A stretch of DNA of 64,000 nucleotides from Spirosoma profusum (lineage in GTDB: Bacteria; Bacteroidota; Bacteroidia; Cytophagales; Spirosomataceae), in assembly GCF_014699005.1 (NCBI RefSeq), contig NZ_JACWZY010000006.1, forward strand, positions 1 through 64,000. The letters are read 5' to 3'. A program made the translations under genes and the position numbers. The notes under the pieces are model-generated. The model saw only the letters and a program-made list of their open reading frames with translations. It searched no databases and was not told where the DNA came from. Below are positions 1-64,000 of this stretch, one piece after another. How positions within the stretch are numbered: the first letter of the stretch is position 1; each line of letters opens with the position of its first letter.

Positions 1-13
1 GACATAGATTTGC
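1..13 (-). promoter_or_regulatory. Start-codon context of a leftward gene beyond the left edge
   Basis: Bases 1-13 are identical to bases 1431-1443, which form the leader and first codons (ATGTC on the minus strand) of the 80-residue gene at 1193-1435. By analogy, a leftward gene probably starts at base 5 and runs off the window. The AT-rich stretch at 19-30 could be its promoter. This is an inference from the 13-bp identity only; no coding sequence is visible. Confidence 0.35.
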
Positions 14-39
14 AGGGATTATAATATAAGATTGATGAC

Positions 40-75
40 AGCCCGGCACCCGAATTGATGCCGGGTTTTGTTTTT
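40..75. terminator. Intrinsic terminator hairpin
   Basis: CCCGGCA at 42-48 pairs perfectly with TGCCGGG at 59-65 (extendable by two outer pairs), with a 10-nt loop. On the + strand it is followed by TTTTGTTTTT. It lies directly after the stop of the leftward HTH gene (74-370), so it may also serve that gene, although the T tract favours rightward termination. Confidence 0.65.
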
Positions 76-370
76 AGTGGAGGTGAACATCCTTCGTGCG
101 TCCGGCGCTTCGCCACGCGTCCAGATCCTTACGTCGGTAGGAAATGATATTGCCCACTTTCTCGTAGGGCAAGCCTCGACGCCGGTATTGAAGCATTGTT
201 CGTTTTTCGACGCCCAACAGTTTAGCCGCATCCTCTTCGTAGAGCCGACTATTGGATAGTTGGTCAGTGGCTTCAGTAAGCGCCTTTTCCGTTCGCTCCA
301 ACGTGTCAGCCAGTCGGGTTAACAGTACGTGGTCAGTCACAACCACGTACTGTATTTGGGGCGTATTCAT
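74..370 (-). CDS. Helix-turn-helix (MerR/excisionase-like) DNA-binding protein
   Basis: The 98-residue protein has an N-terminal helical stretch with heptad-like spacing (about residues 12-42), then a winged helix-turn-helix of the excisionase/MerR-like class at about 43-88. Typical signs are the motif EEDAAKLLGVEKRTMLQYRR, followed by a beta wing ending in SYRRKDLDAW. Such small proteins in Bacteroidota mobile elements usually act as excision directionality factors or local regulators. It is the last gene of a leftward run (1435 to 74) that diverges from the S24 repressor, and it is 12 bp from the antirepressor gene. A role as the Xis partner of the integrase at 4227-5591 is plausible but not shown. 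A general transcription regulator is the alternative. Confidence 0.8.
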   Translation of the reverse strand: MNTPQIQYVVVTDHVLLTRLADTLERTEKALTEATDQLSNSRLYEEDAAKLLGVEKRTMLQYRRRGLPYEKVGNIISYRRKDLDAWRSAGRTKDVHLH

Positions 371-382
371 ATCATTTATGGG

Positions 383-1189
383 TTAGGCTGTAGCGTTTGG
401 GATAGCTAGAAAGGCAGTTTCGCTGGTCGTAGGAGCTGATTTGTGCGCAGCATCCCACTTTTTACGAATGGCTTCAACACCTTTTGGGGTCACGAATAAT
501 TGCGGATACGATTCTTCCTTACCACCCCGATTAAAGGTTTTCTGACGAACCTTAAACCAGCCTAAATCGACATATTGCTGATAGGGTTGGTTATGGCCAC
601 GCTGGTAGAAGAAAATGTTCTGTTCGCGCAGGAAGTCGAATAGGCGATTCTGGCCCGTACCGATCATTTTGGCAGCCTCAGCGACCGTATACGTGCCTTC
701 CGCGTTCATGGTGCGGTCGTACTGTTCGACTTTAGGCTGTGCGGCTTCAATCTGTAGCTGCTGTTCCTGCGTTACCCGGAGCTGATCGAGGTAAGCTTGC
801 AGGGCTTCGATGTGATTCTGTGGGAGGTAGTACTGCGAAGTAACTATCTGTTGAGGTTGCCGAATGAGTTTGGCAATTTGTTCGTCACACCAAATTTCAA
901 AGTCAACATCCAGCCATTGAGCTAGCTTCAAAATCAGCTTTTCGTGTATCCAGGTTGAGCCACCACCACCTTCACCACCTTTACGGCTGATAATCAACGA
1001 AACGGGATTTTCTCGGTTCGCTCCATTTAGCGCATTGACGTAGCGAATGGTTGTAGTTAGGCGCATCCAATCGTTTGCCTGTTTGCCGAACGGCTTACAC
1101 ATAGCCGTTGCATTGGCGTAGACATGACCATCGATCAGTTCAAACTCAACGTCAAAACCTTGATAGTTAAACACTTGTAGCTGATTCAT
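383..1189 (-). CDS. Phage antirepressor-like protein (KilA-N plus KilAC)
   Basis: The 268-residue protein has a KilA-N-like N-terminal domain (about residues 1-125, with the signature YANATAMCKPFGKQANDWMR near 25-44 and a WLDVDFEIWCDEQI segment). A short coiled or glutamine-rich linker follows. The C-terminal KilAC/ANT DNA-binding domain (about 155-250) contains YTVAEAAKMIGTGQNRLFDF and a lysine-rich end. This two-part layout is that of phage antirepressors, which counteract CI-like repressors in lysogeny switches. The gene lies 3 bp downstream of the 80-residue gene, on the strand opposite the S24 repressor. That is the usual lytic-side position of a temperate phage or phage satellite. A role in induction of this element is inferred from context. 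Confidence 0.85.
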   Translation of the reverse strand: MNQLQVFNYQGFDVEFELIDGHVYANATAMCKPFGKQANDWMRLTTTIRYVNALNGANRENPVSLIISRKGGEGGGGSTWIHEKLILKLAQWLDVDFEIWCDEQIAKLIRQPQQIVTSQYYLPQNHIEALQAYLDQLRVTQEQQLQIEAAQPKVEQYDRTMNAEGTYTVAEAAKMIGTGQNRLFDFLREQNIFFYQRGHNQPYQQYVDLGWFKVRQKTFNRGGKEESYPQLFVTPKGVEAIRKKWDAAHKSAPTTSETAFLAIPNATA

Positions 1190-1192
1190 GGC

Positions 1193-1435
1193 TTAGTTGT
1201 TGAAGTAGGTAGCAACTCGTTTCTGAAACCAAGCCAATTCAGTAGCAGACACTTTTGTGCTGCCTGACAACCTCGCCCGAAAAGCGACCGGGGAAACCTC
1301 GTAATGTTTGCAGAAGGCTTTTTGCTCGATTTTCCTTTCTGCCGAATTCAACCGCTTGTACTCAAATCGAAACGTTTGTGTATTTTTTTGTACATCTTCG
1401 ATTGAAGTGTCTTGCATTGTGATTGCAGTTGACAT
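1193..1435 (-). CDS. Small putative DNA-binding protein, first gene of leftward operon
   Basis: This 80-residue basic protein has no family I can name. Its C-terminal half (KAFCKHYEVSPVAFRARLSG followed by VSATELAWFQKRV) has the helix-turn-helix rhythm of Cro-like regulators. It is the first gene leftward from the operator region, directly opposite the S24 repressor, which is the position Cro occupies in lambdoid switches. The start at 1435 is supported because its leader and first bases (1431-1443) recur exactly at bases 1-13. Function as a Cro-like regulator is inferred from position and a weak HTH pattern; it could equally be an unrelated early protein. Confidence 0.6.
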   Translation of the reverse strand: MSTAITMQDTSIEDVQKNTQTFRFEYKRLNSAERKIEQKAFCKHYEVSPVAFRARLSGSTKVSATELAWFQKRVATYFNN

Positions 1436-1443
1436 AGATTTGC

Positions 1444-1469
1444 TTGCTATCGTTCGTAAGTGATAGCAA
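1444..1469. promoter_or_regulatory. Inverted repeat in the divergent promoter region
   Basis: TTGCTATC at 1444-1451 and GATAGCAA at 1462-1469 form a perfect 8-bp inverted repeat with a 10-bp spacer, immediately before the leftward start at 1435. Its sequence differs from the TTACTTAG-type dyads next to it, so it may bind a different regulator, such as the 80-residue protein. That assignment is inference. Confidence 0.5.
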
Positions 1470-1471
1470 AC

Positions 1472-1492
1472 TTACTTAGTAATTCTAAGTAA
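1472..1492. promoter_or_regulatory. Operator-like dyad O1 (TTACTTAG-N5-CTAAGTAA)
   Basis: This is a perfect 8-5-8 inverted repeat lying between the divergent genes at 1435 (leftward) and 1533 (rightward). Its size and symmetry fit a dimeric HTH repressor of the S24 class encoded next to it. Confidence 0.7.
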
Positions 1493-1511
1493 AGCAAATT
1501 TATCTGCACAA

Positions 1512-1532
1512 TTTTTTAGAATTTCTAAGTAA
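1512..1532. promoter_or_regulatory. Operator-like dyad O2 abutting the repressor start codon
   Basis: TTTTTTAG-AATTT-CTAAGTAA has the same 8-5-8 layout as O1, with two changes in the left arm. It ends one base before the ATG at 1533, so a bound repressor would block its own promoter or leader. Autoregulation is inferred. Confidence 0.6.
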
Positions 1533-2288
1533 ATGGAAATAGAGACACTTAGTATGACTTTAGGCCAAAAGCTAAAAGACCTAAGAAATAGCCTGAAATC
1601 GACTGATAAAAAGTGGACTATGGAGTTTGTTGCTCGTAGCGTAGGCGTTTCAAGTGGTGCTATTTCTCAATACGAGGGCGATTTATCAGTACCAGGAAAT
1701 GATGTCTTACTTAGTATAGCTAAGTTGTATGGTGTTGGTGTAAATGAATTGATTGATCCTGACGAAACACCTTCCACAGAAACCTATAAAAAGAAGAAAC
1801 AGCGTTGGAATGGAGATACAGTAAGTCCATTACTGCCCTATGAAAAAACCAAACTATACCTGGCCAACTTACCTGATAAAGAGGCGGAGTTGTATATACC
1901 TTTTTATGATGTAGAAGTTACGGCTGGTAACCTTCAGTTATATTTTGATGATGTAGAGGAAACGCCAGAAGGATACGTCTACGCTCCACAATATAGAGGC
2001 TGCATTATGTGCCACGTAAAGGGCGATTCGATGTACGACCGAATTTACCCAGGCGCACGACTTTACGTTCAGCAGCTACCTAATAAGAAGTACATTGACT
2101 TCGGACAGATATATCTAGTCGTCCTAGATGGGTATCGACTCCTGAAGTATATACAACCTCACCCGACCGATGAGACAAAAGTTCGTCTCGTTTCCCACAA
2201 TCAGCAGTATCATTTTTGGGATGTTGAGCGGGTGGACATATTGAACCTGTTTTTAGTGAAGGGGTACGAGAATCAAAATGCTATGTAA
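1533..2288 (+). CDS. Self-cleaving LexA/CI-like repressor (XRE HTH plus S24 peptidase)
   Basis: The 251-residue protein has an XRE helix-turn-helix at about residues 9-72 (VARSVGVSSGAISQYEGDLS) and a LexA/CI-type S24 peptidase domain at about 120-245. The key residues are all present: a likely Ala131-Gly132 cleavage bond, nucleophile Ser166 in KGDSM, and general base Lys205 in YRLLKY. The spacings (35 and 39 residues) are close to those of LexA. Such proteins repress mobile-element genes and inactivate themselves on RecA-ssDNA filaments. Three dyads (1472-1492, 1512-1532, 1707-1727) are its probable operators. An alternative start is Met8 at 1554, which would leave O2 in the leader. The next gene begins 17 bp downstream, so repressor and cargo genes are probably co-transcribed. 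Confidence 0.9.
   Translation: MEIETLSMTLGQKLKDLRNSLKSTDKKWTMEFVARSVGVSSGAISQYEGDLSVPGNDVLLSIAKLYGVGVNELIDPDETPSTETYKKKKQRWNGDTVSPLLPYEKTKLYLANLPDKEAELYIPFYDVEVTAGNLQLYFDDVEETPEGYVYAPQYRGCIMCHVKGDSMYDRIYPGARLYVQQLPNKKYIDFGQIYLVVLDGYRLLKYIQPHPTDETKVRLVSHNQQYHFWDVERVDILNLFLVKGYENQNAM
1707..1727. promoter_or_regulatory. Operator-like dyad O3 inside the repressor gene
   Basis: TTACTTAG-TATAG-CTAAGTTG repeats the 8-5-8 layout of O1 with two changes in the last bases. It lies within the coding sequence, 235 bp from O1. Intragenic auxiliary operators that support looping are known for other repressors; that role here is inference. Confidence 0.45.
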
Positions 2289-2305
2289 AACTAATAAATG
2301 TAATT

Positions 2306-2791
2306 ATGAAAGGAATTGGTTTTATTGATGAAAATCCTGAGCCTGAGCCGCCTCTAGATACTAGACTTAAATATCAGCACCTTATTGATGCCCATAACTT
2401 AGCTTCACCATGCCCAAACGAGTGCAGTCCGGTCAATATGGTTGCCTACCGTTTCGTAAAGTCTGAAAATATAACACTAGATGATTTTTTGCCAACCGAA
2501 ATAGAAGACAAGCAAAAACCTGGATATAATAGAAAGATAAAAAACCAGGCTGCTTTGTGTCATAATTGCGCTATTTCGCTGTATGACAATGCCGAAAAGG
2601 CCATTTATAAGCTAAACTATTTATCCGATCGCTTCGCCCATGCATTTGCGGGAAGACTTATTGCAATCGGTATGATTGATGAAACTGATGGACTGGCTTC
2701 TAAGTCTGATGAGTCGGGGCATTTCAGTTTTTACGAATACATTAATTCGGAAATTTACACTAATTTTGCTGTATTTACATACGCCGCGTAA
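2306..2791 (+). CDS. Unknown 161-residue cargo protein with paired cysteine motifs
   Basis: I do not recognise a named family. Visible features are an acidic proline-rich N-terminus (about 8-16), a C-x3-C pair (Cys36, Cys40) after PCPNEC, the segment DDFLP at 59-63, and a C-x2-C pair (Cys85, Cys88) in ALCHNCAISLY. The C-terminus is helical and aromatic. The two cysteine pairs could bind zinc. There is no signal peptide or membrane helix. The gene starts 17 bp after the repressor and its TAA overlaps the ATG of the next gene (TAATG), so the two are translationally coupled. Base composition is visibly more AT-rich than in the chromosomal genes beyond 5.9 kb. Position between repressor and integrase is that of cargo genes in satellites; a defence or toxin-antitoxin-like role is only a hypothesis. 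Confidence 0.75.
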   Translation: MKGIGFIDENPEPEPPLDTRLKYQHLIDAHNLASPCPNECSPVNMVAYRFVKSENITLDDFLPTEIEDKQKPGYNRKIKNQAALCHNCAISLYDNAEKAIYKLNYLSDRFAHAFAGRLIAIGMIDETDGLASKSDESGHFSFYEYINSEIYTNFAVFTYAA

Positions 2792-4224
2792 TGGTTGAGG
2801 AAAAGGTCACAATTAGCAAACTACCTTATCGTAACCTTACTAAGGTTATTGACCTAATCACTTTTGAGCGAACTATATTATCCCTTTTTACAAACGATAA
2901 AAATGAATATTTTCTTCTATACTTATATGATGTTTTAAGTGAGTATGATGAATATTTTTTTTGGAAGGTTAATTTATTGGATTTGTATAGTTTTTTATAT
3001 AAACGGGTATCACTTAAAGAATTAATATTAATAGATACGAAAGAATTTGTATTCATTATTTACTCTGATTATCATATAATTGAAGATTTTAGTGATAGTG
3101 ATAGCTATTTAAGGGTTGAGCAAATATTGTTAGGTGATATTTTAGATGACTGCCTACCCAAGTCTGATAGTTTTTGGGCTTATTCTATACCAAAACCTTT
3201 AATTTCAGTATTAGAAAAATTTTCTAGAGAAAACTACCTCGAAACGTTGCGCGAGAATTCTATATACTTTATTGTTGAGCCTAGTGATAGTCGCTTTTTG
3301 AATACAGTCAGCACGCTTGATATTACTGGATTCCTAACAAATTTAACTAGTTCTTACTTAGCCTTTGTGGAATATGACTTTTCAGAAAAATTCAGTGGTA
3401 TTTTTAATGACACTGAAAGTTATGATAATTCTGTTACACTCTTAAAATCCACTATGCTCCCCCGGGTATCTGATACAAAATTTGGGAGTTTTGAGGTTGG
3501 GCTAAGCGTTGATTTTCAGTATCCGCTAATACAAGAAAATGACGAAATGGTTGCGTGGCAAAAAACAGCAATTGATGTTTATAAGGAGAAAGTGTTAGAT
3601 TTAAATTACGAGTCTCCTGTTGAAATTAATGAGATTTTAGAGAGCTATCCATTAAATGTACGGCAAAGAATATTTAATCCTATTTATAATATCTCTACTA
3701 ATCCAAGATATACAGTTAAGTCAACAAATAGGTTAAAGACCAAATTTGAGAATTTGCCGGTAATCGCAAAAGAAACAAAAAAAATTATCACACAAAATGA
3801 TAACGATGAATTGTTTGAATTAGAACATGAAATACAACGGGAATTAACAAATGTGATACTGTCACTTCCCAAAGGCGGTAGTATTGGAGATTTAAATAAA
3901 CGTGCATTTTTAAAAAGCATTCTTGCTGTCACTAAGAGTGAAATATCAGAATCGAAATATTCAGAACCATTTGATTACAGAACAAAGCATTTTAATTTCA
4001 TTACACCTTTACCGATTTCGATTGCTGTAAGAGGGTTGGCTAATGTATTGTTTTGCGATATATTAGGGATTGAGGTTAACTCAACGGATAATCATGAGTT
4101 ATATAGGAATTTTCATAAAGAAATTTATGAATATTATGTAACGAGAGTCATGAATAACCCTCGTTCACCAGAAGCAAAAATGTTTTACATATACATTGAT
4201 GTTTCAGATATTGCCGAATTATAA
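2791..4224 (+). CDS. Unknown 477-residue AT-rich cargo protein
   Basis: This is a large cytosolic-looking protein with no signal peptide or clear membrane helix, and I recognise no domain. The N-terminal 200 residues are rich in Asp, Tyr, Phe, Ile and Ser. The middle (about 330-390) is charged and helical (ETKKIITQNDNDELFELEHE). The C-terminus contains FDYRTKHFNFITPLPISIAV and an aromatic tail. The gene is the most AT-rich in the window, full of ATA, TTA and AAT codons, which marks it as recently acquired. Its ATG overlaps the stop of the 161-residue gene. Its stop lies two bases from that of the convergent integrase gene, with no terminator between them. Function is unknown; the pairing and location suggest an effector coupled to its small partner. 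Confidence 0.75.
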   Translation: MVEEKVTISKLPYRNLTKVIDLITFERTILSLFTNDKNEYFLLYLYDVLSEYDEYFFWKVNLLDLYSFLYKRVSLKELILIDTKEFVFIIYSDYHIIEDFSDSDSYLRVEQILLGDILDDCLPKSDSFWAYSIPKPLISVLEKFSRENYLETLRENSIYFIVEPSDSRFLNTVSTLDITGFLTNLTSSYLAFVEYDFSEKFSGIFNDTESYDNSVTLLKSTMLPRVSDTKFGSFEVGLSVDFQYPLIQENDEMVAWQKTAIDVYKEKVLDLNYESPVEINEILESYPLNVRQRIFNPIYNISTNPRYTVKSTNRLKTKFENLPVIAKETKKIITQNDNDELFELEHEIQRELTNVILSLPKGGSIGDLNKRAFLKSILAVTKSEISESKYSEPFDYRTKHFNFITPLPISIAVRGLANVLFCDILGIEVNSTDNHELYRNFHKEIYEYYVTRVMNNPRSPEAKMFYIYIDVSDIAEL

Positions 4225-4226
4225 TT

Positions 4227-5591
4227 CTACCCATCCTCGCTCAGCGCGTCCATTGCTGAATCCAGCCACTCCTGATCCATATCACCAAAGTACATTTCAG
4301 TGGTCTTCATGTCGGTATGGCCGAGTAGTTCTTTGGCATCGAAATTCGTCACCACCCGTCCTTTGGCGTCGGTTTTGCCGTGTTTAATGGCCAGTCTTAC
4401 TTTATCGGCAAAACTATGCCGGGCCGTGTGATTGGTCAGGCTAACCCCATCTGGCAACTGAATGCCAAATTCTTCGCACATCTCTTTCAGCCACCGATTC
4501 AATTGACACGTTACCGCATTGACGCGGGTTTTCAATCGCCAGTAGTCACCGGCTGGCATACCATGAATCTGCTGACGGGTCACGTACTTAAAAAACGGCT
4601 CATCGGGCCTTAGAAACGGAAGCAGGTAATCCTCTTTTTGCTTGCCTGTCTGCCAGACCCAATCCAGATGCTTTTGCAGGGGCTTGGATACCGGAATGGA
4701 GATCCATTTACCATTCTTCTGCATCTGGTAGCGTAACCGAATCGGTTTGCCCTCACTGTCGGTTTCGTACCAGCCGTAGCGGGAACGGATCAGATCGCCA
4801 ATCCGCATGCCTGCCTGAAGGTTACAGGCCAGCCAGCACCACCGCGCCCAATCAGTCGGACGCTGGTAGAGCTGCTTACCGCTAACTCGTTTAAAGGCCA
4901 GATTAAACGGCTTTTCCTGTAAGACATGAATCGTCTCCAATGATAGTCTACCCTTACGGGCCTGCTTGACAATAATATTTTCCCATTCTAAAAACGGCGA
5001 AGCCGCAATGGATTCTTTTTTGGGAATATTGCGCAGGCGCTGCACGCGTTCGTAGAGTACCCGCAGGTTGGAGATGTAGGTGTTGATGGTAGCCGGCATC
5101 TTATCAATCGACAGCAAATGCTGCTTAAAGCGATTGATGAGGTCGGGCGTAATTTGTTCAATGCAGATTTCTTCACCCGCCCACCGGATAAAGTAATTGT
5201 ACTGATACAGACGGGCAGACCTGGTTTGACTCGATAAATTAGTTTGATCAAAAATAGTTGGCAGAAAATCAACCAGCCGGTTCATGCTACTGGCTTCGTA
5301 GCGTTCTTTTGCCCGCTTGGGCGTCAACAGAGGATCTAGTTTGAGATAACTTTCAACCACTTCTTTGACCTGGTTATAAGCCGACATGATTTTATTATTC
5401 ATATCGGCTTGATGTTGATGGGATTTGCGGACCCACTTACCCCAGTCCTTTTCGGGGTTCCAGTGTTTGGGAAGGATTTCAATGCTGGTCTGAATCCGGG
5501 CCGGTAACTGGCCTTTGCTGTGAAGGCGAATCATGACGTGGTGAATACCACGAGAATCCGGTTTGGCGGTTAGCTCTACATTGTAGGTCAT
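4227..5591 (-). CDS. Tyrosine recombinase / integrase of the element
   Basis: The 454-residue site-specific recombinase is of the Bacteroidota type. It has an N-terminal Arm-binding segment (about 1-90), a SAM-like core-binding domain (about 100-195, LLTPKRAKERYEA onward) and a catalytic domain (about 230-454). The catalytic set is complete: Arg263 in GMRIGDL, Lys292 or Lys295 in the beta turn, His388 and Arg391 in NHTARHS, His425 in LLGHTD, and nucleophile Tyr434 in TEMYFGD. It should integrate and excise the element that carries the switch genes and cargo. It is transcribed toward the cargo, ending 2 bp from the convergent 477-residue gene. The attachment site should lie near the 5592-5860 gap, but no core repeat can be confirmed because the left end is outside the window. 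Confidence 0.95.
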   Translation of the reverse strand: MTYNVELTAKPDSRGIHHVMIRLHSKGQLPARIQTSIEILPKHWNPEKDWGKWVRKSHQHQADMNNKIMSAYNQVKEVVESYLKLDPLLTPKRAKERYEASSMNRLVDFLPTIFDQTNLSSQTRSARLYQYNYFIRWAGEEICIEQITPDLINRFKQHLLSIDKMPATINTYISNLRVLYERVQRLRNIPKKESIAASPFLEWENIIVKQARKGRLSLETIHVLQEKPFNLAFKRVSGKQLYQRPTDWARWCWLACNLQAGMRIGDLIRSRYGWYETDSEGKPIRLRYQMQKNGKWISIPVSKPLQKHLDWVWQTGKQKEDYLLPFLRPDEPFFKYVTRQQIHGMPAGDYWRLKTRVNAVTCQLNRWLKEMCEEFGIQLPDGVSLTNHTARHSFADKVRLAIKHGKTDAKGRVVTNFDAKELLGHTDMKTTEMYFGDMDQEWLDSAMDALSEDG

Positions 5592-5857
5592 AGCAAACGC
5601 AAGATAGCATTTACTGTAACATTAGTGTAACAAAACAAGAATCATTACTGCGTATACGGGAATTTAAAGGAGGTCAAATAAGCCCATAAATGGCAATATT
5701 GTAGTGAAAATGCGAAGAAGTGCGGTTTGCTTACGCTATGTCTTTACTTATTTGTAAGGTCAAGCATGAATCTGGTAAATATCCGGCAGTCAATTCAATA
5801 TCTTTCTGGCTGAATGACGGAGGTTGGTCTAAAGCAATTAAACTGCAAAGTTAGCCT
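5592..5857. other. Gene-free stretch between integrase and chromosome
   Basis: No gene, tRNA or strong repeat is visible. The upstream region of the integrase and probably one attachment site lie here, since the element must end between 5591 and the chromosomal gene ending at 5953. I could not identify the att core. Confidence 0.4.
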
Positions 5858-5893
5858 AAAAAAGAAAGCCAGACGCCCCATGCTCCTGGCTTT
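5858..5893 (-). terminator. Intrinsic terminator of the leftward gene at 5953
   Basis: AAAGCCAG at 5865-5872 pairs perfectly with CTGGCTTT at 5886-5893 around a 13-nt loop. On the minus strand the stem is followed by CTTTTTT (5858-5864). It sits 60 bp after the stop of the 5953 gene. Confidence 0.8.
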
Positions 5894-5952
5894 ACGTTTC
5901 ATGTAAAAAGTTGTTCCGTTACGTTGCCTTTTCTGGATGTCGATTGTGTCTA

Positions 5953-6879
5953 CTACGTATTCGTGGACTCCCCAACAGACTGACTCGCTGGCTGGCGGAT
6001 GACTACTCTTTCAAGGGCATCGATGTAGCTTTTACTGCTGGCGTTCAGCACCGGGATTTTGCGAAAATCGGCGTATTCGCGTAGGATTTCGTAGCCCAGA
6101 AATGTTTTGTGAAGCGATAAAAACTGACTTGCCATAGAAAATGTACGGGTACGATGAGCGTCGCTGTAAACGGGGGCAAAAGCGACGTCTTTCGGCTTAT
6201 CATAGAAGTGAATTTGCTTGATTAGGAGCTGGTTACCTTCATCTACTCGAATTTGTTCGTGCCAGGACGTATCAGCGCCAAACAGAAAAATTTGCTCGAA
6301 TTTCCGGTTAATCATCAGAAACAAAGCCGTAATCACAACGGTCTGTGCTTGTAGCATCCCGATATTGGCGCTGTATAACCAGTATCGGAACCATCTGAAA
6401 CCACGTATCGGGGTGGAGTTAAAAAAAATCAGTTCGATACGTCGATTTTCCGCTTGAATTTTCTGAATGAAATAAGACCCTTTCGCAAAATTCGGTACGT
6501 AGAGTCGCATAGGCCAGTCGACCAGTTCGATGAGTGATTTCAGAATCTGGTGCAAGTCTTCGCGTCCGCTTGTGCTCGCATTGAACGTAAAACAGTTCGG
6601 GTCGGCTATGATGTAATTGGTTGGGCGCAAACGGGTAAAATAATCAGTCAACGCAAAGCCATTAACAACTACCAGTTCGGTTTCGAGCAGAAAATCGAGG
6701 TGATTGGTAAGTGAATCGTTGAGTGAAGGACCATTACCTAAAATCGAACATCGCGTTTTTTCCGGAGCTGGAAGGCGCACGCCCCACCGCGAACGTAGCA
6801 GCACTTTTGCCAGCGACAGTACCGACGCAAGTAGATTGGAAAAAAAAGCCGAAACGGCATTAAACGTAGTTTCAAGCAT
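5953..6879 (-). CDS. GNxPS-motif protein, MptE/DUF115-like (surface glycan related?)
   Basis: The protein is 308 residues from the preferred start. Near the N-terminus it has a hydrophobic helix (TFNAVSAFFSNLLASVLSLA), then CSILGNGPSLNDSL, VVVNGFAL and YIIADPNCF, and later IFLFGADTSWHEQ. The GNGPS motif and Rossmann-like order resemble the 6-hydroxymethylpterin pyrophosphokinase MptE-like/DUF115 fold, which is found in glycan and flagellin-modification loci. Substrate and reaction are not known. The longer frame opens at 6936, but that ATG lies inside a REP-like repeat (6927-7018), so Met at 6879 is preferred. A good terminator follows at 5858-5893. It is transcribed in the same direction as the acyltransferase gene upstream, but the REP element separates them. 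Confidence 0.7.
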   Translation of the reverse strand: MLETTFNAVSAFFSNLLASVLSLAKVLLRSRWGVRLPAPEKTRCSILGNGPSLNDSLTNHLDFLLETELVVVNGFALTDYFTRLRPTNYIIADPNCFTFNASTSGREDLHQILKSLIELVDWPMRLYVPNFAKGSYFIQKIQAENRRIELIFFNSTPIRGFRWFRYWLYSANIGMLQAQTVVITALFLMINRKFEQIFLFGADTSWHEQIRVDEGNQLLIKQIHFYDKPKDVAFAPVYSDAHRTRTFSMASQFLSLHKTFLGYEILREYADFRKIPVLNASSKSYIDALERVVIRQPASQSVGESTNT

Positions 6880-6926
6880 CAGCACAGACGCCCCAAAATG
6901 ATGGCGTTCTTCTGCAAAATTAGTCA

Positions 6927-7018
6927 CTTTTGTCATGCTAACGAAGGAAGCATCTCAAGGCATCTTTGTTCTCAAGCTATGACACTTTAAGATGCTTCGT
7001 GCCTCAGCATGACAAAAG
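6927..7018. repeat. REP-like palindromic repeat, copy 1
   Basis: This 92-bp element is bounded by CTTTTGTCATGCT and its complement AGCATGACAAAAG. It has inner arms AAGCATCT and AGATGCTT and a less conserved middle. The same arms recur at 35048-35141, 48638-48670 and 51459-51552. Confidence 0.85.
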
Positions 7019-7036
7019 CACTATCCAAAACACATG

Positions 7037-7987
7037 TTATAATGCCTTCTCGAAAATCAGTTTAGGAGACGTAACAGCGCCCAGATTTAGTTTGAAACGC
7101 ATCAGACTCGGTTTAGGGCAGTGGTTGCTATCGAGCGATACACCCAGATCGAGCAGCCGGATTCCTTGTTGCTGGCAATACGTATATAACCCATCTGTAA
7201 GCATGACCATTGGACTAAACGTGCGATAGTTGGGGTGCGATGCTGGCATAAAATTGTAGAGAATGTCGTGACGTACCCGGACGGCTACGGTCAGAGCAGC
7301 CAAATTTGCTCCATCTGTAACTACGAATATGAGAAATTGATCGGGGAAATTTTGCAGTAATTCGGTCAGACGTTCAGGGCTGAGCGTTAGCCGATAGCCT
7401 TGTTGTTGCCGCGTTTCTCGCAGAAAATCAACGACTTCAGTGATGGATGGTCTTTTCCATTGACTAAATTGAAAATCGGCGTTTTGGCATTTATTCAGCC
7501 GACGACGTTGCTCGGGTTCGATGAGATTTACGAAATTCTGGTTACTGACTGGCAAAAAGAAATTCTGATTGGTTTCGACAACCCGAAAACCATGTCGAAA
7601 TAGCTTCCTTGTCAACCGACGAGCCTGTCCGGGAGCGTAACAGTGCGGATAGTTGACCACCCGGAACGTAGTGGTCGCCGTTGCCCGAACCGATTCCGTA
7701 AGCGTATCTAAAAATTCATCCAGAATAGAATCAGGCAATTTTTCTGTGAACTCGATCGAGCCAAATGGAGCCGCACCAGGGCTAACCGCTTCGTTGGAGC
7801 GGACGAAAAAAGCACAGCGGGCATCGGCCTGTCGTGTGGTTTGATTTAGCGCCGTCAGCAGATGAAACTGGCCGTCCTGTTGCTGTTGTAGATGAGAAAG
7901 TTCGTTGAAGAAAAATCCAGATTCGCAGAATTCAGGAATGTCGGCCGATTGCGGCTTTTCCTGTAATAACATAGTATACGTTGCCAT
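7037..7987 (-). CDS. FemAB/GNAT-like acyltransferase
   Basis: The 316-residue protein has a C-terminal acetyltransferase-like half. It contains FLIFVVTDGANLAALTVAV, YNFMPASHPNYRTFSPMVML, LYTYCQQQGIRLLDLGVS and RFKLNLGA. This beta-strand and loop pattern is that of the GNAT_6/FemAB group, whose members transfer acyl or aminoacyl groups to surface polymers or small molecules. The N-terminal half is less conserved and could form the paired GNAT fold. There is no signal peptide, so it is probably cytoplasmic. It ends within 20 bp of REP copy 1. The substrate cannot be deduced. Company with a glycan-type gene (5953) suggests a cell-surface role. Confidence 0.7.
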   Translation of the reverse strand: MATYTMLLQEKPQSADIPEFCESGFFFNELSHLQQQQDGQFHLLTALNQTTRQADARCAFFVRSNEAVSPGAAPFGSIEFTEKLPDSILDEFLDTLTESVRATATTTFRVVNYPHCYAPGQARRLTRKLFRHGFRVVETNQNFFLPVSNQNFVNLIEPEQRRRLNKCQNADFQFSQWKRPSITEVVDFLRETRQQQGYRLTLSPERLTELLQNFPDQFLIFVVTDGANLAALTVAVRVRHDILYNFMPASHPNYRTFSPMVMLTDGLYTYCQQQGIRLLDLGVSLDSNHCPKPSLMRFKLNLGAVTSPKLIFEKAL

Positions 7988-8261
7988 AGAATGAATACGA
8001 CGAATGAACGGTCGGAAAGTAATGACATAACATCGGCCAGCGTTCTCGGATGAGTTCTTTTTGAAGCATTACTCAGTAACGTAACGGACTGACGGTGAGC
8101 GAATAAATGATTGGAAAGTGATGTATTTAACAGCTTACATTTTAGGCTATTCAACTAATTTTAGGGAACGTATTACTACGGTATTTTACTCGGCGCAAAG
8201 TCTGTGCCAGAAGCTTGTAAAGGTTAAATGCACCGGAGTAGAAGCAACGTATCAATAACAA
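7988..8261. other. Gene-free stretch
   Basis: This is the upstream region of the acyltransferase gene. I see no convincing gene, RNA or promoter box in it; the TAnnTTTG motif is absent on the relevant strand. Confidence 0.4.
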
Positions 8262-8297
8262 AAAATCCCGCCAGGATTTTGATTCTGGCGGGATTTT
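8262..8297. terminator. Bidirectional-type terminator after ppx/gppA
   Basis: AAAATCCCGCCAG at 8262-8274 pairs perfectly with CTGGCGGGATTTT at 8285-8297 around a 10-nt loop, 20 bp beyond the stop of the Ppx/GppA gene. Confidence 0.85.
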
Positions 8298-8316
8298 GAA
8301 AATAGCTAAAGGCTAG

Positions 8317-9210
8317 TTAGTGACTATGTTTTCGTTTACACAACTGGTTGTAAACCAATTGAATAATCCCATCTTTTAGGCCCAGATCCGGAACAATGAT
8401 GCGGCTGGCGCCCGCCCATTTCATCACTGAAATATAAATGTCGGCGGCTGGTACGATTACATCGGCGCGGTCGGCGTTCAGACGTAATTTATTGATGCGA
8501 TCTTCCTGACTGAAACCTGAAATGTGATTCCGAATCCGTTCGATTTCGTCACGAGTGGTTTCTGATTCTGAAATTTTGGAAGCCAGATTGAACAATTTAC
8601 TGATATTTCCGCCCGTACCGACAGCAATGATCTCCTGCGACGTATCGACATTATCCTCGACCCAGTCTTCTATTTTTCGCCAGGCGCCTTTGCTTTCTTT
8701 ACCTTCGAGCAGACGTACCGAACCAATCTTAAACGATTTCGAATTGATTTTCTCCCGGTTCCGGTAAAAATTTAATTCGGTACTGCCGCCACCAACATCA
8801 ATGTGGAGGTATTGACGGTCGTCGAGTGCCTGAACCACTACGTTATTAATCAGTTCCGCTTCTTTACGTCCGTCGATAATTTGAATTTTAATTCCTGTCG
8901 TAGCTTCGATGCGTTTTGCTACGTCGTGCCCGTTATCAGATTCGCGCATGGCCGACGTAGCGCAGGCCATATAACCCTCTACTTCATGCAGTTCCATCAA
9001 AAGCTTGTAAGCTTGCATGAGTTTTGTAGTACGTTCTTCGCTGGCTGGCGTAAGGGAACCGTAATTAAATACATCGTGGCCTAGCCGAAGCGGGAACCGC
9101 ACATACTCAACGCGTTTAAAACTTACGGAATTGTCGTTGTGTAAGACCGTTGAGATTTGCAGCCGGGCTGCGTTGGAACCGATATCAATAGCTGCGATTT
9201 TCAAGGGCAA
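8317..9210 (-). CDS. Ppx/GppA-type exopolyphosphatase / guanosine pentaphosphatase
   Basis: The 297-residue protein has the two phosphate-binding motifs of the ASKHA fold used by Ppx/GppA: AAIDIGSNAARL at the N-terminus and HIDVGGGSTEL near residue 137. CATSAMRES and AVGTGGNISKL also fit the family. It removes terminal phosphate from polyphosphate and/or converts pppGpp to ppGpp. The length matches the short two-lobe form and lacks the C-terminal HD-like domains of the roughly 500-residue E. coli enzymes. Which substrate dominates cannot be told. A -7 box of the TAnnTTTG type lies 29 bp upstream and a terminator follows, so it is probably monocistronic. Confidence 0.9.
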   Translation of the reverse strand: MPLKIAAIDIGSNAARLQISTVLHNDNSVSFKRVEYVRFPLRLGHDVFNYGSLTPASEERTTKLMQAYKLLMELHEVEGYMACATSAMRESDNGHDVAKRIEATTGIKIQIIDGRKEAELINNVVVQALDDRQYLHIDVGGGSTELNFYRNREKINSKSFKIGSVRLLEGKESKGAWRKIEDWVEDNVDTSQEIIAVGTGGNISKLFNLASKISESETTRDEIERIRNHISGFSQEDRINKLRLNADRADVIVPAADIYISVMKWAGASRIIVPDLGLKDGIIQLVYNQLCKRKHSH

Positions 9211-9238
9211 ACGGCGCTGTAGCGCATTTTGAGTGGCT

Positions 9239-9246
9239 CAAAGGTA
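9239..9246 (-). promoter_or_regulatory. Putative -7 box for the ppx/gppA gene
   Basis: The minus strand reads TACCTTTG, an exact match to the Bacteroidota TAnnTTTG box, 29 bp before the start codon. No clear TTTG is found at the -33 spacing. Confidence 0.45.
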
Positions 9247-9487
9247 CTTTTTTTGCCTTGATGCGCGAATCCGCACAGTCGATTAATTTGTATACGTCTG
9301 CTAATAACCAATGTCCCCAGGATTAGATGTTTCGCTGAAAATTATAGGTATTTTCCAACTATTACTGACTTTGTAGAATCAAATAGGTCTCATCAGCAAT
9401 TATTTAGTACTAAAATTTAGCCGTACCCTACTGTTTGCTTGATTTTAGCTTTTATTATCATAAAACGCTTTATAGTAGAATTGATTA

Positions 9488-10720
9488 ATGAATACGCGTA
9501 CTCGATTTTACCGTTTTTTCTACTGGTCTTTTATCCCAATTACCCTAATCGCGCTCTTCGTTTTACTGGTCCAGCTAGTGTGGGGGACCGAGTCGGAAGT
9601 AATTACTGTTGTTTACAGTACGTTTAACTTACTCGCTGGTATTAGCCTCATCAGTCTGAGCGGCTACGTGTTCGTTTACGGGAAATCGTGGGCGCAGGGT
9701 GTTGTGTTGTCAGTAGTGAGCCTGCTGGTCAGCTGGGTCGTGCTGGAAGGCGTGTGCGGATTGATTCTGCGCTGGAAAGAAGGCCCTCCGATTTCAGCAG
9801 CAGGTTTTAAAAAGACTGGACCAGTTGCCACGAAGCAGACAAATTTTCAGCTCGTGCATTACGACAGCCTCGGAATGAGCCGCCCGGCACCGGGCGGCTA
9901 TGAGATCAGTTACGCCGTTGATGGCCAACGATCGCCGGATGGTAAAAGTCACGTTATTCCGGTCAAGTACCACATCGACAGTTTATCCCGCCGGATAACG
10001 CCGTTTTCCAACACGCATCCAACGGGTAACTATGCCCTGTTTCTGGGATGCTCATTTACCTACGGAGAAGCCGTATCAGACACCAGCACGATTCCTTATT
10101 TCTACGGAAAACAGACGGGCGATCGCCCCTATAATTACGGTGTTTCGGGTCATTCGCCCGCGCACGCACTGGCTATTCTGCAAACGGTTAATCTTCGGAA
10201 AGAGATTACTGAGAAGACCGGGGTCGCTTTTTATACCTACATTGATGACCAACTGGCGCGGGTGACACCCAGTTCCAAATGGGCCTACAACTCGGGTGGT
10301 TACCTGCCTTCGGTGAATCCGGCCAGTCTGGTTGTCGACGGGACATATGCACAGCGGCATCCTGTCCGGCTTCGGCTGATCAACTGGATGTATAAAAGCA
10401 ATATTGCGAAATTATTAAAACTTAATTTTCCCCGCCGATATACGACCGAACACTACCAGCACTTTGTTAATATTGTCCGCAAAATAGAGATTATTTACCG
10501 GAAGCAGTTAGGTAACAATAATTTCTACGTCGTTATTTTTCCGGCTTATCCGATGGACCCGGAGCTGCGTCGGTTGTTTGAGGAGGCCCACATAAAGCTG
10601 CTTGATTATTCGCATTTATTGGCCTGGAAGACAGCACCGGATGGGATGCATCCGGACGATGAAGCCTACCGGCGAGTCGCAATTAAACTGGCTGAAGACG
10701 TCAGTCACCGACACAAATGA
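9488..10720 (+). CDS. Membrane-anchored SGNH/GDSL hydrolase
   Basis: The 410-residue protein has three or so hydrophobic helices in the first 100 residues (FFYWSFIPITLIALFVLLV, LLAGISLISLSGYVFVY, GVVLSVVSLLVSWVVLEGV), followed by an extracytoplasmic SGNH domain. The block I motif is FLGCSFTYG, with the Ser nucleophile. The C-terminal catalytic pair is in APDGMHPDDEAY. Enzymes of this shape add or remove acyl groups on exported polysaccharides. It precedes a carbamoyltransferase gene by 92 bp in the same direction, and a second SGNH gene follows. Participation in one glycan-modification module is inferred from that context. Confidence 0.85.
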   Translation: MNTRTRFYRFFYWSFIPITLIALFVLLVQLVWGTESEVITVVYSTFNLLAGISLISLSGYVFVYGKSWAQGVVLSVVSLLVSWVVLEGVCGLILRWKEGPPISAAGFKKTGPVATKQTNFQLVHYDSLGMSRPAPGGYEISYAVDGQRSPDGKSHVIPVKYHIDSLSRRITPFSNTHPTGNYALFLGCSFTYGEAVSDTSTIPYFYGKQTGDRPYNYGVSGHSPAHALAILQTVNLRKEITEKTGVAFYTYIDDQLARVTPSSKWAYNSGGYLPSVNPASLVVDGTYAQRHPVRLRLINWMYKSNIAKLLKLNFPRRYTTEHYQHFVNIVRKIEIIYRKQLGNNNFYVVIFPAYPMDPELRRLFEEAHIKLLDYSHLLAWKTAPDGMHPDDEAYRRVAIKLAEDVSHRHK

Positions 10721-10750
10721 TGTTACATCTATTTGCCGATCAGTAAGTAG

Positions 10751-10786
10751 TTTGCTACGATTGATTAAAAAAAACAGTTACTTTTG
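10751..10786 (+). promoter_or_regulatory. Putative promoter of the carbamoyltransferase gene
   Basis: TACTTTTG at 10779-10786 matches TAnnTTTG exactly. A TTTG lies upstream at 10751-10754, although the 24-bp spacing is longer than the usual 19-21. It lies 26 bp before the start codon. Confidence 0.45.
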
Positions 10787-10812
10787 TCCCCTTTGACGAT
10801 TTTTGTTAATCC

Positions 10813-12675
10813 ATGACCATATTAGGTATTTCTGCTTTTTATCACGATTCAGCGGCTGCGCTAATCGAAGATGGAAAAATTATCGCTGCTGCTCAGGAAG
10901 AGCGATTTACCCGCAAAAAACACGACCCGGGCTTCCCCACACAAGCTGTTAAATATTGTCTCCAATACAGTGGCGCTGATCTTAATAAATTAGACGCGAT
11001 TGTCTTTTATGACAAGCCACTGCTCAAATTCGAGCGGCTATTGGAAACGTATTACGCCTTTGCGCCACAGGGACTGCGGTCTTTTTTAATGTCGATTCCT
11101 GTATGGCTGAAAGAAAAGCTGTTTCTGAAGCGACTCATCCGGGAAGAGCTGGAAAAGATTGGCTACAACAAGTCGAGCAAAGTCAAGCTGCTTTTCCCTG
11201 AGCATCACCTCTCGCACGGAGCTAGTGCTTTTTATCCATCTCCGTTCGAACGGGCTGCCATTCTGACCATCGATGGAGTAGGTGAGTGGGCCACGGCGTC
11301 GATTTGCCTGGGCGAAGGCAAAAATATTTCCATTCTGAAAGAACTGCGGTTTCCGCACTCGCTGGGCTTGTTGTATTCTGCCTTTACGTATTTCCTGGGT
11401 TTTCGGGTTAACTCGGGCGAATACAAACTGATGGGGTTGGCCCCTTATGGAGATCCAACGTCGCCGGATGTTAAGCGGTACATGGACCTGATTAAGGAAA
11501 AACTGGCCGATCTTCGTCCGGATGGTTCTGTGTGGCTGAATCAGGAATACTTCGATTATGCTACTGGCCTGAAAATGGTAGACGAAGCCAAATGGGCCGA
11601 ACTGTTTGGTTTTCCAAAACGTCAGCCAGAAGATGAATTGCAGGCGCACCATTGTAATCTGGGGCTGGCGATTCAATACCTGACCGAAGAAGTAGTACTA
11701 AACATGGCCAGCGAAGCCAAACGCCTGACCAATGCCGATAATCTCGTGCTGGCTGGTGGCGTAGCGCTGAACTGCGTATCGAACGGAAAACTTCAGGCGG
11801 CTGGTTTGTTTAAAGATATTTTCATCCAGCCTGCTGCCGGTGATGCCGGTGGCGCGTTAGGCGCTGCTTTAGCGGCTTACCACATTTATTTTGGTAAAGA
11901 ACGCGAAGTAACGAAAGAGCGCGATGCCATGCGGGGTTCATATCTGGGTCCGACGTTCTCCGACTTGGACGTAGAACTGATGGCTGTCAAGTACAAAGCC
12001 GTTTCGACGCATTACGATAATTTCGGTGATCTGGCTAAAGAGGCCGCACGCTTGCTGGCCGAAGGTAACGTAGTAGGTTGGGTGCAGGGACGCATGGAAT
12101 TTGGCCCACGCGCACTTGGCGGACGTAGCATTCTGGGCGATCCACGTAACGCCGAGATGCAGAAAAAACTGAACCTGAAAATCAAGTATCGGGAATCGTT
12201 CCGTCCATTTGCGCCGTCGGTGCTGGCCGAAGATTGTGCCGAATATTTTGATTATGATGGTATCTCGCCGTATATGTTGCTGGTACATCCAGTAGCACAA
12301 AGTCGCCGGACACCCGTTCCCGCTGATTACGCCAGCTTCCCGCTACGTGAGAAGTTGTATTACCAGCGTTCCGACCTGCCGTCAATTACACACATCGACT
12401 ATTCGGCTCGTATTCAGACGGTTCATAAAGACACCAATCCCCGTTATTACGAGCTGATCAGTTCGTTTAAAGATCTTACGGGATATGGCGTTATTGTAAA
12501 TACCAGTTTCAACGTGCGTGGTGAACCGATTGTATCGACACCTGACGATGCGTACCGCTGCTTCATGCGTACCGAAATGGATTACCTGGTTGTAGGTAAT
12601 TATATATTCGACAAACGCAAACAACCTGAGTGGCAGGACACAGATAACTGGAAAGAAGAATTTGTATTAGACTAA
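10813..12675 (+). CDS. NodU/CmcH-family O-carbamoyltransferase
   Basis: The 620-residue protein begins with ILGISAFYHDSAAALIEDG, the ASKHA-type N-terminal domain of NodU/HypF/TobZ carbamoyltransferases. It carries HHLSHGASAFYPSPF and a C-terminal domain with EFGPRALGGRSILGDPR. The family moves a carbamoyl group from carbamoyl phosphate, through carbamoyl-AMP, to a hydroxyl of a sugar or antibiotic. Length and both domains are normal, so it should be active. Neighbours (two SGNH hydrolases, DUF5989-like peptide, SxtJ-like protein) are those commonly seen with carbamoyltransferases in bacterial surface-glycan loci, so an exopolysaccharide or lipopolysaccharide sugar is the likely acceptor. The acceptor itself is not identifiable. 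Confidence 0.93.
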   Translation: MTILGISAFYHDSAAALIEDGKIIAAAQEERFTRKKHDPGFPTQAVKYCLQYSGADLNKLDAIVFYDKPLLKFERLLETYYAFAPQGLRSFLMSIPVWLKEKLFLKRLIREELEKIGYNKSSKVKLLFPEHHLSHGASAFYPSPFERAAILTIDGVGEWATASICLGEGKNISILKELRFPHSLGLLYSAFTYFLGFRVNSGEYKLMGLAPYGDPTSPDVKRYMDLIKEKLADLRPDGSVWLNQEYFDYATGLKMVDEAKWAELFGFPKRQPEDELQAHHCNLGLAIQYLTEEVVLNMASEAKRLTNADNLVLAGGVALNCVSNGKLQAAGLFKDIFIQPAAGDAGGALGAALAAYHIYFGKEREVTKERDAMRGSYLGPTFSDLDVELMAVKYKAVSTHYDNFGDLAKEAARLLAEGNVVGWVQGRMEFGPRALGGRSILGDPRNAEMQKKLNLKIKYRESFRPFAPSVLAEDCAEYFDYDGISPYMLLVHPVAQSRRTPVPADYASFPLREKLYYQRSDLPSITHIDYSARIQTVHKDTNPRYYELISSFKDLTGYGVIVNTSFNVRGEPIVSTPDDAYRCFMRTEMDYLVVGNYIFDKRKQPEWQDTDNWKEEFVLD

Positions 12676-12703
12676 TCGTCACGGCGCTGACGTATCAATT
12701 TTA

Positions 12704-13858
12704 ATGGGTTCAAAACTCGTTTCTAGTGTAGTTCGCTTAGTATTACTAGGGTTTCTGGCCTTTATTTTGTTCTACGGCGATCACTTTGGCGTTAGTTTCG
12801 ACTATCCGCACAAGGGGCTGTTCGACAATATTTATGTCAGGTTAGCAAAAGCCGCTATGCTATTGTTGCTGGTTGTAGAAATGCTACGTATCTACTACTA
12901 CGGCATTGTCAAGAACCCGAAACCGCCGAAACTAATCGGTAACGTAGTGACGCTACTCGTACCGCTGATCGTCCTGCTGGTTTTCATTGAGATAGGCTTC
13001 ATGTTTGTTTCGCAGAGCCAGGAAGGCGGCATTACGTTAGCCTCGAAAATCTGGTTTGAACGCTACTGGCCACCCATGACCGGCGACTATCGCGACGACG
13101 TAAAAACCGACACAGTAGGAAAAAAGAAAGTGCTCATCGTGGGCGATTCTTTCACGGCAGGACATGGGCTGAAACGCGCTGAAGAACGTTACGGCAACGT
13201 AGTGGCCCAGAAATTAGGTACCCAGCAATACGTTACGTATAACCTGGGTATTTCCGGTTCCGACACCCGCGACGAATTTGCCCGTCTAACCAAATTTGGT
13301 GTAAAACCCGACGTACTGGTTCTGCAATATTTTCCGAACGATATCGAGAAAGTGGCGCGTGATCATGGTTTGATACCAGATGCATTTAGGCCCTATTCAG
13401 ATATACCACGGGCTTTTCAGTCGTTGTTTATCAAGTCGTATTTACTGAATTACCTGTACTGGCAGTTTCCGCACGGTAATTTCTCTCCATTCGATGTATA
13501 TGCCCGAAAAGCGTATGGTACGGGGGCTATCATTAATGATCATTTAAGCGATCTTAATCAATTTATAACTTACGCAAAACTACATAATGCGCAACTTTAT
13601 GTAGTTTTATTCCCGTTTTCGCATAATCTGGAGAAAACAAGTGAGTATGTTAAGCCAGTTGTTCAGTTTTTTCAACTGAATAATATCCCTGTTTTGGAAG
13701 TCGGTAAACTTATCGGCGACATTGAACCAAACGACCGCGTAGTGGGACGTAATGATGGCCATGCCAGCGCCGTTGTAAATCAACGAGTAGGTGATGCGCT
13801 TTTCCAACTGATGCAAACAAACGCGGGTCTTACGAACGTAACAAGTAGTACTAAATAA
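12704..13858 (+). CDS. Second membrane-anchored SGNH/GDSL hydrolase
   Basis: The 384-residue protein has N-terminal membrane helices (VVRLVLLGFLAFILFYG, AAMLLLLVVEMLRIYYYG, LLVPLIVLLVFIEIGFMFV), then an SGNH domain. Block I is LIVGDSFTAGHG, with nucleophile Ser. The Asn block is in LQYFPNDIE. The catalytic Asp-His pair is in GRNDGHAS. It follows the carbamoyltransferase by 28 bp and precedes the 49-residue gene by 13 bp, so the four genes at 10813-14387 form one operon. It resembles the SGNH protein at 9488 in layout but not closely in sequence. A role in acyl modification of the same glycan is likely. Confidence 0.85.
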   Translation: MGSKLVSSVVRLVLLGFLAFILFYGDHFGVSFDYPHKGLFDNIYVRLAKAAMLLLLVVEMLRIYYYGIVKNPKPPKLIGNVVTLLVPLIVLLVFIEIGFMFVSQSQEGGITLASKIWFERYWPPMTGDYRDDVKTDTVGKKKVLIVGDSFTAGHGLKRAEERYGNVVAQKLGTQQYVTYNLGISGSDTRDEFARLTKFGVKPDVLVLQYFPNDIEKVARDHGLIPDAFRPYSDIPRAFQSLFIKSYLLNYLYWQFPHGNFSPFDVYARKAYGTGAIINDHLSDLNQFITYAKLHNAQLYVVLFPFSHNLEKTSEYVKPVVQFFQLNNIPVLEVGKLIGDIEPNDRVVGRNDGHASAVVNQRVGDALFQLMQTNAGLTNVTSSTK

Positions 13859-13871
13859 ACTTAATTTAACC

Positions 13872-14021
13872 ATGGAATTTTTACAAGACATCTTCAAATT
13901 TCTACAACAGCGCAAGAAATGGTGGTTAGCTCCAATGATTATCTTATTGTTACTCATTGGTGTTCTCATTGTTATTGGTGGCGGTTCAGCTGTTGCGCCT
14001 TTCATTTATACGTTATTCTAG
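13872..14021 (+). CDS. 49-residue DUF5989-like membrane peptide
   Basis: This short gene encodes MEFLQDIFKFLQQRKKWWL, then a single hydrophobic helix (APMIILLLLIGVLIVIGGG) and a short tail ending in YTLF. An amphipathic N-terminus with Lys-Trp-Trp ahead of one helix is the pattern of the DUF5989 family, which is typically found next to carbamoyltransferase and SxtJ genes. Here it lies exactly between the SGNH gene (13 bp) and the SxtJ-like gene (3 bp). It probably sits in the inner membrane as an accessory subunit. Its molecular role is unknown. Confidence 0.85.
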   Translation: MEFLQDIFKFLQQRKKWWLAPMIILLLLIGVLIVIGGGSAVAPFIYTLF

Positions 14022-14024
14022 AGA

Positions 14025-14387
14025 ATGGATGTTACTGAAAAAGTAAAAGCCCAGTTAGTTATTGTAACGGGTTTAGTCGTATTGTACTTCATATTCAAGT
14101 CGCCCTGGTGGCTTTATGCGGCTGGTGCTGTTGGTGTGTTGAGTTTAGCGATCCCGGTAGTAGGCGACCTGATTGTAAAAGCCTGGTTTAAGCTGGCCGA
14201 GATTCTGGGGAATATTAACGGGAAAATTATCCTGTCGGTTATGTTTTTCGTGTTTTTGTTTCCTATTGCGCTTCTGTACCGCATGTCGAGCAAAAATCCG
14301 CTGGCTATCAAACGTACACAGGATGCTTCGTTTTACAACGAACGAAACCACCTGTATACCAAAGAAGATCTGGAACAGAGCTGGTAA
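14025..14387 (+). CDS. SxtJ-like membrane protein
   Basis: The 120-residue protein has three or four hydrophobic segments (AQLVIVTGLVVLYFIF, LYAAGAVGVLSLAIPVVGDL, IILSVMFFVFLFPIALLYRM). A cytosolic tail with KNPLAIKR and SFYNERNHLYTKEDLE-type sequence follows. This fits the SxtJ family, named from the saxitoxin cluster but widespread beside carbamoyltransferases in polysaccharide loci. It starts 3 bp after the DUF5989-like gene and is the last gene of the operon, before a strong terminator at 14410-14445. Function is unproven; a membrane partner of the carbamoyltransferase is the common guess. Confidence 0.8.
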   Translation: MDVTEKVKAQLVIVTGLVVLYFIFKSPWWLYAAGAVGVLSLAIPVVGDLIVKAWFKLAEILGNINGKIILSVMFFVFLFPIALLYRMSSKNPLAIKRTQDASFYNERNHLYTKEDLEQSW

Positions 14388-14409
14388 GCCTCTCTGATTT
14401 GCATTATTG

Positions 14410-14445
14410 TAGGGTACGCTGTTTGCTGGCGTGCCCTATTTTTTT
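14410..14445 (+). terminator. Terminator of the carbamoyltransferase operon
   Basis: TAGGGTACGC at 14410-14419 pairs with GCGTGCCCTA at 14429-14438 (one G-T pair), with a 9-nt loop and a run of seven T residues. The loop also contains the TTTG that forms the -33 element of the metH promoter. Confidence 0.85.
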
Positions 14446-14454
14446 GTATTTTTG
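14422..14454 (+). promoter_or_regulatory. Promoter of the SAM riboswitch-metH unit
   Basis: TTTG at 14422-14425 and TATTTTTG at 14447-14454 are separated by 21 bp, an excellent match to the Bacteroidota -33/-7 consensus. The riboswitch P1 stem starts five bases after the -7 box. Confidence 0.75.
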
Positions 14455-14458
14455 TGAA

Positions 14459-14629
14459 AGCTTATCCTGAAAGACGGAGGGAACGGACCCGATGATGTCT
14501 TGGCAACCCTTTCAAATGAGAACGTAGCAAGCAGCTAATTACCAGCTAACTACCCCTATTACCACGTAAAAACTTATTGAAAAATGGTGCCAATTTCCTC
14601 CCGGCTTAACTGCCCGGGGTAGATAAGTT
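14459..14629 (+). ncRNA. SAM-I (S-box) riboswitch upstream of metH
   Basis: The conserved core is clear. The P1 stem pairs AGCTTATC (14459-14466) with GATAAGTT (14622-14629). The GGAGGGAACGGACCC segment, the GATGATGTC turn and the GGCAACC box follow, and GGTGCCAATTTCC lies on the 3' side. SAM binding to this class normally lowers expression of methionine genes, which fits the metH gene starting 103 bp later. The segment between GGCAACC and GGTGCC is long (about 75 nt), so one internal arm is enlarged. No obvious intrinsic terminator lies between the aptamer and the start codon, so control may be at translation. Confidence 0.9.
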
Positions 14630-14731
14630 AGCCTGTTGCTATCTGTCTTTTGCTGCTAAGCTTCTGTTTGATTGGACTTTTTTAAGGACACTGATTGTTA
14701 GCTGTCTGACAATCGCGCTAGATAACTGCCT

Positions 14732-17700
14732 TTGAAAACAATACACGAACTTCTACACGAACGTATCCTCGTCCTCGATGGGGCCATGGGTACCATGATT
14801 CAACGGTATAATTTGACGGAAGCTGATTATCGGGGAGAACGATTCCGTGACTGGCCACATGACCTGAAGGGGAATAACGACCTGCTGTCGCTGACGAGGC
14901 CTGATATCATTCAGACCATTCATAGACAATATTTGGATGCTGGTTCAGATATTATTGAAACCAATACGTTCAGTGGTACAACCATCGCTATGGCCGATTA
15001 CCATATGGAAGAGTTGGCCTACGAACTGAATTACGAGTCGGCCCGGATCGCCAAGGAGGTTGCTGCCGACGTAACGCGCCAGAACCCAGATAAACCACGG
15101 TTTGTAGCTGGGGCAATGGGACCGACAAATCGTACGGCTTCGCTCTCGCCCGATGTAAATAATCCGGCCTATCGTGCTATTACGTTCGATGAGCTGGTAG
15201 ATGCTTATTATGAGCAGGTTAGCGGTTTGGTGGAAGGCGGATCGGACATCCTGCTGGTTGAAACCATCTTCGATACGCTCAACGCGAAGGCGGCCATGTT
15301 CGCTATCGATAAGTATTTCAATCTGAATCCGCAACGGCCGGTTTTGCCCGTTATGATTTCGGGTACGATTACGGATGCGAGTGGACGGACATTGTCGGGA
15401 CAGACAACAGAGGCTTTTTTATACTCGGTGTCGCACCTACCGCTGCTCAGCGTTGGCCTGAATTGCGCCCTCGGAGCCGAACTGATGCGGCCATACGTGC
15501 AGACATTGGCCAAAGAGTCACCGTTTTTCACGTCGGCTTACCCGAACGCGGGTTTGCCCAACGAATTTGGTGAGTACGATCAAACGCCAGAGAATATGGC
15601 GTTTCAAATCGAAGATTTCATAAAAAGTAGCTTCGTCAATATTGTAGGCGGCTGCTGCGGCTCCACGCCCGATCATATTCAGGCCATTGCCAACGTAGCG
15701 GCTAAATATCCGCCACGCCAGTTACCGGAACCTGAGCCTTATCAGAAACTCAGCGGCCTTGAACCGTTGAAAATAACCGAACAAACTAACTTTCTGAACG
15801 TAGGTGAACGTACCAACGTAACGGGTTCGAAGAAGTTTGCCCGGCTGGTTAAAGAAGGGAATTACGACGAAGCTCTAAGCATTGCTCGTGGGCAGGTTGA
15901 GGGTGGGGCACAGGTAATCGACATAAACATGGACGAAGGCATGCTCGATTCAGTCGAAGCCATGACTACGTTCCTGAACCTGATTGCGTCTGAGCCTGAC
16001 ATCGCCCGTGTGCCTATTATGGTCGATTCGTCGAAGTGGGAGGTAATTGAAGCAGGTTTGAAATGCGTTCAGGGGAAAGCAATTGTCAATTCCATTTCGC
16101 TCAAAGAAGGTGAAGGAGCTTTTATCGAGCGGGCTAAACTGGTTAGACGATATGGTGCGGCAGCCGTAGTAATGGCGTTTGACGAGACCGGGCAGGCTGA
16201 CTCTTATGAACGACGTATCGAAATCTGCGAACGTGCCTACCGGATTCTGGTCGATAAAGTTGATTTTGCGCCACAGGATATCATTTTCGACCCCAATATT
16301 CTGACCGTTGCAACAGGCATCGAAGAACATAATAATTACGCTGTCGACTTCATCAATGCCACGCGCTGGATTAAAGAAAACCTGCCGTTAGCCAAGGTGA
16401 GTGGGGGCGTATCGAATATTTCGTTCAGCTTCCGGGGCAACGACGTAGTACGCGAGGCTATGCACTCTGCGTTTCTATTTCACGCCATTCGCGCCGGTAT
16501 GGATATGGGTATTGTCAATGCCGGACAACTGGAAGTGTACGATAGCATTCCAAAAGACCTGCTGGAGCGCTGTGAGGACGTACTGCTAAATCGTCGCCCC
16601 GATGCTACCGAACGCCTGGTCGATTTTGCCGAAACGGTTAAGGCGAAAGGGAAAGCCATTGTACAGGATGAAAGCTGGCGGAACGAGCCCGTCCGCGAGC
16701 GACTCAAACATGCCCTTGTCAAAGGTATTACTGACTACATTGATCAGGACGTAGAGGAAATTCGCCAGCAGGTGGAGCGCCCCTTACACGTAATTGAAGG
16801 CCCCTTGATGGATGGCATGAACGTAGTAGGCGATCTGTTTGGGGCAGGTAAAATGTTCCTGCCGCAGGTAGTGAAATCGGCCCGGGTGATGAAAAAAGCC
16901 GTAGCGTATCTCACTCCGTTTATCGAAGCCGAAAAATCAGGAGGGGGTTCATCATCGGCAGGTAAAATTCTCCTGGCAACGGTTAAAGGAGACGTACACG
17001 ACATCGGCAAAAACATTGTGGGCGTTGTTTTAGGTTGCAATAATTACGAGATAATTGACCTCGGCGTGATGGTGCCGACGCAGAAAATTCTGGATGCGGC
17101 CCGCGAACATAATGTCGATATTATTGGCCTAAGTGGCCTAATTACGCCCTCATTGGACGAAATGGTTGGTGTCGCTAAAGAAATGCAGCGTCAGGGCTTT
17201 ACGTTACCGCTGTTGATTGGTGGGGCTACTACGTCGCGGATGCACACGGCTGTAAAGATTGATCCACATTATTCGGGTCCGGTGATTCACGTATTGGATG
17301 CCAGTCGGAGTGTTCCTGTAGCAGGTCGATTGACGAGTGAAGCACTAACTACACGCGATACGATCTTCAGCGAGATCAAAGCGGAATACGTAAAACTTCG
17401 GGAGGATCATGCTCGGCGTCGGCAGGATAAAGCTACCCTGACTATCGATAAGGCTCGCGAAAATCGTACGTCTATAAACTGGAAGGATTTTGAGCCCACA
17501 AAGCCAACTTTCCTGGGTAATCGCTATTTTGAAGATTACGATATTGCCGAACTAGCCAAGTACATTGACTGGACGCCATTCTTCCAGACCTGGCAGCTAC
17601 ACGGAAAATACCCCGCTATCTTCGAAGATGCTACTGTTGGCAAAGAAGCCCGTCAACTCTTCGACGATGCCAATCAGTTATTGCAGGAAATCATTGATGG

Positions 17701-18517
17701 TAAGCTTTTAATAGCAAAAGCAGTCATTGGTTTTTACCCAGCCAACTCGGCCGACGACGACGTATTGCTGCACGATTTTGATGAGCAGGTTCGTGATATT
17801 CCCTGCGAACGACATGGTTCGCACCGGCACATCGAATACAAAATCAGTCGTGCTCAGTCGCGGGCGTCAGTCAATTCAGTAGGCGAGTTGATTTACGATA
17901 CCAAAACGGTGCTGCATTTTCTGCGTCAACAGAATCAGAAAGCACCGGGCTTGCCCAACTTCTGTCTGTCAGACTTTATTGCTCCTCTGGAAAGCGGGCG
18001 CGAGGATTACATTGGCGGGTTTGCGGTAACGGCTGGCATTGGTATCGAAGCGTTACTGGAGAAATACGAGCGCGATCATGACGATTACAACAGCATTATG
18101 GTGAAAGCCATCGCTGATCGGCTGGCCGAAGCCTTGGCGGAGCGTATGCACGAGCGCGTACGTACTGAATTCTGGCCCTACGCCAACGGTGAAACGTTTT
18201 CCAACGAGCAACTTATCAAAGAAGAATATCAGGGAATTCGCCCGGCACCCGGCTATCCGGCCTGTCCTGACCATACCGAAAAAGCGACGTTATTCAATTT
18301 GCTGGATGCCAATAAAATTGGTATTGAACTTACGGAAAGCTTTGCTATGTATCCAGCCTCGTCGGTGAGTGGATTTTATTTCTCACACCCCGAATCGAAA
18401 TATTTCGCGGTCGGCAAAATTAACAAGGACCAGGTTCACGACTACGCCCAACGTAAAGATATGTCTGTAGAGGACGTAGAGAAATGGCTGTCTCCGGTAC
18501 TGAATTATGACGCGTGA
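14732..18517 (+). CDS. metH: Cobalamin-dependent methionine synthase
   Basis: The full four-module enzyme has 1261 residues. The homocysteine domain (about 1-335) starts at [12 protein letters not shown] and has zinc ligands Cys245, Cys308 and Cys309. The folate domain is at about 350-620. The B12 domain (about 645-890) has the cobalt-ligating His756 in GDVHDIG. The AdoMet reactivation domain (about 915-1250) has RPAPGYP at 1170-1176. It makes methionine from homocysteine using methyltetrahydrofolate and methylcobalamin. The start must be non-AUG: TAA at 14723-14725 is in frame just upstream, and no ATG lies between it and the conserved N-terminus, so TTG at 14732 is chosen. Expression is expected to be repressed by SAM through the upstream riboswitch. 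Confidence 0.98.
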
Positions 18518-18538
18518 ATTAGTTGATAATTCATAATA

Positions 18539-18578
18539 AACAACAAACCCCGCCCAAGCTTGGGCGGGGTTTGTTGTT
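18539..18578. terminator. Bidirectional terminator between metH and the fasciclin gene
   Basis: This is a perfect 40-bp palindrome centred on AAGCTT, with GC-rich inner arms (CCCCGCCC/GGGCGGGG) and A/T-rich outer arms. It lies between convergent stop codons and can serve both genes. Confidence 0.9.
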
Positions 18579-18588
18579 ATTGAGCCAA

Positions 18589-19140
18589 TTACGGCATCAA
18601 CACCGTATCGATTACATGAATCACGCCGTTCGACTGGAATACATCAGCAATTGTAACGGTCGACGTACCACCTTTAGCGTCGGTCAATTGGATTTTATTG
18701 CCTTGCTGCATGGCTGTCAACGTACCACCCGATGCCGTTTTCAGTGTAGCTTTACCACTCCCATCTTTGATAGCTTTCATCAAATCTTCAGCGCTCATTC
18801 GGCCTGGTACTACGTGGTAAGTTAAAATTCCAGTAAGCATTTGTTTGCTTTCCGGTTTTACCAGCGTTTCTACAGTGCCTTTTGGAAGTTTGTCGAACGC
18901 GCTGTTCGTCGGCGCAAACACTGTGAAAGGGCCGGGACCCGATAACGTTTCAACCAGACCTGCGGCCTTAACAGCGGCTACTAACGTAGTGTGGTCTTTG
19001 GAGTTGACAGCATTTTCAATAATATTTTTTGACGGATACATAGGTGCCCCCCCTACTGTTACCGTTTTTTCCTGGGCAAATGAAACCTGACCGACAGCCA
19101 ATAAGCTAAGTAAGGCAAAAGTGAATTTGAGCGTCTTCAT
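18589..19140 (-). CDS. Secreted single-domain fasciclin (FAS1) protein
   Basis: The 183-residue protein has a Sec signal peptide (KFTFALLSLLAVGQVSFAQ) and one FAS1 domain at about 45-183. FAS1 signs are NAVNSKDHTTLVAAVKAAGL, the H1 box GPFTVFAPTNSAFDKLP, YHVVPG and the terminal VIHVIDTVLMP. FAS1 domains mediate adhesion or matrix contacts; in Bacteroidota most are uncharacterised. There is no lipobox, so it is probably periplasmic or released. It is convergent with metH and shares its terminator. Another fasciclin gene (two domains, lipoprotein) lies at 24397 beyond the bamA block. Confidence 0.93.
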   Translation of the reverse strand: MKTLKFTFALLSLLAVGQVSFAQEKTVTVGGAPMYPSKNIIENAVNSKDHTTLVAAVKAAGLVETLSGPGPFTVFAPTNSAFDKLPKGTVETLVKPESKQMLTGILTYHVVPGRMSAEDLMKAIKDGSGKATLKTASGGTLTAMQQGNKIQLTDAKGGTSTVTIADVFQSNGVIHVIDTVLMP

Positions 19141-19317
19141 TGTCGTTGTTTTTGACGTAGTTGAAAATGTACTGAATGCTTTACTGTGTGTCGATCAACA
19201 GGAAGACTTACGCGGGAGTAGTGATGTTTGGATTTGTTGATTTTATAAATATTTTTTAATCTGCTGTAAATCAGTATATTGACTAATCTAATTTTAGGTA
19301 AAATTACGTAGTGATAT

Positions 19318-19346
19318 AAAAAAAGCCCCTTCCACTGGAAGGGGCT
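19318..19346 (-). terminator. Terminator of the ompH/bamA block
   Basis: On the minus strand AGCCCCTTCC pairs with GGAAGGGGCT around a 3-nt loop, followed by a run of T (A tract at 19318-19324 on the plus strand). It lies 26 bp beyond the stop of the downstream OmpH gene. Confidence 0.88.
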
Positions 19347-19371
19347 CAGTAAATTTTCAACACAAAATACC

Positions 19372-20052
19372 TTAGTTTTTCTTTGGCGGTGTTGCTGTTG
19401 AACCGGTTGGAGTCGTTGTCTTAGGAGCAGTTGTGCTACCACCTGTTGTAGCAGGTTTAGCAGCAGCGGCAGCCGCAGCAGCTTTGGCAGGGTCGATTCC
19501 CAGTTTTTTCAAAACCAGTTCGGTAATGTTGTTTTCTTCAGGGGCAACCAGCAGGATAGGGATGGTATTAGCACCGGCATCCAAGTTGAATACGTATTGA
19601 TAACCAGCTTCTTTAGCAACAGCATCAATCGCCTTTTGAATTTTCTGAACCACCGGATTAACCAGCTGCTGATATTTCTGCTGTAACGACTGCTCAGCTG
19701 TCCGACCAAACTCCTGAATCCGTGTGTTCAGACTTTGTAGTTCGGTTTCGCGGTCTTTACGAATCACATCCGACATCTGGGCAGCACCTTTTTCGTAGGC
19801 TTCGTATTTGCCCTGAAGCTCGGTTTGCATCCGCTTCAGCTCATTTTCAGACTGTGTCCGCTGGATGGTCAATTGGTTCTGAATATCTTTAGCTTCAGGC
19901 GTTTGGGCTAATACGTAGTCAATATTCGTATAACCTAACTTCAGTGGGCCTGCTGTAGTCGTAGTTGGTGTTGCAGCGGGCGCTTGTGCCTGTGCGTTTA
20001 AACCACCCATTAAAAGGGCTGCCGCAAACGCTATGACAAGATTTTTCTTCAT
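19372..20052 (-). CDS. OmpH/Skp-family periplasmic chaperone, distal copy
   Basis: The 226-residue protein has a signal peptide (VIAFAAALLMGGLNAQAQA). The Skp-like core has GYTNIDYVLAQTPEAKDIQ at the start and a long charged coiled-coil arm (about 60-125), and ends near residue 175. A low-complexity Ala/Pro/Thr tail follows (about 190-226). Skp binds unfolded outer-membrane proteins on their way to the Bam machine. It lies 20 bp downstream of the other OmpH gene and behind bamA, the usual Bacteroidota order. The low-complexity tail is unusual for the family and may be disordered. Confidence 0.93.
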   Translation of the reverse strand: MKKNLVIAFAAALLMGGLNAQAQAPAATPTTTTAGPLKLGYTNIDYVLAQTPEAKDIQNQLTIQRTQSENELKRMQTELQGKYEAYEKGAAQMSDVIRKDRETELQSLNTRIQEFGRTAEQSLQQKYQQLVNPVVQKIQKAIDAVAKEAGYQYVFNLDAGANTIPILLVAPEENNITELVLKKLGIDPAKAAAAAAAAKPATTGGSTTAPKTTTPTGSTATPPKKN

Positions 20053-20072
20053 TTCAAATTTAGTTGTTTGTG

Positions 20073-20645
20073 TTACTTAGGTTTTGTGGTTGTTTTATTT
20101 GTTGGATTACTATTTGTAGCCGTTGGTTTAGTATCTAATCCCAGATCTTCCATGACGTAGTCAGAGTAATCGTGTCTGGGATTTGTATAGAGCATAACAA
20201 AATCTGAAGCTTTATCGAAAATGAAATCCAGTTTCCGTTGTGCGCATATTTTCTCAAGTGACTTATTAATCAAATCGAGCGGAGTTTTCATTAACTCTTT
20301 TTTCTTATCAAACAAAAGACCCTGATAACCAAATACTTTGTTGTTATAATCCCGCGCTTCACGCTCCCTGTCACTGATGATACGTTGCCGTTCGCGCTTC
20401 ATATCCTCGGTTAGCAAAATTTCTTCGGCCTGATACGCTTTCTGCAACTTTTCAATCTCGACGTATTTATCCTGAATGTCTTTCGACCACTTGTCGGCAA
20501 ACTTGTCGATTTCCGTTAAGGCTTTCTGATACTCTGGCATTTTACTCAAAATGTACTCGCTATCGATATAGCCAAACTTTTGTGCCTGAGCAGGTAGTAC
20601 GAACCAAACGGAATACAAAAGTACGAAAAACAAGGCTCTTTTCAT
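20073..20645 (-). CDS. OmpH/Skp-family periplasmic chaperone, proximal copy
   Basis: The 190-residue protein has a signal peptide (LFFVLLYSVWFVLPAQAQ) followed by KFGYIDSEYILSKMPEYQKA. This is the family start motif. A long helical arm (about 45-125) and a C-terminal beta segment come next (FDKASDFVMLYTNPRHDYSD). A short Asn/Thr-rich tail ends the protein. Role as for the neighbouring paralogue: holding outer-membrane proteins in the periplasm. The bamA gene is 104 bp upstream on the same strand. Confidence 0.93.
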   Translation of the reverse strand: MKRALFFVLLYSVWFVLPAQAQKFGYIDSEYILSKMPEYQKALTEIDKFADKWSKDIQDKYVEIEKLQKAYQAEEILLTEDMKRERQRIISDREREARDYNNKVFGYQGLLFDKKKELMKTPLDLINKSLEKICAQRKLDFIFDKASDFVMLYTNPRHDYSDYVMEDLGLDTKPTATNSNPTNKTTTKPK

Positions 20646-20749
20646 GGCCGAACGTTTTATTTTTAAGGGAAGTGATTGATTGTCAGGAAACCCAGTTTAT
20701 ATGAAAAAATATAGATTTCCTGACTGAAAACGTTTGCCGAATTAAAATC

Positions 20750-23341
20750 TTATCTGAACTGCTGACCAATTGTGAAGTGGAACTGACCTGATGCCTGGTC
20801 TTTAACACCCGGAATCTTGTCGAAACCGTAACCATAGTCAATACCGATCAAGCCAAAGGCAGGCATGAAAATACGTGCTCCGAAACCAACTGATCGCTTG
20901 AGATCGAATGGGTTATACTGCTTGTAACTCGCCCAGTTATTACCCGCTTCCAGGAAGCCCAGCACGAAAATCGTTGCCGATGGATTCAGCGAAACCGGAT
21001 AACGTAATTCGGCTACGAACTTGTTATAAACCACCCCGCCCTGACTCCGCGACTGTGCGTCAACGGCCCGGTTGTAGTCGGCTGTATACACGCTCCGATC
21101 GTCATAGCCGCGCAAACCAATAATGTCCTGCGCCAGTGCAAACTGCCCCTGACCAGCCAATCCCGAACCACCTAGCACAAACCGTTCGAACGGACCAATT
21201 TCGGTGCGGCTGTTGTAGCTGCCCAGGAAGCCCAGGTGAGCCCGCGTGTTAAGTACCAACTTCCCAAATACGGTCTGGAACCAGCTTGCATCGAACATCC
21301 ACTTATGATATTCCACAAACTTGTACTTATCCTCAGGCTTTGTGGATTCTGTAACCGTTTTGAAAGCTGAATATGGCGGTGTAAACGAGCCACTTAACGT
21401 GAATGAAGATCCGTTCCGTGGGAACTGCGGGTTATCGATACTGTTGCGCGACAGCGTTGTATTGAACGTAATGTTGTTCGAAATACCGTTCTTGTAACCG
21501 ATGTAGAACAAGTCGAGGTTGTTCAGATCGTAACGCTGATAAGAAATCGAATGGCTTAAGGAGAAATAATCGTCGGGTACTTTCAACTGCCGGCCCAACC
21601 CTATCGAAATCGCCGTGTTTGTATACGAACCGGTGGGTGTACGTCCTTTCAGACTTTGATAAATACTATATGGATTCAGTGGGTCGTAGAACGTTTGATA
21701 CACCGTATGGCTTGCACTTACCGATAGCGCATTCGGTTTGCGGCCACCCAGCCAGGGTTCCGTAAACGATAACGAATATACCTGATACTGAGATCCGTTT
21801 GCCTGGAAACGTAGCTGTACGCGTTGCCCGTCGCCCGCTGGCAAAGGCCGCCAGGCGCTGAAATTTGTAATGTTACGTGCCGAGAAGTTGTTAAACGTCA
21901 GGCCTAACGTACCAACGAAACCAACGTAGCCACCCCAGCCGCCCGATAATTCAATTTGGTCAGACGGTTTTTCTTCGACAGTGTATTCAATATCAACCGT
22001 ACCATCGTTTTGTGGTATGGGGTTAATTCCGATTTTTTCGGGGTCGAAATAACCGATGGTGGCTAGCTCGCGCTGGGTACGTATCAGGTTAGTTTTGGAG
22101 AACTTCTGCCCAGGCAGCGTACGAATTGTACGCATTACTACGTGGTCGCTGGTTTTGCTGTTGCCATTCAGAATCACACGATTGATGGTCGCCTGTTTCC
22201 CCTCGGAAATACGTACTTCCAGGTCGATAGAGTCGCCATCAATGGATTTCTCGATGGGTTGGGCGTTATAATACAGGTAGCCGTCGTCCATATAAAGCGA
22301 GCTTAAATCCTGACCAGGATTACCATTAAGCTTCTTATCCAGATCTTCCGGATTATACACATCACCCTTGGCAACGCCCAGCACTTCGCGCAGACGGTCG
22401 GCGGTATAGAGGTAATTCCCCGAGAACGTAACGTTTCGGTAGAAATACCTGTGACCCTCGTTTACCTTCATGTTGATGCTGATAGTTTTACCACCATTGT
22501 TCACCACCGTGTCGTGCTCGACAGTAGCATCGCGATAACCGAGTTTGTTATAATACTCTACCAGCTTCTGTTTATCTTCTTCGTATTTCTTGGGAATAAA
22601 TTTTGAGGGCGTAAATAAGCGACCGAAGCGCATCTCTTTGGTGCCCTTCATTTTCATACGTACCGCCGATTCTTCCAGCTCGTCTATGCCTTCGAAGTTG
22701 ATTTTGGCAATCTTCACTTTCTGCCCTTTATCCACCAATACGCGCATGGTAGCGTTATTGCGGGCACTATCAGGAATTGTCGTGATTTTAACTTTGGTAT
22801 TCAGATACCCCTTATCAACGAAGTATTTCCGAACGGCCATCTGGGTGTTTTTGGTGATTGTATTCGTCACGATTTTACCCAGATTCAACTTCACTTTATC
22901 TTTAAGCTGATCCTGTTCGCCTTTCTTGACACCCATGAAGTTTACCCGATAGAGCCTTGGCCGCTCCAGCACGCGAAACATAAGCGCAACCTTCCCTTCT
23001 GTTACGTTCGTCGCAAACATTTCGACATTGTCCAGCAGGCCGGATTCCATCAACTTACGTACCGCCGAGCCCATCACTTCGCCCGGAATACGAACTTTAT
23101 CACCTACTTTCAGCCCTGCCAGCGAAACCAGTGAGTTAGGGTCGAGGTAGCGGGTGCCCGTTACAGTCAGGCCGGTGATTTCATATTCTTTTGGGCTGGC
23201 ATAATTTAGTATATCGTCGGTGCTTGCCGGTGTTTCGGTCGGGCGACCTACGCCAACCCGCACTTGCGCCTGAACCAGAGCAGGTACTAAACTGCCGAGT
23301 AATAAAAGGGCACTCAGTACGATTTTTATACGGTGTTCCAA
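20750..23341 (-). CDS. bamA: Outer-membrane protein assembly factor BamA
   Basis: The 863-residue protein has a signal peptide (IKIVLSALLLLGSLVPALVQA). A series of POTRA domains spans about residues 50-445 (typical starts are EITGLTVTGTRYLDPNSLV and VKIAKINFEGIDELEE). A C-terminal 16-strand barrel follows. The conserved barrel loop motif appears as GLRGYDDRSV, the equivalent of VRGF/Y. The protein ends in FTIGQQFR with the terminal aromatic signal. It is the core of the Bam complex that inserts outer-membrane barrels. Neighbours uppS upstream and two OmpH genes downstream, all leftward, are the conserved Bacteroidota arrangement. Confidence 0.97.
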   Translation of the reverse strand: MEHRIKIVLSALLLLGSLVPALVQAQVRVGVGRPTETPASTDDILNYASPKEYEITGLTVTGTRYLDPNSLVSLAGLKVGDKVRIPGEVMGSAVRKLMESGLLDNVEMFATNVTEGKVALMFRVLERPRLYRVNFMGVKKGEQDQLKDKVKLNLGKIVTNTITKNTQMAVRKYFVDKGYLNTKVKITTIPDSARNNATMRVLVDKGQKVKIAKINFEGIDELEESAVRMKMKGTKEMRFGRLFTPSKFIPKKYEEDKQKLVEYYNKLGYRDATVEHDTVVNNGGKTISINMKVNEGHRYFYRNVTFSGNYLYTADRLREVLGVAKGDVYNPEDLDKKLNGNPGQDLSSLYMDDGYLYYNAQPIEKSIDGDSIDLEVRISEGKQATINRVILNGNSKTSDHVVMRTIRTLPGQKFSKTNLIRTQRELATIGYFDPEKIGINPIPQNDGTVDIEYTVEEKPSDQIELSGGWGGYVGFVGTLGLTFNNFSARNITNFSAWRPLPAGDGQRVQLRFQANGSQYQVYSLSFTEPWLGGRKPNALSVSASHTVYQTFYDPLNPYSIYQSLKGRTPTGSYTNTAISIGLGRQLKVPDDYFSLSHSISYQRYDLNNLDLFYIGYKNGISNNITFNTTLSRNSIDNPQFPRNGSSFTLSGSFTPPYSAFKTVTESTKPEDKYKFVEYHKWMFDASWFQTVFGKLVLNTRAHLGFLGSYNSRTEIGPFERFVLGGSGLAGQGQFALAQDIIGLRGYDDRSVYTADYNRAVDAQSRSQGGVVYNKFVAELRYPVSLNPSATIFVLGFLEAGNNWASYKQYNPFDLKRSVGFGARIFMPAFGLIGIDYGYGFDKIPGVKDQASGQFHFTIGQQFR

Positions 23342-23449
23342 GTTGTGGTACGTGTTATGTTATTGATTGTCAAGACTCCATTTGATCACAAACCGTTGTA
23401 GTGTATCCTGTTTATTTTCAAGCTACAATCCGGCGCGACTCAATCGGTC

Positions 23450-24187
23450 TTATTTCACTAATTGTTCGCTGGTTTTTCCAAATCGACGTTCCCGGTTCTG
23501 ATAACTGATGATCGCCTGATAAAGGTGTTCACGCCGGAAATCAGGCCAAAGCACATCGGGCATATACAGTTCAGAGTAAGCCAGTTGCCAGAGCATAAAA
23601 TTACTGATACGCATCTCCCCGCTCGTCCGAATCATCAGTTCCGGATCGGGCATATCGTGAGTAGTCAGGTGTTGTTTAAATACGTTTTCATCGATACGTT
23701 CGGGTGTTAGCCGACCTGCCTGTACATCTAACGCTATCTGACGAGCCGCTTCCAGAATTTCCCAGCGACCGCTATAGCTAAGTGCCAGAACCAGCGTTAA
23801 TCCCGTATTCTGAGATGTTTCGCGTATGGCTTCGGCTAGTTCGCGCTGACAATCGCCGGGCAAACTTGTCGTATGACCAATAGTTGCCAGCTTGACATTA
23901 TTGTTCATCAACGTTTTAATTTCTCCCCGAATGGTGTGTACCAGCAGCGTCATCAGGGCGTCTACTTCAAATTTCGGACGATTCCAGTTTTCGGTGGAAA
24001 AGGCGTAGAGTGTTAGAAATTTTACGCCTAATTCAGCGCAGCCTTCCGTCACTTCCCGCACTGCCTTAATGGCATTGTGGTGGCCAAACACCCGGGCTGC
24101 TCCCTGCTTTTTAGCCCAGCGTCCGTTTCCATCCATGATAACGGCTATGTGCTGGGGCAGATTGCTCGGGTCAATGTGTTCCTTCAT
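23450..24187 (-). CDS. uppS: Isoprenyl transferase (undecaprenyl diphosphate synthase type)
   Basis: The 245-residue cis-prenyltransferase has the signature HIAVIMDGNGRWAK and catalytic Asp19. LYAFSTENWNRP, ALSYSGRWEI, LMIRTSGEMRISNFMLWQ and SELYMPDVLWPDF also match the family. It condenses isopentenyl diphosphate onto farnesyl diphosphate to make the lipid carrier for peptidoglycan and surface polysaccharides. A -7 box (TAAATTTG) lies 48 bp upstream. It is the first gene of the uppS-bamA-ompH-ompH block, with 108 bp to bamA. Confidence 0.96.
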   Translation of the reverse strand: MKEHIDPSNLPQHIAVIMDGNGRWAKKQGAARVFGHHNAIKAVREVTEGCAELGVKFLTLYAFSTENWNRPKFEVDALMTLLVHTIRGEIKTLMNNNVKLATIGHTTSLPGDCQRELAEAIRETSQNTGLTLVLALSYSGRWEILEAARQIALDVQAGRLTPERIDENVFKQHLTTHDMPDPELMIRTSGEMRISNFMLWQLAYSELYMPDVLWPDFRREHLYQAIISYQNRERRFGKTSEQLVK

Positions 24188-24234
24188 CCCAATTGGGGAG
24201 TTTTAAGGTAATTTAACAAGACCGCGAAGATACG

Positions 24235-24242
24235 CAAATTTA
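24235..24242 (-). promoter_or_regulatory. Putative -7 box for uppS
   Basis: The minus strand reads TAAATTTG, matching TAnnTTTG, 48 bp before the start codon. The -33 element is not evident. Confidence 0.4.
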
Positions 24243-24315
24243 ATCAGTTAATCAGCCCACTTTTTCAACGAACTCCGCCTACCTTCTCCAATCGTTCTAC
24301 CTAAAGAACTATGCG

Positions 24316-24323
24316 TATCTTTG
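24316..24323 (+). promoter_or_regulatory. Putative -7 box for the two-domain fasciclin gene
   Basis: TATCTTTG matches TAnnTTTG, 73 bp before the start at 24397. It is divergent from the uppS box. Confidence 0.4.
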
Positions 24324-24396
24324 TTCAACGATACGACAGACTAACTCAATCCGTTTCTTATATATAAAATCTCACCTTGTTAGTAAGACACTGGAT

Positions 24397-25350
24397 ATGA
24401 CTACTTCTTTTCCGATGTTTCTGAATCGATTTATCTGGTTGCTGTTGGTGGTGATGGCTGGAGGAAGCTGTAAGAAGGCTGACGATGCTGCCGCGCCTAA
24501 AACCATTACGGACTATATACAGGAAAATAATCAGCTCAGTCTGCTGCGGGCAGCTATTGGGCACGCGGGCCTGGGTGATGCCCTCAAAGCGGCCAATCTG
24601 ACGATTTTTGCGCCGAACGATGCGGCTGTTCAGGCCGCAGGGTTTTCGAGTGAAGCGGCTATTCGGGCGTTACCGAAAGAGCAGGTTAAAGCACTCGTGC
24701 TTTATCACGTTTTGTATGCGCCGGTGTCTACGTCGGCCATTCCGTCGGGCGTCAATTCGATTGAGACGGCCAGCAAAGGGATAGCGTTTCTGAATAAAAC
24801 CAGTGGCGGTACCATCTACATCAATCAGGCTCAGATCACGCAGGCCGATATTTCGGTTGCCAATGGTACGTTGCACGTTATCGATAAAGTGCTGAATCCA
24901 TCAACGGGTAGCTTACTAACTGCGCTTCAGGGAAATACCAGCCTCACGCTGCTGACGGCCGCGCTGAAACGTATCAGTAGCAGCAACACAACCGTAGCGG
25001 GCATTCTTAACAACACTACGTCGACAAATACCGTTACTTTGTTCGCGCCAAACGATGCCGCGTTTCAGTCTGCCGGTTATAAGGACGTAGCAGCTATCAA
25101 CTCGGCCAACCTGAATACGTTGACCAATACGTTGCTGTATCACGTTTTGTCGGGTGTTACATTTTCGAATCAGTTTCAGACCAACAGTTACACTACGTTG
25201 CTGAGTGGTAATAAAGTAAACGTAACGGCAACCTCTAATCAGGTAGCCATTAAAGGGAATAAGAATTCTGGATTTGCGACGATAAAATCCGCTAATATGG
25301 CTACTGCCAACGGCGTGATTCATGTCATCGACCAGGTGCTTCTTCCCTAA
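24397..25350 (+). CDS. Fasciclin lipoprotein with two FAS1 domains
   Basis: The 317-residue protein has a lipoprotein signal peptide (FIWLLLVVMAGGSC, lipobox Cys near residue 25). Two FAS1 domains follow, at about 38-170 (LTIFAPNDAAVQAAG, YHVLYAP, HVIDKVLNP) and 173-317 (VTLFAPNDAAFQSAG, YHVLSGV, HVIDQVLLP). It should be anchored in the outer membrane by its lipid, possibly as an adhesion or matrix protein. It precedes the FKBP lipoprotein gene by 83 bp in the same direction and may share its transcript. An alternative start is Met7. Confidence 0.93.
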   Translation: MTTSFPMFLNRFIWLLLVVMAGGSCKKADDAAAPKTITDYIQENNQLSLLRAAIGHAGLGDALKAANLTIFAPNDAAVQAAGFSSEAAIRALPKEQVKALVLYHVLYAPVSTSAIPSGVNSIETASKGIAFLNKTSGGTIYINQAQITQADISVANGTLHVIDKVLNPSTGSLLTALQGNTSLTLLTAALKRISSSNTTVAGILNNTTSTNTVTLFAPNDAAFQSAGYKDVAAINSANLNTLTNTLLYHVLSGVTFSNQFQTNSYTTLLSGNKVNVTATSNQVAIKGNKNSGFATIKSANMATANGVIHVIDQVLLP

Positions 25351-25433
25351 AAACGTAGCAACTCATTCCAACGCTTTGCCACGAATGGGTGTCTAGTAGC
25401 GTAGTAGTTTTATTGTTCACTAAGTTTATTTTC

Positions 25434-26351
25434 ATGCGTACACTTCCTCTTTACATTGTCGGTGCCTTGTTGCTGGGCGGATTAGCTTCGTGCCAACCCG
25501 CAAGTGTCGATGCCACTGATGACACAGCTGCTGTATTCGAATCAAATAAGATTGACATCGAAAATTACCGAGTCAGTAAAGGAATTTCTGGTACAGCATT
25601 ATCTTCAGGTCTGTACTATGCAATTACAAAAGCCGGTTCATCTTCTGTAACCCCTGCATACGGGCAGGAAATCGAATTTAATTACAAGCTTTACGCCCTG
25701 ACCAGAAGCGCGAGTAATTCAGCGGTAGTGACGGATAAAGTAGTCGACTCCGCTTATGCGACGACACCCGCGTATTTCCCGTTCTTCGCCAGCTCACTAA
25801 AACCGGGCCTGGAAGAAGGTATTTTGCGAATGCACGAGGGCGAACAGGCTGTACTCCTTATGCCGTCTATTCTGGCATTTGGTAGCACCGCAAGTGCTGA
25901 TATTGCGGCCAACTCGCCGGTCCGGTTCGATATAACGTTACGTCGATCCCGCACAGAGGACCAGCAGATCAATGAGTACATTGCGGCTAATAAGTGGACA
26001 GTAACCGAAACAACGGCTAATGGCGTGCGCATCATTAAAACTGTAGACAAGCAAACTGGTCCTTTTCCTGAGGCTGGTAAGACAATGACGCTCAAATATG
26101 CCGGTAAGCTCCTGCGCGCCACTACTGGATTTGCGGGTGGTACAGGTACCGATACCAAAACGGTGGGCCAGTCGAAATACGTACCGGGTTTTGAAGAAGG
26201 TCTGTCGAGATTGCGGGTTGGCGAAAAAGCCACTATTATTTTTCCATCTTCGCAGGGATACGGGTCAGCAGGAGCCGGACAGAATGGAGTGTACGTAATA
26301 CCGCCCTACTCGCCCCTTCAATTTGATCTGGAAGTAGTTTCGGTGCAATAA
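25434..26351 (+). CDS. FKBP-type peptidyl-prolyl isomerase lipoprotein, two domains
   Basis: The protein has 305 residues from the preferred ATG; an upstream GTG at 25389 would add 15 residues ahead of the signal peptide and is rejected. The lipobox GGLASC is near residue 20. Two FKBP-like domains follow, at about 55-175 (GQEIEFNYKLYAL, GLEEGILRMHEGEQAVLLMP) and 185-305 (GKTMTLKYAGKLL, GFEEGLSRLRVGEKATIIFP, SPLQFDLEVVSV). It should catalyse proline isomerisation or act as a chaperone in the periplasm. The first domain lacks several typical active-site aromatics, so it may be structural. It ends at a strong terminator. Confidence 0.9.
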   Translation: MRTLPLYIVGALLLGGLASCQPASVDATDDTAAVFESNKIDIENYRVSKGISGTALSSGLYYAITKAGSSSVTPAYGQEIEFNYKLYALTRSASNSAVVTDKVVDSAYATTPAYFPFFASSLKPGLEEGILRMHEGEQAVLLMPSILAFGSTASADIAANSPVRFDITLRRSRTEDQQINEYIAANKWTVTETTANGVRIIKTVDKQTGPFPEAGKTMTLKYAGKLLRATTGFAGGTGTDTKTVGQSKYVPGFEEGLSRLRVGEKATIIFPSSQGYGSAGAGQNGVYVIPPYSPLQFDLEVVSVQ

Positions 26352-26382
26352 TCGATACGTTGTAGCGTACTTATAATACCCT

Positions 26383-26419
26383 AAAAAATCGGCCTGTAGC
26401 GTTTATAGGCCGATTTTTT
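26383..26419. terminator. Bidirectional terminator between convergent genes
   Basis: AAAAAATCGGCCT at 26383-26395 pairs perfectly with AGGCCGATTTTTT at 26407-26419 around an 11-nt loop, between the FKBP gene and the leftward ABC-M1 gene. Confidence 0.9.
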
Positions 26420-26437
26420 ATTCTGCTACGTCTCCTT

Positions 26438-29400
26438 TCAATTCACCTGCCTGGTGTTATCGTCTGGGTCCAGGTCAAAAAGCAGGTAATTAGGATCGAT
26501 GCCAGCCCGGTTGGGCTTTTCTGCTACGTTCACTGTAATCGTCTGACTGCCAGATTGAATGCGATGTTTTTGCAGGTGAAGTGGTTTACTGGAGTCGTTC
26601 GGAGCGAAAATGCCAATTTCTATCCAGTCATTCATTGGCAATGATTTTTCGGTGCCTGAACCGTTAACGATCACTTTCCTGGCGTCCAGTTTTAGTGTGA
26701 CCTGCCATGAGTTTTTATCAAGCTGTTGCGTAGTTACCTCTTCTGTTTTGAGTTGCCAATAGGTATTTTTCTCGAAATAGTCTTTCAATAAATTATGGAG
26801 GGAGTCAGGAGTAACCGCCTTAAGCTCCTGATAAAGGTTGAGCGAAGTAGGCAAAGGCGGCTGACCAGAACCATGTTTGGCGAGCAATTGCCGGAGTGCA
26901 TCATTCACGCGCTCTTTGCCGATGTATCGGGTCAGGGCATACAAGGCGAGGGGGCCTTTTCGATAACCAAGGAACGAATTGTTAGCTAGAAGCAATGGAG
27001 GAGAAGCACGTTCGCGGGGCACCTCATACGAGTCGCGCCACAAGCTGCGGAGCTTTTGCACCTGCTCATCGCCGTAGTTTTCTTCCAGTACGTTGAGCCC
27101 GGAGTAATTGGCCAGTGTCTCAGCCAATAAAATCTCTCCCTGAACAGGCGCAGGGGTGAGTTGAGCCGCTCCCCACCATTGATGCGATACCTCATGCGCC
27201 ATCCCGAAATAAACAATATCAAGCGCGTTGGGGTGAGCCTTGAAATTCGATAAGGTGAAATTTTCGCCATAATCGATGGTAGTTGGCTCCGCGTTTAGGG
27301 CGCCAGCACCGGAACGTTCAACAATGGTGAGATGATTGTATGGATATGGTCCAAACTTCGTCGTGTAGTACTTAAGCGAAGCCAGTATGCTACGTTCGAC
27401 GCGGTCAATATTCTCTGTATGAGACGAATGATGGTAAATTTTAATAGCTATACCCCGCTTCGGACTTGCTGAAGAATCAACCCAGGTACGTTCACGCACT
27501 ACGTAGTCGGCCGAAAAAAAGGAGTACGTGTTTCGGGTGGGAGCACTGGTTGCGTACTGGAAATAGTTACGCCCATCTTTCGTCCATTTTTTTAGAAGCG
27601 CCCCCGGTGCAACCGCTGTTTGATCCTGCTCTGTACCTATAATGGCCTCGAAATTAACTAGTTCCTGACCATCTAAAATCGCTTTGGATGCTGTATTAAA
27701 GGGCGACGGAATGATACGTGGTGAAAGACCGTATTTTTTCCGTTGGATCATAGGTCTGAGTTCGAGGCTTGGCTGGTAGCCAATTTCCGGCATCCAATCA
27801 TGATTGACGAAATACGTACCATTTGGAATGACAGACGTAGCAACGCCTTTATTGCGGAAGCCTTTTGCATGATAATGCACCTCAAAATTGAGCTGTAATG
27901 AATCGCCCGGCTGGAGCGGTTTTGCCAGCTTATAGATGTGGTAGCTAAGTTCATTGTCTGCCAAAACACGACTGGTCGGTCGATCAAACGTTACTGCTCC
28001 TGTTTCGACTCCCAATTTGGTAGTCAGATGGATAGAGTCGATTGATACGTTACTGTGGTTAACCAGTTTGTAGGTGCTACGTAGGTCGGCTTTCCGTTGC
28101 GATGGATAAAGTTCAACGGAAAGCCTGGTTTCGGTTAGGCGAGGTTGCGGGATGTCGTTGTATTTTTTGTAATTCTGCTCATAATGAGCGTAGTGTTCTG
28201 CTACGTCCGATGCCGCGTTGTAGTTGTTTACTACGTTGGTATTATAAAAAATGTAAGCACCCGATAGCAACGTAACGCCTGTGGCTACTCCCGTTGTGAT
28301 TGCCGTTTGCCGGGTAAAACGATGACATAGTAGCCCAACTCGCCTACCGAACCCTTCCAACATGCTACGTACCCAGAGCAGCCTTGCGACTACGGCCAAC
28401 AGCAGCGCCCAACCCGCCCAATATAGCTTGAACCACAGCCAGGGCACTACGTTAGGCGCAAAGCCGCGCATATCCGTATAAGACCAGCCCGGATCACCAG
28501 CGTAGATAAACAGATTATGTTCGATGCCAATTCTGGACGCGAAAGCTATTGACACATAAACAATTAGCACAACCAGATGACCCAGGTATTTTTGATTGAC
28601 CACTACGTGCACGGCCAGCGCCAGCAAGGCAAAAAGGAGATAGTCTGTTAATTGAAAACCGAAGAGCGCTTTCAGGTATACGTCGAACTCGAAATGAGTA
28701 TACCCTTCGTATAACTGAGTGAACATCCCGGCCATCAGTAAAAAAAACAGCCAGATCAGAATGATCAGGCCAAGCCCCAAAAATTTACCCAGAAAATGCG
28801 CCCATTCCGATACCGGGAACGTATCAGAAATCCGGTTCACCCTGGCTTCTCGTGCACGCCATACCAACTCCCCGGCATAAAAGACGATGAGCATTGGGAT
28901 GATGGTTAATGCATTTCCGACATCGCTGAGCGAGGCTGTTAACACGCTGAGCATATTCGCCGTTGTGGGAATCTGAGGAACTCCCAATAGTCTAAGATTT
29001 CCCTGCGCGAATAAAACCCGTTGCAGCGCAAAGAATGCCATAACTGTGAGCCCGAACCTGCTTTTCGCGATCATGCGGAAAGACGATCCTGCGATGGTAC
29101 GTATCTGAGCTACATAGGTTGCACAACCGAAGTCGAGATTAATCTGCGGAACTGTAATCGTTGTTCGCCCGGCAAGTCCGGGTTCTGAAATTGCCGTTTT
29201 GTGGGTACGGCGTCTGCGTTTGATACGGCTCCAAAAAGTGCTTTCGACGGGATGACTGAATCGAAACCGGGAATAAGTATAGACAAGCAATCCCAGCGCA
29301 ACCCCAAACCACAAAAGGCGATTCCAGAGAAATAGACCTTCTAACCCAAGCAGTCGGGTATTTTTCTCAACGGGCAACAACGATTCTATATCAGGTATGA

Positions 29401-30040
29401 GGTTGATTCCGGATAAATCAATCAGCCGCCACAAATCCCTATTTCCAGACGATTCGGCCACCGATAGCCCGATGATGTGGGAGATAATGGGAAAAACGAG
29501 GATACTACCGATGTAAGCACCGATAGCTCTACGTTCCTGAACCGCTACCGAAAACTGACAGGCAGTCACGACAAACGTATTCGTAAAGGCCAGGTAAAAG
29601 AAGGTAGTCAGATAGGCTTCTGGTTGAAATGGTCCAAGTGTTCCTTGCTGAATACCAAGTACATAAATGGATACTAAAAAAAAGACCGGAATGGTCAACT
29701 GGATCAGCGTATTGAGTACGAAAGCAGCTATGAACCTTCCGCCCAGGTAGTCAAGTTTGCTGATCGGTGCCGCGTACATAAGCGGATGAAGCCCCGTCTG
29801 AAAATCCCGTGAAGCTGAATTTCCGGCAATGGCCCCCGCCGACAGTAGCCATACTAATCCGGCAAAAACTGTTCCCGAGACGATAAAGAACGTAGCGTTT
29901 ACGTTCGCGCCATAATCAGCAGGGTTGACAATTTTCGTTAGCAGCAGAACAAACAAAGGAGGAATCGCTACATAGATCCAGGTCGAAAAATGACGTAGCT
30001 GGTAGCGGAGTTCGAATTGAAAAATCTCGCGGAATTTCAT
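26438..30040 (-). CDS. ABC-2 type permease fused to an M1 aminopeptidase domain
   Basis: The 1200-residue protein has an N-terminal ABC-2 permease part with two membrane sets (about residues 15-270 and 320-580). A further helix at about 590 leads into a periplasmic M1-type metallopeptidase at about 650-1180. The zinc site is HEVSH at 949-953, with Glu974 in LAETLANYSG; the spacing to that Glu is two residues longer than in classical HExxH-x18-E enzymes. This fusion is known in Bacteroidota but its substrate is not. It overlaps the ATPase gene by 4 bp (ATGA), so the pair forms one operon. A role in processing and exporting or importing peptides is the obvious reading. Confidence 0.92.
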   Translation of the reverse strand: MKFREIFQFELRYQLRHFSTWIYVAIPPLFVLLLTKIVNPADYGANVNATFFIVSGTVFAGLVWLLSAGAIAGNSASRDFQTGLHPLMYAAPISKLDYLGGRFIAAFVLNTLIQLTIPVFFLVSIYVLGIQQGTLGPFQPEAYLTTFFYLAFTNTFVVTACQFSVAVQERRAIGAYIGSILVFPIISHIIGLSVAESSGNRDLWRLIDLSGINLIPDIESLLPVEKNTRLLGLEGLFLWNRLLWFGVALGLLVYTYSRFRFSHPVESTFWSRIKRRRRTHKTAISEPGLAGRTTITVPQINLDFGCATYVAQIRTIAGSSFRMIAKSRFGLTVMAFFALQRVLFAQGNLRLLGVPQIPTTANMLSVLTASLSDVGNALTIIPMLIVFYAGELVWRAREARVNRISDTFPVSEWAHFLGKFLGLGLIILIWLFFLLMAGMFTQLYEGYTHFEFDVYLKALFGFQLTDYLLFALLALAVHVVVNQKYLGHLVVLIVYVSIAFASRIGIEHNLFIYAGDPGWSYTDMRGFAPNVVPWLWFKLYWAGWALLLAVVARLLWVRSMLEGFGRRVGLLCHRFTRQTAITTGVATGVTLLSGAYIFYNTNVVNNYNAASDVAEHYAHYEQNYKKYNDIPQPRLTETRLSVELYPSQRKADLRSTYKLVNHSNVSIDSIHLTTKLGVETGAVTFDRPTSRVLADNELSYHIYKLAKPLQPGDSLQLNFEVHYHAKGFRNKGVATSVIPNGTYFVNHDWMPEIGYQPSLELRPMIQRKKYGLSPRIIPSPFNTASKAILDGQELVNFEAIIGTEQDQTAVAPGALLKKWTKDGRNYFQYATSAPTRNTYSFFSADYVVRERTWVDSSASPKRGIAIKIYHHSSHTENIDRVERSILASLKYYTTKFGPYPYNHLTIVERSGAGALNAEPTTIDYGENFTLSNFKAHPNALDIVYFGMAHEVSHQWWGAAQLTPAPVQGEILLAETLANYSGLNVLEENYGDEQVQKLRSLWRDSYEVPRERASPPLLLANNSFLGYRKGPLALYALTRYIGKERVNDALRQLLAKHGSGQPPLPTSLNLYQELKAVTPDSLHNLLKDYFEKNTYWQLKTEEVTTQQLDKNSWQVTLKLDARKVIVNGSGTEKSLPMNDWIEIGIFAPNDSSKPLHLQKHRIQSGSQTITVNVAEKPNRAGIDPNYLLFDLDPDDNTRQVN

Positions 30041-30969
30041 GGCTGTACGTCTTTAGCCTGTCCGCTACGGCTATAGTGCCCAGACATGGCACTGAAATAA
30101 ACGTCTTCCAGATCTGGAATAGCTGTTTCGAATCGGTCGCCTGGCGACGTATTGCTATACACATGTACGAGCGTACGCCCCGATAAAAGTTTTGTGGAGA
30201 TGACCGCGTGTTGTTGCTCCAACTGCGGAAGTTCATCTTTCGCAATCATGCAGCGCCAGATTTTACCCCGAAGCTCATCCACAGCACGTAATGGTTCGGT
30301 TTCAAGCAGAATCTCGCCTTTGTTGATAATTGCCATTTTTGTACACAGCTCACTGACATCTTCGACAATGTGCGTGGAAAGGAGCACTACGCTGTTTTCG
30401 CCCAACTCACTGAGCAAATTCAGGAAACGAACCCGCTCGGCCGGGTCAAGTCCCGCTGTCGGTTCATCAACGATCAATAATCTGGGATTTCCCAGCAGTG
30501 CAACGGCCACACCAAAGCGTTGCCGCATGCCGCCCGAAAAACCACCGAGCTTTTGGTGACGAACATCCCACAGGTTCGTCTTACGGAGCAATGCTTCCAC
30601 AACCTCCCGGCGTGACTTACGTTCGGAGAAACCCTTGAGCACCGCAAAATGATCGAGCAGTTCTTCCGCCTTTGCTTTGGGATAGATCCCAAACTCCTGT
30701 GGCAGGTACCCAAGTGTCTGGCGTACTTCGTCTTTCTGGTTCACTATGTCAATTTCTCCAAGAAAAACACTCCCTTCGTCGGGCTCCTGCAACGTAGCAA
30801 GGATGCGCATCAGCGTGGACTTACCAGCTCCATTCGGACCGAGCAGACCATAAAGGCCATTTGGAATAGTAAGCGTCACATTTTTCAATGCGTGAACCGC
30901 GTCAGCAGACCGACCGCTGCGATAAGTCTTGGAAATATTCGTAATGGTAAGCGCCATTGACTCGTGCAT
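30037..30969 (-). CDS. ABC transporter ATP-binding protein
   Basis: The 310-residue ATPase has Walker A GPNGAGKST (44-52), Q loop Gln91, signature FSGGM (144-148), Walker B LLIVDEP (164-170) and switch His200. A C-terminal extension (about 225-310) has the shape found in ABC-2 ATPases. Met5 at 30957 is an alternative start. It powers the fused permease-peptidase encoded immediately downstream with a 4-bp overlap. Its promoter (30996-31027) carries a perfect palindrome over the -33 element, so the operon is probably controlled by a dimeric regulator not encoded nearby. Confidence 0.95.
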   Translation of the reverse strand: MHESMALTITNISKTYRSGRSADAVHALKNVTLTIPNGLYGLLGPNGAGKSTLMRILATLQEPDEGSVFLGEIDIVNQKDEVRQTLGYLPQEFGIYPKAKAEELLDHFAVLKGFSERKSRREVVEALLRKTNLWDVRHQKLGGFSGGMRQRFGVAVALLGNPRLLIVDEPTAGLDPAERVRFLNLLSELGENSVVLLSTHIVEDVSELCTKMAIINKGEILLETEPLRAVDELRGKIWRCMIAKDELPQLEQQHAVISTKLLSGRTLVHVYSNTSPGDRFETAIPDLEDVYFSAMSGHYSRSGQAKDVQP

Positions 30970-30995
30970 GATTTATAGTAAGATCATTGGAGAAG

Positions 30996-31027
30996 CAAAA
31001 CTATATAAAAGTACTTTGAATTTCAAA
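30996..31027 (-). promoter_or_regulatory. Promoter of the ABC-M1 operon
   Basis: On the minus strand TTTG (31024-31027) and TAGTTTTG (30996-31003) are spaced by 20 bp, an excellent match to the Bacteroidota consensus, 26 bp before the ATPase start. Confidence 0.75.
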
Positions 31028-31029
31028 GT
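31013..31029. promoter_or_regulatory. Operator-like palindrome over the -33 element
   Basis: ACTTTGAA-T-TTCAAAGT is a perfect 17-bp palindrome that contains the TTTG -33 element of the ABC operon promoter. A bound dimer would compete with RNA polymerase. The regulator is not identifiable from the window. Confidence 0.6.
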
Positions 31030-31206
31030 GACAGAGTAAAAACTATGCAAACACAATACGAAATGTGTATAACGGACTGAAACAATAGGCCTTTACATAG
31101 GGTTATCAATTTTGTCATTAGGAAACTTAGTAAAATTTTATTTTTAGTAATGACGGGATGGATTCTGTATTATTCTGATTTTTCATTTTCAAGCCTTTAT
31201 CTACCT

Positions 31207-34161
31207 ATGGAAATTCATTACAAACTAAATCGATTGATGTTGAGTGTTGCTCTGTGGGGGCTGACGCTCACGGCCGTTCTGGCTCAGGGAGTTCGGGGAC
31301 GTGTTACGGATGCTACTTCTAAAGGTGCTATACCGGGAGCAACGATTATTGCAGTGGGAACCAATTTAGGATCGACGGCTGATGCGAACGGGGATTATTC
31401 CATAAAACTCAATCCCGGCAATTATACACTTCGGGTAAGCTTTGTGGGGTATGAATCGGTGAGTGTTCCTGTTACCGTAGCCGCCGGAACTGACGTAACG
31501 GCTAATGCTGAATTGAAAGAATCAGCAGCAAGTTTGGGTGAGGTAGTGGTTATCGGCTCGCGGGCGCAAACCGCTCGTACGAACGTTCAGACGGCTGCTC
31601 CAGTGGACGTCATTTCTACTAAAGAACTGAAAGGGTTTTCTCAGGTCGACATTAGTCAGGTGCTCAACTACGTAGCGCCCTCGTTCAACTCGAACCGCCA
31701 GACCGTAACGGACGGCACCGACCACATTGACCCGGCTTCGCTACGTGGCCTGGGGCCTGATCAGGTGTTGGTGCTGGTAAACGGCAAACGGCGGCATACG
31801 ACGGCACTCGTCAACATCAACGGTTCTGTGGGACGTGGGGCAGTCGGTACCGACATGAATGTAATCCCGGTGGCTGCTGTCGAACGTATCGAAGTGCTAC
31901 GTGACGGGGCTGCTGCTCAATATGGTACCGATGCGATTGCCGGCGTAATTAACGTAGTGCTCAAGAAAAACTATACCGGTTTTTCGGCGTCGCTGACGGG
32001 CGGACAGAACATGACTACCATTAAGTACATGATTCCGAACAGTAACGGCGGACAGGATCAGAAAACCCAGAAAATAAACGATGGTAGCCTGATTCAGTTC
32101 GATTTTACGAAGGGTTTCCGGTTGGGGAAGGAGGGTCGTTTGTCGGTCAGTGGGCAGTATAATAACCACGATCGTACCAATCGAAGCGCCGATGATAATT
32201 CGCCAACGATTTACATGGGTACGGCGGGTGGTTTTCCGACTACGCCTACTGGTGAGGATGAAACAACATATCGTCGGAACCTGATTACGCAGGATCAGGC
32301 TATGATTCAGCAACGGGGCTACGACCGCCACAACATGATTCTGGGTAACTCCAATGCGCAGAATCTGGGCTTGTTCATTAACGGTGGGATTCCGACCAAC
32401 GCAAAATCAGAGTTCTATTTTTCGGGTGGTGTTACGTACCGTACCGGAACCGGTTATGGCAACTTCCGTACGCCAAACTCGCGCAATCAGCAGCCCGTTA
32501 GAACCGATGGCTCACTATATTACCCAGACGGATTTCTGCCCGGAATTCAGTCAAAAATTAACGACGTATCGGCCATTCTGGGTTACAAAACCATGCTTGG
32601 CCAGTGGAATTTGGACGTCAGCAACGTAATAGGCCAGAATATCTTTAAATTTTCAGTAGCAAATTCGGGGAATGCATCGTTGCCAGCCAGTGATAATCAG
32701 CAGACTTTGTTCGATGCTGGTCGACTTTCGTTTCTGCAAAATACGTTCAATCTGGACTTTAGCCGTCGATTTGTTAACGCCAGCAATGCGTCGCTTAACG
32801 TAGCGTATGGGGGCGAGGTTCGGTTCGAAAACTTTATGATTAAGGCAGGCGAACCTAACTCGTATTCTGGTGATCCGAACCGGCGTCTGGCACTGGCTCC
32901 TCCACAGTCGGGAACAGTAGTAGCGGCTCCGGGAGCGCAGGTATTTCCGGGATATCAGCCGTCGGATGAAATCAATAAATCGCGTGTCAGTGAGGCCGTT
33001 TACGTTGATCTGGAAGGCGAAAAGGGAATTCTGTTGGTGGGTGCCGCCGGTCGTTTCGAGAACTACAGTGACTTCGGTTCGACGATCAACGGAAAGTTGA
33101 CAGCGCGGGTACAGGTAACACCTGCTATAGCGCTACGTGGATCGGTCAGTACGGGATTCCGGGCGCCTTCGCTGCACCAGCGTTATTTCCAGAATACGAG
33201 TACGCAGTTTGTAAACGGCCTGCCATCCAATACGTTAACACTCAACAACGACAGCCCGATTGTGCGAAACGTGATTGGTGTAAATGCGCTTAAACCAGAA
33301 ACTTCGGTTAACCTGGCGGCTGGGATAACGGCCCGAGCTGGACGAGGCTTTACGTTAACAATTGATGCGTATCAGATCGATATTACGGATCGCATTGTGT
33401 ATTCAGGTTCGTTCACGCGGGCGCAATTGGGCTTCGGTACGAACGACTATCCGGGCGTGAACCTGGTTCGTTTCTTCGCGAACGCCATCAACACACGTAC
33501 GCAGGGCCTTGATATTGTGGCCTCAGAACGGTTCAAAGCCGGAACTGGTCAGTTAACGCTGACGGCAGCAGTGAACTTCAATAAAAATACGGTGAAGGCC
33601 ATCAATAGTACGCCGTTGATTGATGACCCGAAAAACAATCCGGCCGATGCCAATCCCAGCAACTGGTACCGCACGTCGCTGTTCGACCGTAATCAGATTT
33701 CGATAATTGAGGATTACCTGCCACGTAGCAAATGGAATCTGAGTGCTATGTACACTATTGGCAAGTTCGATATTTCGCTTCGAACGGTACGTTTCGGGGA
33801 AGTGAAATTCAAAACACCTACCGACCCAGATGCCAAAAAAGCCGACGGTACGTACTGGAACACGCAATTTAACCGCGATGAAACTGGTCATGCCTTTATC
33901 GATCAGACATTCAAGGCAGTCTGGATTACGGACCTGAGTGTAACGTATCGCGCTACAAAAGCCACTGGTGTTACATTAGGCGCCAACAATATTTTTGACA
34001 TTTACCCCGATCAAATTTACATTGATCCACGTAATGCTCTCGGCAGCACGAACTATTCATCGGCTCGTGACAATTCGAACCGGGGTCGCTTCCTGTATCA
34101 ACCCAATCAGGGTGGATTTAACGGTCGCTACGTATTTGGTCGTGTGAGTGTAAATTTCTAA
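31207..34161 (+). CDS. TonB-dependent receptor with carboxypeptidase-like N-terminal domain
   Basis: The protein has 984 residues from the Met at 31207, which starts a proper signal peptide (MLSVALWGLTLTAVLAQ); an upstream in-frame ATG at 31150 only adds 19 non-signal residues. A carboxypeptidase-regulatory-like domain (about 28-110, GRVTDATSKGAIPGATI) is followed by the plug (about 120-250, with GADQVLVLVNG-like GPDQVLVLVNGKRR and VERIEVLRDGAAAQYGTDAI) and a 22-strand barrel ending in VSVNF. It imports a ligand across the outer membrane using TonB energy. No SusD partner gene follows, so it is not a classical SusCD pair. The ligand is unknown. Its last codons form one arm of a long inverted repeat. 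Confidence 0.95.
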   Translation: MEIHYKLNRLMLSVALWGLTLTAVLAQGVRGRVTDATSKGAIPGATIIAVGTNLGSTADANGDYSIKLNPGNYTLRVSFVGYESVSVPVTVAAGTDVTANAELKESAASLGEVVVIGSRAQTARTNVQTAAPVDVISTKELKGFSQVDISQVLNYVAPSFNSNRQTVTDGTDHIDPASLRGLGPDQVLVLVNGKRRHTTALVNINGSVGRGAVGTDMNVIPVAAVERIEVLRDGAAAQYGTDAIAGVINVVLKKNYTGFSASLTGGQNMTTIKYMIPNSNGGQDQKTQKINDGSLIQFDFTKGFRLGKEGRLSVSGQYNNHDRTNRSADDNSPTIYMGTAGGFPTTPTGEDETTYRRNLITQDQAMIQQRGYDRHNMILGNSNAQNLGLFINGGIPTNAKSEFYFSGGVTYRTGTGYGNFRTPNSRNQQPVRTDGSLYYPDGFLPGIQSKINDVSAILGYKTMLGQWNLDVSNVIGQNIFKFSVANSGNASLPASDNQQTLFDAGRLSFLQNTFNLDFSRRFVNASNASLNVAYGGEVRFENFMIKAGEPNSYSGDPNRRLALAPPQSGTVVAAPGAQVFPGYQPSDEINKSRVSEAVYVDLEGEKGILLVGAAGRFENYSDFGSTINGKLTARVQVTPAIALRGSVSTGFRAPSLHQRYFQNTSTQFVNGLPSNTLTLNNDSPIVRNVIGVNALKPETSVNLAAGITARAGRGFTLTIDAYQIDITDRIVYSGSFTRAQLGFGTNDYPGVNLVRFFANAINTRTQGLDIVASERFKAGTGQLTLTAAVNFNKNTVKAINSTPLIDDPKNNPADANPSNWYRTSLFDRNQISIIEDYLPRSKWNLSAMYTIGKFDISLRTVRFGEVKFKTPTDPDAKKADGTYWNTQFNRDETGHAFIDQTFKAVWITDLSVTYRATKATGVTLGANNIFDIYPDQIYIDPRNALGSTNYSSARDNSNRGRFLYQPNQGGFNGRYVFGRVSVNF

Positions 34162-34215
34162 GTGATACGAAGCCCGGATGTCCTCGTCCGGGCTACGTAT
34201 CACTTAGAAATTTAC
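34150..34215. terminator. Long inverted repeat / bidirectional terminator over both stop codons
   Basis: Two 28-nt arms (34150-34177 and 34188-34215) are complementary except for one A-A mismatch, with a 10-nt loop. The left arm covers the last three codons and stop of the TonB receptor, and the right arm covers the stop of the leftward SDR gene. The inner part, AGCCCGG/CCGGGCT, resembles an ordinary terminator stem. Confidence 0.8.
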
Positions 34216-34991
34216 TTAGGCGCCATGCGAATAGCACCATCCAGCCGGATAACCTCTCCATTGAGCATTGGATTTTCAATAATGCTTTTAGCGAGCAGCG
34301 CATATTCAGCCGGGCGGCCTAAACGTGACGGAAATGGTACCTGTTGGCCTAGCGATAAGCGGGCTTCTTCCGGCAAACCAGCCATCAGAGGTGTTTCGAA
34401 TAAACCGGGTGCAATGGTCATGACCCGGATACCGGAACGTGACAGATCGCGGGCGATGGGTAGTGTCATACCGACAATTCCACCTTTAGACGCCGAATAA
34501 GCCGCCTGGCCAATCTGCCCGTCATAAGCCGCCACTGACGCCGTGTTGATAATTACGCCCCGTTCGCCTTCGCCGTTAGGTTCATTATGCTCCATCGCCA
34601 ATGCCGCTAGCCGAATTACATTGAACGTACCGATAAGATTAATGGCAATTACTTTCTGAAAAACCGCCAGGGAATGCGCGCCGTACACCCCATCGACCTT
34701 GCCAACCGTTTTTCGGGCTTCGGCCACTCCGGCACAGTTGACATTAATGTGTAATCCACCAAAGGTTTCAATGGCGAGATTTATGGCGGCCTGTACGTCG
34801 ATTTCGTCTGTTACGTTGGTTCGGTGGAAACGTACTGAATTCCCCAGTTCTTCGGCGAGGGCATTGCCACGTTCAACGTTTAAGTCAAGAATCACTACGT
34901 TCGCGCCGTTGGCCGTAAGCAGCCGCGTTGTTGCCTCACCAAGCCCGGAGGCTCCTCCGGTGACAAGGGCCGTTGCGTTTTTGAGTTGCAT
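34212..34991 (-). CDS. SDR-family NAD(P)-dependent dehydrogenase (3-hydroxyacyl-CoA type II-like)
   Basis: The 259-residue classical short-chain dehydrogenase has cofactor motif TGGASGLGE (11-19) and Asp36 at the end of beta 2, which suggests NAD preference. NCAG is at 85-88, and catalytic Ser152, Tyr165 and Lys169 are in YSASK. The overall pattern ([33 protein letters not shown]-terminal IRLDGAIRM) fits type II 3-hydroxyacyl-CoA dehydrogenases of fatty acid or branched amino acid breakdown. The exact substrate is uncertain. It is convergent with the TonB receptor and separated from the FAD oxidoreductase gene by REP copy 2. Confidence 0.92.
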
Positions 34992-35047
34992 GTGTAAAGG
35001 TTGTTTCGGAGCCTGGTTAAATTTCTGGCAATAGTCTCAAAACGAGC

Positions 35048-35141
35048 GTTTTTGTCATGCTGAGGAATGAAGCATCGTAAAGATCCCGGGCGAGCTAGTT
35101 AGGAAGCGTTAAGATGCTTCGTTCCTCAGCATGACAAAAAC
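35048..35141. repeat. REP-like palindromic repeat, copy 2
   Basis: This 94-bp element has outer arms GTTTTTGTCATGCTGAGGAA and its near-complement, and inner arms AAGCATC/GATGCTT. It lies between the SDR and FAD oxidoreductase genes. Confidence 0.9.
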
Positions 35142-35185
35142 TGCTCTTATGTATAAGTTCTAACTCAAGTCAATCAGACAATAAT

Positions 35186-36769
35186 CTAGTTCGCCTGTTG
35201 TTTGTTTTGCGACTTGATCAACTGTTGTAATTTGAGTACGTCGATGTCCTGAACGGATTTTTGGCTATCAATGGCGAGACAGGCTGCCTGCGCTGCCGAT
35301 TGTCCAAGCACCATAAACACAGGTTCCATGCGGATGGAGCCGTACGCAATATGGCTGGCCGACAGACAAACCGGCACCAACAAATTCTGGATGCTGCCCC
35401 GCTTCGGAATGAGCGCTCGATAACTGACCGGATAAGGCGGAAAACCACCAACTTGTACGTCACCTTCGTTACGTACGTGCGCTACGCCGTTTGCATCTTT
35501 CACTACCAACCGCTGACAATTGTGCGAATCCATAGTATAAGCGGCCATTCCAATTGAATCGGGTACGACAACTTTGCCTTCGCAATTGGCCTGTGTCATT
35601 ACGTATTCACCCACTAATCGTCGGCCTTCGCGGATGTAAAGTTGAGGGCTAAAGTTTTTGTTATCAGTGTATTCATCTTTTGGATAACCCCATTGCAACA
35701 TTTCGTCGCGCAGGTGTTTGGGCATGCGTGGGTCGTGGCCGATGAAATAAAACAGACCCTTTGTGTACTGTTCGTGCTCGCGGATGATTTCGGCCCGGCG
35801 GGCGTAGCTGGCATTGGGGTAATCATAATTAGCGCCGATCATGTCGGTTGAAAAACCTCCGCAGTTGTTGATGTCGGTTTTTCGATTGGGCATCATCACA
35901 AAATGCATCAAATTCCAGGTCAGCTCTTTGGGCATCTTTTTGGCAATCTGACGTAGCAGTAGCTCGTATTTTGTGGAATCGTAGTCTCCAGGACGCGTAA
36001 TCGGAATGCGGTTGGCCGGGTTGTCGGTCAGGCACAGGCGAAAGTTATAGGCCTGAACCGTTTGGTCGGCGGTGCCGTTCGGGGCCAACGTAGCAGTACC
36101 AATTCCCCAAATCATTCCGCTTTCAGGTTTTCCGGGCATTACGTATGGATCGACGCCGTCGGGAAACTGGTGTTTATCGCGAAACTGTACACCATTCAAC
36201 GGTTCGTTATATTGAGTGGCCGACTCCCGGCCAACAGTAAATTCTACGCCTGATTTGGCCATCAAATCGCCTTCATAGGAACAGTCGATGAACTGTTTGG
36301 CACGTATCACTCGGTTTGGCGCAGATTTATTAGCCGAAGCTGACTCAACCGAAATCTCTTCAATACGTTGATTTACCGTTTTAACCGACGCTAACTGATA
36401 GCTATACCAAATCGGTACGTTGGCCTCCCGAACGTACTGATTAAAAACGGCTTCTGCTACGTGTGGCTCAAATGTCCACTGCTCTGGCTTCCCGTAGTGA
36501 CGTCCAATACGTTTATAAAAATTGCGCGACAGTCCTGTTATGGCTCGTTTGTTGCCAATATCGGTTGCACCTAATCCGCCCGAGGACATACCGCCCAGAT
36601 GCCGACCCGGTTCGATAAGTACGACTGATTTGCCTGATTTCTTAGCCGAATAAGCCGCAATTACTCCCGCCGACGTACCGCCATAAATGCACACATCGAC
36701 GGTGAGAGGCTGGCTATATAAATGGATGGGAAAACAAAGCAGAAACAGAACGTAGCAAAATCGATTCAT
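35186..36769 (-). CDS. Secreted FAD-dependent oxidoreductase
   Basis: The 527-residue protein has a signal peptide (CYVLFLLCFPIHLYSQ). The FAD-binding Rossmann start is VDVCIYGGTSAGVIAAYSAK and continues with VVLIEPGRHLGGMSSGGLG. This is the FAD-dependent oxidoreductase type (PF12831-like) common in Bacteroidota, where it is often exported and sits in polysaccharide or xenobiotic loci. FIDCSYEGDLMAKSGVEFTVGRES and the C-terminal GSIRMEPVFMVLGQSAAQAA are further family signs. The substrate is unknown. The signal peptide places catalysis in the periplasm or outside the cell. No partner genes are obvious next to it. Confidence 0.88.
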   Translation of the reverse strand: MNRFCYVLFLLCFPIHLYSQPLTVDVCIYGGTSAGVIAAYSAKKSGKSVVLIEPGRHLGGMSSGGLGATDIGNKRAITGLSRNFYKRIGRHYGKPEQWTFEPHVAEAVFNQYVREANVPIWYSYQLASVKTVNQRIEEISVESASANKSAPNRVIRAKQFIDCSYEGDLMAKSGVEFTVGRESATQYNEPLNGVQFRDKHQFPDGVDPYVMPGKPESGMIWGIGTATLAPNGTADQTVQAYNFRLCLTDNPANRIPITRPGDYDSTKYELLLRQIAKKMPKELTWNLMHFVMMPNRKTDINNCGGFSTDMIGANYDYPNASYARRAEIIREHEQYTKGLFYFIGHDPRMPKHLRDEMLQWGYPKDEYTDNKNFSPQLYIREGRRLVGEYVMTQANCEGKVVVPDSIGMAAYTMDSHNCQRLVVKDANGVAHVRNEGDVQVGGFPPYPVSYRALIPKRGSIQNLLVPVCLSASHIAYGSIRMEPVFMVLGQSAAQAACLAIDSQKSVQDIDVLKLQQLIKSQNKQQAN

Positions 36770-36852
36770 GGCGCAGGAATGATTGATAGCAATGTCAGAA
36801 GAGACAAAAAACGCTCAATTGGGGCCTGTATCCAAAAGTTTAAAAAGTTCAT

Positions 36853-37545
36853 CTACAAAATTGCCATGAGTTCGTTCCAGTGGCGAATGTCATAAGTAGG
36901 TTTATTATCCACGATCTGGCCTTGTGGATTATAGAATACGGTATCTAAATCAACCCGTTTGGCTCCGAGAATATCGGCCTCGTAATTATCGCCAATCATC
37001 AGGCTTTCCGATACGTTCGTTCCGCTGATTTCCATCGCGTATTGAAACACCAGTGGGTCCGGTTTTTTGGCGTTGGCTTTTTCGCTGGTAATAACGTGCG
37101 TAAAGTAATGCGTAATCTCGGAGCTAGCCATTTTAGCGGCCTGGATTTCAGCGAAACCGTTGGTAATGATGTGCATAACGTAGCGCCCATGCAGGTAATC
37201 CAGAATTTCCCGCGCTGATTCGAGCAGGTGTGCTTTGCAGGGTAACAGCTTCAGATATTCAATATTCAAATCGACCTGAATAGCCGATTCATCAACCCCC
37301 ATCGCCTGAAATACTAGTGGAAATCGGTGTTTGCGAATGTAGCTGTGTTCAATGAGATTTTTGTCGTAATCGGCCCATAACCTCCGATTGACGGCAATGA
37401 AATGACGACTAAACTCATCCGCTGACTCAATACCTAGTTCATTTAATCGAAACGTATCAAACAGCTCGACAAGGCACTCGGCAGAATTCCGGTCAAAATC
37501 CCAGAGCGTATGATCCAGGTCGAAGAAAAGATGGCGGTATTTCAT
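36853..37545 (-). CDS. YjjG-type HAD hydrolase (noncanonical pyrimidine nucleotidase)
   Basis: The 230-residue HAD phosphatase has nucleophile Asp9 and acid Asp11 in FFDLDHTLWDFD, a cap helical domain (about 17-85), motif II Thr in HIITNGF, the motif III Lys in EKANAKKPDP, and motif IV acids in MIGDNYEADILGA. YjjG-type enzymes dephosphorylate non-canonical pyrimidine nucleotides (house cleaning) and show 5'-nucleotidase activity. The DHTLWDFDRNS start is characteristic of the YjjG subgroup. It lies downstream of the ferredoxin gene on the same strand, with a 70-bp perfect palindrome between them. Confidence 0.9.
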   Translation of the reverse strand: MKYRHLFFDLDHTLWDFDRNSAECLVELFDTFRLNELGIESADEFSRHFIAVNRRLWADYDKNLIEHSYIRKHRFPLVFQAMGVDESAIQVDLNIEYLKLLPCKAHLLESAREILDYLHGRYVMHIITNGFAEIQAAKMASSEITHYFTHVITSEKANAKKPDPLVFQYAMEISGTNVSESLMIGDNYEADILGAKRVDLDTVFYNPQGQIVDNKPTYDIRHWNELMAIL

Positions 37546-37552
37546 ACTAGGG

Positions 37553-37622
37553 GAGTTATAGGGTTATAAAGTTGTAGAGACAAGGCATGCCTTGTCTCTA
37601 CAACTTTATAACCCTATAACTC
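37553..37622. repeat. Perfect 70-bp palindrome
   Basis: Two 35-nt arms meet at 37587/37588 with no mismatch. The centre is AGAGACAAGGCATGCCTTGT and its continuation; outer parts are AT-rich (GAGTTATAGGGTTATAAAG). It fills the whole gap between the ferredoxin stop and the HAD gene start and even includes a base of the stop codon. It could act as a terminator or as an RNA hairpin, or be a small mobile repeat. Confidence 0.9.
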
Positions 37623-37927
37623 TAATAATCAAGTTTGAGACGCTCAACAGGTTGATCGTTAATTAGGTGGCTTTCAACGATTTCGTTGACGTCGGAGAGT
37701 TGGACATTGCCGTAATACGTTCCTTCGGGATAAACGACCACCGCCGGACCGAACGCACAGGCGTCGAGGCAGCCGGTACGTTGGGCGCGCATTTCTTTCA
37801 ACAGACCGCGTTCGGCCAGAGCGGCTTTAAACGCATCGACCAGTTCGTTGCCATGAGCCTCGCCACATGATTTTTTGGGAGCGGCCTTTTGGTTATTGCA
37901 GATAAAAACGTGCTTTTTGTATTTCAT
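37622..37927 (-). CDS. Thioredoxin-like [2Fe-2S] ferredoxin
   Basis: The 101-residue protein has four cysteines spaced C10-x10-C21-x31-C53-x3-C57. This is the pattern of thioredoxin-fold [2Fe-2S] ferredoxins such as the NuoE-like and Aquifex/Azotobacter types. HVFICNNQKAAPKKSCG and TGCLDACAFGPAVVVYPEG are the diagnostic segments. It should transfer electrons in the cytosol; partner unknown. A TACCTTTG -7 box lies about 22 bp upstream. It is followed on the same strand by the YjjG-like gene across a long palindrome. Confidence 0.92.
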   Translation of the reverse strand: MKYKKHVFICNNQKAAPKKSCGEAHGNELVDAFKAALAERGLLKEMRAQRTGCLDACAFGPAVVVYPEGTYYGNVQLSDVNEIVESHLINDQPVERLKLDY

Positions 37928-37948
37928 AGATTAGTTTGAATCAGACTG

Positions 37949-37956
37949 CAAAGGTA
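37949..37956 (-). promoter_or_regulatory. Putative -7 box for the ferredoxin gene
   Basis: The minus strand reads TACCTTTG, matching TAnnTTTG, 22 bp before the start codon. No clear -33 partner is seen. Confidence 0.45.
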
Positions 37957-38170
37957 CGGAACCATGCCAAGCCAGTTGTTAGCTCTATTTAAAATTGACA
38001 GAATAAAGTGAGCATAGGTAAAAAATTCGTTTGCGATAGACGGTCTCGCTGTTGCGTTTATTGGTCAATATATACAGCAAACTAACCGTTCAGTAAGTTG
38101 ACCGTTTACTAAAACTATTATCAATTGAGCGGCAATTCATGGATATTTATGAAGTTATCAATAGCCTCTC

Positions 38171-40120
38171 ATGAGATTGAACTTTTACGTAATTAGCCTT
38201 ATCAGTTGCCTGCTTGTTGGCGCGGAGTCGAAGGTAATAGGCCAGACAAAGACTTCTCAACAAGTTGATTCACTGGCCAGCCAGGTGAAAAAATTACAAT
38301 CGGCTGGTAAAACTGGTGATACTACGTATGCCCGTACCGTAGCCGACTATGCGTATTATCTGTACGTTAGTGGAGCTAGTAAACAGGCCGATTCGATAGC
38401 TCGCCAGAGCGAGCAACTCGCACGAAATCTCAATTTTGGTCCGGGTGTCGCCAGGTCGATGGTGACGCAGGGGGGGGCGCAAATGCAACTAAATCACTCA
38501 GAAAATACCCTACGAATTTTCCAGCAGCTCATTCGGGATATTGAGCGATACAAACTTCCTAAATTAACCCTGTGCCGTACATTGGCGAATTTAGGAATGG
38601 TATATCGGCATCGGGGGCAGCTTAAAGAGGCCCTTGATGTTACGATGCAGGCGATTCAGATCGAAACCCGCTATACTATTCGGCCCCGCAGCGAAAGTCT
38701 GCGCGCCACGCTCGGGTATTTGTTCCGTCAAACAGGGGAGATCGACAAGGGGATAGCTTATGTCCGGGAAGGCATTGCCATCGCGCAGGAAAATGAAGAT
38801 CTTATTCAACAGGCACCCCTGGAGGTCGATTTAGGGGCGCTATATAATGAAAAGGAGCAGTATAAGCAATCCATTGTTGCTTATGGCGATGCGCTGACCC
38901 ACAGCCGACAGACCGGGTACGAGCATACGCAGGTAGATGCTCTCAATGGCCTGGCGCTCAATCACAGCGCGCTTGGTCATGCGCAACAGGCACTGGCATT
39001 TGGCAAGCAGGCGCTGGCCCTCGCCAAGCGACTCGATTATACCCATAATACAGCGAATGCTCATTACACCCTGGGCGAAGTGTACATGAAGCAGAAGCAG
39101 TACGTTGCGGCCGATGCTGAGTTACATCAGGCATTTCTGCTGGCGCAGGAAAGCGGCAGTCTGGCCAATCAGGTCTTGTTTGTGGGCGAACGGGCCGTTG
39201 TAGCCGCCCTTCGCAACGACTACCGCAACGCCTACATCTACAAGATTCAGGAACAGAAACTGCGCGATTCCGTGATGACGGATGAGCAGAAAACCCGCAC
39301 CGACGAACTGGTGGCCCGGTATGAAGCCGAAAAGAAAGAAGCTAGAATCAAACTGCTGAATCAGCAGGCGCAGCTTCGGGATAAGGAACTGGCGGTGAAA
39401 CGCTGGCAGACGAACGCCCTGCTGGTTGGCGGACTACTGATCGTGCTGCTGGGCGGAGCGGTGAGCGCCTGGCTGCTCAACCGTGCCCGACTGCGACGGC
39501 TGGAAGAAGCCCAAAATCTGCGCAAACAAATTGCCCACGATCTTCATGACGAGGTAGGCAGCACCCTCAGTAGTATTTCGATGCTGAGTAGCCATACCGA
39601 TACGTTGCTCAGCCAGAACCGCCCGGAGTCGGCCCAGAAAATTGTACAGAAAATCTACTCCGACGCCCGCCAGATTCTGGAATCCGTCGACGAAATCATC
39701 TGGACGATTAATCCGGGAAATGATTCATTGCATCGCATCGCGCTACGTTTGCGGGAATACGCCCAGCCGCTGATGGAGTCGAAAGGGATTGACCTTCAAT
39801 TCGTTGCCGACACGTCACTCGACCAAATTCCGGTATCGATGGAGGTGCGTCGTAATCTGTACCTGATTGGCAAAGAGGCTATTAATAATCTGGTCAAGTA
39901 TTCACAGGCGACTCAGGCAGTTCTGCGATTTGAGCGAAAAGAGGATCGGCTGCACGTATTGATTGAAGACAACGGGCGAGGATTTGTGCAGGAAAGCTTT
40001 AGTACCCGCAATGGACAGACCAGCATGAAACAGCGGGCCGAAGCGATGGGCGGCTCGCTGGAAGTACACTCAGTGCCTGAGCAGGGTACTCGATTAGTGC
40101 TCACTACGTTACTGGCCTGA
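38171..40120 (+). CDS. TPR sensor histidine kinase, copy 1 (NarX/LiaS class)
   Basis: The 649-residue protein has a signal-type N-terminus (FYVISLISCLLVGAES) and a periplasmic region of tetratricopeptide repeats (about 60-380). A coiled stretch follows (EAEKKEARIKLLNQQAQL), then one membrane helix (NALLVGGLLIVLLGGAVSAWLL). The cytoplasmic HisKA_3 domain has phosphoacceptor His459 in HDLHDEVGSTL, and the HATPase domain has GKEAINNLVKYSQA and DNGRGF. It should sense a periplasmic signal through the TPRs and phosphorylate the NarL-type regulator at 44095. It is the first of three tandem paralogues, with 37 bp to the next. Confidence 0.93.
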   Translation: MRLNFYVISLISCLLVGAESKVIGQTKTSQQVDSLASQVKKLQSAGKTGDTTYARTVADYAYYLYVSGASKQADSIARQSEQLARNLNFGPGVARSMVTQGGAQMQLNHSENTLRIFQQLIRDIERYKLPKLTLCRTLANLGMVYRHRGQLKEALDVTMQAIQIETRYTIRPRSESLRATLGYLFRQTGEIDKGIAYVREGIAIAQENEDLIQQAPLEVDLGALYNEKEQYKQSIVAYGDALTHSRQTGYEHTQVDALNGLALNHSALGHAQQALAFGKQALALAKRLDYTHNTANAHYTLGEVYMKQKQYVAADAELHQAFLLAQESGSLANQVLFVGERAVVAALRNDYRNAYIYKIQEQKLRDSVMTDEQKTRTDELVARYEAEKKEARIKLLNQQAQLRDKELAVKRWQTNALLVGGLLIVLLGGAVSAWLLNRARLRRLEEAQNLRKQIAHDLHDEVGSTLSSISMLSSHTDTLLSQNRPESAQKIVQKIYSDARQILESVDEIIWTINPGNDSLHRIALRLREYAQPLMESKGIDLQFVADTSLDQIPVSMEVRRNLYLIGKEAINNLVKYSQATQAVLRFERKEDRLHVLIEDNGRGFVQESFSTRNGQTSMKQRAEAMGGSLEVHSVPEQGTRLVLTTLLA

Positions 40121-40157
40121 TACGTATCGGTCAGCTACCAATCTAACCACATCTACT

Positions 40158-42089
40158 ATGAGAAACTGCTACGTATTACGTATTATTCTGTTCAGTTTTC
40201 TGACTATAAATGGTTCGGTGGCTGTGGCTCAGGTGCCTAAATCACTCGATTCATTGGAAACGTATGTTAAAACGCATACGTCTCCCGACACCAACTATGT
40301 ACAGGCAATCATCAGTCTGGCGTATGAGCTGAGTACAAAAAAAGCAGCTCACCAGCGCGCTGATTCCTTATTGCAGATTGCCGAAAAGGTATCTGTTCAG
40401 TTGGACTACGGACGGGGAGTGGCCCGCACCTATAACAACATGGGCAATACCTGCTACCTGACCAACCGACCAAAAGAAGCATTAGGGCATTTCCAGAAAG
40501 CACTGAAAATAGGAGAAAAGTACAAACTCCATCCCCGGACAATAGCCCTGACCTTGTCCAATATCGCCATAGCGTATTCCAAATTAGGGCAGCCCGATAA
40601 GGTGGTTGAGATTGAACTTCAGTCGCTGCAACTACAGAAACAATATAACCTGAAGCCGCTTCCATCCAGCTACGAAAACATCGGCCACGCGCTGAAGCGG
40701 ATGAATGAACAGAAAGAAGCTATTGACTATTACCAACAAGCCCTTGCCATAAAGAGAACAGCCAATAACCCCTACGGGATGGCCATTACCGAGCACAATA
40801 TTGGTCGCTGTTATGATGATCTGAACCAGGAGATGCCCGCCATAAGCCACTACAAAACAGCACTTAATTACATACTTGGCTCTGATTATGAACTACTAAG
40901 GGCTGATATTCTGGGTAATATTGGATTAGCCCTGCGGAAAGAAAAACGTTTTCAGCAAGCGAAACCTTACCTCGAACAGTCACTGGCAATTGCTATTAAA
41001 CAGAAAAACAATGAATCAATAGGTAGCGGCTACTTCAGCCTGGGCCGATTCTATGAAGAAATCAAAGACTATAAACAAGCGGAGCAGTACATGAAAAAAG
41101 CCCTCGCTCTGGCTAACGGAGATGACGATAAAGCGAATATTGCCTTGTATACTCAGGGACTGGCCGACCTCTACGGGGGTATGAAAAACTTCCAGCAAGC
41201 CTACGTTTTCCAGCTCGAACGAAACCAGCGCATGGATTCTACCACGGCCATCCGCACCAGCGCCGAAGTGCAGCGGATGGTGGCCAAATACGAAACCGAG
41301 AAAAAAGAAGCACGTATCAAACTGCTTCAGCAGGAAGCCAAACTAAATCAGCAACAAGCCGAGCGCACTAGCTTCCGCACCAATGCGCTGCTTATCGGAG
41401 CTGCTCTGCTGTTGCTGTTAGGCGTAGCCGTGAGCGCCTGGTTGCTAAATCGGGCCAAAGTCCGGCGGCTGGAAGAAGCTCAGCAACTTCGTAAGCAAAT
41501 CGCTCATGACCTTCACGATGAGGTGGGCAGCACCCTCAGTAGTATTTCCATGCTCAGCGGCCATACTGATACGTTGCTTCGTCAGAACCAGCCCGAATCG
41601 GCTCAGAAAATGGTGCAGAAAATCTACTCCGACGCCCGTCAGATTCTTGAATCAATTGACGAAATCATCTGGACAATCAATCCGAGCAATGATACGTTGC
41701 ACCGCATCGCGTTACGCTTGCAGGAGTACGCCCAACCCCTGATGGAGTCGAAAAATATCAACTTTACCTTCCAGGTTGACCCAACTTTAGAGGAAACGCC
41801 TATTTCGATGGAGGTACGACGTAGTTTATACCTGATTGGTAAAGAAGCGATTAATAATTTAATCAAGTACTCACAAGCCACACAGGCAACGGTGAAATTT
41901 GAACGTAGTGATACCCAACTACGGGTGCTGATTGAAGACAATGGGCAAGGTTTTGATACGTCCCAACAAAGTGGGCGAACGGGCCAGACCAGCATGAAGC
42001 AGCGTGCACAAGCGATGGGTGGTTTGCTGGAGGTACGTTCAGTGCCGGAGCAGGGGACACAGTTGGTATTCACTACGTCATTAGCCTGA
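40158..42089 (+). CDS. TPR sensor histidine kinase, copy 2
   Basis: The 643-residue protein has the same layout as copy 1: exported N-terminus (ILFSFLTINGSVAVAQ), TPR array (about 70-360), linker EKKEARIKLLQQEAKL, membrane helix (NALLIGAALLLLLGVAVSAWLL), phosphoacceptor His453 in HDLHDEVGSTL and ATP-binding motifs (GKEAINNLIKYSQA, DNGQGF). The cytoplasmic half is very close to copy 1, while the TPR part has diverged. That suggests duplication followed by change of the sensed signal. The next kinase gene starts 4 bp after its stop. Confidence 0.93.
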   Translation: MRNCYVLRIILFSFLTINGSVAVAQVPKSLDSLETYVKTHTSPDTNYVQAIISLAYELSTKKAAHQRADSLLQIAEKVSVQLDYGRGVARTYNNMGNTCYLTNRPKEALGHFQKALKIGEKYKLHPRTIALTLSNIAIAYSKLGQPDKVVEIELQSLQLQKQYNLKPLPSSYENIGHALKRMNEQKEAIDYYQQALAIKRTANNPYGMAITEHNIGRCYDDLNQEMPAISHYKTALNYILGSDYELLRADILGNIGLALRKEKRFQQAKPYLEQSLAIAIKQKNNESIGSGYFSLGRFYEEIKDYKQAEQYMKKALALANGDDDKANIALYTQGLADLYGGMKNFQQAYVFQLERNQRMDSTTAIRTSAEVQRMVAKYETEKKEARIKLLQQEAKLNQQQAERTSFRTNALLIGAALLLLLGVAVSAWLLNRAKVRRLEEAQQLRKQIAHDLHDEVGSTLSSISMLSGHTDTLLRQNQPESAQKMVQKIYSDARQILESIDEIIWTINPSNDTLHRIALRLQEYAQPLMESKNINFTFQVDPTLEETPISMEVRRSLYLIGKEAINNLIKYSQATQATVKFERSDTQLRVLIEDNGQGFDTSQQSGRTGQTSMKQRAQAMGGLLEVRSVPEQGTQLVFTTSLA

Positions 42090-42093
42090 TCCA

Positions 42094-44013
42094 ATGAAAC
42101 ACTACCGACGCTACGTATTAAGTTTGATTTTGAGTCAGTTACTGGTTGTGGTGGCTCGGGCACAGCCTACTGCTACGTCCGTTTCCGACTCGCTGCTACG
42201 TTACCTGCAAACGGCAAAACAGGACACGAGCTACGTGCGGGTAGCCAACGAGTACGCTAACAGGTTAATTAATTTTGTCGACGACTTAGCCAAAGCCGAT
42301 TCGGTGCTTCGAAGTACGGAACGGTTAGCTAAACGATTAAACGACCCGATGGGGTTACAACGCGTTTATTTTAATCGTGGGCGTTATTGGATGCGTTCCG
42401 ATGAGGGTAATCTTGCTCCTTCCATACAAGCCTTTGAGAAAGCTCGTCAACTTGTTCTGGATGCTCATTTGCCGCCGGGCGAGTTGCAGCGAAATCTATC
42501 AGGACTTGGTCAGGCATATTTCTTCAATAATCAGTTTGAAGTATCGCTTCGCTACTATTTAGACGCGATTCAGCTCACGGAGCGATATAAATTAAATGAG
42601 TATGTTACGTTGGCATACAGCGGGGCGGGTGAAGTACTGAGAACAATGGGCCGGGAGCAGGAAGCCAAAAAATATGCCCAAAAGGCGTATGAAGTAGCCC
42701 AAACCGACCGTGACCGTTCGATGCGCCTGCGAGCCGAACTAACAATCGCTTATTATTACAAAGGACGGAGCGATAGTCAGCAGGCTTTGGTGCATTTCAG
42801 AAAAGCACTCACTTATGTTGATCAATATGCAAATAGAACGATAAAAGTGTCGCTGTGGGGTGATCTTAGTAATTTTTACAGGGCAACAAAACAGTACGAT
42901 TCCGCTTTCCATTACCTGGAAATTGCCAGGCTGTATTGTCTTCGAAATGAAGTAAGTCTGGGGGCAAAACTCTGGATTAATACCTGTCTGGGGAATTATT
43001 ATCAGGATACACGCAACTACGTTCGGGCAGAAGCTTCTTTTAGGAAAGCCTGGCAGATTGCCAATCAGTATAACTGGGCACTTGAAAAGAAAGAAGCCAG
43101 CGAATCTTTAGCAAATCTTTATGCCCAAACCAATCAATTTCAGAAAGCTTATCGATTTCAGGTTTTGCTTAGCCAGTTAAACGACTCGCTGTTCTCAAAC
43201 CAATCCGCTCAGAAGATCCGGGATCTGGAAACCCGACACCAGATTGAGAAACGGGAAACGCAAATTAAACTGCTCAACCAGCAAACGCAGAATGCTCAAT
43301 TTCAACGTAATGCCTGGATCATAGGGGCAGCGTTATTGCTTTTTTTAGGGATTACGATCAGTGCCTGGTTGCTGAACCGGGCCCGACTCAGGCGGCTTCA
43401 GGAAGCGCAGGCGCTACGTCAGCAGATTGCGCACGATTTGCATGATGAGGTAGGTAGTACATTGTCAAGTATCTCGTTATTGAGTGGCATGGCAAAGGGA
43501 TTGATCGCCCAGAACCGTCCGGAACGTATTGAACAGGCGATTCACAAAATCAATACCGACGCGCGTCAGATTCTCGAATCAGTTGACGAAATTATCTGGA
43601 CCATCAATCCCGGCAATGATACATTGCACCGCATCGCACTACGTTTGCAGGAGTACGCCCAACCCCTGATGGAATCTAAAGACATCGATTTTGACTTTAC
43701 AGTCGATGCTACGTTGGATGGATTTCCGGTACCGATGGAGGTGCGTCGGAATTTGTATCTGATTGGTAAAGAAGCCATTAATAATCTGGTGAAATATTCG
43801 CATGCGATGAAGGCTACGCTACGTTTCGAGCAACAGAATGGGCAGCTTAAGGTATTGATCGAAGACGATGGGCAAGGATTCGACGTAGCACAGCCAACCA
43901 CGCGGACCGGCCAAACCAGTATGCAGCAACGCGCCACAGATATGGGCGGTACGTTGGCTATCCAGTCGACGCCGGGGCTGGGGACCCGTTTGCAGTTGGT
44001 CGTTGGCTTGTGA
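42094..44013 (+). CDS. TPR sensor histidine kinase, copy 3
   Basis: The 639-residue third tandem paralogue has an exported N-terminus (YVLSLILSQLLVVVARAQ), TPR region (about 60-360) and membrane helix (AWIIGAALLLFLGITISAWLL). Phosphoacceptor His450 is in HDLHDEVGSTL, and the HATPase motifs are GKEAINNLVKYSHA and DDGQGF. All catalytic motifs are intact, so it should be active. Its linker (HQIEKRETQIKLLNQQTQN) and TPR part differ most from the other two. An 81-bp gap with a promoter-like sequence separates it from the response regulator. Confidence 0.93.
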   Translation: MKHYRRYVLSLILSQLLVVVARAQPTATSVSDSLLRYLQTAKQDTSYVRVANEYANRLINFVDDLAKADSVLRSTERLAKRLNDPMGLQRVYFNRGRYWMRSDEGNLAPSIQAFEKARQLVLDAHLPPGELQRNLSGLGQAYFFNNQFEVSLRYYLDAIQLTERYKLNEYVTLAYSGAGEVLRTMGREQEAKKYAQKAYEVAQTDRDRSMRLRAELTIAYYYKGRSDSQQALVHFRKALTYVDQYANRTIKVSLWGDLSNFYRATKQYDSAFHYLEIARLYCLRNEVSLGAKLWINTCLGNYYQDTRNYVRAEASFRKAWQIANQYNWALEKKEASESLANLYAQTNQFQKAYRFQVLLSQLNDSLFSNQSAQKIRDLETRHQIEKRETQIKLLNQQTQNAQFQRNAWIIGAALLLFLGITISAWLLNRARLRRLQEAQALRQQIAHDLHDEVGSTLSSISLLSGMAKGLIAQNRPERIEQAIHKINTDARQILESVDEIIWTINPGNDTLHRIALRLQEYAQPLMESKDIDFDFTVDATLDGFPVPMEVRRNLYLIGKEAINNLVKYSHAMKATLRFEQQNGQLKVLIEDDGQGFDVAQPTTRTGQTSMQQRATDMGGTLAIQSTPGLGTRLQLVVGL

Positions 44014-44031
44014 GGTCATACGTTTATCCGA

Positions 44032-44062
44032 TTTACTGGCGTCAATGGTTACCCTATTTTTG
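44032..44062 (+). promoter_or_regulatory. Putative promoter of the response regulator gene
   Basis: TATTTTTG at 44055-44062 matches TAnnTTTG, with a TTTA (one change from TTTG) 19 bp upstream at 44032-44035. The box is 33 bp before the start codon, so the regulator may be expressed apart from the kinases. Confidence 0.5.
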
Positions 44063-44094
44063 TCTAATTGTAGTGTGCAGATTCCCACATAATT

Positions 44095-44721
44095 ATGATA
44101 CGTGTTTCCATTTTTGATGATAACAATTCTCTGCGCGAAACGCTGGGGCTAATTTTCGAAGCAACCGACGATCTGCTTACCGTCGGGAAGTATGCCGATG
44201 CCCTGCACGTAGTGGAATACGTCCGGCAGGACCAACCCGATGTGATTCTGATGGACATCGATATGCCTGGTCGGACAGGTATTGAAGCCGTCAAGCTCAT
44301 TCGCCAGCAGACGACTAAGCCTAAAATCCTGATGCTGACGGTTTTTGAGGATGTCGAACGCATTTTTGCGGCTATCTCGGCCGGAGCGGTGGGCTACCTG
44401 CTCAAAAAAACACCCGCCGACAAAATCATGGATGCTATCCGGGAAGTAAAATCGGGGGGAGCCGCCATGACGCCTTCCATCGCTCTGAAAGTGCTGGAAG
44501 CGTTTCATCAGCCCAAACCCAATGATTTTTTGCTGACCGACAAGGAAAAGGAAGTATTGCAGCGGCTGGTCGAGGGCGACAGTTACAAACTTATTGCGCA
44601 CCATTGCGGGATCAGCATGGGTACCGTGCGCACGCACATCGTAAATGTTTACGAAAAACTGCACGTCAACTCGAAGTCGGAAGCCGTAGCTAAAGCCCTG
44701 AAAACCGGGCTGTTCAAGTAA
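44095..44721 (+). CDS. NarL/FixJ-type response regulator
   Basis: The 208-residue regulator has a receiver domain (about 1-120) with acidic pocket Asp8 and Asp9, phosphorylation site Asp54 in LMDIDMPG and the conserved Thr/Lys pair in MLTVFED and LLKKTPADK. The LuxR-type HTH (about 142-205) has LTDKEKEVLQRLVEGDSYKLI and GTVRTHIVNVYEKLHV. It is the only response regulator next to three TPR histidine kinases and is probably their shared target. Its stop overlaps a possible start of the S41 protease gene (TAATG), so the two are likely one operon. Confidence 0.96.
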   Translation: MIRVSIFDDNNSLRETLGLIFEATDDLLTVGKYADALHVVEYVRQDQPDVILMDIDMPGRTGIEAVKLIRQQTTKPKILMLTVFEDVERIFAAISAGAVGYLLKKTPADKIMDAIREVKSGGAAMTPSIALKVLEAFHQPKPNDFLLTDKEKEVLQRLVEGDSYKLIAHHCGISMGTVRTHIVNVYEKLHVNSKSEAVAKALKTGLFK

Positions 44722-44753
44722 TGGATTTTACGTCCACACCGATAATACAGCAC

Positions 44754-46943
44754 ATGAATACATCTGTCCGATTCGCAGTGACCATACTACGTGGCTTAAT
44801 CGTAACGCTATTATTTTCTGCTGTTCTTTCCGCTCAAACCACATCATATACGCCCGCCCAAATTGAACGAGTGGCCAAACTTTCGGAACTATACGGTCAC
44901 ATCAAGTTTTTTCATCCGTATCTCGGTTACAAACCCATCAACTGGGATTCGGCCTTTGCGGCAGCGGCTCCGCTGGTTGCACAAGCCAAAACCGATGAAG
45001 AAACGATTGCGGCCATCCGTCAGCTGCTCGCCGTCTTGAACGACGACGTAACGACAGTTTCACTAAAAACCAAACCGGTGAGCAGCACAGCAACCGGCGA
45101 TACAATACAGGTATCGTTCGACTCCGACAGTACGTTGGTATTAAAAATGAATGGCTACGGGGGCGTGGCCGATATAGAGCCGTTCATCGACAAATTGGGC
45201 TACTTCGCCAGCCAATTGTCCAAAGCGCGGTCGCTCCGGCTTGATCTACGTAGTGCCCGACCCCTCAGTGAAATGGAACTGGAGGGATTCCGCTTTGTAT
45301 TGGATTACGTTGGATTGGCCCGCGTGCTGTCGACGGAGCCGTATGCGACACCCGGTATGCGTCGGCGCCAACACAGCGGGTTCGCTACCGAAGGTGGAGG
45401 AACGAGTGAATATTGGTCGGGATTTTATTTGCGAAGCGGGCAGTCGATTCAGCCTCGGGCGTCGGCGAAAAATCGTCCAGTTACGTTGCTGATCAACAAA
45501 AATGCAGCGTTACCTCCTGCGTTGTACGCCCTGAAAAATCGCCCACACGTTACGTTGAAGAGCGACGATACGTTGACCGATGCGCAGTTGGCCAGCACCG
45601 TTACGTTCTCGTTCAGTGAAAACATTCAGGTGAAGTTCCGTACTGGTGAACTGGTTAATCCAGATGGGACGCTGGGCGTTAAAAGCCTGCCTGCACCGTT
45701 GCCCGTCGCCCCTCCACCGACCAAATATGCTGCCGATAAATACCCTACACTGGGTAACCGTCTGCTTGCGGGCGCTAAAATCTGGTCGGTCATTAACTAT
45801 TTTTTTGCCTACAAAGGCTTGATGCCAACCGACTGGAAAGTCAATCTGCGCACGGCCGTTGGGCAATTGGCTGCCGCCCAGGACTCGACAACTTATGCCA
45901 TTGCGGTGGCTAAGTTTTACCGGAATATTCAGGATAGCCACGGCTTCATTAACGCAACTCCACTACGTTATTATGCCGGTGCAGGCAGTAGCCTGATCGA
46001 CATTCGGTTTATTGAGAACAAACCCGTTATTACGCAGGTCTGGACTGATTCGGTACGTAGCAAAGGCATTCAGATCGGCGACGTGCTTACGGAAGTGAAC
46101 GGCGAAACGATTACGGAACGTATCGCCCGCATGGCTGCCATTCAGCCCGCGTCGAACGAGTGGGTTCGCCAGCGCGAACTTTCCTGGCGACTCATCCGTG
46201 GCCCTGTAGGAAAGCCTATTCGATTGAAATTGCTCGGTGCTGATGGTCGCGAAAAGAACGTATTGATCACGGCTCAACCTGCCAATGAACTACGTCTCCC
46301 GAATGATACGTCGGCTGTGTACAAGTTGTTACCAGGTAACATCGGTTACGCGCACATGGGGCGGCTTCAGACCAAGGACGTAGCAGGAATGTTTGAAAAG
46401 TTCAAAAACACCAAAGCAATCATCTTCGATATGCGCAACTATCCGCAGGGAACCGCCTGGACGATTGCGCCTTACTTAACCGATAAACGTAACGTAGTGG
46501 CCGCTCAGTTTTTCCGTTACGCACCTAATGCGCCGGACATTCTCGCTGGCGACTCTGAGAATGCGACACAGAAATATTTCTTCAGCCAGCAGATTCCACC
46601 CAACACGGGACAGCCAGTTTACAAAGGCAAAACGGTGATGCTTATCGACGAACGTACTCAGAGTCAGGCTGAACATTCGGGACTGTTTTTCGAAGCCGCC
46701 AACGGTACGGAGTTCATCGGTAGCCCCACCGCTGGTGCCAACGGCGACGTAACGAGTTTTCAGATTCCGGGTGGTATTGGCCTGACATTCAGTGGTCACG
46801 ACGTGCGCCATGCCGACGGGCGGCAGTTGCAGCAGGTTGGTTTGCAGCCCAAAATTCTGGTTCGCCCAACGATTAAAGGCGTTCGGGCGGGTAAAGATGA
46901 GGTGCTTGATCGGGCGATGCAGTATTTGCAGACGGGCAAGTAA
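44754..46943 (+). CDS. S41-family (C-terminal processing) peptidase
   Basis: The protein has 729 residues from the Met at 44754, which directly starts the signal peptide (TILRGLIVTLLFSAVLSAQ); an in-frame ATG at 44721, overlapping the regulator's stop, would add 11 residues. A PDZ-like segment (about 420-480, GIQIGDVLTEVNGE) leads to a tail-specific-protease core. The probable nucleophile is Ser637 in TQSQAEHSG, followed by GSPTAGANGDVT. Family enzymes cut exported proteins from the C-terminal side. Genetic coupling to the response regulator suggests it is part of, or controlled by, that signalling unit. The substrate is unknown. Confidence 0.88.
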   Translation: MNTSVRFAVTILRGLIVTLLFSAVLSAQTTSYTPAQIERVAKLSELYGHIKFFHPYLGYKPINWDSAFAAAAPLVAQAKTDEETIAAIRQLLAVLNDDVTTVSLKTKPVSSTATGDTIQVSFDSDSTLVLKMNGYGGVADIEPFIDKLGYFASQLSKARSLRLDLRSARPLSEMELEGFRFVLDYVGLARVLSTEPYATPGMRRRQHSGFATEGGGTSEYWSGFYLRSGQSIQPRASAKNRPVTLLINKNAALPPALYALKNRPHVTLKSDDTLTDAQLASTVTFSFSENIQVKFRTGELVNPDGTLGVKSLPAPLPVAPPPTKYAADKYPTLGNRLLAGAKIWSVINYFFAYKGLMPTDWKVNLRTAVGQLAAAQDSTTYAIAVAKFYRNIQDSHGFINATPLRYYAGAGSSLIDIRFIENKPVITQVWTDSVRSKGIQIGDVLTEVNGETITERIARMAAIQPASNEWVRQRELSWRLIRGPVGKPIRLKLLGADGREKNVLITAQPANELRLPNDTSAVYKLLPGNIGYAHMGRLQTKDVAGMFEKFKNTKAIIFDMRNYPQGTAWTIAPYLTDKRNVVAAQFFRYAPNAPDILAGDSENATQKYFFSQQIPPNTGQPVYKGKTVMLIDERTQSQAEHSGLFFEAANGTEFIGSPTAGANGDVTSFQIPGGIGLTFSGHDVRHADGRQLQQVGLQPKILVRPTIKGVRAGKDEVLDRAMQYLQTGK

Positions 46944-47069
46944 GTACGTTTAAACTATAATTAACGCATGAAACAAGCTTACTACGTATAGTTAAAGGCT
47001 TGGAAATCGGTGCCAATTCTTGACGCTGATAATACAGACTACTCCATCAAGACCCAAAACTTCCGACTC

Positions 47070-48629
47070 ATGCAAAAAAAACTACTACATCTTCTGACAG
47101 TTGGACTGTTGGTCGTCCAGCCGTTGTTTGTCCGCGCTCAGATGGGATTTAACTCTCCGGTGGGTCTGACACCCAAACAGGACATCGAAATGTATAGCCG
47201 GAATAAGTTTCAGGTGCAGACAAACTACAGGCTTACCACCGATCCGGTTTCTGGTACGTACACGATGAATTGTACAATCCAGACAATTGAAACAACAACC
47301 GGCGTATTGCTTGATCCGGGCGGTGCCGGAAACTACCCGGCCAGTTTTACCTGTAGCACATCAATATACGATGATGCTAATGTGACGGCGGGTTACGAAC
47401 TGACCTTCGAGCTTCTGAACACTGAAGCCAATGGAGATTCGGTCATCATCGAAGATGCGTATGGCGGGCGGGCTGCCTACTCGGGTAATGTACACCCCAC
47501 TTCGGCGCTGTTAGTGCCCGGCTACGGGGTAACCGTTACGTTTAAATCCGACAATGATACGAACGTAGGGGCTGGATTTCGGCTGCGCTGGCGTCGTTTA
47601 TATCAGGTTGATCCGGGTAATTATGATCCACTTGGTTCCGGCTTAGTATATGATATTACCAAAGCATCTCTGGTCAGTGGTTTCCATGGCTTCTCTACAA
47701 TTCCTCAGGCTGGCTACGCAAGTTTTATAACTGGGTCTCAAAATAGTGCTAAGGGCGTAGGTGCCACAGCGTTAGGGCTTTTTCAGTTTGCCAGTGGCAA
47801 TTATTCATTTGCGGTAGGTTATAGCAATGTAGCGCTCTTGCAGGGTTCGATTGCTATGGGTGAGAATAATCGAGCCAGTGGATCTAATAGTGTAGCAATT
47901 GGTGAGAATAATATAGCTAGTGGTGGGGCTGCGGTAACCATAGGAGAGTCAAATACCGCCAGCAGCACGGGGGCTTTGGCGCTGGGTTATAAAAGTATTG
48001 CCAGTGGAGGCTTCTCCGTTGCTTTAGGAAATGCGGCTTCTACCAATGGTTTTACCGGTGCATTCGCAGTTGGGGATGCCAGTACTTCGACAAGAGTAAC
48101 CAGCACAACTGTCAATCAATACACATCTCGATTCGCCGGGGGCTATCGGCTGTTCACTAATTCAGCTACTACGGTTGGCGTGCAGTTGGCCGCGAATGGC
48201 AATGCCTGGTTGTCAATCTCCGACTCGACCAAAAAGGAACGCTTTCTGCCCATCGATCACGCTGATTTACTGACTAGTATCCGCACGCTACGTCTGGGCA
48301 CGTGGAACTACAAAGGCCAACGTAGCGAACGGCATTACGGCCCAATGGCGCAGGATTTCTTCGCCCGTTTCGGACGCGATGCGCTGGGTACTATCGGCTG
48401 TGATACGTTGCTCAACAGCCACGATTTTACGGCCGTTACGTTGAGTGGAGTTCAGGCGCTGGCTCTGGAAAATGAGCAATTGAAAGCCCAGATTCTCGAA
48501 TTAAAACAACAGGCCGAACGCGAACGAAAGCAGACCGCAACCCGACTGGAAGCTCTCGAACGGGCACTTCTGATTCGGCCTTCGCAACGCGTGACCCAGG
48601 ACAGTCGGCGTAAGAAAAACCGGTTGTAA
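47070..48629 (+). CDS. Surface protein with YadA-like head repeats and S74 chaperone domain
   Basis: The protein has 519 residues from the ATG at 47070, which starts the signal peptide (LLHLLTVGLLVVQPLFVRAQ); an upstream GTG at 47010 is rejected. The middle (about 225-345) has head repeats of the trimeric adhesin type (SIAMGENNRASGSNSVAIGE and similar). The C-terminal S74 intramolecular chaperone domain (about 395-480) starts at SISDSTKKERF, where the Ser and Lys of the self-cleavage dyad are expected, and continues with GTWNYKGQ and HYGPMAQDFF. It ends in a coiled coil. S74 domains trimerise beta-helical fibres and then cut themselves off. This suggests a trimeric stalked fibre on the cell surface. 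No phage genes are adjacent. Confidence 0.85.
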   Translation: MQKKLLHLLTVGLLVVQPLFVRAQMGFNSPVGLTPKQDIEMYSRNKFQVQTNYRLTTDPVSGTYTMNCTIQTIETTTGVLLDPGGAGNYPASFTCSTSIYDDANVTAGYELTFELLNTEANGDSVIIEDAYGGRAAYSGNVHPTSALLVPGYGVTVTFKSDNDTNVGAGFRLRWRRLYQVDPGNYDPLGSGLVYDITKASLVSGFHGFSTIPQAGYASFITGSQNSAKGVGATALGLFQFASGNYSFAVGYSNVALLQGSIAMGENNRASGSNSVAIGENNIASGGAAVTIGESNTASSTGALALGYKSIASGGFSVALGNAASTNGFTGAFAVGDASTSTRVTSTTVNQYTSRFAGGYRLFTNSATTVGVQLAANGNAWLSISDSTKKERFLPIDHADLLTSIRTLRLGTWNYKGQRSERHYGPMAQDFFARFGRDALGTIGCDTLLNSHDFTAVTLSGVQALALENEQLKAQILELKQQAERERKQTATRLEALERALLIRPSQRVTQDSRRKKNRL

Positions 48630-48678
48630 AGCAGTGGTTTTGTCATGCTGACGAAGGAAGCATGACAAAACCACTGCT
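48630..48678. repeat. Miniature REP-like hairpin, copy 3 (interior deleted)
   Basis: Two perfect 20-nt arms (48630-48649, 48659-48678) flank a 9-nt loop. The core TTTTGTCATGCTGACGAAGG matches the other REP copies, but the whole centre is missing. The outer AGCAGTGG/CCACTGCT extends the stem beyond the repeat. Being 1 bp after a stop codon, it could terminate transcription of the S74 gene. Confidence 0.85.
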
Positions 48679-48772
48679 CATCTGAAAAATTATAAACAGA
48701 CCCTTAAATCAATGGTCCAAGGTATTTCTAATTAGCCTCTCTTTATAGACTGACCTTTATTTATACTACTCA

Positions 48773-51442
48773 ATGAATCCACATTTTCGCCTTCTCTTTA
48801 GCGGACTGCTCACCTTTCTGGTTGGGTCAGTTGACGCGCAAACGCCCTGTTTCACCCCCCAAAGCCTGCCACCTACTTCACTGACTATTGCCGGTCTGCC
48901 CAGTAATGGTCCCGTTTATGTATCGACCGGCGATCTAAACGCCGATGGCAAGGCCGACCTTGTCGTTAGCAAAGGGAACCAGACCTTAGCCGTATTGCTG
49001 GGAAATGGGTCGGGTGGTTTTGCGGCTCCGACCAACGTGACTACCATCCACAATAGTCAGTTTACGGGTTTAGCTGACCTCAACGCCGACGGTCGACTCG
49101 ATATCGTCTCCATCGATTTCGGTACACATACGGCTAACGTATTACTGGGTAATGGCTCCGGCGGTTTCGGGGCTGCTACGTCAGTGACTCTGAATGGTTC
49201 TAGCACGTCGGCAGCACTGGGCGACGTAACGGGTGATGGTCGGGTAGATATCGTAACGGGCAATTCCGATGCGCAGGGCATCAGTGTTTCGTCGGGTAAT
49301 GGTTCGGGTGGATTCGGGGCGGCTGTTACAACAGCTTTCAACGTAACGAGCCCAATTATCGGGTTGGGCCGAATCGATAACAATACGTCACTCGACGTAG
49401 TGATTTCCAGTAGTAACAGTAACTACGTTCTGCGAGGGCTGAACAACGGGACCGGTACGTTTAACTTCACCAGTGGAGCGTACGCCGTAGGCGACGGCCC
49501 CTCCAATCCTGTTCTTGCTGATGTGAACGGCGACAACTTCAACGACCTGCTGACCGCCAATACAAACTCGGCGAACCTGACCGTGCGGCTCAACAACGGA
49601 TCGGGCGGTTTCGGCACTACAACGAATTATGACGTTAATAATAATCCGTACTTTCTGACGATGGCCGACATAAACGGCGATACATACCTCGACGCGGTGA
49701 TCGCCATGCGCGACGCTGGCAACGTAACGATCAAACTTGGCAATGGGGTGGGCGGTTTTGGCGAGTCGCAAATTTACGCTACCGAACAGGGTGGTTCGGC
49801 CCCGCCGATGGTAGTTGCGCCCGATCTGACAGGCGACAATCGACCCGATCTGGTTACGCCGAACGCTAATGGACTGGGGCTGGGTGTGTTACTGAACAAT
49901 GGATACGGAAGTTTCCTCGGCTACAACACCGTCAATTCAACTACCGCCATCGCCATCGGCGATCTGAACGGCGACCGACGGCCCGACATTGCCATAATTT
50001 CGTCATTCAACGTCCGCCTGCTGATGGCTAATGCAAATACTACCTACGCTCCGGCCATTGCGCTGGCGGTATCGGGCAGTCTGACCGACATCGGTATTAT
50101 GGATGTAAACGGAGATGGAAATAATGATTTATTGGTGACTAAAAGTAATGGCACCACGACAAACGGCGAATTACTGACCATGCTGGGAGCCGGAAATGGT
50201 ACGTTTGCCAATCCTACCAGCCTGGCCGTTGGTCGCGACCCAACAAAACTGTTCATTGCCGATGTAAACCGCGATACCCGGCTCGACGTAATGGTATTGA
50301 ACGCCAGCAACAACTCAACATCCGTATTCTTAAGATCGGGTTCGGGATTGGCATCGCCTACCACTGAGGCAAGCGGTAATGGCAACCTTGATTTATTGGC
50401 CGTCGATATCAATGGCAACGGGTCCGTTGATCTAATTACCCTGAATCAAGCGAATGGATCAATCTACGAGTTATATGGGAACGGCGATGGCACCTTTGGG
50501 GGAACAGTGACGCGCACTGTCGGGACGGCTCCCAACAAAATGGCGGCTGGGGATTTAAACAATGACGGACGGACCGATCTGATCGTAACGTTGCCCAACT
50601 CCGGTGAAATTTGTATTCTACAAAATACCGGCAACGTAGGAAACACACCAGCCGGGTCAGCTATCCTGATAGGTACAAATGTTGGCGTGGGTGGAACTCC
50701 GATGGGTGTGGAGTTGGCCGATTTGAACGGCGATGGTCGACTTGATATTGCTATAACGCAATTAGCGAACGATGCCGTAAAAATTCTGTACAACACAGGA
50801 GCCATGAGCTTTACAACTTCCACTACGTTGTCGACAGGAAAAGGCCCGTATATACTGAAAGTAAGACAACTGGCAGGTGACTCCCGCCCCGACCTGGTGG
50901 TCGGAAATACTGCCGACCGAACGCTATCCATCATCAATAACTGCACTACGTTCCCGTCGGTGAGCATCCTGCCATCGGCACCGCAGACTTATACGGCGGG
51001 ACAGCCTGTTTCCTTTACGGCGGTGGCCAGTTTGTTTGCGCCCACGAACTATAACTGGCAAAGTCGCCCTGACTGGCCGTATGGCTATGCAAGTAACAGT
51101 ACAGAGCCCATCAACGAAGAAATGGCACCTGGTGTGATGCAACCTACTACGTATACCATCACCGTTACGGCCAGCAACAGCCTGGTTTCAGCATCGGCTT
51201 CCAAGATTATTACCGTAGTTCCCGCTTTTCTTCAAACTGTGAAAAACGGTACGTGGACCGATCCAACAGTTTGGTCGGGCGGCTACGTGCCGCATGGGTA
51301 TGAGGTCGTACGTATTGGCCATGAGATAGATGTGCCCGTAAAGCCTGGTAATGGCCCCAACTATACGCTCAAAGTAATTTATACGGCGGGCGGCAAACTG
51401 CGGTTCATGAACGGGGCACGACTCTATTTCGGGCCAGATTGA
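48773..51442 (+). CDS. Secreted FG-GAP/VCBS beta-propeller protein
   Basis: The 889-residue protein has a signal peptide (FRLLFSGLLTFLVGSVDAQ) and about 14 FG-GAP-type repeats between residues 45 and 720. Each carries a calcium-loop motif of the form D-x-N-x-D-x-x-x-D (DLNADGKADLVV, DVNGDGNNDLLVT, DLNGDGRLDIAIT), often followed by GNGSGGFG. Two or more propellers are expected. A C-terminal Ig-like part (about 735-830) precedes a domain with NGTWTDPTVWSGGYVPHG, found in T9SS-exported proteins. No classical sorting domain is seen at the end. It probably binds ligands or matrix at the cell surface. REP copy 4 follows. Confidence 0.88.
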   Translation: MNPHFRLLFSGLLTFLVGSVDAQTPCFTPQSLPPTSLTIAGLPSNGPVYVSTGDLNADGKADLVVSKGNQTLAVLLGNGSGGFAAPTNVTTIHNSQFTGLADLNADGRLDIVSIDFGTHTANVLLGNGSGGFGAATSVTLNGSSTSAALGDVTGDGRVDIVTGNSDAQGISVSSGNGSGGFGAAVTTAFNVTSPIIGLGRIDNNTSLDVVISSSNSNYVLRGLNNGTGTFNFTSGAYAVGDGPSNPVLADVNGDNFNDLLTANTNSANLTVRLNNGSGGFGTTTNYDVNNNPYFLTMADINGDTYLDAVIAMRDAGNVTIKLGNGVGGFGESQIYATEQGGSAPPMVVAPDLTGDNRPDLVTPNANGLGLGVLLNNGYGSFLGYNTVNSTTAIAIGDLNGDRRPDIAIISSFNVRLLMANANTTYAPAIALAVSGSLTDIGIMDVNGDGNNDLLVTKSNGTTTNGELLTMLGAGNGTFANPTSLAVGRDPTKLFIADVNRDTRLDVMVLNASNNSTSVFLRSGSGLASPTTEASGNGNLDLLAVDINGNGSVDLITLNQANGSIYELYGNGDGTFGGTVTRTVGTAPNKMAAGDLNNDGRTDLIVTLPNSGEICILQNTGNVGNTPAGSAILIGTNVGVGGTPMGVELADLNGDGRLDIAITQLANDAVKILYNTGAMSFTTSTTLSTGKGPYILKVRQLAGDSRPDLVVGNTADRTLSIINNCTTFPSVSILPSAPQTYTAGQPVSFTAVASLFAPTNYNWQSRPDWPYGYASNSTEPINEEMAPGVMQPTTYTITVTASNSLVSASASKIITVVPAFLQTVKNGTWTDPTVWSGGYVPHGYEVVRIGHEIDVPVKPGNGPNYTLKVIYTAGGKLRFMNGARLYFGPD

Positions 51443-51458
51443 TTGTATTAGTGTAAGT

Positions 51459-51552
51459 GTTTTTGTCATGCTGAGGCACGAAGCATCTTAACGTATCCGA
51501 ACAAGCGAGCTAGGAAATCTCAAGATGCTTCCTTCGTCAGCATGACAAAAAC
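51459..51552. repeat. REP-like palindromic repeat, copy 4
   Basis: This 94-bp element has outer arms GTTTTTGTCATGCTGA and the matching TCAGCATGACAAAAAC, and inner arms AAGCATCTT/AAGATGCTT. It shares GCGAGCTAG in its middle with copy 2. It starts 16 bp after the FG-GAP stop codon. Confidence 0.9.
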
Positions 51553-51579
51553 AGCGCTAACGTAGCAGCGTTAACTAAC

Positions 51580-51633
51580 CAGACACCCGCAGATCAATAC
51601 GTACTTATACGCTATCTGGTCTGCGGGTGTCTG
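51580..51633. terminator. Strong hairpin, possible terminator
   Basis: CAGACACCCGCAGA (51580-51593) pairs perfectly with TCTGCGGGTGTCTG (51620-51633); three further pairs, one of them G-T, shorten the loop to 20 nt. The following bases are only mildly T-rich, so termination is plausible rather than certain. Confidence 0.5.
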
Positions 51634-51720
51634 TTGTTTAAGAGAAATCAAGTGATTGTTTGTCAGGTAGTTGAGGTGGGATTCTGCCGCTACGTAGTTT
51701 CCCCATCATACATTTATCCG

Positions 51721-51752
51721 ATTGATTGCCGCTAGAGGGCTAAGTAGTTTTG
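51721..51752 (+). promoter_or_regulatory. Promoter of the five-gene surface operon
   Basis: TAGTTTTG at 51745-51752 matches TAnnTTTG, and ATTG at 51721-51724 lies 20 bp upstream as a -33 element. The expected transcript start (near 51758) is about 29 nt before the start codon at 51787. Confidence 0.65.
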
Positions 51753-51782
51753 ACACAAGTTTTTAGCACTAAAAACCGTGTC
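51752..51782 (+). promoter_or_regulatory. Leader hairpin directly before the operon's first start codon
   Basis: GTTTTTAG (51759-51766) and CTAAAAAC (51769-51776) form a tight stem. GACAC/GTGTC can extend it across a small bulge if transcription starts early enough. It ends 4 nt before the ATG at 51787. Such a 5'-terminal stem can protect mRNA or limit translation; either is inference. Confidence 0.5.
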
Positions 51783-51786
51783 AGAA

Positions 51787-53481
51787 ATGCGCTCAACTTT
51801 ACTACTTCTCCTTTGCGGATTCTGGCTGAGCTCTCCCGCCTGGGCTCAGACGGAGGCTCCCTCTGGCAAATCGTCACCAGTGAAGCTGTCGGGTGGGCTG
51901 AATGCGTATGCAGGCTTTTATTCCGCCAGTGGTATTCAGGTTCGTAACCAGCCTTCGCCATTCGGTCTGAGTGGTTCGGTTACGGTATCGCTGCCCGGTG
52001 GCATCGCTATTCCATTCTCAGCAGTGCTGGGCAATCAGGGCAGTAGCTTCCGGCAACCTTTCAATCAGTTTGGTATATCGCCTACTTATAAATGGGCTAC
52101 GGTTCACGCCGGTTACCGCAACGTATCATTTTCTCCATTCACGCTGGCCGGGCATACGTTTCTGGGTGGTGGCGTCGAACTGAATCCGGGTAAACTGCGG
52201 CTGGGCGCGGTTTATGGTCGGTTCAATAAAGCCATTTCCACTAACATTGCCGAACCCGATATTATTCCGGCTTACCAACGTACCGGCTATGCTGTGAAAG
52301 TGGGTTACGGCAAACCCGGCAATTACGTAGACCTGATTATGCTACGTGCCAAAGACGATTCTGCATCCATCGCTTCCGTACCGCAATCGTCGACGCAAAC
52401 CGTATCGCCCGCCGAGAACCTAGTGGTTGGTCTTACCTCTCGTTTGCTGATTCTACAGCACATCACCGTCGAACTGGACGAAGCGGTGAGCGCCTACACC
52501 CGTGATGTTCGGGCCACGATGGTTTCAACCGAAGGTAGCAATCCCGTGACGCGCTTTTTTGGTCGGCTATTTACCCCGCGTTTGTCCACTCAGCTCACGC
52601 AGGCGACTCAGGCTGCCATTGGCTATAAGGGCAGGAATGCAGGTATCAAAGTACAGTACAAACGTATCGATCCCAATTTTCAGACGATGGGCGCGTATTA
52701 TTTCCAGAGCGACATCGAGAGTTATGCTATTGCTCCAAACGTTACGTTGCTCGAAGGAAAACTGCGGCTGTCGGGTAGTTACGGCGTTCAGTACGACAAT
52801 CTGGCGAATAACAAAAGCGCTCGCACCGGTCGGCAGATTGGTTCGCTGGTGGCGTCGTATAATCCCGAAACAAAGTTCGGAATCGACCTGCAACTGTCCA
52901 ATTACGGCATTAGCCAGCAGGCGGGACTTCGGCCGATTATCGATACGTTGCAACTGGCACAGAATAATCTCTCAGCTACCGTCAATACGCGCTACACGCT
53001 TCAGAAAGAGGACGTAATACAGGTATTCAATCTGACCACTACGTATCAGAAACTCAGCGACCTGAACGCCAATACGGCTAATCAGACCGAGAACAACAAC
53101 ATCAACCTGAATCTGGGCTATTTCTACCAGCAGACAACTACGGGCTGGGGCTTCAACGGGATGCTGTCGTACACCCAGACCCAGTTGCCAATTGTACTTG
53201 GTGACACCAACCGTACGGTACGTTTTTTCGGCCCTACACTCGGTGCAACTCAATCTTTTCTGGAAAAGAAACTAACCACCTCGGCCAACGCCAGCTACTT
53301 AATCAATCAGCAATTCGGTGTTACGGGTAACGTACTGACTGTGTCGGCAAATGCGGGTTATCAGGTGGCTAAACAGCAGACAATCAACGTATCGCTCAAT
53401 TACCTGAACTCAAATACAGGCATTCAGACAGAGAAATTCAACGAACTAAGAGGCAACCTCGGCTATGGCATCTCGTTCTAA
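51787..53481 (+). CDS. Putative outer-membrane beta-barrel protein, first gene of surface operon
   Basis: The protein has 564 residues from the ATG at 51787; a GTG three codons upstream is the other possibility. The signal peptide (TLLLLLCGFWLSSPAWAQ) is followed by alternating amphipathic strands throughout, such as YKWATVHAGYRNVSFSP and GAYYFQSDIESYAIAPNVTL. The protein ends in LRGNLGYGISF with the C-terminal aromatic typical of outer-membrane barrels. I cannot assign a named family. It overlaps the 1447-residue gene by 17 bp and heads a run of five co-directional genes (51787-63398). A role as membrane anchor or pore for the large proteins encoded downstream is inferred from this layout. 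Confidence 0.75.
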   Translation: MRSTLLLLLCGFWLSSPAWAQTEAPSGKSSPVKLSGGLNAYAGFYSASGIQVRNQPSPFGLSGSVTVSLPGGIAIPFSAVLGNQGSSFRQPFNQFGISPTYKWATVHAGYRNVSFSPFTLAGHTFLGGGVELNPGKLRLGAVYGRFNKAISTNIAEPDIIPAYQRTGYAVKVGYGKPGNYVDLIMLRAKDDSASIASVPQSSTQTVSPAENLVVGLTSRLLILQHITVELDEAVSAYTRDVRATMVSTEGSNPVTRFFGRLFTPRLSTQLTQATQAAIGYKGRNAGIKVQYKRIDPNFQTMGAYYFQSDIESYAIAPNVTLLEGKLRLSGSYGVQYDNLANNKSARTGRQIGSLVASYNPETKFGIDLQLSNYGISQQAGLRPIIDTLQLAQNNLSATVNTRYTLQKEDVIQVFNLTTTYQKLSDLNANTANQTENNNINLNLGYFYQQTTTGWGFNGMLSYTQTQLPIVLGDTNRTVRFFGPTLGATQSFLEKKLTTSANASYLINQQFGVTGNVLTVSANAGYQVAKQQTINVSLNYLNSNTGIQTEKFNELRGNLGYGISF

Positions 53482-56400
53482 CAAACTCGTTTTATTCACA
53501 CTATTCCTGATCCTGCTCAATCTGACAGGATGGGCACAGACGTTCCCGCTGCAGATTCAGGTGAACGTAATGCCGCCCTACAGCGCCTATTTGCAGGATT
53601 ATCCCGGCACAGGGCAGCAGGTGCGGGTGTTCATCATCAATACCAGCCGTACTACGTATCAGATTCGGCTGTCGGGCCAATTGACTGGCGATAACGGCAT
53701 CGAGATCAAAACCTCACCGAACTACCGGCCACCGCGCCCCGTAACGGTGCCCCCAGGCCAGACGCTATTGACCCGGAATGACCTCGAAGGCTTGTTCGAC
53801 CTGAACCAGATCGACGTAACGGGTATCGACAAAAACCTGCTGGCTCGCGGATTGCCCCTGCCTGATGGTACGTATCAGCTTTGTGTGCGGGCCTTCAACG
53901 AAACGGCCACCAACACGGCTACGGTCGCGTTCGGGCAGCCTTTATCGGCGGAGTTTCCAATTGGTTGCTCGGCACCCATCGTCGTCCGATCGGTTGAGCC
54001 GCCCATTCTGATTGCGCCCCTTTGCGATGCAGACGTAATGGCGACTACGCCACAATCGCTCGTTTTTACGTGGACTCCCCCGGCTGGTGTTTCTCCGGCA
54101 TCCGTTGAGTATACACTACGTGTAGTCGAGCTGCCGCAGGTTGATGTTGATCCGAATGTGTTTATCGATGCAGTCGCTCTGCCAAAATCTGGTGTGGAAG
54201 TGCGAAACCTACGTACCAGTACGTTGCTGTACGGCCCCACGCAGCCGCCGTTGCAGATGGGTAAACGTTATGCGTGGCGTGTGCAGGCTATTGATCGGTC
54301 GCGCAAGCTGGTTTTTCAGAATGACGGCAAAAGTCCGGTGTGTGCGTTTACGTATGGCATCGTTCCGAAAGAACAAATGAAACCGGGTGTCGAGTTGACG
54401 CAAACGCCCATCAAGATGGCGCCAATCGCCCTTGATTCAAGCATTACGTCGGCACCCGCTCAGAAAACGGCCATTGCGTCAGTCATCGAACCACCAAAGC
54501 AACTCAATGTCAATGTGCCACCGGCAGGGCTGGGACAATTGGTTTTTGCCGGGCAAACCATCATTGTCCAGAAAGTAACCAACCCCGATCAGGATCATTT
54601 TTCGGGCCGGGGAACGCTCACCATTACGTCACCAGTGAGCCTGAGCACTGACGTTGATTTTGCCAATCTGGTGATTCGGCCAACCAGTTCTGACCAGTCT
54701 GCTAAGAAAGGGAAAAATGGCTTTACCAGCTACGTTGTCGTAAAAGGCAAGCTTGAAACCAGTCTTAAAGGTGTAAAGCAGGGTAGAGGGGCGAAATTCA
54801 AAACCGACCGTCATACGGGCGGAACAGCGTCTGCTACGTATGAATCCATCCGGCTCATTGCCGATCACACTGCTACGTTAGACCAGACACTCAATACCTA
54901 TTCGCTCAACAAAGGCGGCAACGAAGAAGCGTCGATCAAGACTGGTTTTGTCTGGAACAGCCCCATTACTTTGACAACGATAGGCGCCGTCAATTCGGGG
55001 TCGGGTAATAAACTTTCCGTCGGTTCGGTCAAGACGTATGATGGGAATATGACTGTTGAAGTACCGGGCGAGTGGCATCCGCTGGCATCGGCTGGTCAGG
55101 CCGCATCATCGGAAACGCTGAAAATTCCGTTTGGACAGTCCTACAGTGGCCAGATGACCGACCTGAAAGGTTTCCGATTGGAAGTTAAAGAAGATTCGTA
55201 TTTCGAGATTCAGAACAACGTATTAAAGGCCCACCTGAATGGCTCGTTGCTGGTGAACGGTGGTAAAAAAGGCGTTCCTGACCTGACTATCCCTTTCCAG
55301 AACAGCGACGGCATTACGTTCACGCAACAGATTGACGATCCGCAAATCGTACTGGGAACTGTTGATGATCAGGCGCGGTTGTTCCTGAGCTTTCAGGCCG
55401 TGAACGTACAGCTCGGCGACTTATTTGAGGCCGACGACCTGCCGTATCCGCAGTGGGTCAAAGGGATTTCATGCCCTACTGTGGATTTGTGGGCCGGTAA
55501 GATGGTCTACATGCAGGATCAGGACCACCCCACTTCGCAGGATCACCTGGATTGGATGACCATTCCGCTCAATCCGATTGTGAATCGTGGTAAAGGCTAC
55601 GAATCAAGCTATGGTGGGCGCGACGATCTGAATATTCAATCGCCGTATCTGGGCTATAAAGGGAAAATCACCCATGCGGTCGCCTTCATCAAAAACACCG
55701 AACTCACGATGGGCTTTGTTGCGGGCGAGGTATACATCCCGTTCGTGGGCGCTGTCGGCGATTTGCAGATCAGCATCGAGAAATACGGTTTGGGCGATGC
55801 GGATGTATTTTTCACTAAACCCTCAGAACGGACCTTATTACAAACACCAGAAGGTGATCAGGTAACGCTGAAAGTAACGGGTGGCCATTTCGAAGACAGC
55901 TATTTCCACCCCGATATGTGGATTTCGGCCTACAATCCGACGAACTCCACGCGCGGCATCGATGCCCGTAACATTCACATGGATGGCGTCGATATAGCCA
56001 TTACACCCAAAGGTGAATTGGTCAGTAATTACGTGGGCAAGGACGCTGAAGCCTACTTCGGCGGCAGCAATCAGAAAACCGCTTACCTCAACGGCATTGA
56101 TTATCAGCTGGCGCGGGTAGTACTGGCCGACGAACCGGGGGGCAAAAACTCGCGGCTTTCGTTTGTCGGTAAGCTGGTGCTGGGTGATAAAATCGTGACC
56201 AAGCCGCAGGATGAGTACGACATTGTGTTTGCCAAACCCGACAAAGATGCCTTTGAGTTCGATGGTACCATTAAGTATCAACCCATTAACAACGGACCGA
56301 AGCTACCGGCAGGGTCGGGTTTTGGTGGTGGCAAAAAAGGCAGCGGACCCTACAACGACCCCAACGACGAACGCTACGCAGCCGAATTTGCGCCGGCCAG

Positions 56401-57808
56401 TCTCGGCTACTTCCTCGAACGCTCAGCGCCGGCTTCGGCTATAGTGCCCACGGCTACCAAAACGTATGGCGGTAGCTACTCGACCAGTACTGGGGCATTC
56501 AGCGCGCAGTTCACGATTTTCAACGACGACGCTACGTATGGCAACGGCTTTATGGCCACCCATAGCATGCTGCTCTACAACCCGTCGTACATGAAAGTGG
56601 AAGCCGCCATCCGGGCCGGTAAGATGCAGGGTGTGAAATACTGGTTTGCCGGGTTCAAGTACGAAAATCCCAGCTCACCCGGTATCCCGCTGTTCCTGAA
56701 TCTTGAGGGCTACGGCTTTGAAGGACGGCTCTACAGCCACATGAAGCACGTGGGCGCTGCCAGTGCCATCTTCGACGATAACTACGTTCCCGATGCCAAC
56801 ACCAGCTTCGGCCTGTACGCAGCGATGCCAATTCAATCGACCGTTGATAAGGGACGGTTCCTGTGGGGGAAAACCGGCATGGAAATGGCGTTTCAGGGCT
56901 TTGTTCCCAGCACCATCACGATCCGGGGCGACGTGAACATGGAACAGATAGGCGGTACGGGCGATGCCACTACGTCGCGTATTCAGGGGAATGCGGTGCT
57001 TACGATGACTCCCAAAGAAAAAACGCTCATGGGGGTTGTCAACATGACCAAAGGCGATTTTGGGGTAGCCTGCATGACCGGAAGCGCCTATCTGTACGTT
57101 GGTCCGAGTGGATTTGCGGCCTCAGTCGGCTCGCCCGCCGGGCCTGTCGAAGTGAAAGCCATGTGCGGCCTGATGGGTGATTTTACGCCCTCTGCAAACG
57201 GGTATCTGTCGATCTACGCCACCAACGGCAGTATCGGTGGAATGGATTGGGTACCCAGCAGCGGCATTGGCGTATTTGCGCATCTCGGCGTTACGTTGCT
57301 CAATATCAACACAAAAGATCATTTCGATACCAATCCCTGGGCCAGTGTATACGCGGGCGCCAATGCCGACCTGGGCGTTACCATTCGTCCTTCGCTGGAC
57401 CTGAAAGCCCGTGTTGGCACCCAGATTTCGTTGAACGTGGGCTACAGCAATTATTCATTTAATCTGGCCAACGTAACCGAAACCGTCCAACTCACCCTGC
57501 CTAATTTCTGCCTTGCCTACAACAAACGTATTTGCTTCCCGGTGCTGGGTGGCTGCAACCTGATTGTAGGATTGTCTCCTGGCCCATACATACGAACCAA
57601 CGGCGAAGTATCGGATATGTGCTACGACGATGGCTCGGTGCAAGGGCCTTGCGAGGGTTTGTTAGGTTGGCTCATGGATGGGGTTCAGGTGATAATTAAC
57701 GTAGCGGGCGAAGTGCTTGATGCGGCTGGTAATCTGATTCGCGATGCTGCCGGAGCCGTTGTCGATTTGGCTGAAGATACCTGGGAGGCATTAACTGGTT
57801 GGTGGTGA
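53465..57808 (+). CDS. Giant TANFOR-like surface protein (1447 residues)
   Basis: A signal peptide (LVLFTLFLILLNLTGWAQ) is followed by FPLQIQVNVMPPYSAYLQDY and an Ig-like N-terminal region (about 20-150). This start resembles the TANFOR domain proteins of Bacteroidota, as far as I can recall the family. A second Ig-like domain (about 170-290) has FTWTPPAGVSPASVEYTLRV. The long remainder (330-1350) is beta-rich with repeated Gly-Asp segments and no recognised domain. A cysteine cluster lies at about 1355-1395. The C-terminal 45 residues form an amphipathic helix (INVAGEVLDAAGNLIRDAAG) ending in Trp-Trp. There is no T9SS sorting domain. It overlaps the barrel gene and precedes the FN3 gene by 23 bp. 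Function is unknown; a large extracellular structural or adhesion component is likely. Confidence 0.8.
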   Translation: MASRSNKLVLFTLFLILLNLTGWAQTFPLQIQVNVMPPYSAYLQDYPGTGQQVRVFIINTSRTTYQIRLSGQLTGDNGIEIKTSPNYRPPRPVTVPPGQTLLTRNDLEGLFDLNQIDVTGIDKNLLARGLPLPDGTYQLCVRAFNETATNTATVAFGQPLSAEFPIGCSAPIVVRSVEPPILIAPLCDADVMATTPQSLVFTWTPPAGVSPASVEYTLRVVELPQVDVDPNVFIDAVALPKSGVEVRNLRTSTLLYGPTQPPLQMGKRYAWRVQAIDRSRKLVFQNDGKSPVCAFTYGIVPKEQMKPGVELTQTPIKMAPIALDSSITSAPAQKTAIASVIEPPKQLNVNVPPAGLGQLVFAGQTIIVQKVTNPDQDHFSGRGTLTITSPVSLSTDVDFANLVIRPTSSDQSAKKGKNGFTSYVVVKGKLETSLKGVKQGRGAKFKTDRHTGGTASATYESIRLIADHTATLDQTLNTYSLNKGGNEEASIKTGFVWNSPITLTTIGAVNSGSGNKLSVGSVKTYDGNMTVEVPGEWHPLASAGQAASSETLKIPFGQSYSGQMTDLKGFRLEVKEDSYFEIQNNVLKAHLNGSLLVNGGKKGVPDLTIPFQNSDGITFTQQIDDPQIVLGTVDDQARLFLSFQAVNVQLGDLFEADDLPYPQWVKGISCPTVDLWAGKMVYMQDQDHPTSQDHLDWMTIPLNPIVNRGKGYESSYGGRDDLNIQSPYLGYKGKITHAVAFIKNTELTMGFVAGEVYIPFVGAVGDLQISIEKYGLGDADVFFTKPSERTLLQTPEGDQVTLKVTGGHFEDSYFHPDMWISAYNPTNSTRGIDARNIHMDGVDIAITPKGELVSNYVGKDAEAYFGGSNQKTAYLNGIDYQLARVVLADEPGGKNSRLSFVGKLVLGDKIVTKPQDEYDIVFAKPDKDAFEFDGTIKYQPINNGPKLPAGSGFGGGKKGSGPYNDPNDERYAAEFAPASLGYFLERSAPASAIVPTATKTYGGSYSTSTGAFSAQFTIFNDDATYGNGFMATHSMLLYNPSYMKVEAAIRAGKMQGVKYWFAGFKYENPSSPGIPLFLNLEGYGFEGRLYSHMKHVGAASAIFDDNYVPDANTSFGLYAAMPIQSTVDKGRFLWGKTGMEMAFQGFVPSTITIRGDVNMEQIGGTGDATTSRIQGNAVLTMTPKEKTLMGVVNMTKGDFGVACMTGSAYLYVGPSGFAASVGSPAGPVEVKAMCGLMGDFTPSANGYLSIYATNGSIGGMDWVPSSGIGVFAHLGVTLLNINTKDHFDTNPWASVYAGANADLGVTIRPSLDLKARVGTQISLNVGYSNYSFNLANVTETVQLTLPNFCLAYNKRICFPVLGGCNLIVGLSPGPYIRTNGEVSDMCYDDGSVQGPCEGLLGWLMDGVQVIINVAGEVLDAAGNLIRDAAGAVVDLAEDTWEALTGWW

Positions 57809-57831
57809 GAATAGTATAGCTAGAAAACACG

Positions 57832-59826
57832 ATGAAAACTACATCAATTGTCCTGCTCTGTATGGCTATATGCTACACACCGCTGGCCGTCGCTCAAAAT
57901 TCCAAACTCCTGCGGGCCTATGCTCAACCGGTCAGGAATGAAAATGCCATTCAGGTTAAGTGGATTATTGGGGTGCCAACGCCTACCGTCCAATACCACG
58001 TATTACGTCGGTTAGTAGGTGAAAAGGTATTTAAACGACTGACCGTAAAACCGTTGCAGGGTATTGTGGCTCCTGAGCCTGGCGCGTCGGGTGCCATTGC
58101 CGACGCTCAGAAAAACTACCTGGCTTATATACAGGCGCGTCCGAAAGCCAAAGCTGATGCCCGCCTGTATCTGCAACTGTTCAGCATGAATGCTACCATC
58201 AGCAACGAGTTTGCCCAGGCCGCGGGCGTGTACTATACCGATAAAACCGTGACGGCAGGCCAGACTTACGAATACGCCATCAGTGCCATACTGAAGGGTA
58301 AAGAATATAGCTGGGCCGTCAGCGCACCCGTACGCGCTGGCAACTACCAGCCGTTGGCGGCCTCTACTGGCCTTAAACTAAAGCAGGAAGGCACCCGACG
58401 CGTGGCCGTAAACTGGACCATCCGGCCCGATGTGCTGGCTTACAACGTATATCGTCGGCGTGGAACGGGTGGCATGGATGAGAAAATCAATAAGCAGCCT
58501 GTAATCGTCATCGACGCGCAGGGCGGTAAGCAGCCTTCTACCCAGTTTACCGATACTGACAGCACGCTGCGTGTCGGCGAAACGTATTATTACCGCATTG
58601 CCGCGCTCGATCCGTTCGTAAATCCCGGCGAACTGAGTCAGCCCGTCTGGCTCACGATCAAAGACATGGACCCACCTGCCGGACCAACGAACCTGAGCGG
58701 CCGCATCGATAACCGAAAGGTGAGGCTTGGCTGGACCCCTTCGCCTGCTCGTGACTGCATTGGCTATCGGCTGTTCCGCAGTACGTCGATGGAGAAACCG
58801 TTTCAGCCCGTACTACCCCGCCTGCTGGCTACAACCGATACAACGTTCACTGACGAAACGGCTCTGGAAGGAAGCACATATTATTACTACCTCCGGGCCG
58901 AAGATCAGGCTGGTAACGGCGCGAATACGTTGCCCATTCAGGTCAGTCATCCCGACCTGACTCCACCTGCATCGCCCACCGGTCTGGTAGCGCAAACCGA
59001 TACGACAGGCCACGTTCGGCTAAGTTGGAAGGGTAATACGGAATCGGACCTCGCCGGGTATTTCGTCTATCGTGGCCTGACTCAAAGCGATGACAATTAT
59101 GCTCAGTTGCAACTGGCTCCGCACAAGCTGGCTACGTACCGCGATACGTTGCTACGTAACAACCGCAACGCGTTCTACTACCGTGTAACGGCGGTCGATA
59201 AAATGGGTAACGAAAGTAAGCCCGCCCTGCTGACGGTACGTCTGCCCGACCGTCGCCCACCGATTACACCCCATCTGCAAACCCTCACGGCCACGGGTGA
59301 TTCGGTGCAGGTGATCTGGCAGGCATCGTCGTCGGAGGATGTGCGCGTCTACCACGTATTACGCCAGAATGAGAACGACGCCAAACCAACGTATCAGATC
59401 GTGGGTCGCACTTCCGCCAACCGGTTTTCGGATCGGAACGTAGCGAGTGGTACGTATCGCTACGCTATACAGGCCGTCGACAGCACCGGTAATACGTCGC
59501 AACCGTCGATTCCGCGTTTGGTACAGCTTATTGGTAAATATAGCCTTACGACACCTGCCAATGTAAATGTGCAGTTGGATGAGCGGGGCAAGCGCCTAAC
59601 CGTAAGCTGGAATCGTACCCAGCAGCCGACTGATTTTGCGGGATACCGCGTACTGGCCCGCGACGCTGGCGAAACGTTTCGGGCCGTAACTCCTCTGCTG
59701 GCCGAATCACAGGCCGTACTCACCGATTGGGAAAACGGCTCCGACTACGAAATCGCAGTGGTGGCCGTGAGCCAGACGGGACGGCAGCTACGTAGCGAAA
59801 TTGTCAAGGCGAAAGCCAGTAACTAA
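57832..59826 (+). CDS. Secreted fibronectin type III protein (664 residues)
   Basis: A signal peptide (SIVLLCMAICYTPLAVAQ) leads into a unique N-terminal region (about 25-180) that contains a short FN3-like part. At least five FN3-type domains follow (about 180-660), recognisable by repeats of the form VAVNWTIRPDVLAYNVYRR, VRLGWTPSPARDCIGYRLFR, VRLSWKGNTESDLAGYFVYR and VQVIWQASSSEDVRVYHVLR. There is no sorting domain at the C-terminus (IVKAKASN), so it may stay periplasmic or be held by partners. It lies 23 bp after the giant gene and 18 bp before the ten-FN3 gene. FN3 arrays act as rods or binding modules; the ligand is unknown. Confidence 0.88.
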   Translation: MKTTSIVLLCMAICYTPLAVAQNSKLLRAYAQPVRNENAIQVKWIIGVPTPTVQYHVLRRLVGEKVFKRLTVKPLQGIVAPEPGASGAIADAQKNYLAYIQARPKAKADARLYLQLFSMNATISNEFAQAAGVYYTDKTVTAGQTYEYAISAILKGKEYSWAVSAPVRAGNYQPLAASTGLKLKQEGTRRVAVNWTIRPDVLAYNVYRRRGTGGMDEKINKQPVIVIDAQGGKQPSTQFTDTDSTLRVGETYYYRIAALDPFVNPGELSQPVWLTIKDMDPPAGPTNLSGRIDNRKVRLGWTPSPARDCIGYRLFRSTSMEKPFQPVLPRLLATTDTTFTDETALEGSTYYYYLRAEDQAGNGANTLPIQVSHPDLTPPASPTGLVAQTDTTGHVRLSWKGNTESDLAGYFVYRGLTQSDDNYAQLQLAPHKLATYRDTLLRNNRNAFYYRVTAVDKMGNESKPALLTVRLPDRRPPITPHLQTLTATGDSVQVIWQASSSEDVRVYHVLRQNENDAKPTYQIVGRTSANRFSDRNVASGTYRYAIQAVDSTGNTSQPSIPRLVQLIGKYSLTTPANVNVQLDERGKRLTVSWNRTQQPTDFAGYRVLARDAGETFRAVTPLLAESQAVLTDWENGSDYEIAVVAVSQTGRQLRSEIVKAKASN

Positions 59827-59844
59827 GTCACACCTTCATCGACT

Positions 59845-62800
59845 ATGAAAAAGTACTTTTTTCTGCTCCTGTTCCCAATTTTACTGCATTTGTCAGTACT
59901 GGGTCAGTCTAACGCGCCTACCAATCTGGCAGCTTCAGCCCAGAACAGCACGTCGATCCGGCTCACCTGGACCGACAACATTTCCAACGAAACCGGTTTT
60001 GACATTGAACGCAGTACCGATAATCGGACCTTTACCAAAATTGCCGATGGCAACGCGAATACACCTTCATTTACGGTTACGGGATTATCGCCCGCTACGC
60101 TCTATTACTTTCGGGTACGGGCTAAATTCGCTACCGGCACATCGAACTACTCGAATGTAGCTTTTGTCACTACGTATCCTGTACCTCCCGTTGTCAATAC
60201 GCTGACTGCTACGTCGAAAGGCACTACCTCGATTCAGCTCGCCTGGACTGATGTCGTTAAGGAAGGTACTTATTTCGTCGAACGCCGGACAGGACAGTCG
60301 GGCAACTTCACCCGCATCGCTACGTCTGGGCCAGGGTATACCGATAACAGCGTATCGCCGGGTACGGAATACTGCTACCGCGTACAGTATGATGCCAGTT
60401 ATGAAACCGCCGGTTACTCCAACATAGCCTGCGCCACCACCCAGCAAGCTCCGCCAGCAGCCCCTGCTAGACTTGCGGCACAGGCTGTATCCAGCAGTCA
60501 AATCAATCTGCAATGGGCCGATGTAAGCAATAACGAAACAGGTTTCCAGATTGAGCGGGCCAGCAGTGCTACGGCACCGTTTACGAAAATTGCGGATGTA
60601 GGTGCGAATGCTACGTCTTACGAGGATAAAAACCTGTCGGCCAGCACGCAATACTGCTATCGGGTTCGGGCTGTCAATGGCGCGGGCAACAGCGGCTATA
60701 CAGATATTCAGTGTGCGACTACGCAGGCGCCACCCCTCGGCGCGCCCCAGAATCTGGTTGCTGCGGCCGCTTCAACTACGCAGATTAACTTGTCGTGGAC
60801 AGGTGTAGCCAACATCACCGGCTATCAACTCGAACGTAGCACCGATGGAAATAACTGGGCTAAAATTGCTGACCCAGCTAACAACGCCACCAGCTACGAA
60901 GACAAAAACCTAGCACCAAATTCGCGCTATTACTATCGACTACGTGCCGTCAACGGCGGTGGTCCCGGTCCTTATTCAAACGTAGCAGATGCCACTACGC
61001 CTGATACGCCACCCGCAGCCCCCGCTCGCCTGACTGCCACCGCCGTTACGTTCAGCCAGATTAACCTGCAATGGGCCGATTTGAGTAATAATGAAAGCCG
61101 CTTTGAAATCGAACGTAGCACCGACGGGACGAGCTTCACTAAAATCGCCGATGTTGGGGCGAATGCAACGAGCTACGAAGACAAAAATTTGCAACCGCAG
61201 ACGCGCTACTACTATCGTATTCGGGCCGTTAATGCGGCCGGTTCGTCGGGGTACTCCAACGTAGCAGATGCCACTACGCCCGTTGGTCCGCCCGCAGCGC
61301 CACAAAATTTAGTGGCTACGGCGGTCTCAATTACGCAGATCAATCTGACGTGGACGGCGGTGCCTAATGCCACGAACATTCTTATAGAACGGAGTCCAAA
61401 TGGCAACGATGGCTGGACGCAGATTGCCAGTGTAGCTGGTAACGTCACTACGTATGAGGACAAAAACCTGAGCCAGAACACACGTTATTTTTACCGAATA
61501 CGGGCTACCAACACCAGCGGAAACGGGCCATATAGCAACGTAGCAAATGCGATCACACCCGATGCGCCACCAGCAGCACCCGCTCGTCTGACGGCAGCAG
61601 CGGCTTTGGCCACGCAGATTAATCTGGTCTGGGCCGACTTATCAAATAACGAATCGGGTTTCGAAATCGAACGTAGCGCCGATGGAAATACGGGCTGGAC
61701 GAAAATTGGGGATGCAGCCGCAAACGCTACGTCGTTTCAGAATATCGGCCTGACACCGAATACGCGCTATTTTTATCGCATTCGGGCAATCAACGCGGCT
61801 GGGCAGTCGGCGTATTCGAACGTAGCGGATGCGACCACTCCCGATGTGCCACCAGCAGCTCCCGCGAATCTGACCGCTACACCCGGCTCGGCTACACAAA
61901 TCAACCTGACCTGGGCCGACCAATCGGCCAATGAAACCGGTTTTGAGGTTGAACGGGCAAGCAGTGCTACGGCACCATTTACGAAAATTGCCGATTTGCC
62001 GGCCAATACAACCACGTATCAGGATCAGGGATTAACGCCTGCGGCAACGTATTGCTACCGGGTTCGGGCTAAAAATACCATTGGCGCATCGGCGTATTCC
62101 AACGTAGCGTGCTCGGCTACGCCTGACGTACCGCCCGCGGCCCCGGCCCGCCTGACGGCTACTCCAGCATCGCCCACGCAAATTAATCTGGCCTGGGCAG
62201 ATTTGTCGGCGAATGAGAGTGGTTTTGAGGTCGAACAAAGTACTAGCGCTACCGGTACGTTCACGAAAATCGCAACCCTGCCCGCGAATGCGACGACCTA
62301 CGAAGTCAAAAACCTGACGGATGCCACGCAGTACTGCTTCCGGGTTCGAGCCGTGAATGCGGCCGGACCATCAGCCTATACAGAACCTGCCTGCGCCACT
62401 ACGCCTTTAGCTCCGCCAGTCACGCCAACGGGTCTAACTGCCAAGGTGTCGGATTATGACCAGATTCAACTGAACTGGGCTGCCGTTTCGCCGAAAGCTG
62501 TAACGGTTAGTATTGAGCGGTCTACAAATCCGAATGGCCCATTTGTGGAAATCAAACAGGTGCCAGCCGCACAGACCAATTATGTTGATCCGGGTTTGCA
62601 GGAGTTCACTACGTATTACTTCCGCATTCGGGCAACCAATGCTGCCGGAAACTCGAACTACTCGAACGTAGCATCGGCGCGGATTGAAGAGGTTGTCATT
62701 GGCGTGGAAGACGAATGGATTACGCAGACGCAGGTTTTTGTCGAGAATCGTACCCTACAGATACGTACTGAGTGGTATCGGTCGGTTCCGGCGCAGGTTC

Positions 62801-62961
62801 AATTACACAGCCTGGATGGCCGGGTTCAACTCGCTGATAATCGACGGGTTGGTACAACCGATGCCTGGTCTTACTCGCTAACACAGCCGCCATCGGGCCT
62901 GTACGTACTCGCTATTGTGGCCGATGGACGGCTATTCACCAAACGTATCATACTACCATGA
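59845..62961 (+). CDS. T9SS cargo protein with ten FN3 domains
   Basis: The 1038-residue protein has a signal peptide (FFLLLFPILLHLSVLGQ) and ten FN3 domains of about 92 residues (24-955). Each starts with a form of PPAAPARLTATAVTFSQINL and contains ETGFEIERS-type and YYYRIRAVNAAG-type strands. A short linker (VIGVEDEWITQTQ) precedes the C-terminal sorting domain (about 970-1038). That domain has PAQVQLHSLDGRVQLADNRR, PSGLYVLAIVADG and the end FTKRIILP, the standard type A T9SS signal. It should be exported and attached to the surface. The FN3 units are also highly similar at DNA level, so length variation by recombination is expected. It overlaps the lipoprotein gene by 4 bp. Confidence 0.93.
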   Translation: MKKYFFLLLFPILLHLSVLGQSNAPTNLAASAQNSTSIRLTWTDNISNETGFDIERSTDNRTFTKIADGNANTPSFTVTGLSPATLYYFRVRAKFATGTSNYSNVAFVTTYPVPPVVNTLTATSKGTTSIQLAWTDVVKEGTYFVERRTGQSGNFTRIATSGPGYTDNSVSPGTEYCYRVQYDASYETAGYSNIACATTQQAPPAAPARLAAQAVSSSQINLQWADVSNNETGFQIERASSATAPFTKIADVGANATSYEDKNLSASTQYCYRVRAVNGAGNSGYTDIQCATTQAPPLGAPQNLVAAAASTTQINLSWTGVANITGYQLERSTDGNNWAKIADPANNATSYEDKNLAPNSRYYYRLRAVNGGGPGPYSNVADATTPDTPPAAPARLTATAVTFSQINLQWADLSNNESRFEIERSTDGTSFTKIADVGANATSYEDKNLQPQTRYYYRIRAVNAAGSSGYSNVADATTPVGPPAAPQNLVATAVSITQINLTWTAVPNATNILIERSPNGNDGWTQIASVAGNVTTYEDKNLSQNTRYFYRIRATNTSGNGPYSNVANAITPDAPPAAPARLTAAAALATQINLVWADLSNNESGFEIERSADGNTGWTKIGDAAANATSFQNIGLTPNTRYFYRIRAINAAGQSAYSNVADATTPDVPPAAPANLTATPGSATQINLTWADQSANETGFEVERASSATAPFTKIADLPANTTTYQDQGLTPAATYCYRVRAKNTIGASAYSNVACSATPDVPPAAPARLTATPASPTQINLAWADLSANESGFEVEQSTSATGTFTKIATLPANATTYEVKNLTDATQYCFRVRAVNAAGPSAYTEPACATTPLAPPVTPTGLTAKVSDYDQIQLNWAAVSPKAVTVSIERSTNPNGPFVEIKQVPAAQTNYVDPGLQEFTTYYFRIRATNAAGNSNYSNVASARIEEVVIGVEDEWITQTQVFVENRTLQIRTEWYRSVPAQVQLHSLDGRVQLADNRRVGTTDAWSYSLTQPPSGLYVLAIVADGRLFTKRIILP

Positions 62962-63398
62962 AAAATCTACGCCTTCTCTTTTTTCTGCTCATCGGTCTGA
63001 GTAGTTGTCAGCCCAAAACCGTTACGCCCATTACAGATCTTGTCAGTAAAATATGGAAAGCCAATACCGTGAAAGAAGCGGACGTACTGGTTTTTACGCT
63101 CGGTGCTACGTCGAACATCAAACCGGGTTATACGAATTTCCGGCTCGATCTGAGCCAGCCGGGTAAGGTCATTCTGAAAGATGTGGATGGCCGTACCATC
63201 ACCGGCACCTGGACCGTGTCAACTGACAACAAACGCCTGATTTTGTCGGACTTAACGCCGAAGCCAACTAATACGGGCGGTATGATCGAATATTTCATTT
63301 TGTCAGACGCCGACGGTTCGTCGCTAAATCTGGAACGTACTGCCGAAAGCCGTAAAACGGGAAATACAGTCAATCAATACGGGTTGATACCAGAGTAA
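62958..63398 (+). CDS. Small lipoprotein, last gene of the surface operon
   Basis: The 146-residue protein has a lipoprotein signal (LRLLFFLLIGLSSC, lipobox Cys at 17 or 18). A beta-rich lipocalin-like domain follows, with SKIWKANTVKEADVLVF, LDLSQPGKVILKDVDGRT, GTWTVSTDNKRLILSDL and YFILSDADGSSLNLER. The order of segments resembles the lipocalin-like/DUF5004-type lipoproteins common in Bacteroidota, but I am not certain of the family. Its ATG overlaps the stop of the T9SS cargo gene (ATGA), so it is co-translated with it. It may serve as a membrane-bound partner of the surface proteins. Confidence 0.82.
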   Translation: MKNLRLLFFLLIGLSSCQPKTVTPITDLVSKIWKANTVKEADVLVFTLGATSNIKPGYTNFRLDLSQPGKVILKDVDGRTITGTWTVSTDNKRLILSDLTPKPTNTGGMIEYFILSDADGSSLNLERTAESRKTGNTVNQYGLIPE

Positions 63399-63481
63399 GT
63401 CATAAAAAACAATATCTTCACCCGAACCATCATTACGATTGATTTAGGTATCTTGGCCTGAATTGTTAACGTGAGATACTG

Positions 63482-64000
63482 ATGAGTCGGAGCATCCTGA
63501 AATACACGCTTCTGATACTGGCCGCTACGTCGTTCATCTATCCGTTTATCTGGATGTTGAGTGCGTCGCTGTCGTCGGAGCGCGGATTGGGGGAGTTGAC
63601 TCTGTTGCCTGTAGATTTTACGTGGAATAACTATGTAACGGTTTTTACAAAAATTCCGCTCGATAAGGCGTTTTTGAACAGTGTGTTCGTGGCCGTGCTG
63701 ACCACTACGTTGGTGCTGGTTTCGGGAGCGATGGTCGGGTATGCCCTGGCACGGCATCGTTTTAAAGGGCGTGACCTGATCTTCTACCTGATCATCTTTT
63801 CAATGACGTTACCGTTTCAGATTACGTTGATTCCCAACTACATCACCATGGTGAAACTGGGATGGGTTGATACGTATCTGGCCCTGATTGTGCCGTTTGC
63901 GCTCAATTCGTTGTCGGTACTTCTGTTTCGACAGGCGTTCCAAAGCCTTCCCGAAGCCTTGATCGAAGCCGCCCGAATGGATGGTGCTGGTGAGCTACGT
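63482..64000 (+). CDS. Carbohydrate ABC transporter permease (MalG-like), partial
   Basis: The first 173 residues are in the window; the gene runs off the right end. Membrane helices are visible at about 5-25, 73-95, 105-130 and 140-160. The permease EAA motif begins at EAARMDGAGE just before the edge. N-terminal SRSILKYTLLILAATSFIYP and FTWNNYVTVF are characteristic of the MalG/UgpE class of inner-membrane subunits that import sugars or glycerol-phosphate. It starts 83 bp after the lipoprotein gene, and partner genes should lie beyond the window. Confidence 0.93.
   Translation, partial: MSRSILKYTLLILAATSFIYPFIWMLSASLSSERGLGELTLLPVDFTWNNYVTVFTKIPLDKAFLNSVFVAVLTTTLVLVSGAMVGYALARHRFKGRDLIFYLIIFSMTLPFQITLIPNYITMVKLGWVDTYLALIVPFALNSLSVLLFRQAFQSLPEALIEAARMDGAGELR

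Follow-up and report, generated by a model that had tools for sequence, protein, structure and literature searches.

A cassette locus of Spirosoma profusum with a constant outer-membrane barrel and an exchangeable giant TANFOR-like protein

Bacteria make a little-understood class of giant proteins that includes toxins. The TANFOR class was published in 2020 as polymorphic toxins of the Bacteroidetes (Jana, Salomon and Bosis, PMC7073777), and in the main text of that paper the crossing of the outer membrane is left open, with export by the type IX system (T9SS) as a proposal. A five-gene locus of Spirosoma profusum that encodes a TANFOR-like protein of 1447 aa suggests how such proteins may get out. 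It lies in the window, by which we mean the whole 64,000-nucleotide stretch analysed (contig NZ_JACWZY010000006.1, positions 1 to 64,000, forward strand). Which of its parts belong together, and how might the giant leave the cell?

A sequence-only reading of the window had described a tight cluster at 51787-63398 behind one promoter and had proposed a dedicated apparatus of anchor, scaffold and rod. All five open reading frames are intact at the coordinates it gave (Table 1), and the spacing along the operon is borne out: the first two genes overlap by 17 bp, the next two intervals measure 23 and 18 bp, and the last two genes overlap by 4 bp. In the gene-order survey that the reading proposed, with homologues that do not co-occur as its refutation, the set and its order barrel-giant-FN3a-FN3b-lipoprotein are conserved in 34 of the 37 family loci examined; L135, which has broken ORFs, is a miss in this count and was excluded from the module-exchange comparison and the barrel tree, while L044 was scored as in order with its FN3b split over two ORFs. 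Because the five genes travel together, a single dedicated envelope apparatus is supported. Our analysis gave no specific support for the suggested role in adhesion, gliding or a sheath. The locus type is common among relatives of the Spirosoma-like host. The lipoprotein gene is present at 36 of the 37 loci, the miss being L010, where the fetched sequence ends, and Cys17 of its product is invariant in all 15 sequences aligned out of 30 available. An anti-phage system was rejected, as PADLOC returned no anti-phage family for the four proteins submitted (all but FN3b).

Table 1. Features of the five-gene locus (window coordinates).
Feature	Position	Strand	Description
Conserved promoter/operator (candidate)	51706..51752	+	TCATACATTTATCCGATTG + 20 nt + TAGTTTTG
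Barrel gene	51787..53481	+	564 aa; wide outer-membrane beta-barrel (modelled); apparently constant part
Giant gene, putative TANFOR-Ig docking module	53465..54358	+	about residues 26-298, behind a by-eye signal peptide; apparently constant part
Giant gene, type I all-beta body	54359..57808	+	exchangeable; Cys-containing beta region, then a long C-terminal helix at the end
Giant, second exchangeable unit	from about 57005	+	last ~270 residues
FN3a gene	57832..59826	+	664 aa; FN3 protein, signal-like start; exchanged along with the body
FN3b gene	59845..62961	+	1038 aa; FN3 rod and T9SS type A sorting domain; apparently constant part
Lipoprotein gene	62958..63398	+	146 aa; lipobox LSSC (by eye); apparently constant part

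The first protein had been called an outer-membrane barrel candidate, and its structure model is indeed a barrel, with a mean pLDDT of 86.4 and 24 strands of at least 8 residues by our own count. It has no Pfam family at E<=0.1; this and the 24 modelled strands led us to reject a PorV or PorP/SprF identity. Ig-like cargo is a feature that chaperone-usher systems share with the locus. The barrel has the strand number of the usher FimD (24; PMC7198977), but neither Pfam nor NCBIfam places any of the five proteins in an usher or pilus chaperone family; with ushers such as FimD and PapC, the barrel shares only a fold of similar size. The nearest structural match is the porin sheath MtrB (6r2q), a barrel of similar size (26 strands) made to hold another protein in MtrAB (PMC7198977). 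An MtrB electron conduit was nonetheless rejected: the barrel has no Pfam match, the five locus proteins lack the CxxCH haem motif, and the barrel fold alone matches. The barrel tree has 9 of its 33 branches open and a long-branch warning on L042.

At the N-terminus of the giant, residues 32-159 match positions 7-141 of the 145 in TIGR02542 (TANFOR) with E 6.9e-08; at 32.5 bits the match is below the curated cut-off of 67, real but weak. The earlier label TANFOR-like holds as a match under the cut-off. One point needs amending: the giant is not entirely uncharacterised, as its N-terminus puts it close to the published polymorphic-toxin class. The protein begins with a hydrophobic stretch ending WAQ that by eye is signal-peptide-like. 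Its body gave a model of middling quality (pLDDT 70.9, pTM 0.41); this type I body is homologous to type II (Prob 98.8), and no homology to type III is detectable.

Across the phylum, many genomes carry a wide barrel gene together with a TANFOR-type gene, an association that is new here. In the family sample, a wide barrel gene stands ahead of 86 of 96 TANFOR-type genes (matches were paired when their ends lay -200 to +3000 bp apart, secondary match pieces of already listed genes being left out). In the phylum sample, whose figures cover 93 of 101 matching genomes, the barrel is immediately upstream of 68 of 145 TANFOR ORFs among the matches listed, and a further 8 are fused to it, with the TANFOR-Ig module N-terminal to the barrel. 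The two genes are not strictly interdependent, because 31 of these 145 ORFs have no listed barrel (12 of the 31 being at least 900 aa), 10 of the 96 family genes have none upstream, some of them at contig ends, and 7 barrels lack a TANFOR gene.

What is exchanged at the locus becomes apparent when loci are compared. Where barrels are 84-100% identical and bodies differ, the TANFOR module is 87% and the lipoprotein 80% alike, the body is replaced, and FN3a falls to 21%. DNA similarity between the window and six loci with other bodies stops shortly past the TANFOR module, at 54357-54372 in five of them and at 54410 in the sixth, and behind the exchange block it returns within FN3b, at 60280-60640. 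Three body types are found behind one TANFOR module. The module is not perfectly constant, because it is less alike across body types in two bands of barrel identity (64% between different body types versus 73% at 72-78% barrel identity; 71% versus 79% at 78-84%). The locus is a cassette system, reported here for the first time, in which the body and FN3a are swapped as a single block, whereas the TANFOR-Ig module for the most part remains with its barrel. The more constant parts appear to be the barrel, the TANFOR module, FN3b and the lipoprotein. Natural exchanges with such sharp breakpoints show the modular build of these giants. That the cargo changes while its flanks are conserved suggests diversifying selection, as in contact-dependent antagonism or cell recognition.

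A further new finding is that the C-terminus of the giant co-varies with the N-terminal ~166 residues of FN3a, the two forming a matched pair, the proteins having been paired by gene tags or contig, and in two metagenome cases by equal contig size only. Within type I, residues 1181-1447 of the giant are exchanged, making a polymorphic C-terminus. No downstream immunity gene was recognised in the Pfam and NCBIfam scans, and the co-varying part of FN3a belongs to a protein that has FN3 matches in Pfam and begins with a signal-like stretch; when three proteins were submitted to PHROGs, FN3a alone matched phage structural proteins, through FN3-like regions. One apparatus, as originally proposed, stands, but the giant and FN3a look, from sequence comparison, like exchangeable cargo and its partner. 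A constant secretion partner and N-terminus with an exchangeable C-terminus and cognate partner are also features of CDI and two-partner secretion, but Pfam shows no such transporter or haemagglutinin repeats in the five locus proteins.

We consider it an even call that the locus is a constant outer-membrane module presenting an exchangeable giant cargo. All five proteins would be exported by Sec. The side N-terminal to the barrel is periplasmic in known barrels, and because the TANFOR-Ig module is N-terminal to the barrel in fusions, it would dock inside its own 24-strand barrel or on the periplasmic face of it. The barrel would then export or hold the giant, exposing its amphipathic beta body, and the C-terminal domain of the giant would be capped by, or assembled with, FN3a; FN3b would exit through the type IX system to form a surface rod, and the lipoprotein would help to anchor the set. 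We infer both the export route and the cargo activity of the giant, and the barrel can alternatively act as an anchor only. More tentatively, and with confidence short of even, barrel and TANFOR-Ig module may be the two halves of an undescribed outer-membrane delivery system of the Bacteroidota. The module would serve as a universal address by docking into the 24-strand barrel encoded with it, and any body spliced behind the module would, along with its cognate FN3a, need no T9SS signal to be exported or displayed. If true, this would be the route by which TANFOR toxins leave the cell. A dedicated wide barrel that occurs with many TANFOR proteins, is sometimes fused to the TANFOR module and stays during cargo exchange offers a concrete, testable answer for TANFOR export, and barrel plus TANFOR module provide a simple signature by which further giant effectors or surface proteins can be recognised.

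The locus resembles the published TANFOR polymorphic toxins, as presented in the main text of PMC7073777, in having a large exported protein that starts with a TANFOR-type module and has an exchangeable C-terminal part, and in neighbours bearing Fn3 and T9SS sorting domains (here FN3b). It differs in that the giant has no recognised toxin domain, in that a whole body of about 1100-2500 residues is exchanged together with FN3a, and in its dedicated barrel; the words 'barrel' and 'porin' each occur 0 times in that main text.

FN3b bears on the likeliest alternative, though one that we still think rather unlikely: that the giant is a type IX export substrate and that the barrel, like PorV or SprF, does no more than collect or anchor it once it is at the surface. 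FN3b had been described as a ten-FN3 T9SS cargo; Pfam gives nine fn3 stretches passing individually, not ten, and the T9SS type A signal holds in NCBIfam (TIGR04183, 27.9 bits, cut-off 23) while lying under Pfam's cut-off (14.4 versus 27). The signal is found at E<=0.01 in all 33 FN3b C-termini scanned, window included (35 less L010 and L044). Moreover, SprA is present in the genome (2268 bits), the T9SS link of TANFOR neighbourhoods and the proposal of T9SS export are published (PMC7073777), and type B cargo is anchored by SprF-like barrels whose genes adjoin its own (PMC9143113, PMC12618676); there, too, a giant surface protein has its own outer-membrane barrel next door. At our locus, however, the barrel is upstream rather than downstream, and its 24 long predicted strands contrast with the 14 given for PorV and PorP-like barrels (PMC9143113). 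For the giant, NCBIfam at E<=0.1 lists TIGR02542 only and thus neither a type A nor a type B CTD, and we rejected it as a member of a T9SS cargo family.

Quite improbable, in our judgement, is that the locus merely serves attachment, as any adhesin or surface-layer cluster does, with the barrel as anchor of a beta-rich giant and of FN3 rods, and that its allelic variation stems from phage or predator pressure rather than toxin delivery. The FN3 rods are consistent with it, as are the lectin repeats at the C-terminus of a related giant (L064) and the scans of Pfam and NCBIfam, which cover known families and find no toxin family in the giant. Only one of ten giant C-termini scanned carries a toxin-like family. 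Yet that giant (L084) adjoins a barrel and ends in a DUF3289/YPO3983-like domain, which we take to be toxin-like, followed by a small gene, and the matched pairs of giant C-terminus and FN3a N-terminus fit cargo and partner. Members of the TANFOR class also carry a tested DNase toxin (PMC7073777).

Envelope signalling, in which the barrel and the TANFOR-like protein would sense an outside cue and relay it, is highly improbable: a CHASE2-cyclase adjoins a 797-aa barrel relative at L108 and occurs at L110 with a 917-aa barrel relative, a FecR protein and a protein of 397 aa that matches TANFOR weakly (18 bits), but these barrel relatives are remote, and none of the five proteins matches a FecR, cyclase or sensor family in Pfam or NCBIfam.

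Conservation supports the single promoter that had been read ahead of the cluster. In an alignment of the window with 18 other upstream regions, picked as the closer ones among 36 loci, TCATA[CT]ATTTATCCGATTG (51706-51724) and TAG-TTTG (TAGTTTTG, 51745-51752) are both retained in 19 of 19. Scanning this region for generic sigma-70 promoters gave a result at chance level; the pair fits the Bacteroidota TTG / TAnnTTTG type. As a pattern, the two elements together have a single occurrence in the 8.7-Mb genome.

The five open reading frames of the operon stand as the sequence-only reading described them, with no internal stops and spacings of -17, +23, +18 and -4 bp. By eye, four of the proteins begin with a Sec-signal-peptide-like N-terminus and the fifth with a lipoprotein-signal-like one. 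Searches of Pfam and NCBIfam gave no meaningful family match for the barrel and none at all for the lipoprotein. The giant has a weak TANFOR match and an fn3 match below threshold; FN3a and FN3b both contain FN3 domains, and FN3b also has a T9SS type A sorting domain. For giant, barrel and FN3a alike, the nearest named relatives come from Spirosoma flavus; the window's own genome (8.73 Mb, 81 contigs) has an SprA gene.

If these genes form one dedicated apparatus, as had been proposed, barrel and giant should co-occur elsewhere, and a gene-order survey of 200 genomes of the window's family bears this out. Giant matches were found in 66 genomes and barrel matches in 72; after merging of match pieces, there were 96 TANFOR-type genes and 123 barrels. 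These formed 86 same-strand pairs with the barrel upstream, the median distance between match ends being 53 bp; 78 pairs lay within 150 bp and one was 1890 bp apart. Ten TANFOR genes had no upstream barrel, four of them at the very beginning of their contigs (G016 C18 and C24; G084 C25 and C112). The loci of the 37 unpaired barrels were fetched and re-examined with a profile: 25 have a TANFOR gene directly downstream that was overlooked in the first search, five (L065, L066, L067, L081, L096) have one further along the locus, and seven (L060, L062, L071, L073, L077, L090, L095) have none by profile. L060 is a second barrel in the window's own genome, close to a contig end.

The linkage extends to the phylum. 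Among 345 Bacteroidota genomes, 101 have TANFOR profile matches and 147 barrel matches. The matches listed comprise 145 TANFOR ORFs (93 of the 101 genomes); among these, the barrel is directly upstream of 68, within the same ORF in 8, on the same strand no more than 20 kb away for 38, and not listed for 31. The eight fusions (L100-L107; 863-1016 aa) have TANFOR at the N-terminus and then the barrel, while at L063 and L072 a TANFOR module without a body stands alone beside the barrel. The module thus occurs joined to a body, alone next to a barrel, or joined to a barrel. At L065, L066, L067 and L096, a barrel, a giant lacking a TANFOR match, FN3a and a distinct ~1100-aa TANFOR protein stand in succession, and here the module may act in trans. 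TANFOR-type open frames of ~6400 residues occur at L113 (G212:C7), G330:C91 and G233:C39, with no barrel among nearby listed matches. At L084 (9239-16069), a 2276-aa giant adjoining a barrel ends in a DUF3289/YPO3983-like domain and makes a candidate toxin/immunity pair with the 180-aa ORF downstream. Remote barrel relatives of 797-917 aa (L108, L109, L110, L111), one or two in many phylum-sample genomes, adjoin a CHASE2-cyclase gene at L110 and L108, and L110 further encodes FecR and a 397-aa protein that is weakly TANFOR-like; such loci may be a system for envelope signalling that uses these same components.

By sequence comparison, this is a cassette system. Of 37 family loci, window included, 34 are arranged as barrel, giant, (extra ORF), FN3a, FN3b, lipoprotein; in the other three, FN3b is shifted upstream (L042), the locus is fragmented (L135) or the retrieved sequence stops short of its end (L010). 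Behind the TANFOR-Ig module, the giants carry one of three bodies: type I, the window's (~1400-1540 aa giants; 5/36 loci), type II (~1950-2290 aa; 14/36) or type III (~2420-2800 aa; 17/36). By hhalign, types I and II are distantly homologous (Prob 98.8, E 8e-17, 598 columns), and no homology of type III to type I (Prob 2) or type II (Prob 0.5) was detected. We binned pairs from the 36 loci by barrel identity. With barrels 84-100% identical (40 same-type and 23 different-type pairs), same versus different body type gave 88% versus 87% identity for the TANFOR module and 75% versus 80% for the lipoprotein, but 60% versus 21% for FN3a and 63% versus 46% for the FN3b C-terminus. The other four bands gave 39-55% versus 19-20% for FN3a and 55-71% versus 56-76% for the lipoprotein. 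Body and FN3a are thus replaced jointly between far less changeable flanks. The TANFOR module was equal in two of these bands (60/60, 63/62) and less alike across body types in the remaining two (73/64, 79/71), and is therefore not entirely decoupled from the body. DNA similarity between the window and six type II/III loci stops immediately behind the TANFOR-Ig module, at 54357, 54357, 54359, 54359, 54372 and 54410, and returns within FN3b, at 60280-60640. On the barrel tree (36 rows), body type requires 9 changes, against a possible minimum of 2 and 15.3 for shuffled labels, none of 200 shuffles being as low as 9. Unlike bodies stand behind very close barrels in L043 (I) and L139 (II), and in L044 (III) and L137 (II).

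A second, smaller exchange probably crosses the giant/FN3a junction. Compared with S. flavus, the window giant is 97% identical in the TANFOR module and 79-92% in residues 299-1120, but 39-67% in residues 1121-1447. Over the latter, five other giants (from S. panaciterrae, two Larkinella species and two further sources) share 60-85% with it, but only 44-67% over residues 299-1060. FN3a mirrors this towards S. flavus (first 166 residues 40-50%, rest 71-89%); in comparisons with most relatives, the N-terminus is in any case where FN3a varies most. Among 21 non-independent pairs from seven type I loci, identities correlated at 0.94 for giant C-terminus with FN3a N-terminus and 0.95 for giant middle with FN3a C-terminus, versus 0.59 for the two C-termini and 0.79 for giant middle with FN3a N-terminus. 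The simplest reading is that a tract spanning the junction was swapped as a matched pair, and the two ends are therefore probably in contact. In their joint exchange they are reminiscent of toxin/immunity pairs, but neither a toxin nor an immunity family was recognised.

PMC7073777 describes the TANFOR class as polymorphic toxins and hypothesises that they are exported by the T9SS, and the available text of PMC11796102 mentions TANFOR once, as a trafficking domain. A whole-word search of the open-licence literature, which lacks most subscription journals, found 'TANFOR domain' in PMC7073777 alone, and no other account of related systems was found there. The words 'barrel' and 'porin' are absent from the main text of PMC7073777. 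The class is thus known, and the constant barrel partner and the exchange architecture are new. The main rival account of how the parts work has the giant exported by the T9SS and the barrel as anchor, and it draws support from the T9SS signal on all 33 FN3b C-termini scanned. What the comparisons show is linkage, modularity and the exchange of blocks. In the mechanism we propose, the TANFOR module would dock in or under the barrel, where the giant would be exported or held, FN3a would cap the giant's C-terminus, and surface rod and lipoprotein would be constant helpers.

Upstream of the barrel, TCATA[CT]ATTTATCCGATTG, followed by TAG-TTTG, is conserved in 19 of 19 aligned regions (the window and 18 closer loci, out of 36 in total), and this two-part promoter site occurs once in the genome. 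Eight compared loci show no DNA similarity across window positions 50001-51692, which places the end of the FG-GAP/PKD gene, at the least, outside the conserved block. The first part of the promoter site recurs, with two mismatches and without the exact two-part pattern, ahead of a response regulator gene; by chance, ~0.22 such copies are expected per genome and 0.0016 per window. Common regulation of the operon with the regulator and S41 peptidase genes is possible, as a lead only.

Features of the DNA upstream of the operon (inverted repeats found by eye)
Feature	Position	Remark
Promoter first-part copy	44016-44034	two mismatches
LuxR-type response regulator gene	44095-44721	behind the copy
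S41 peptidase gene	44721-46943	follows the regulator gene
YadA-head protein with S74 chaperone domain	47010-48629	upstream of operon
889-aa FG-GAP/PKD protein	48773-51442	upstream of operon
Two inverted repeats	51459-51636	between FG-GAP gene and operon; GTTTTTGTCATGCTGA.../...TCAGCATGACAAAAAC ends in one, CAGACACCCGCAGA stem in the other; by their look, a repeat element and a terminator
Imperfect inverted repeat	51751-51783	TGACACAAGTTTTTAG / CTAAAAACCGTGTCA; directly before barrel start codon; partly kept in relatives
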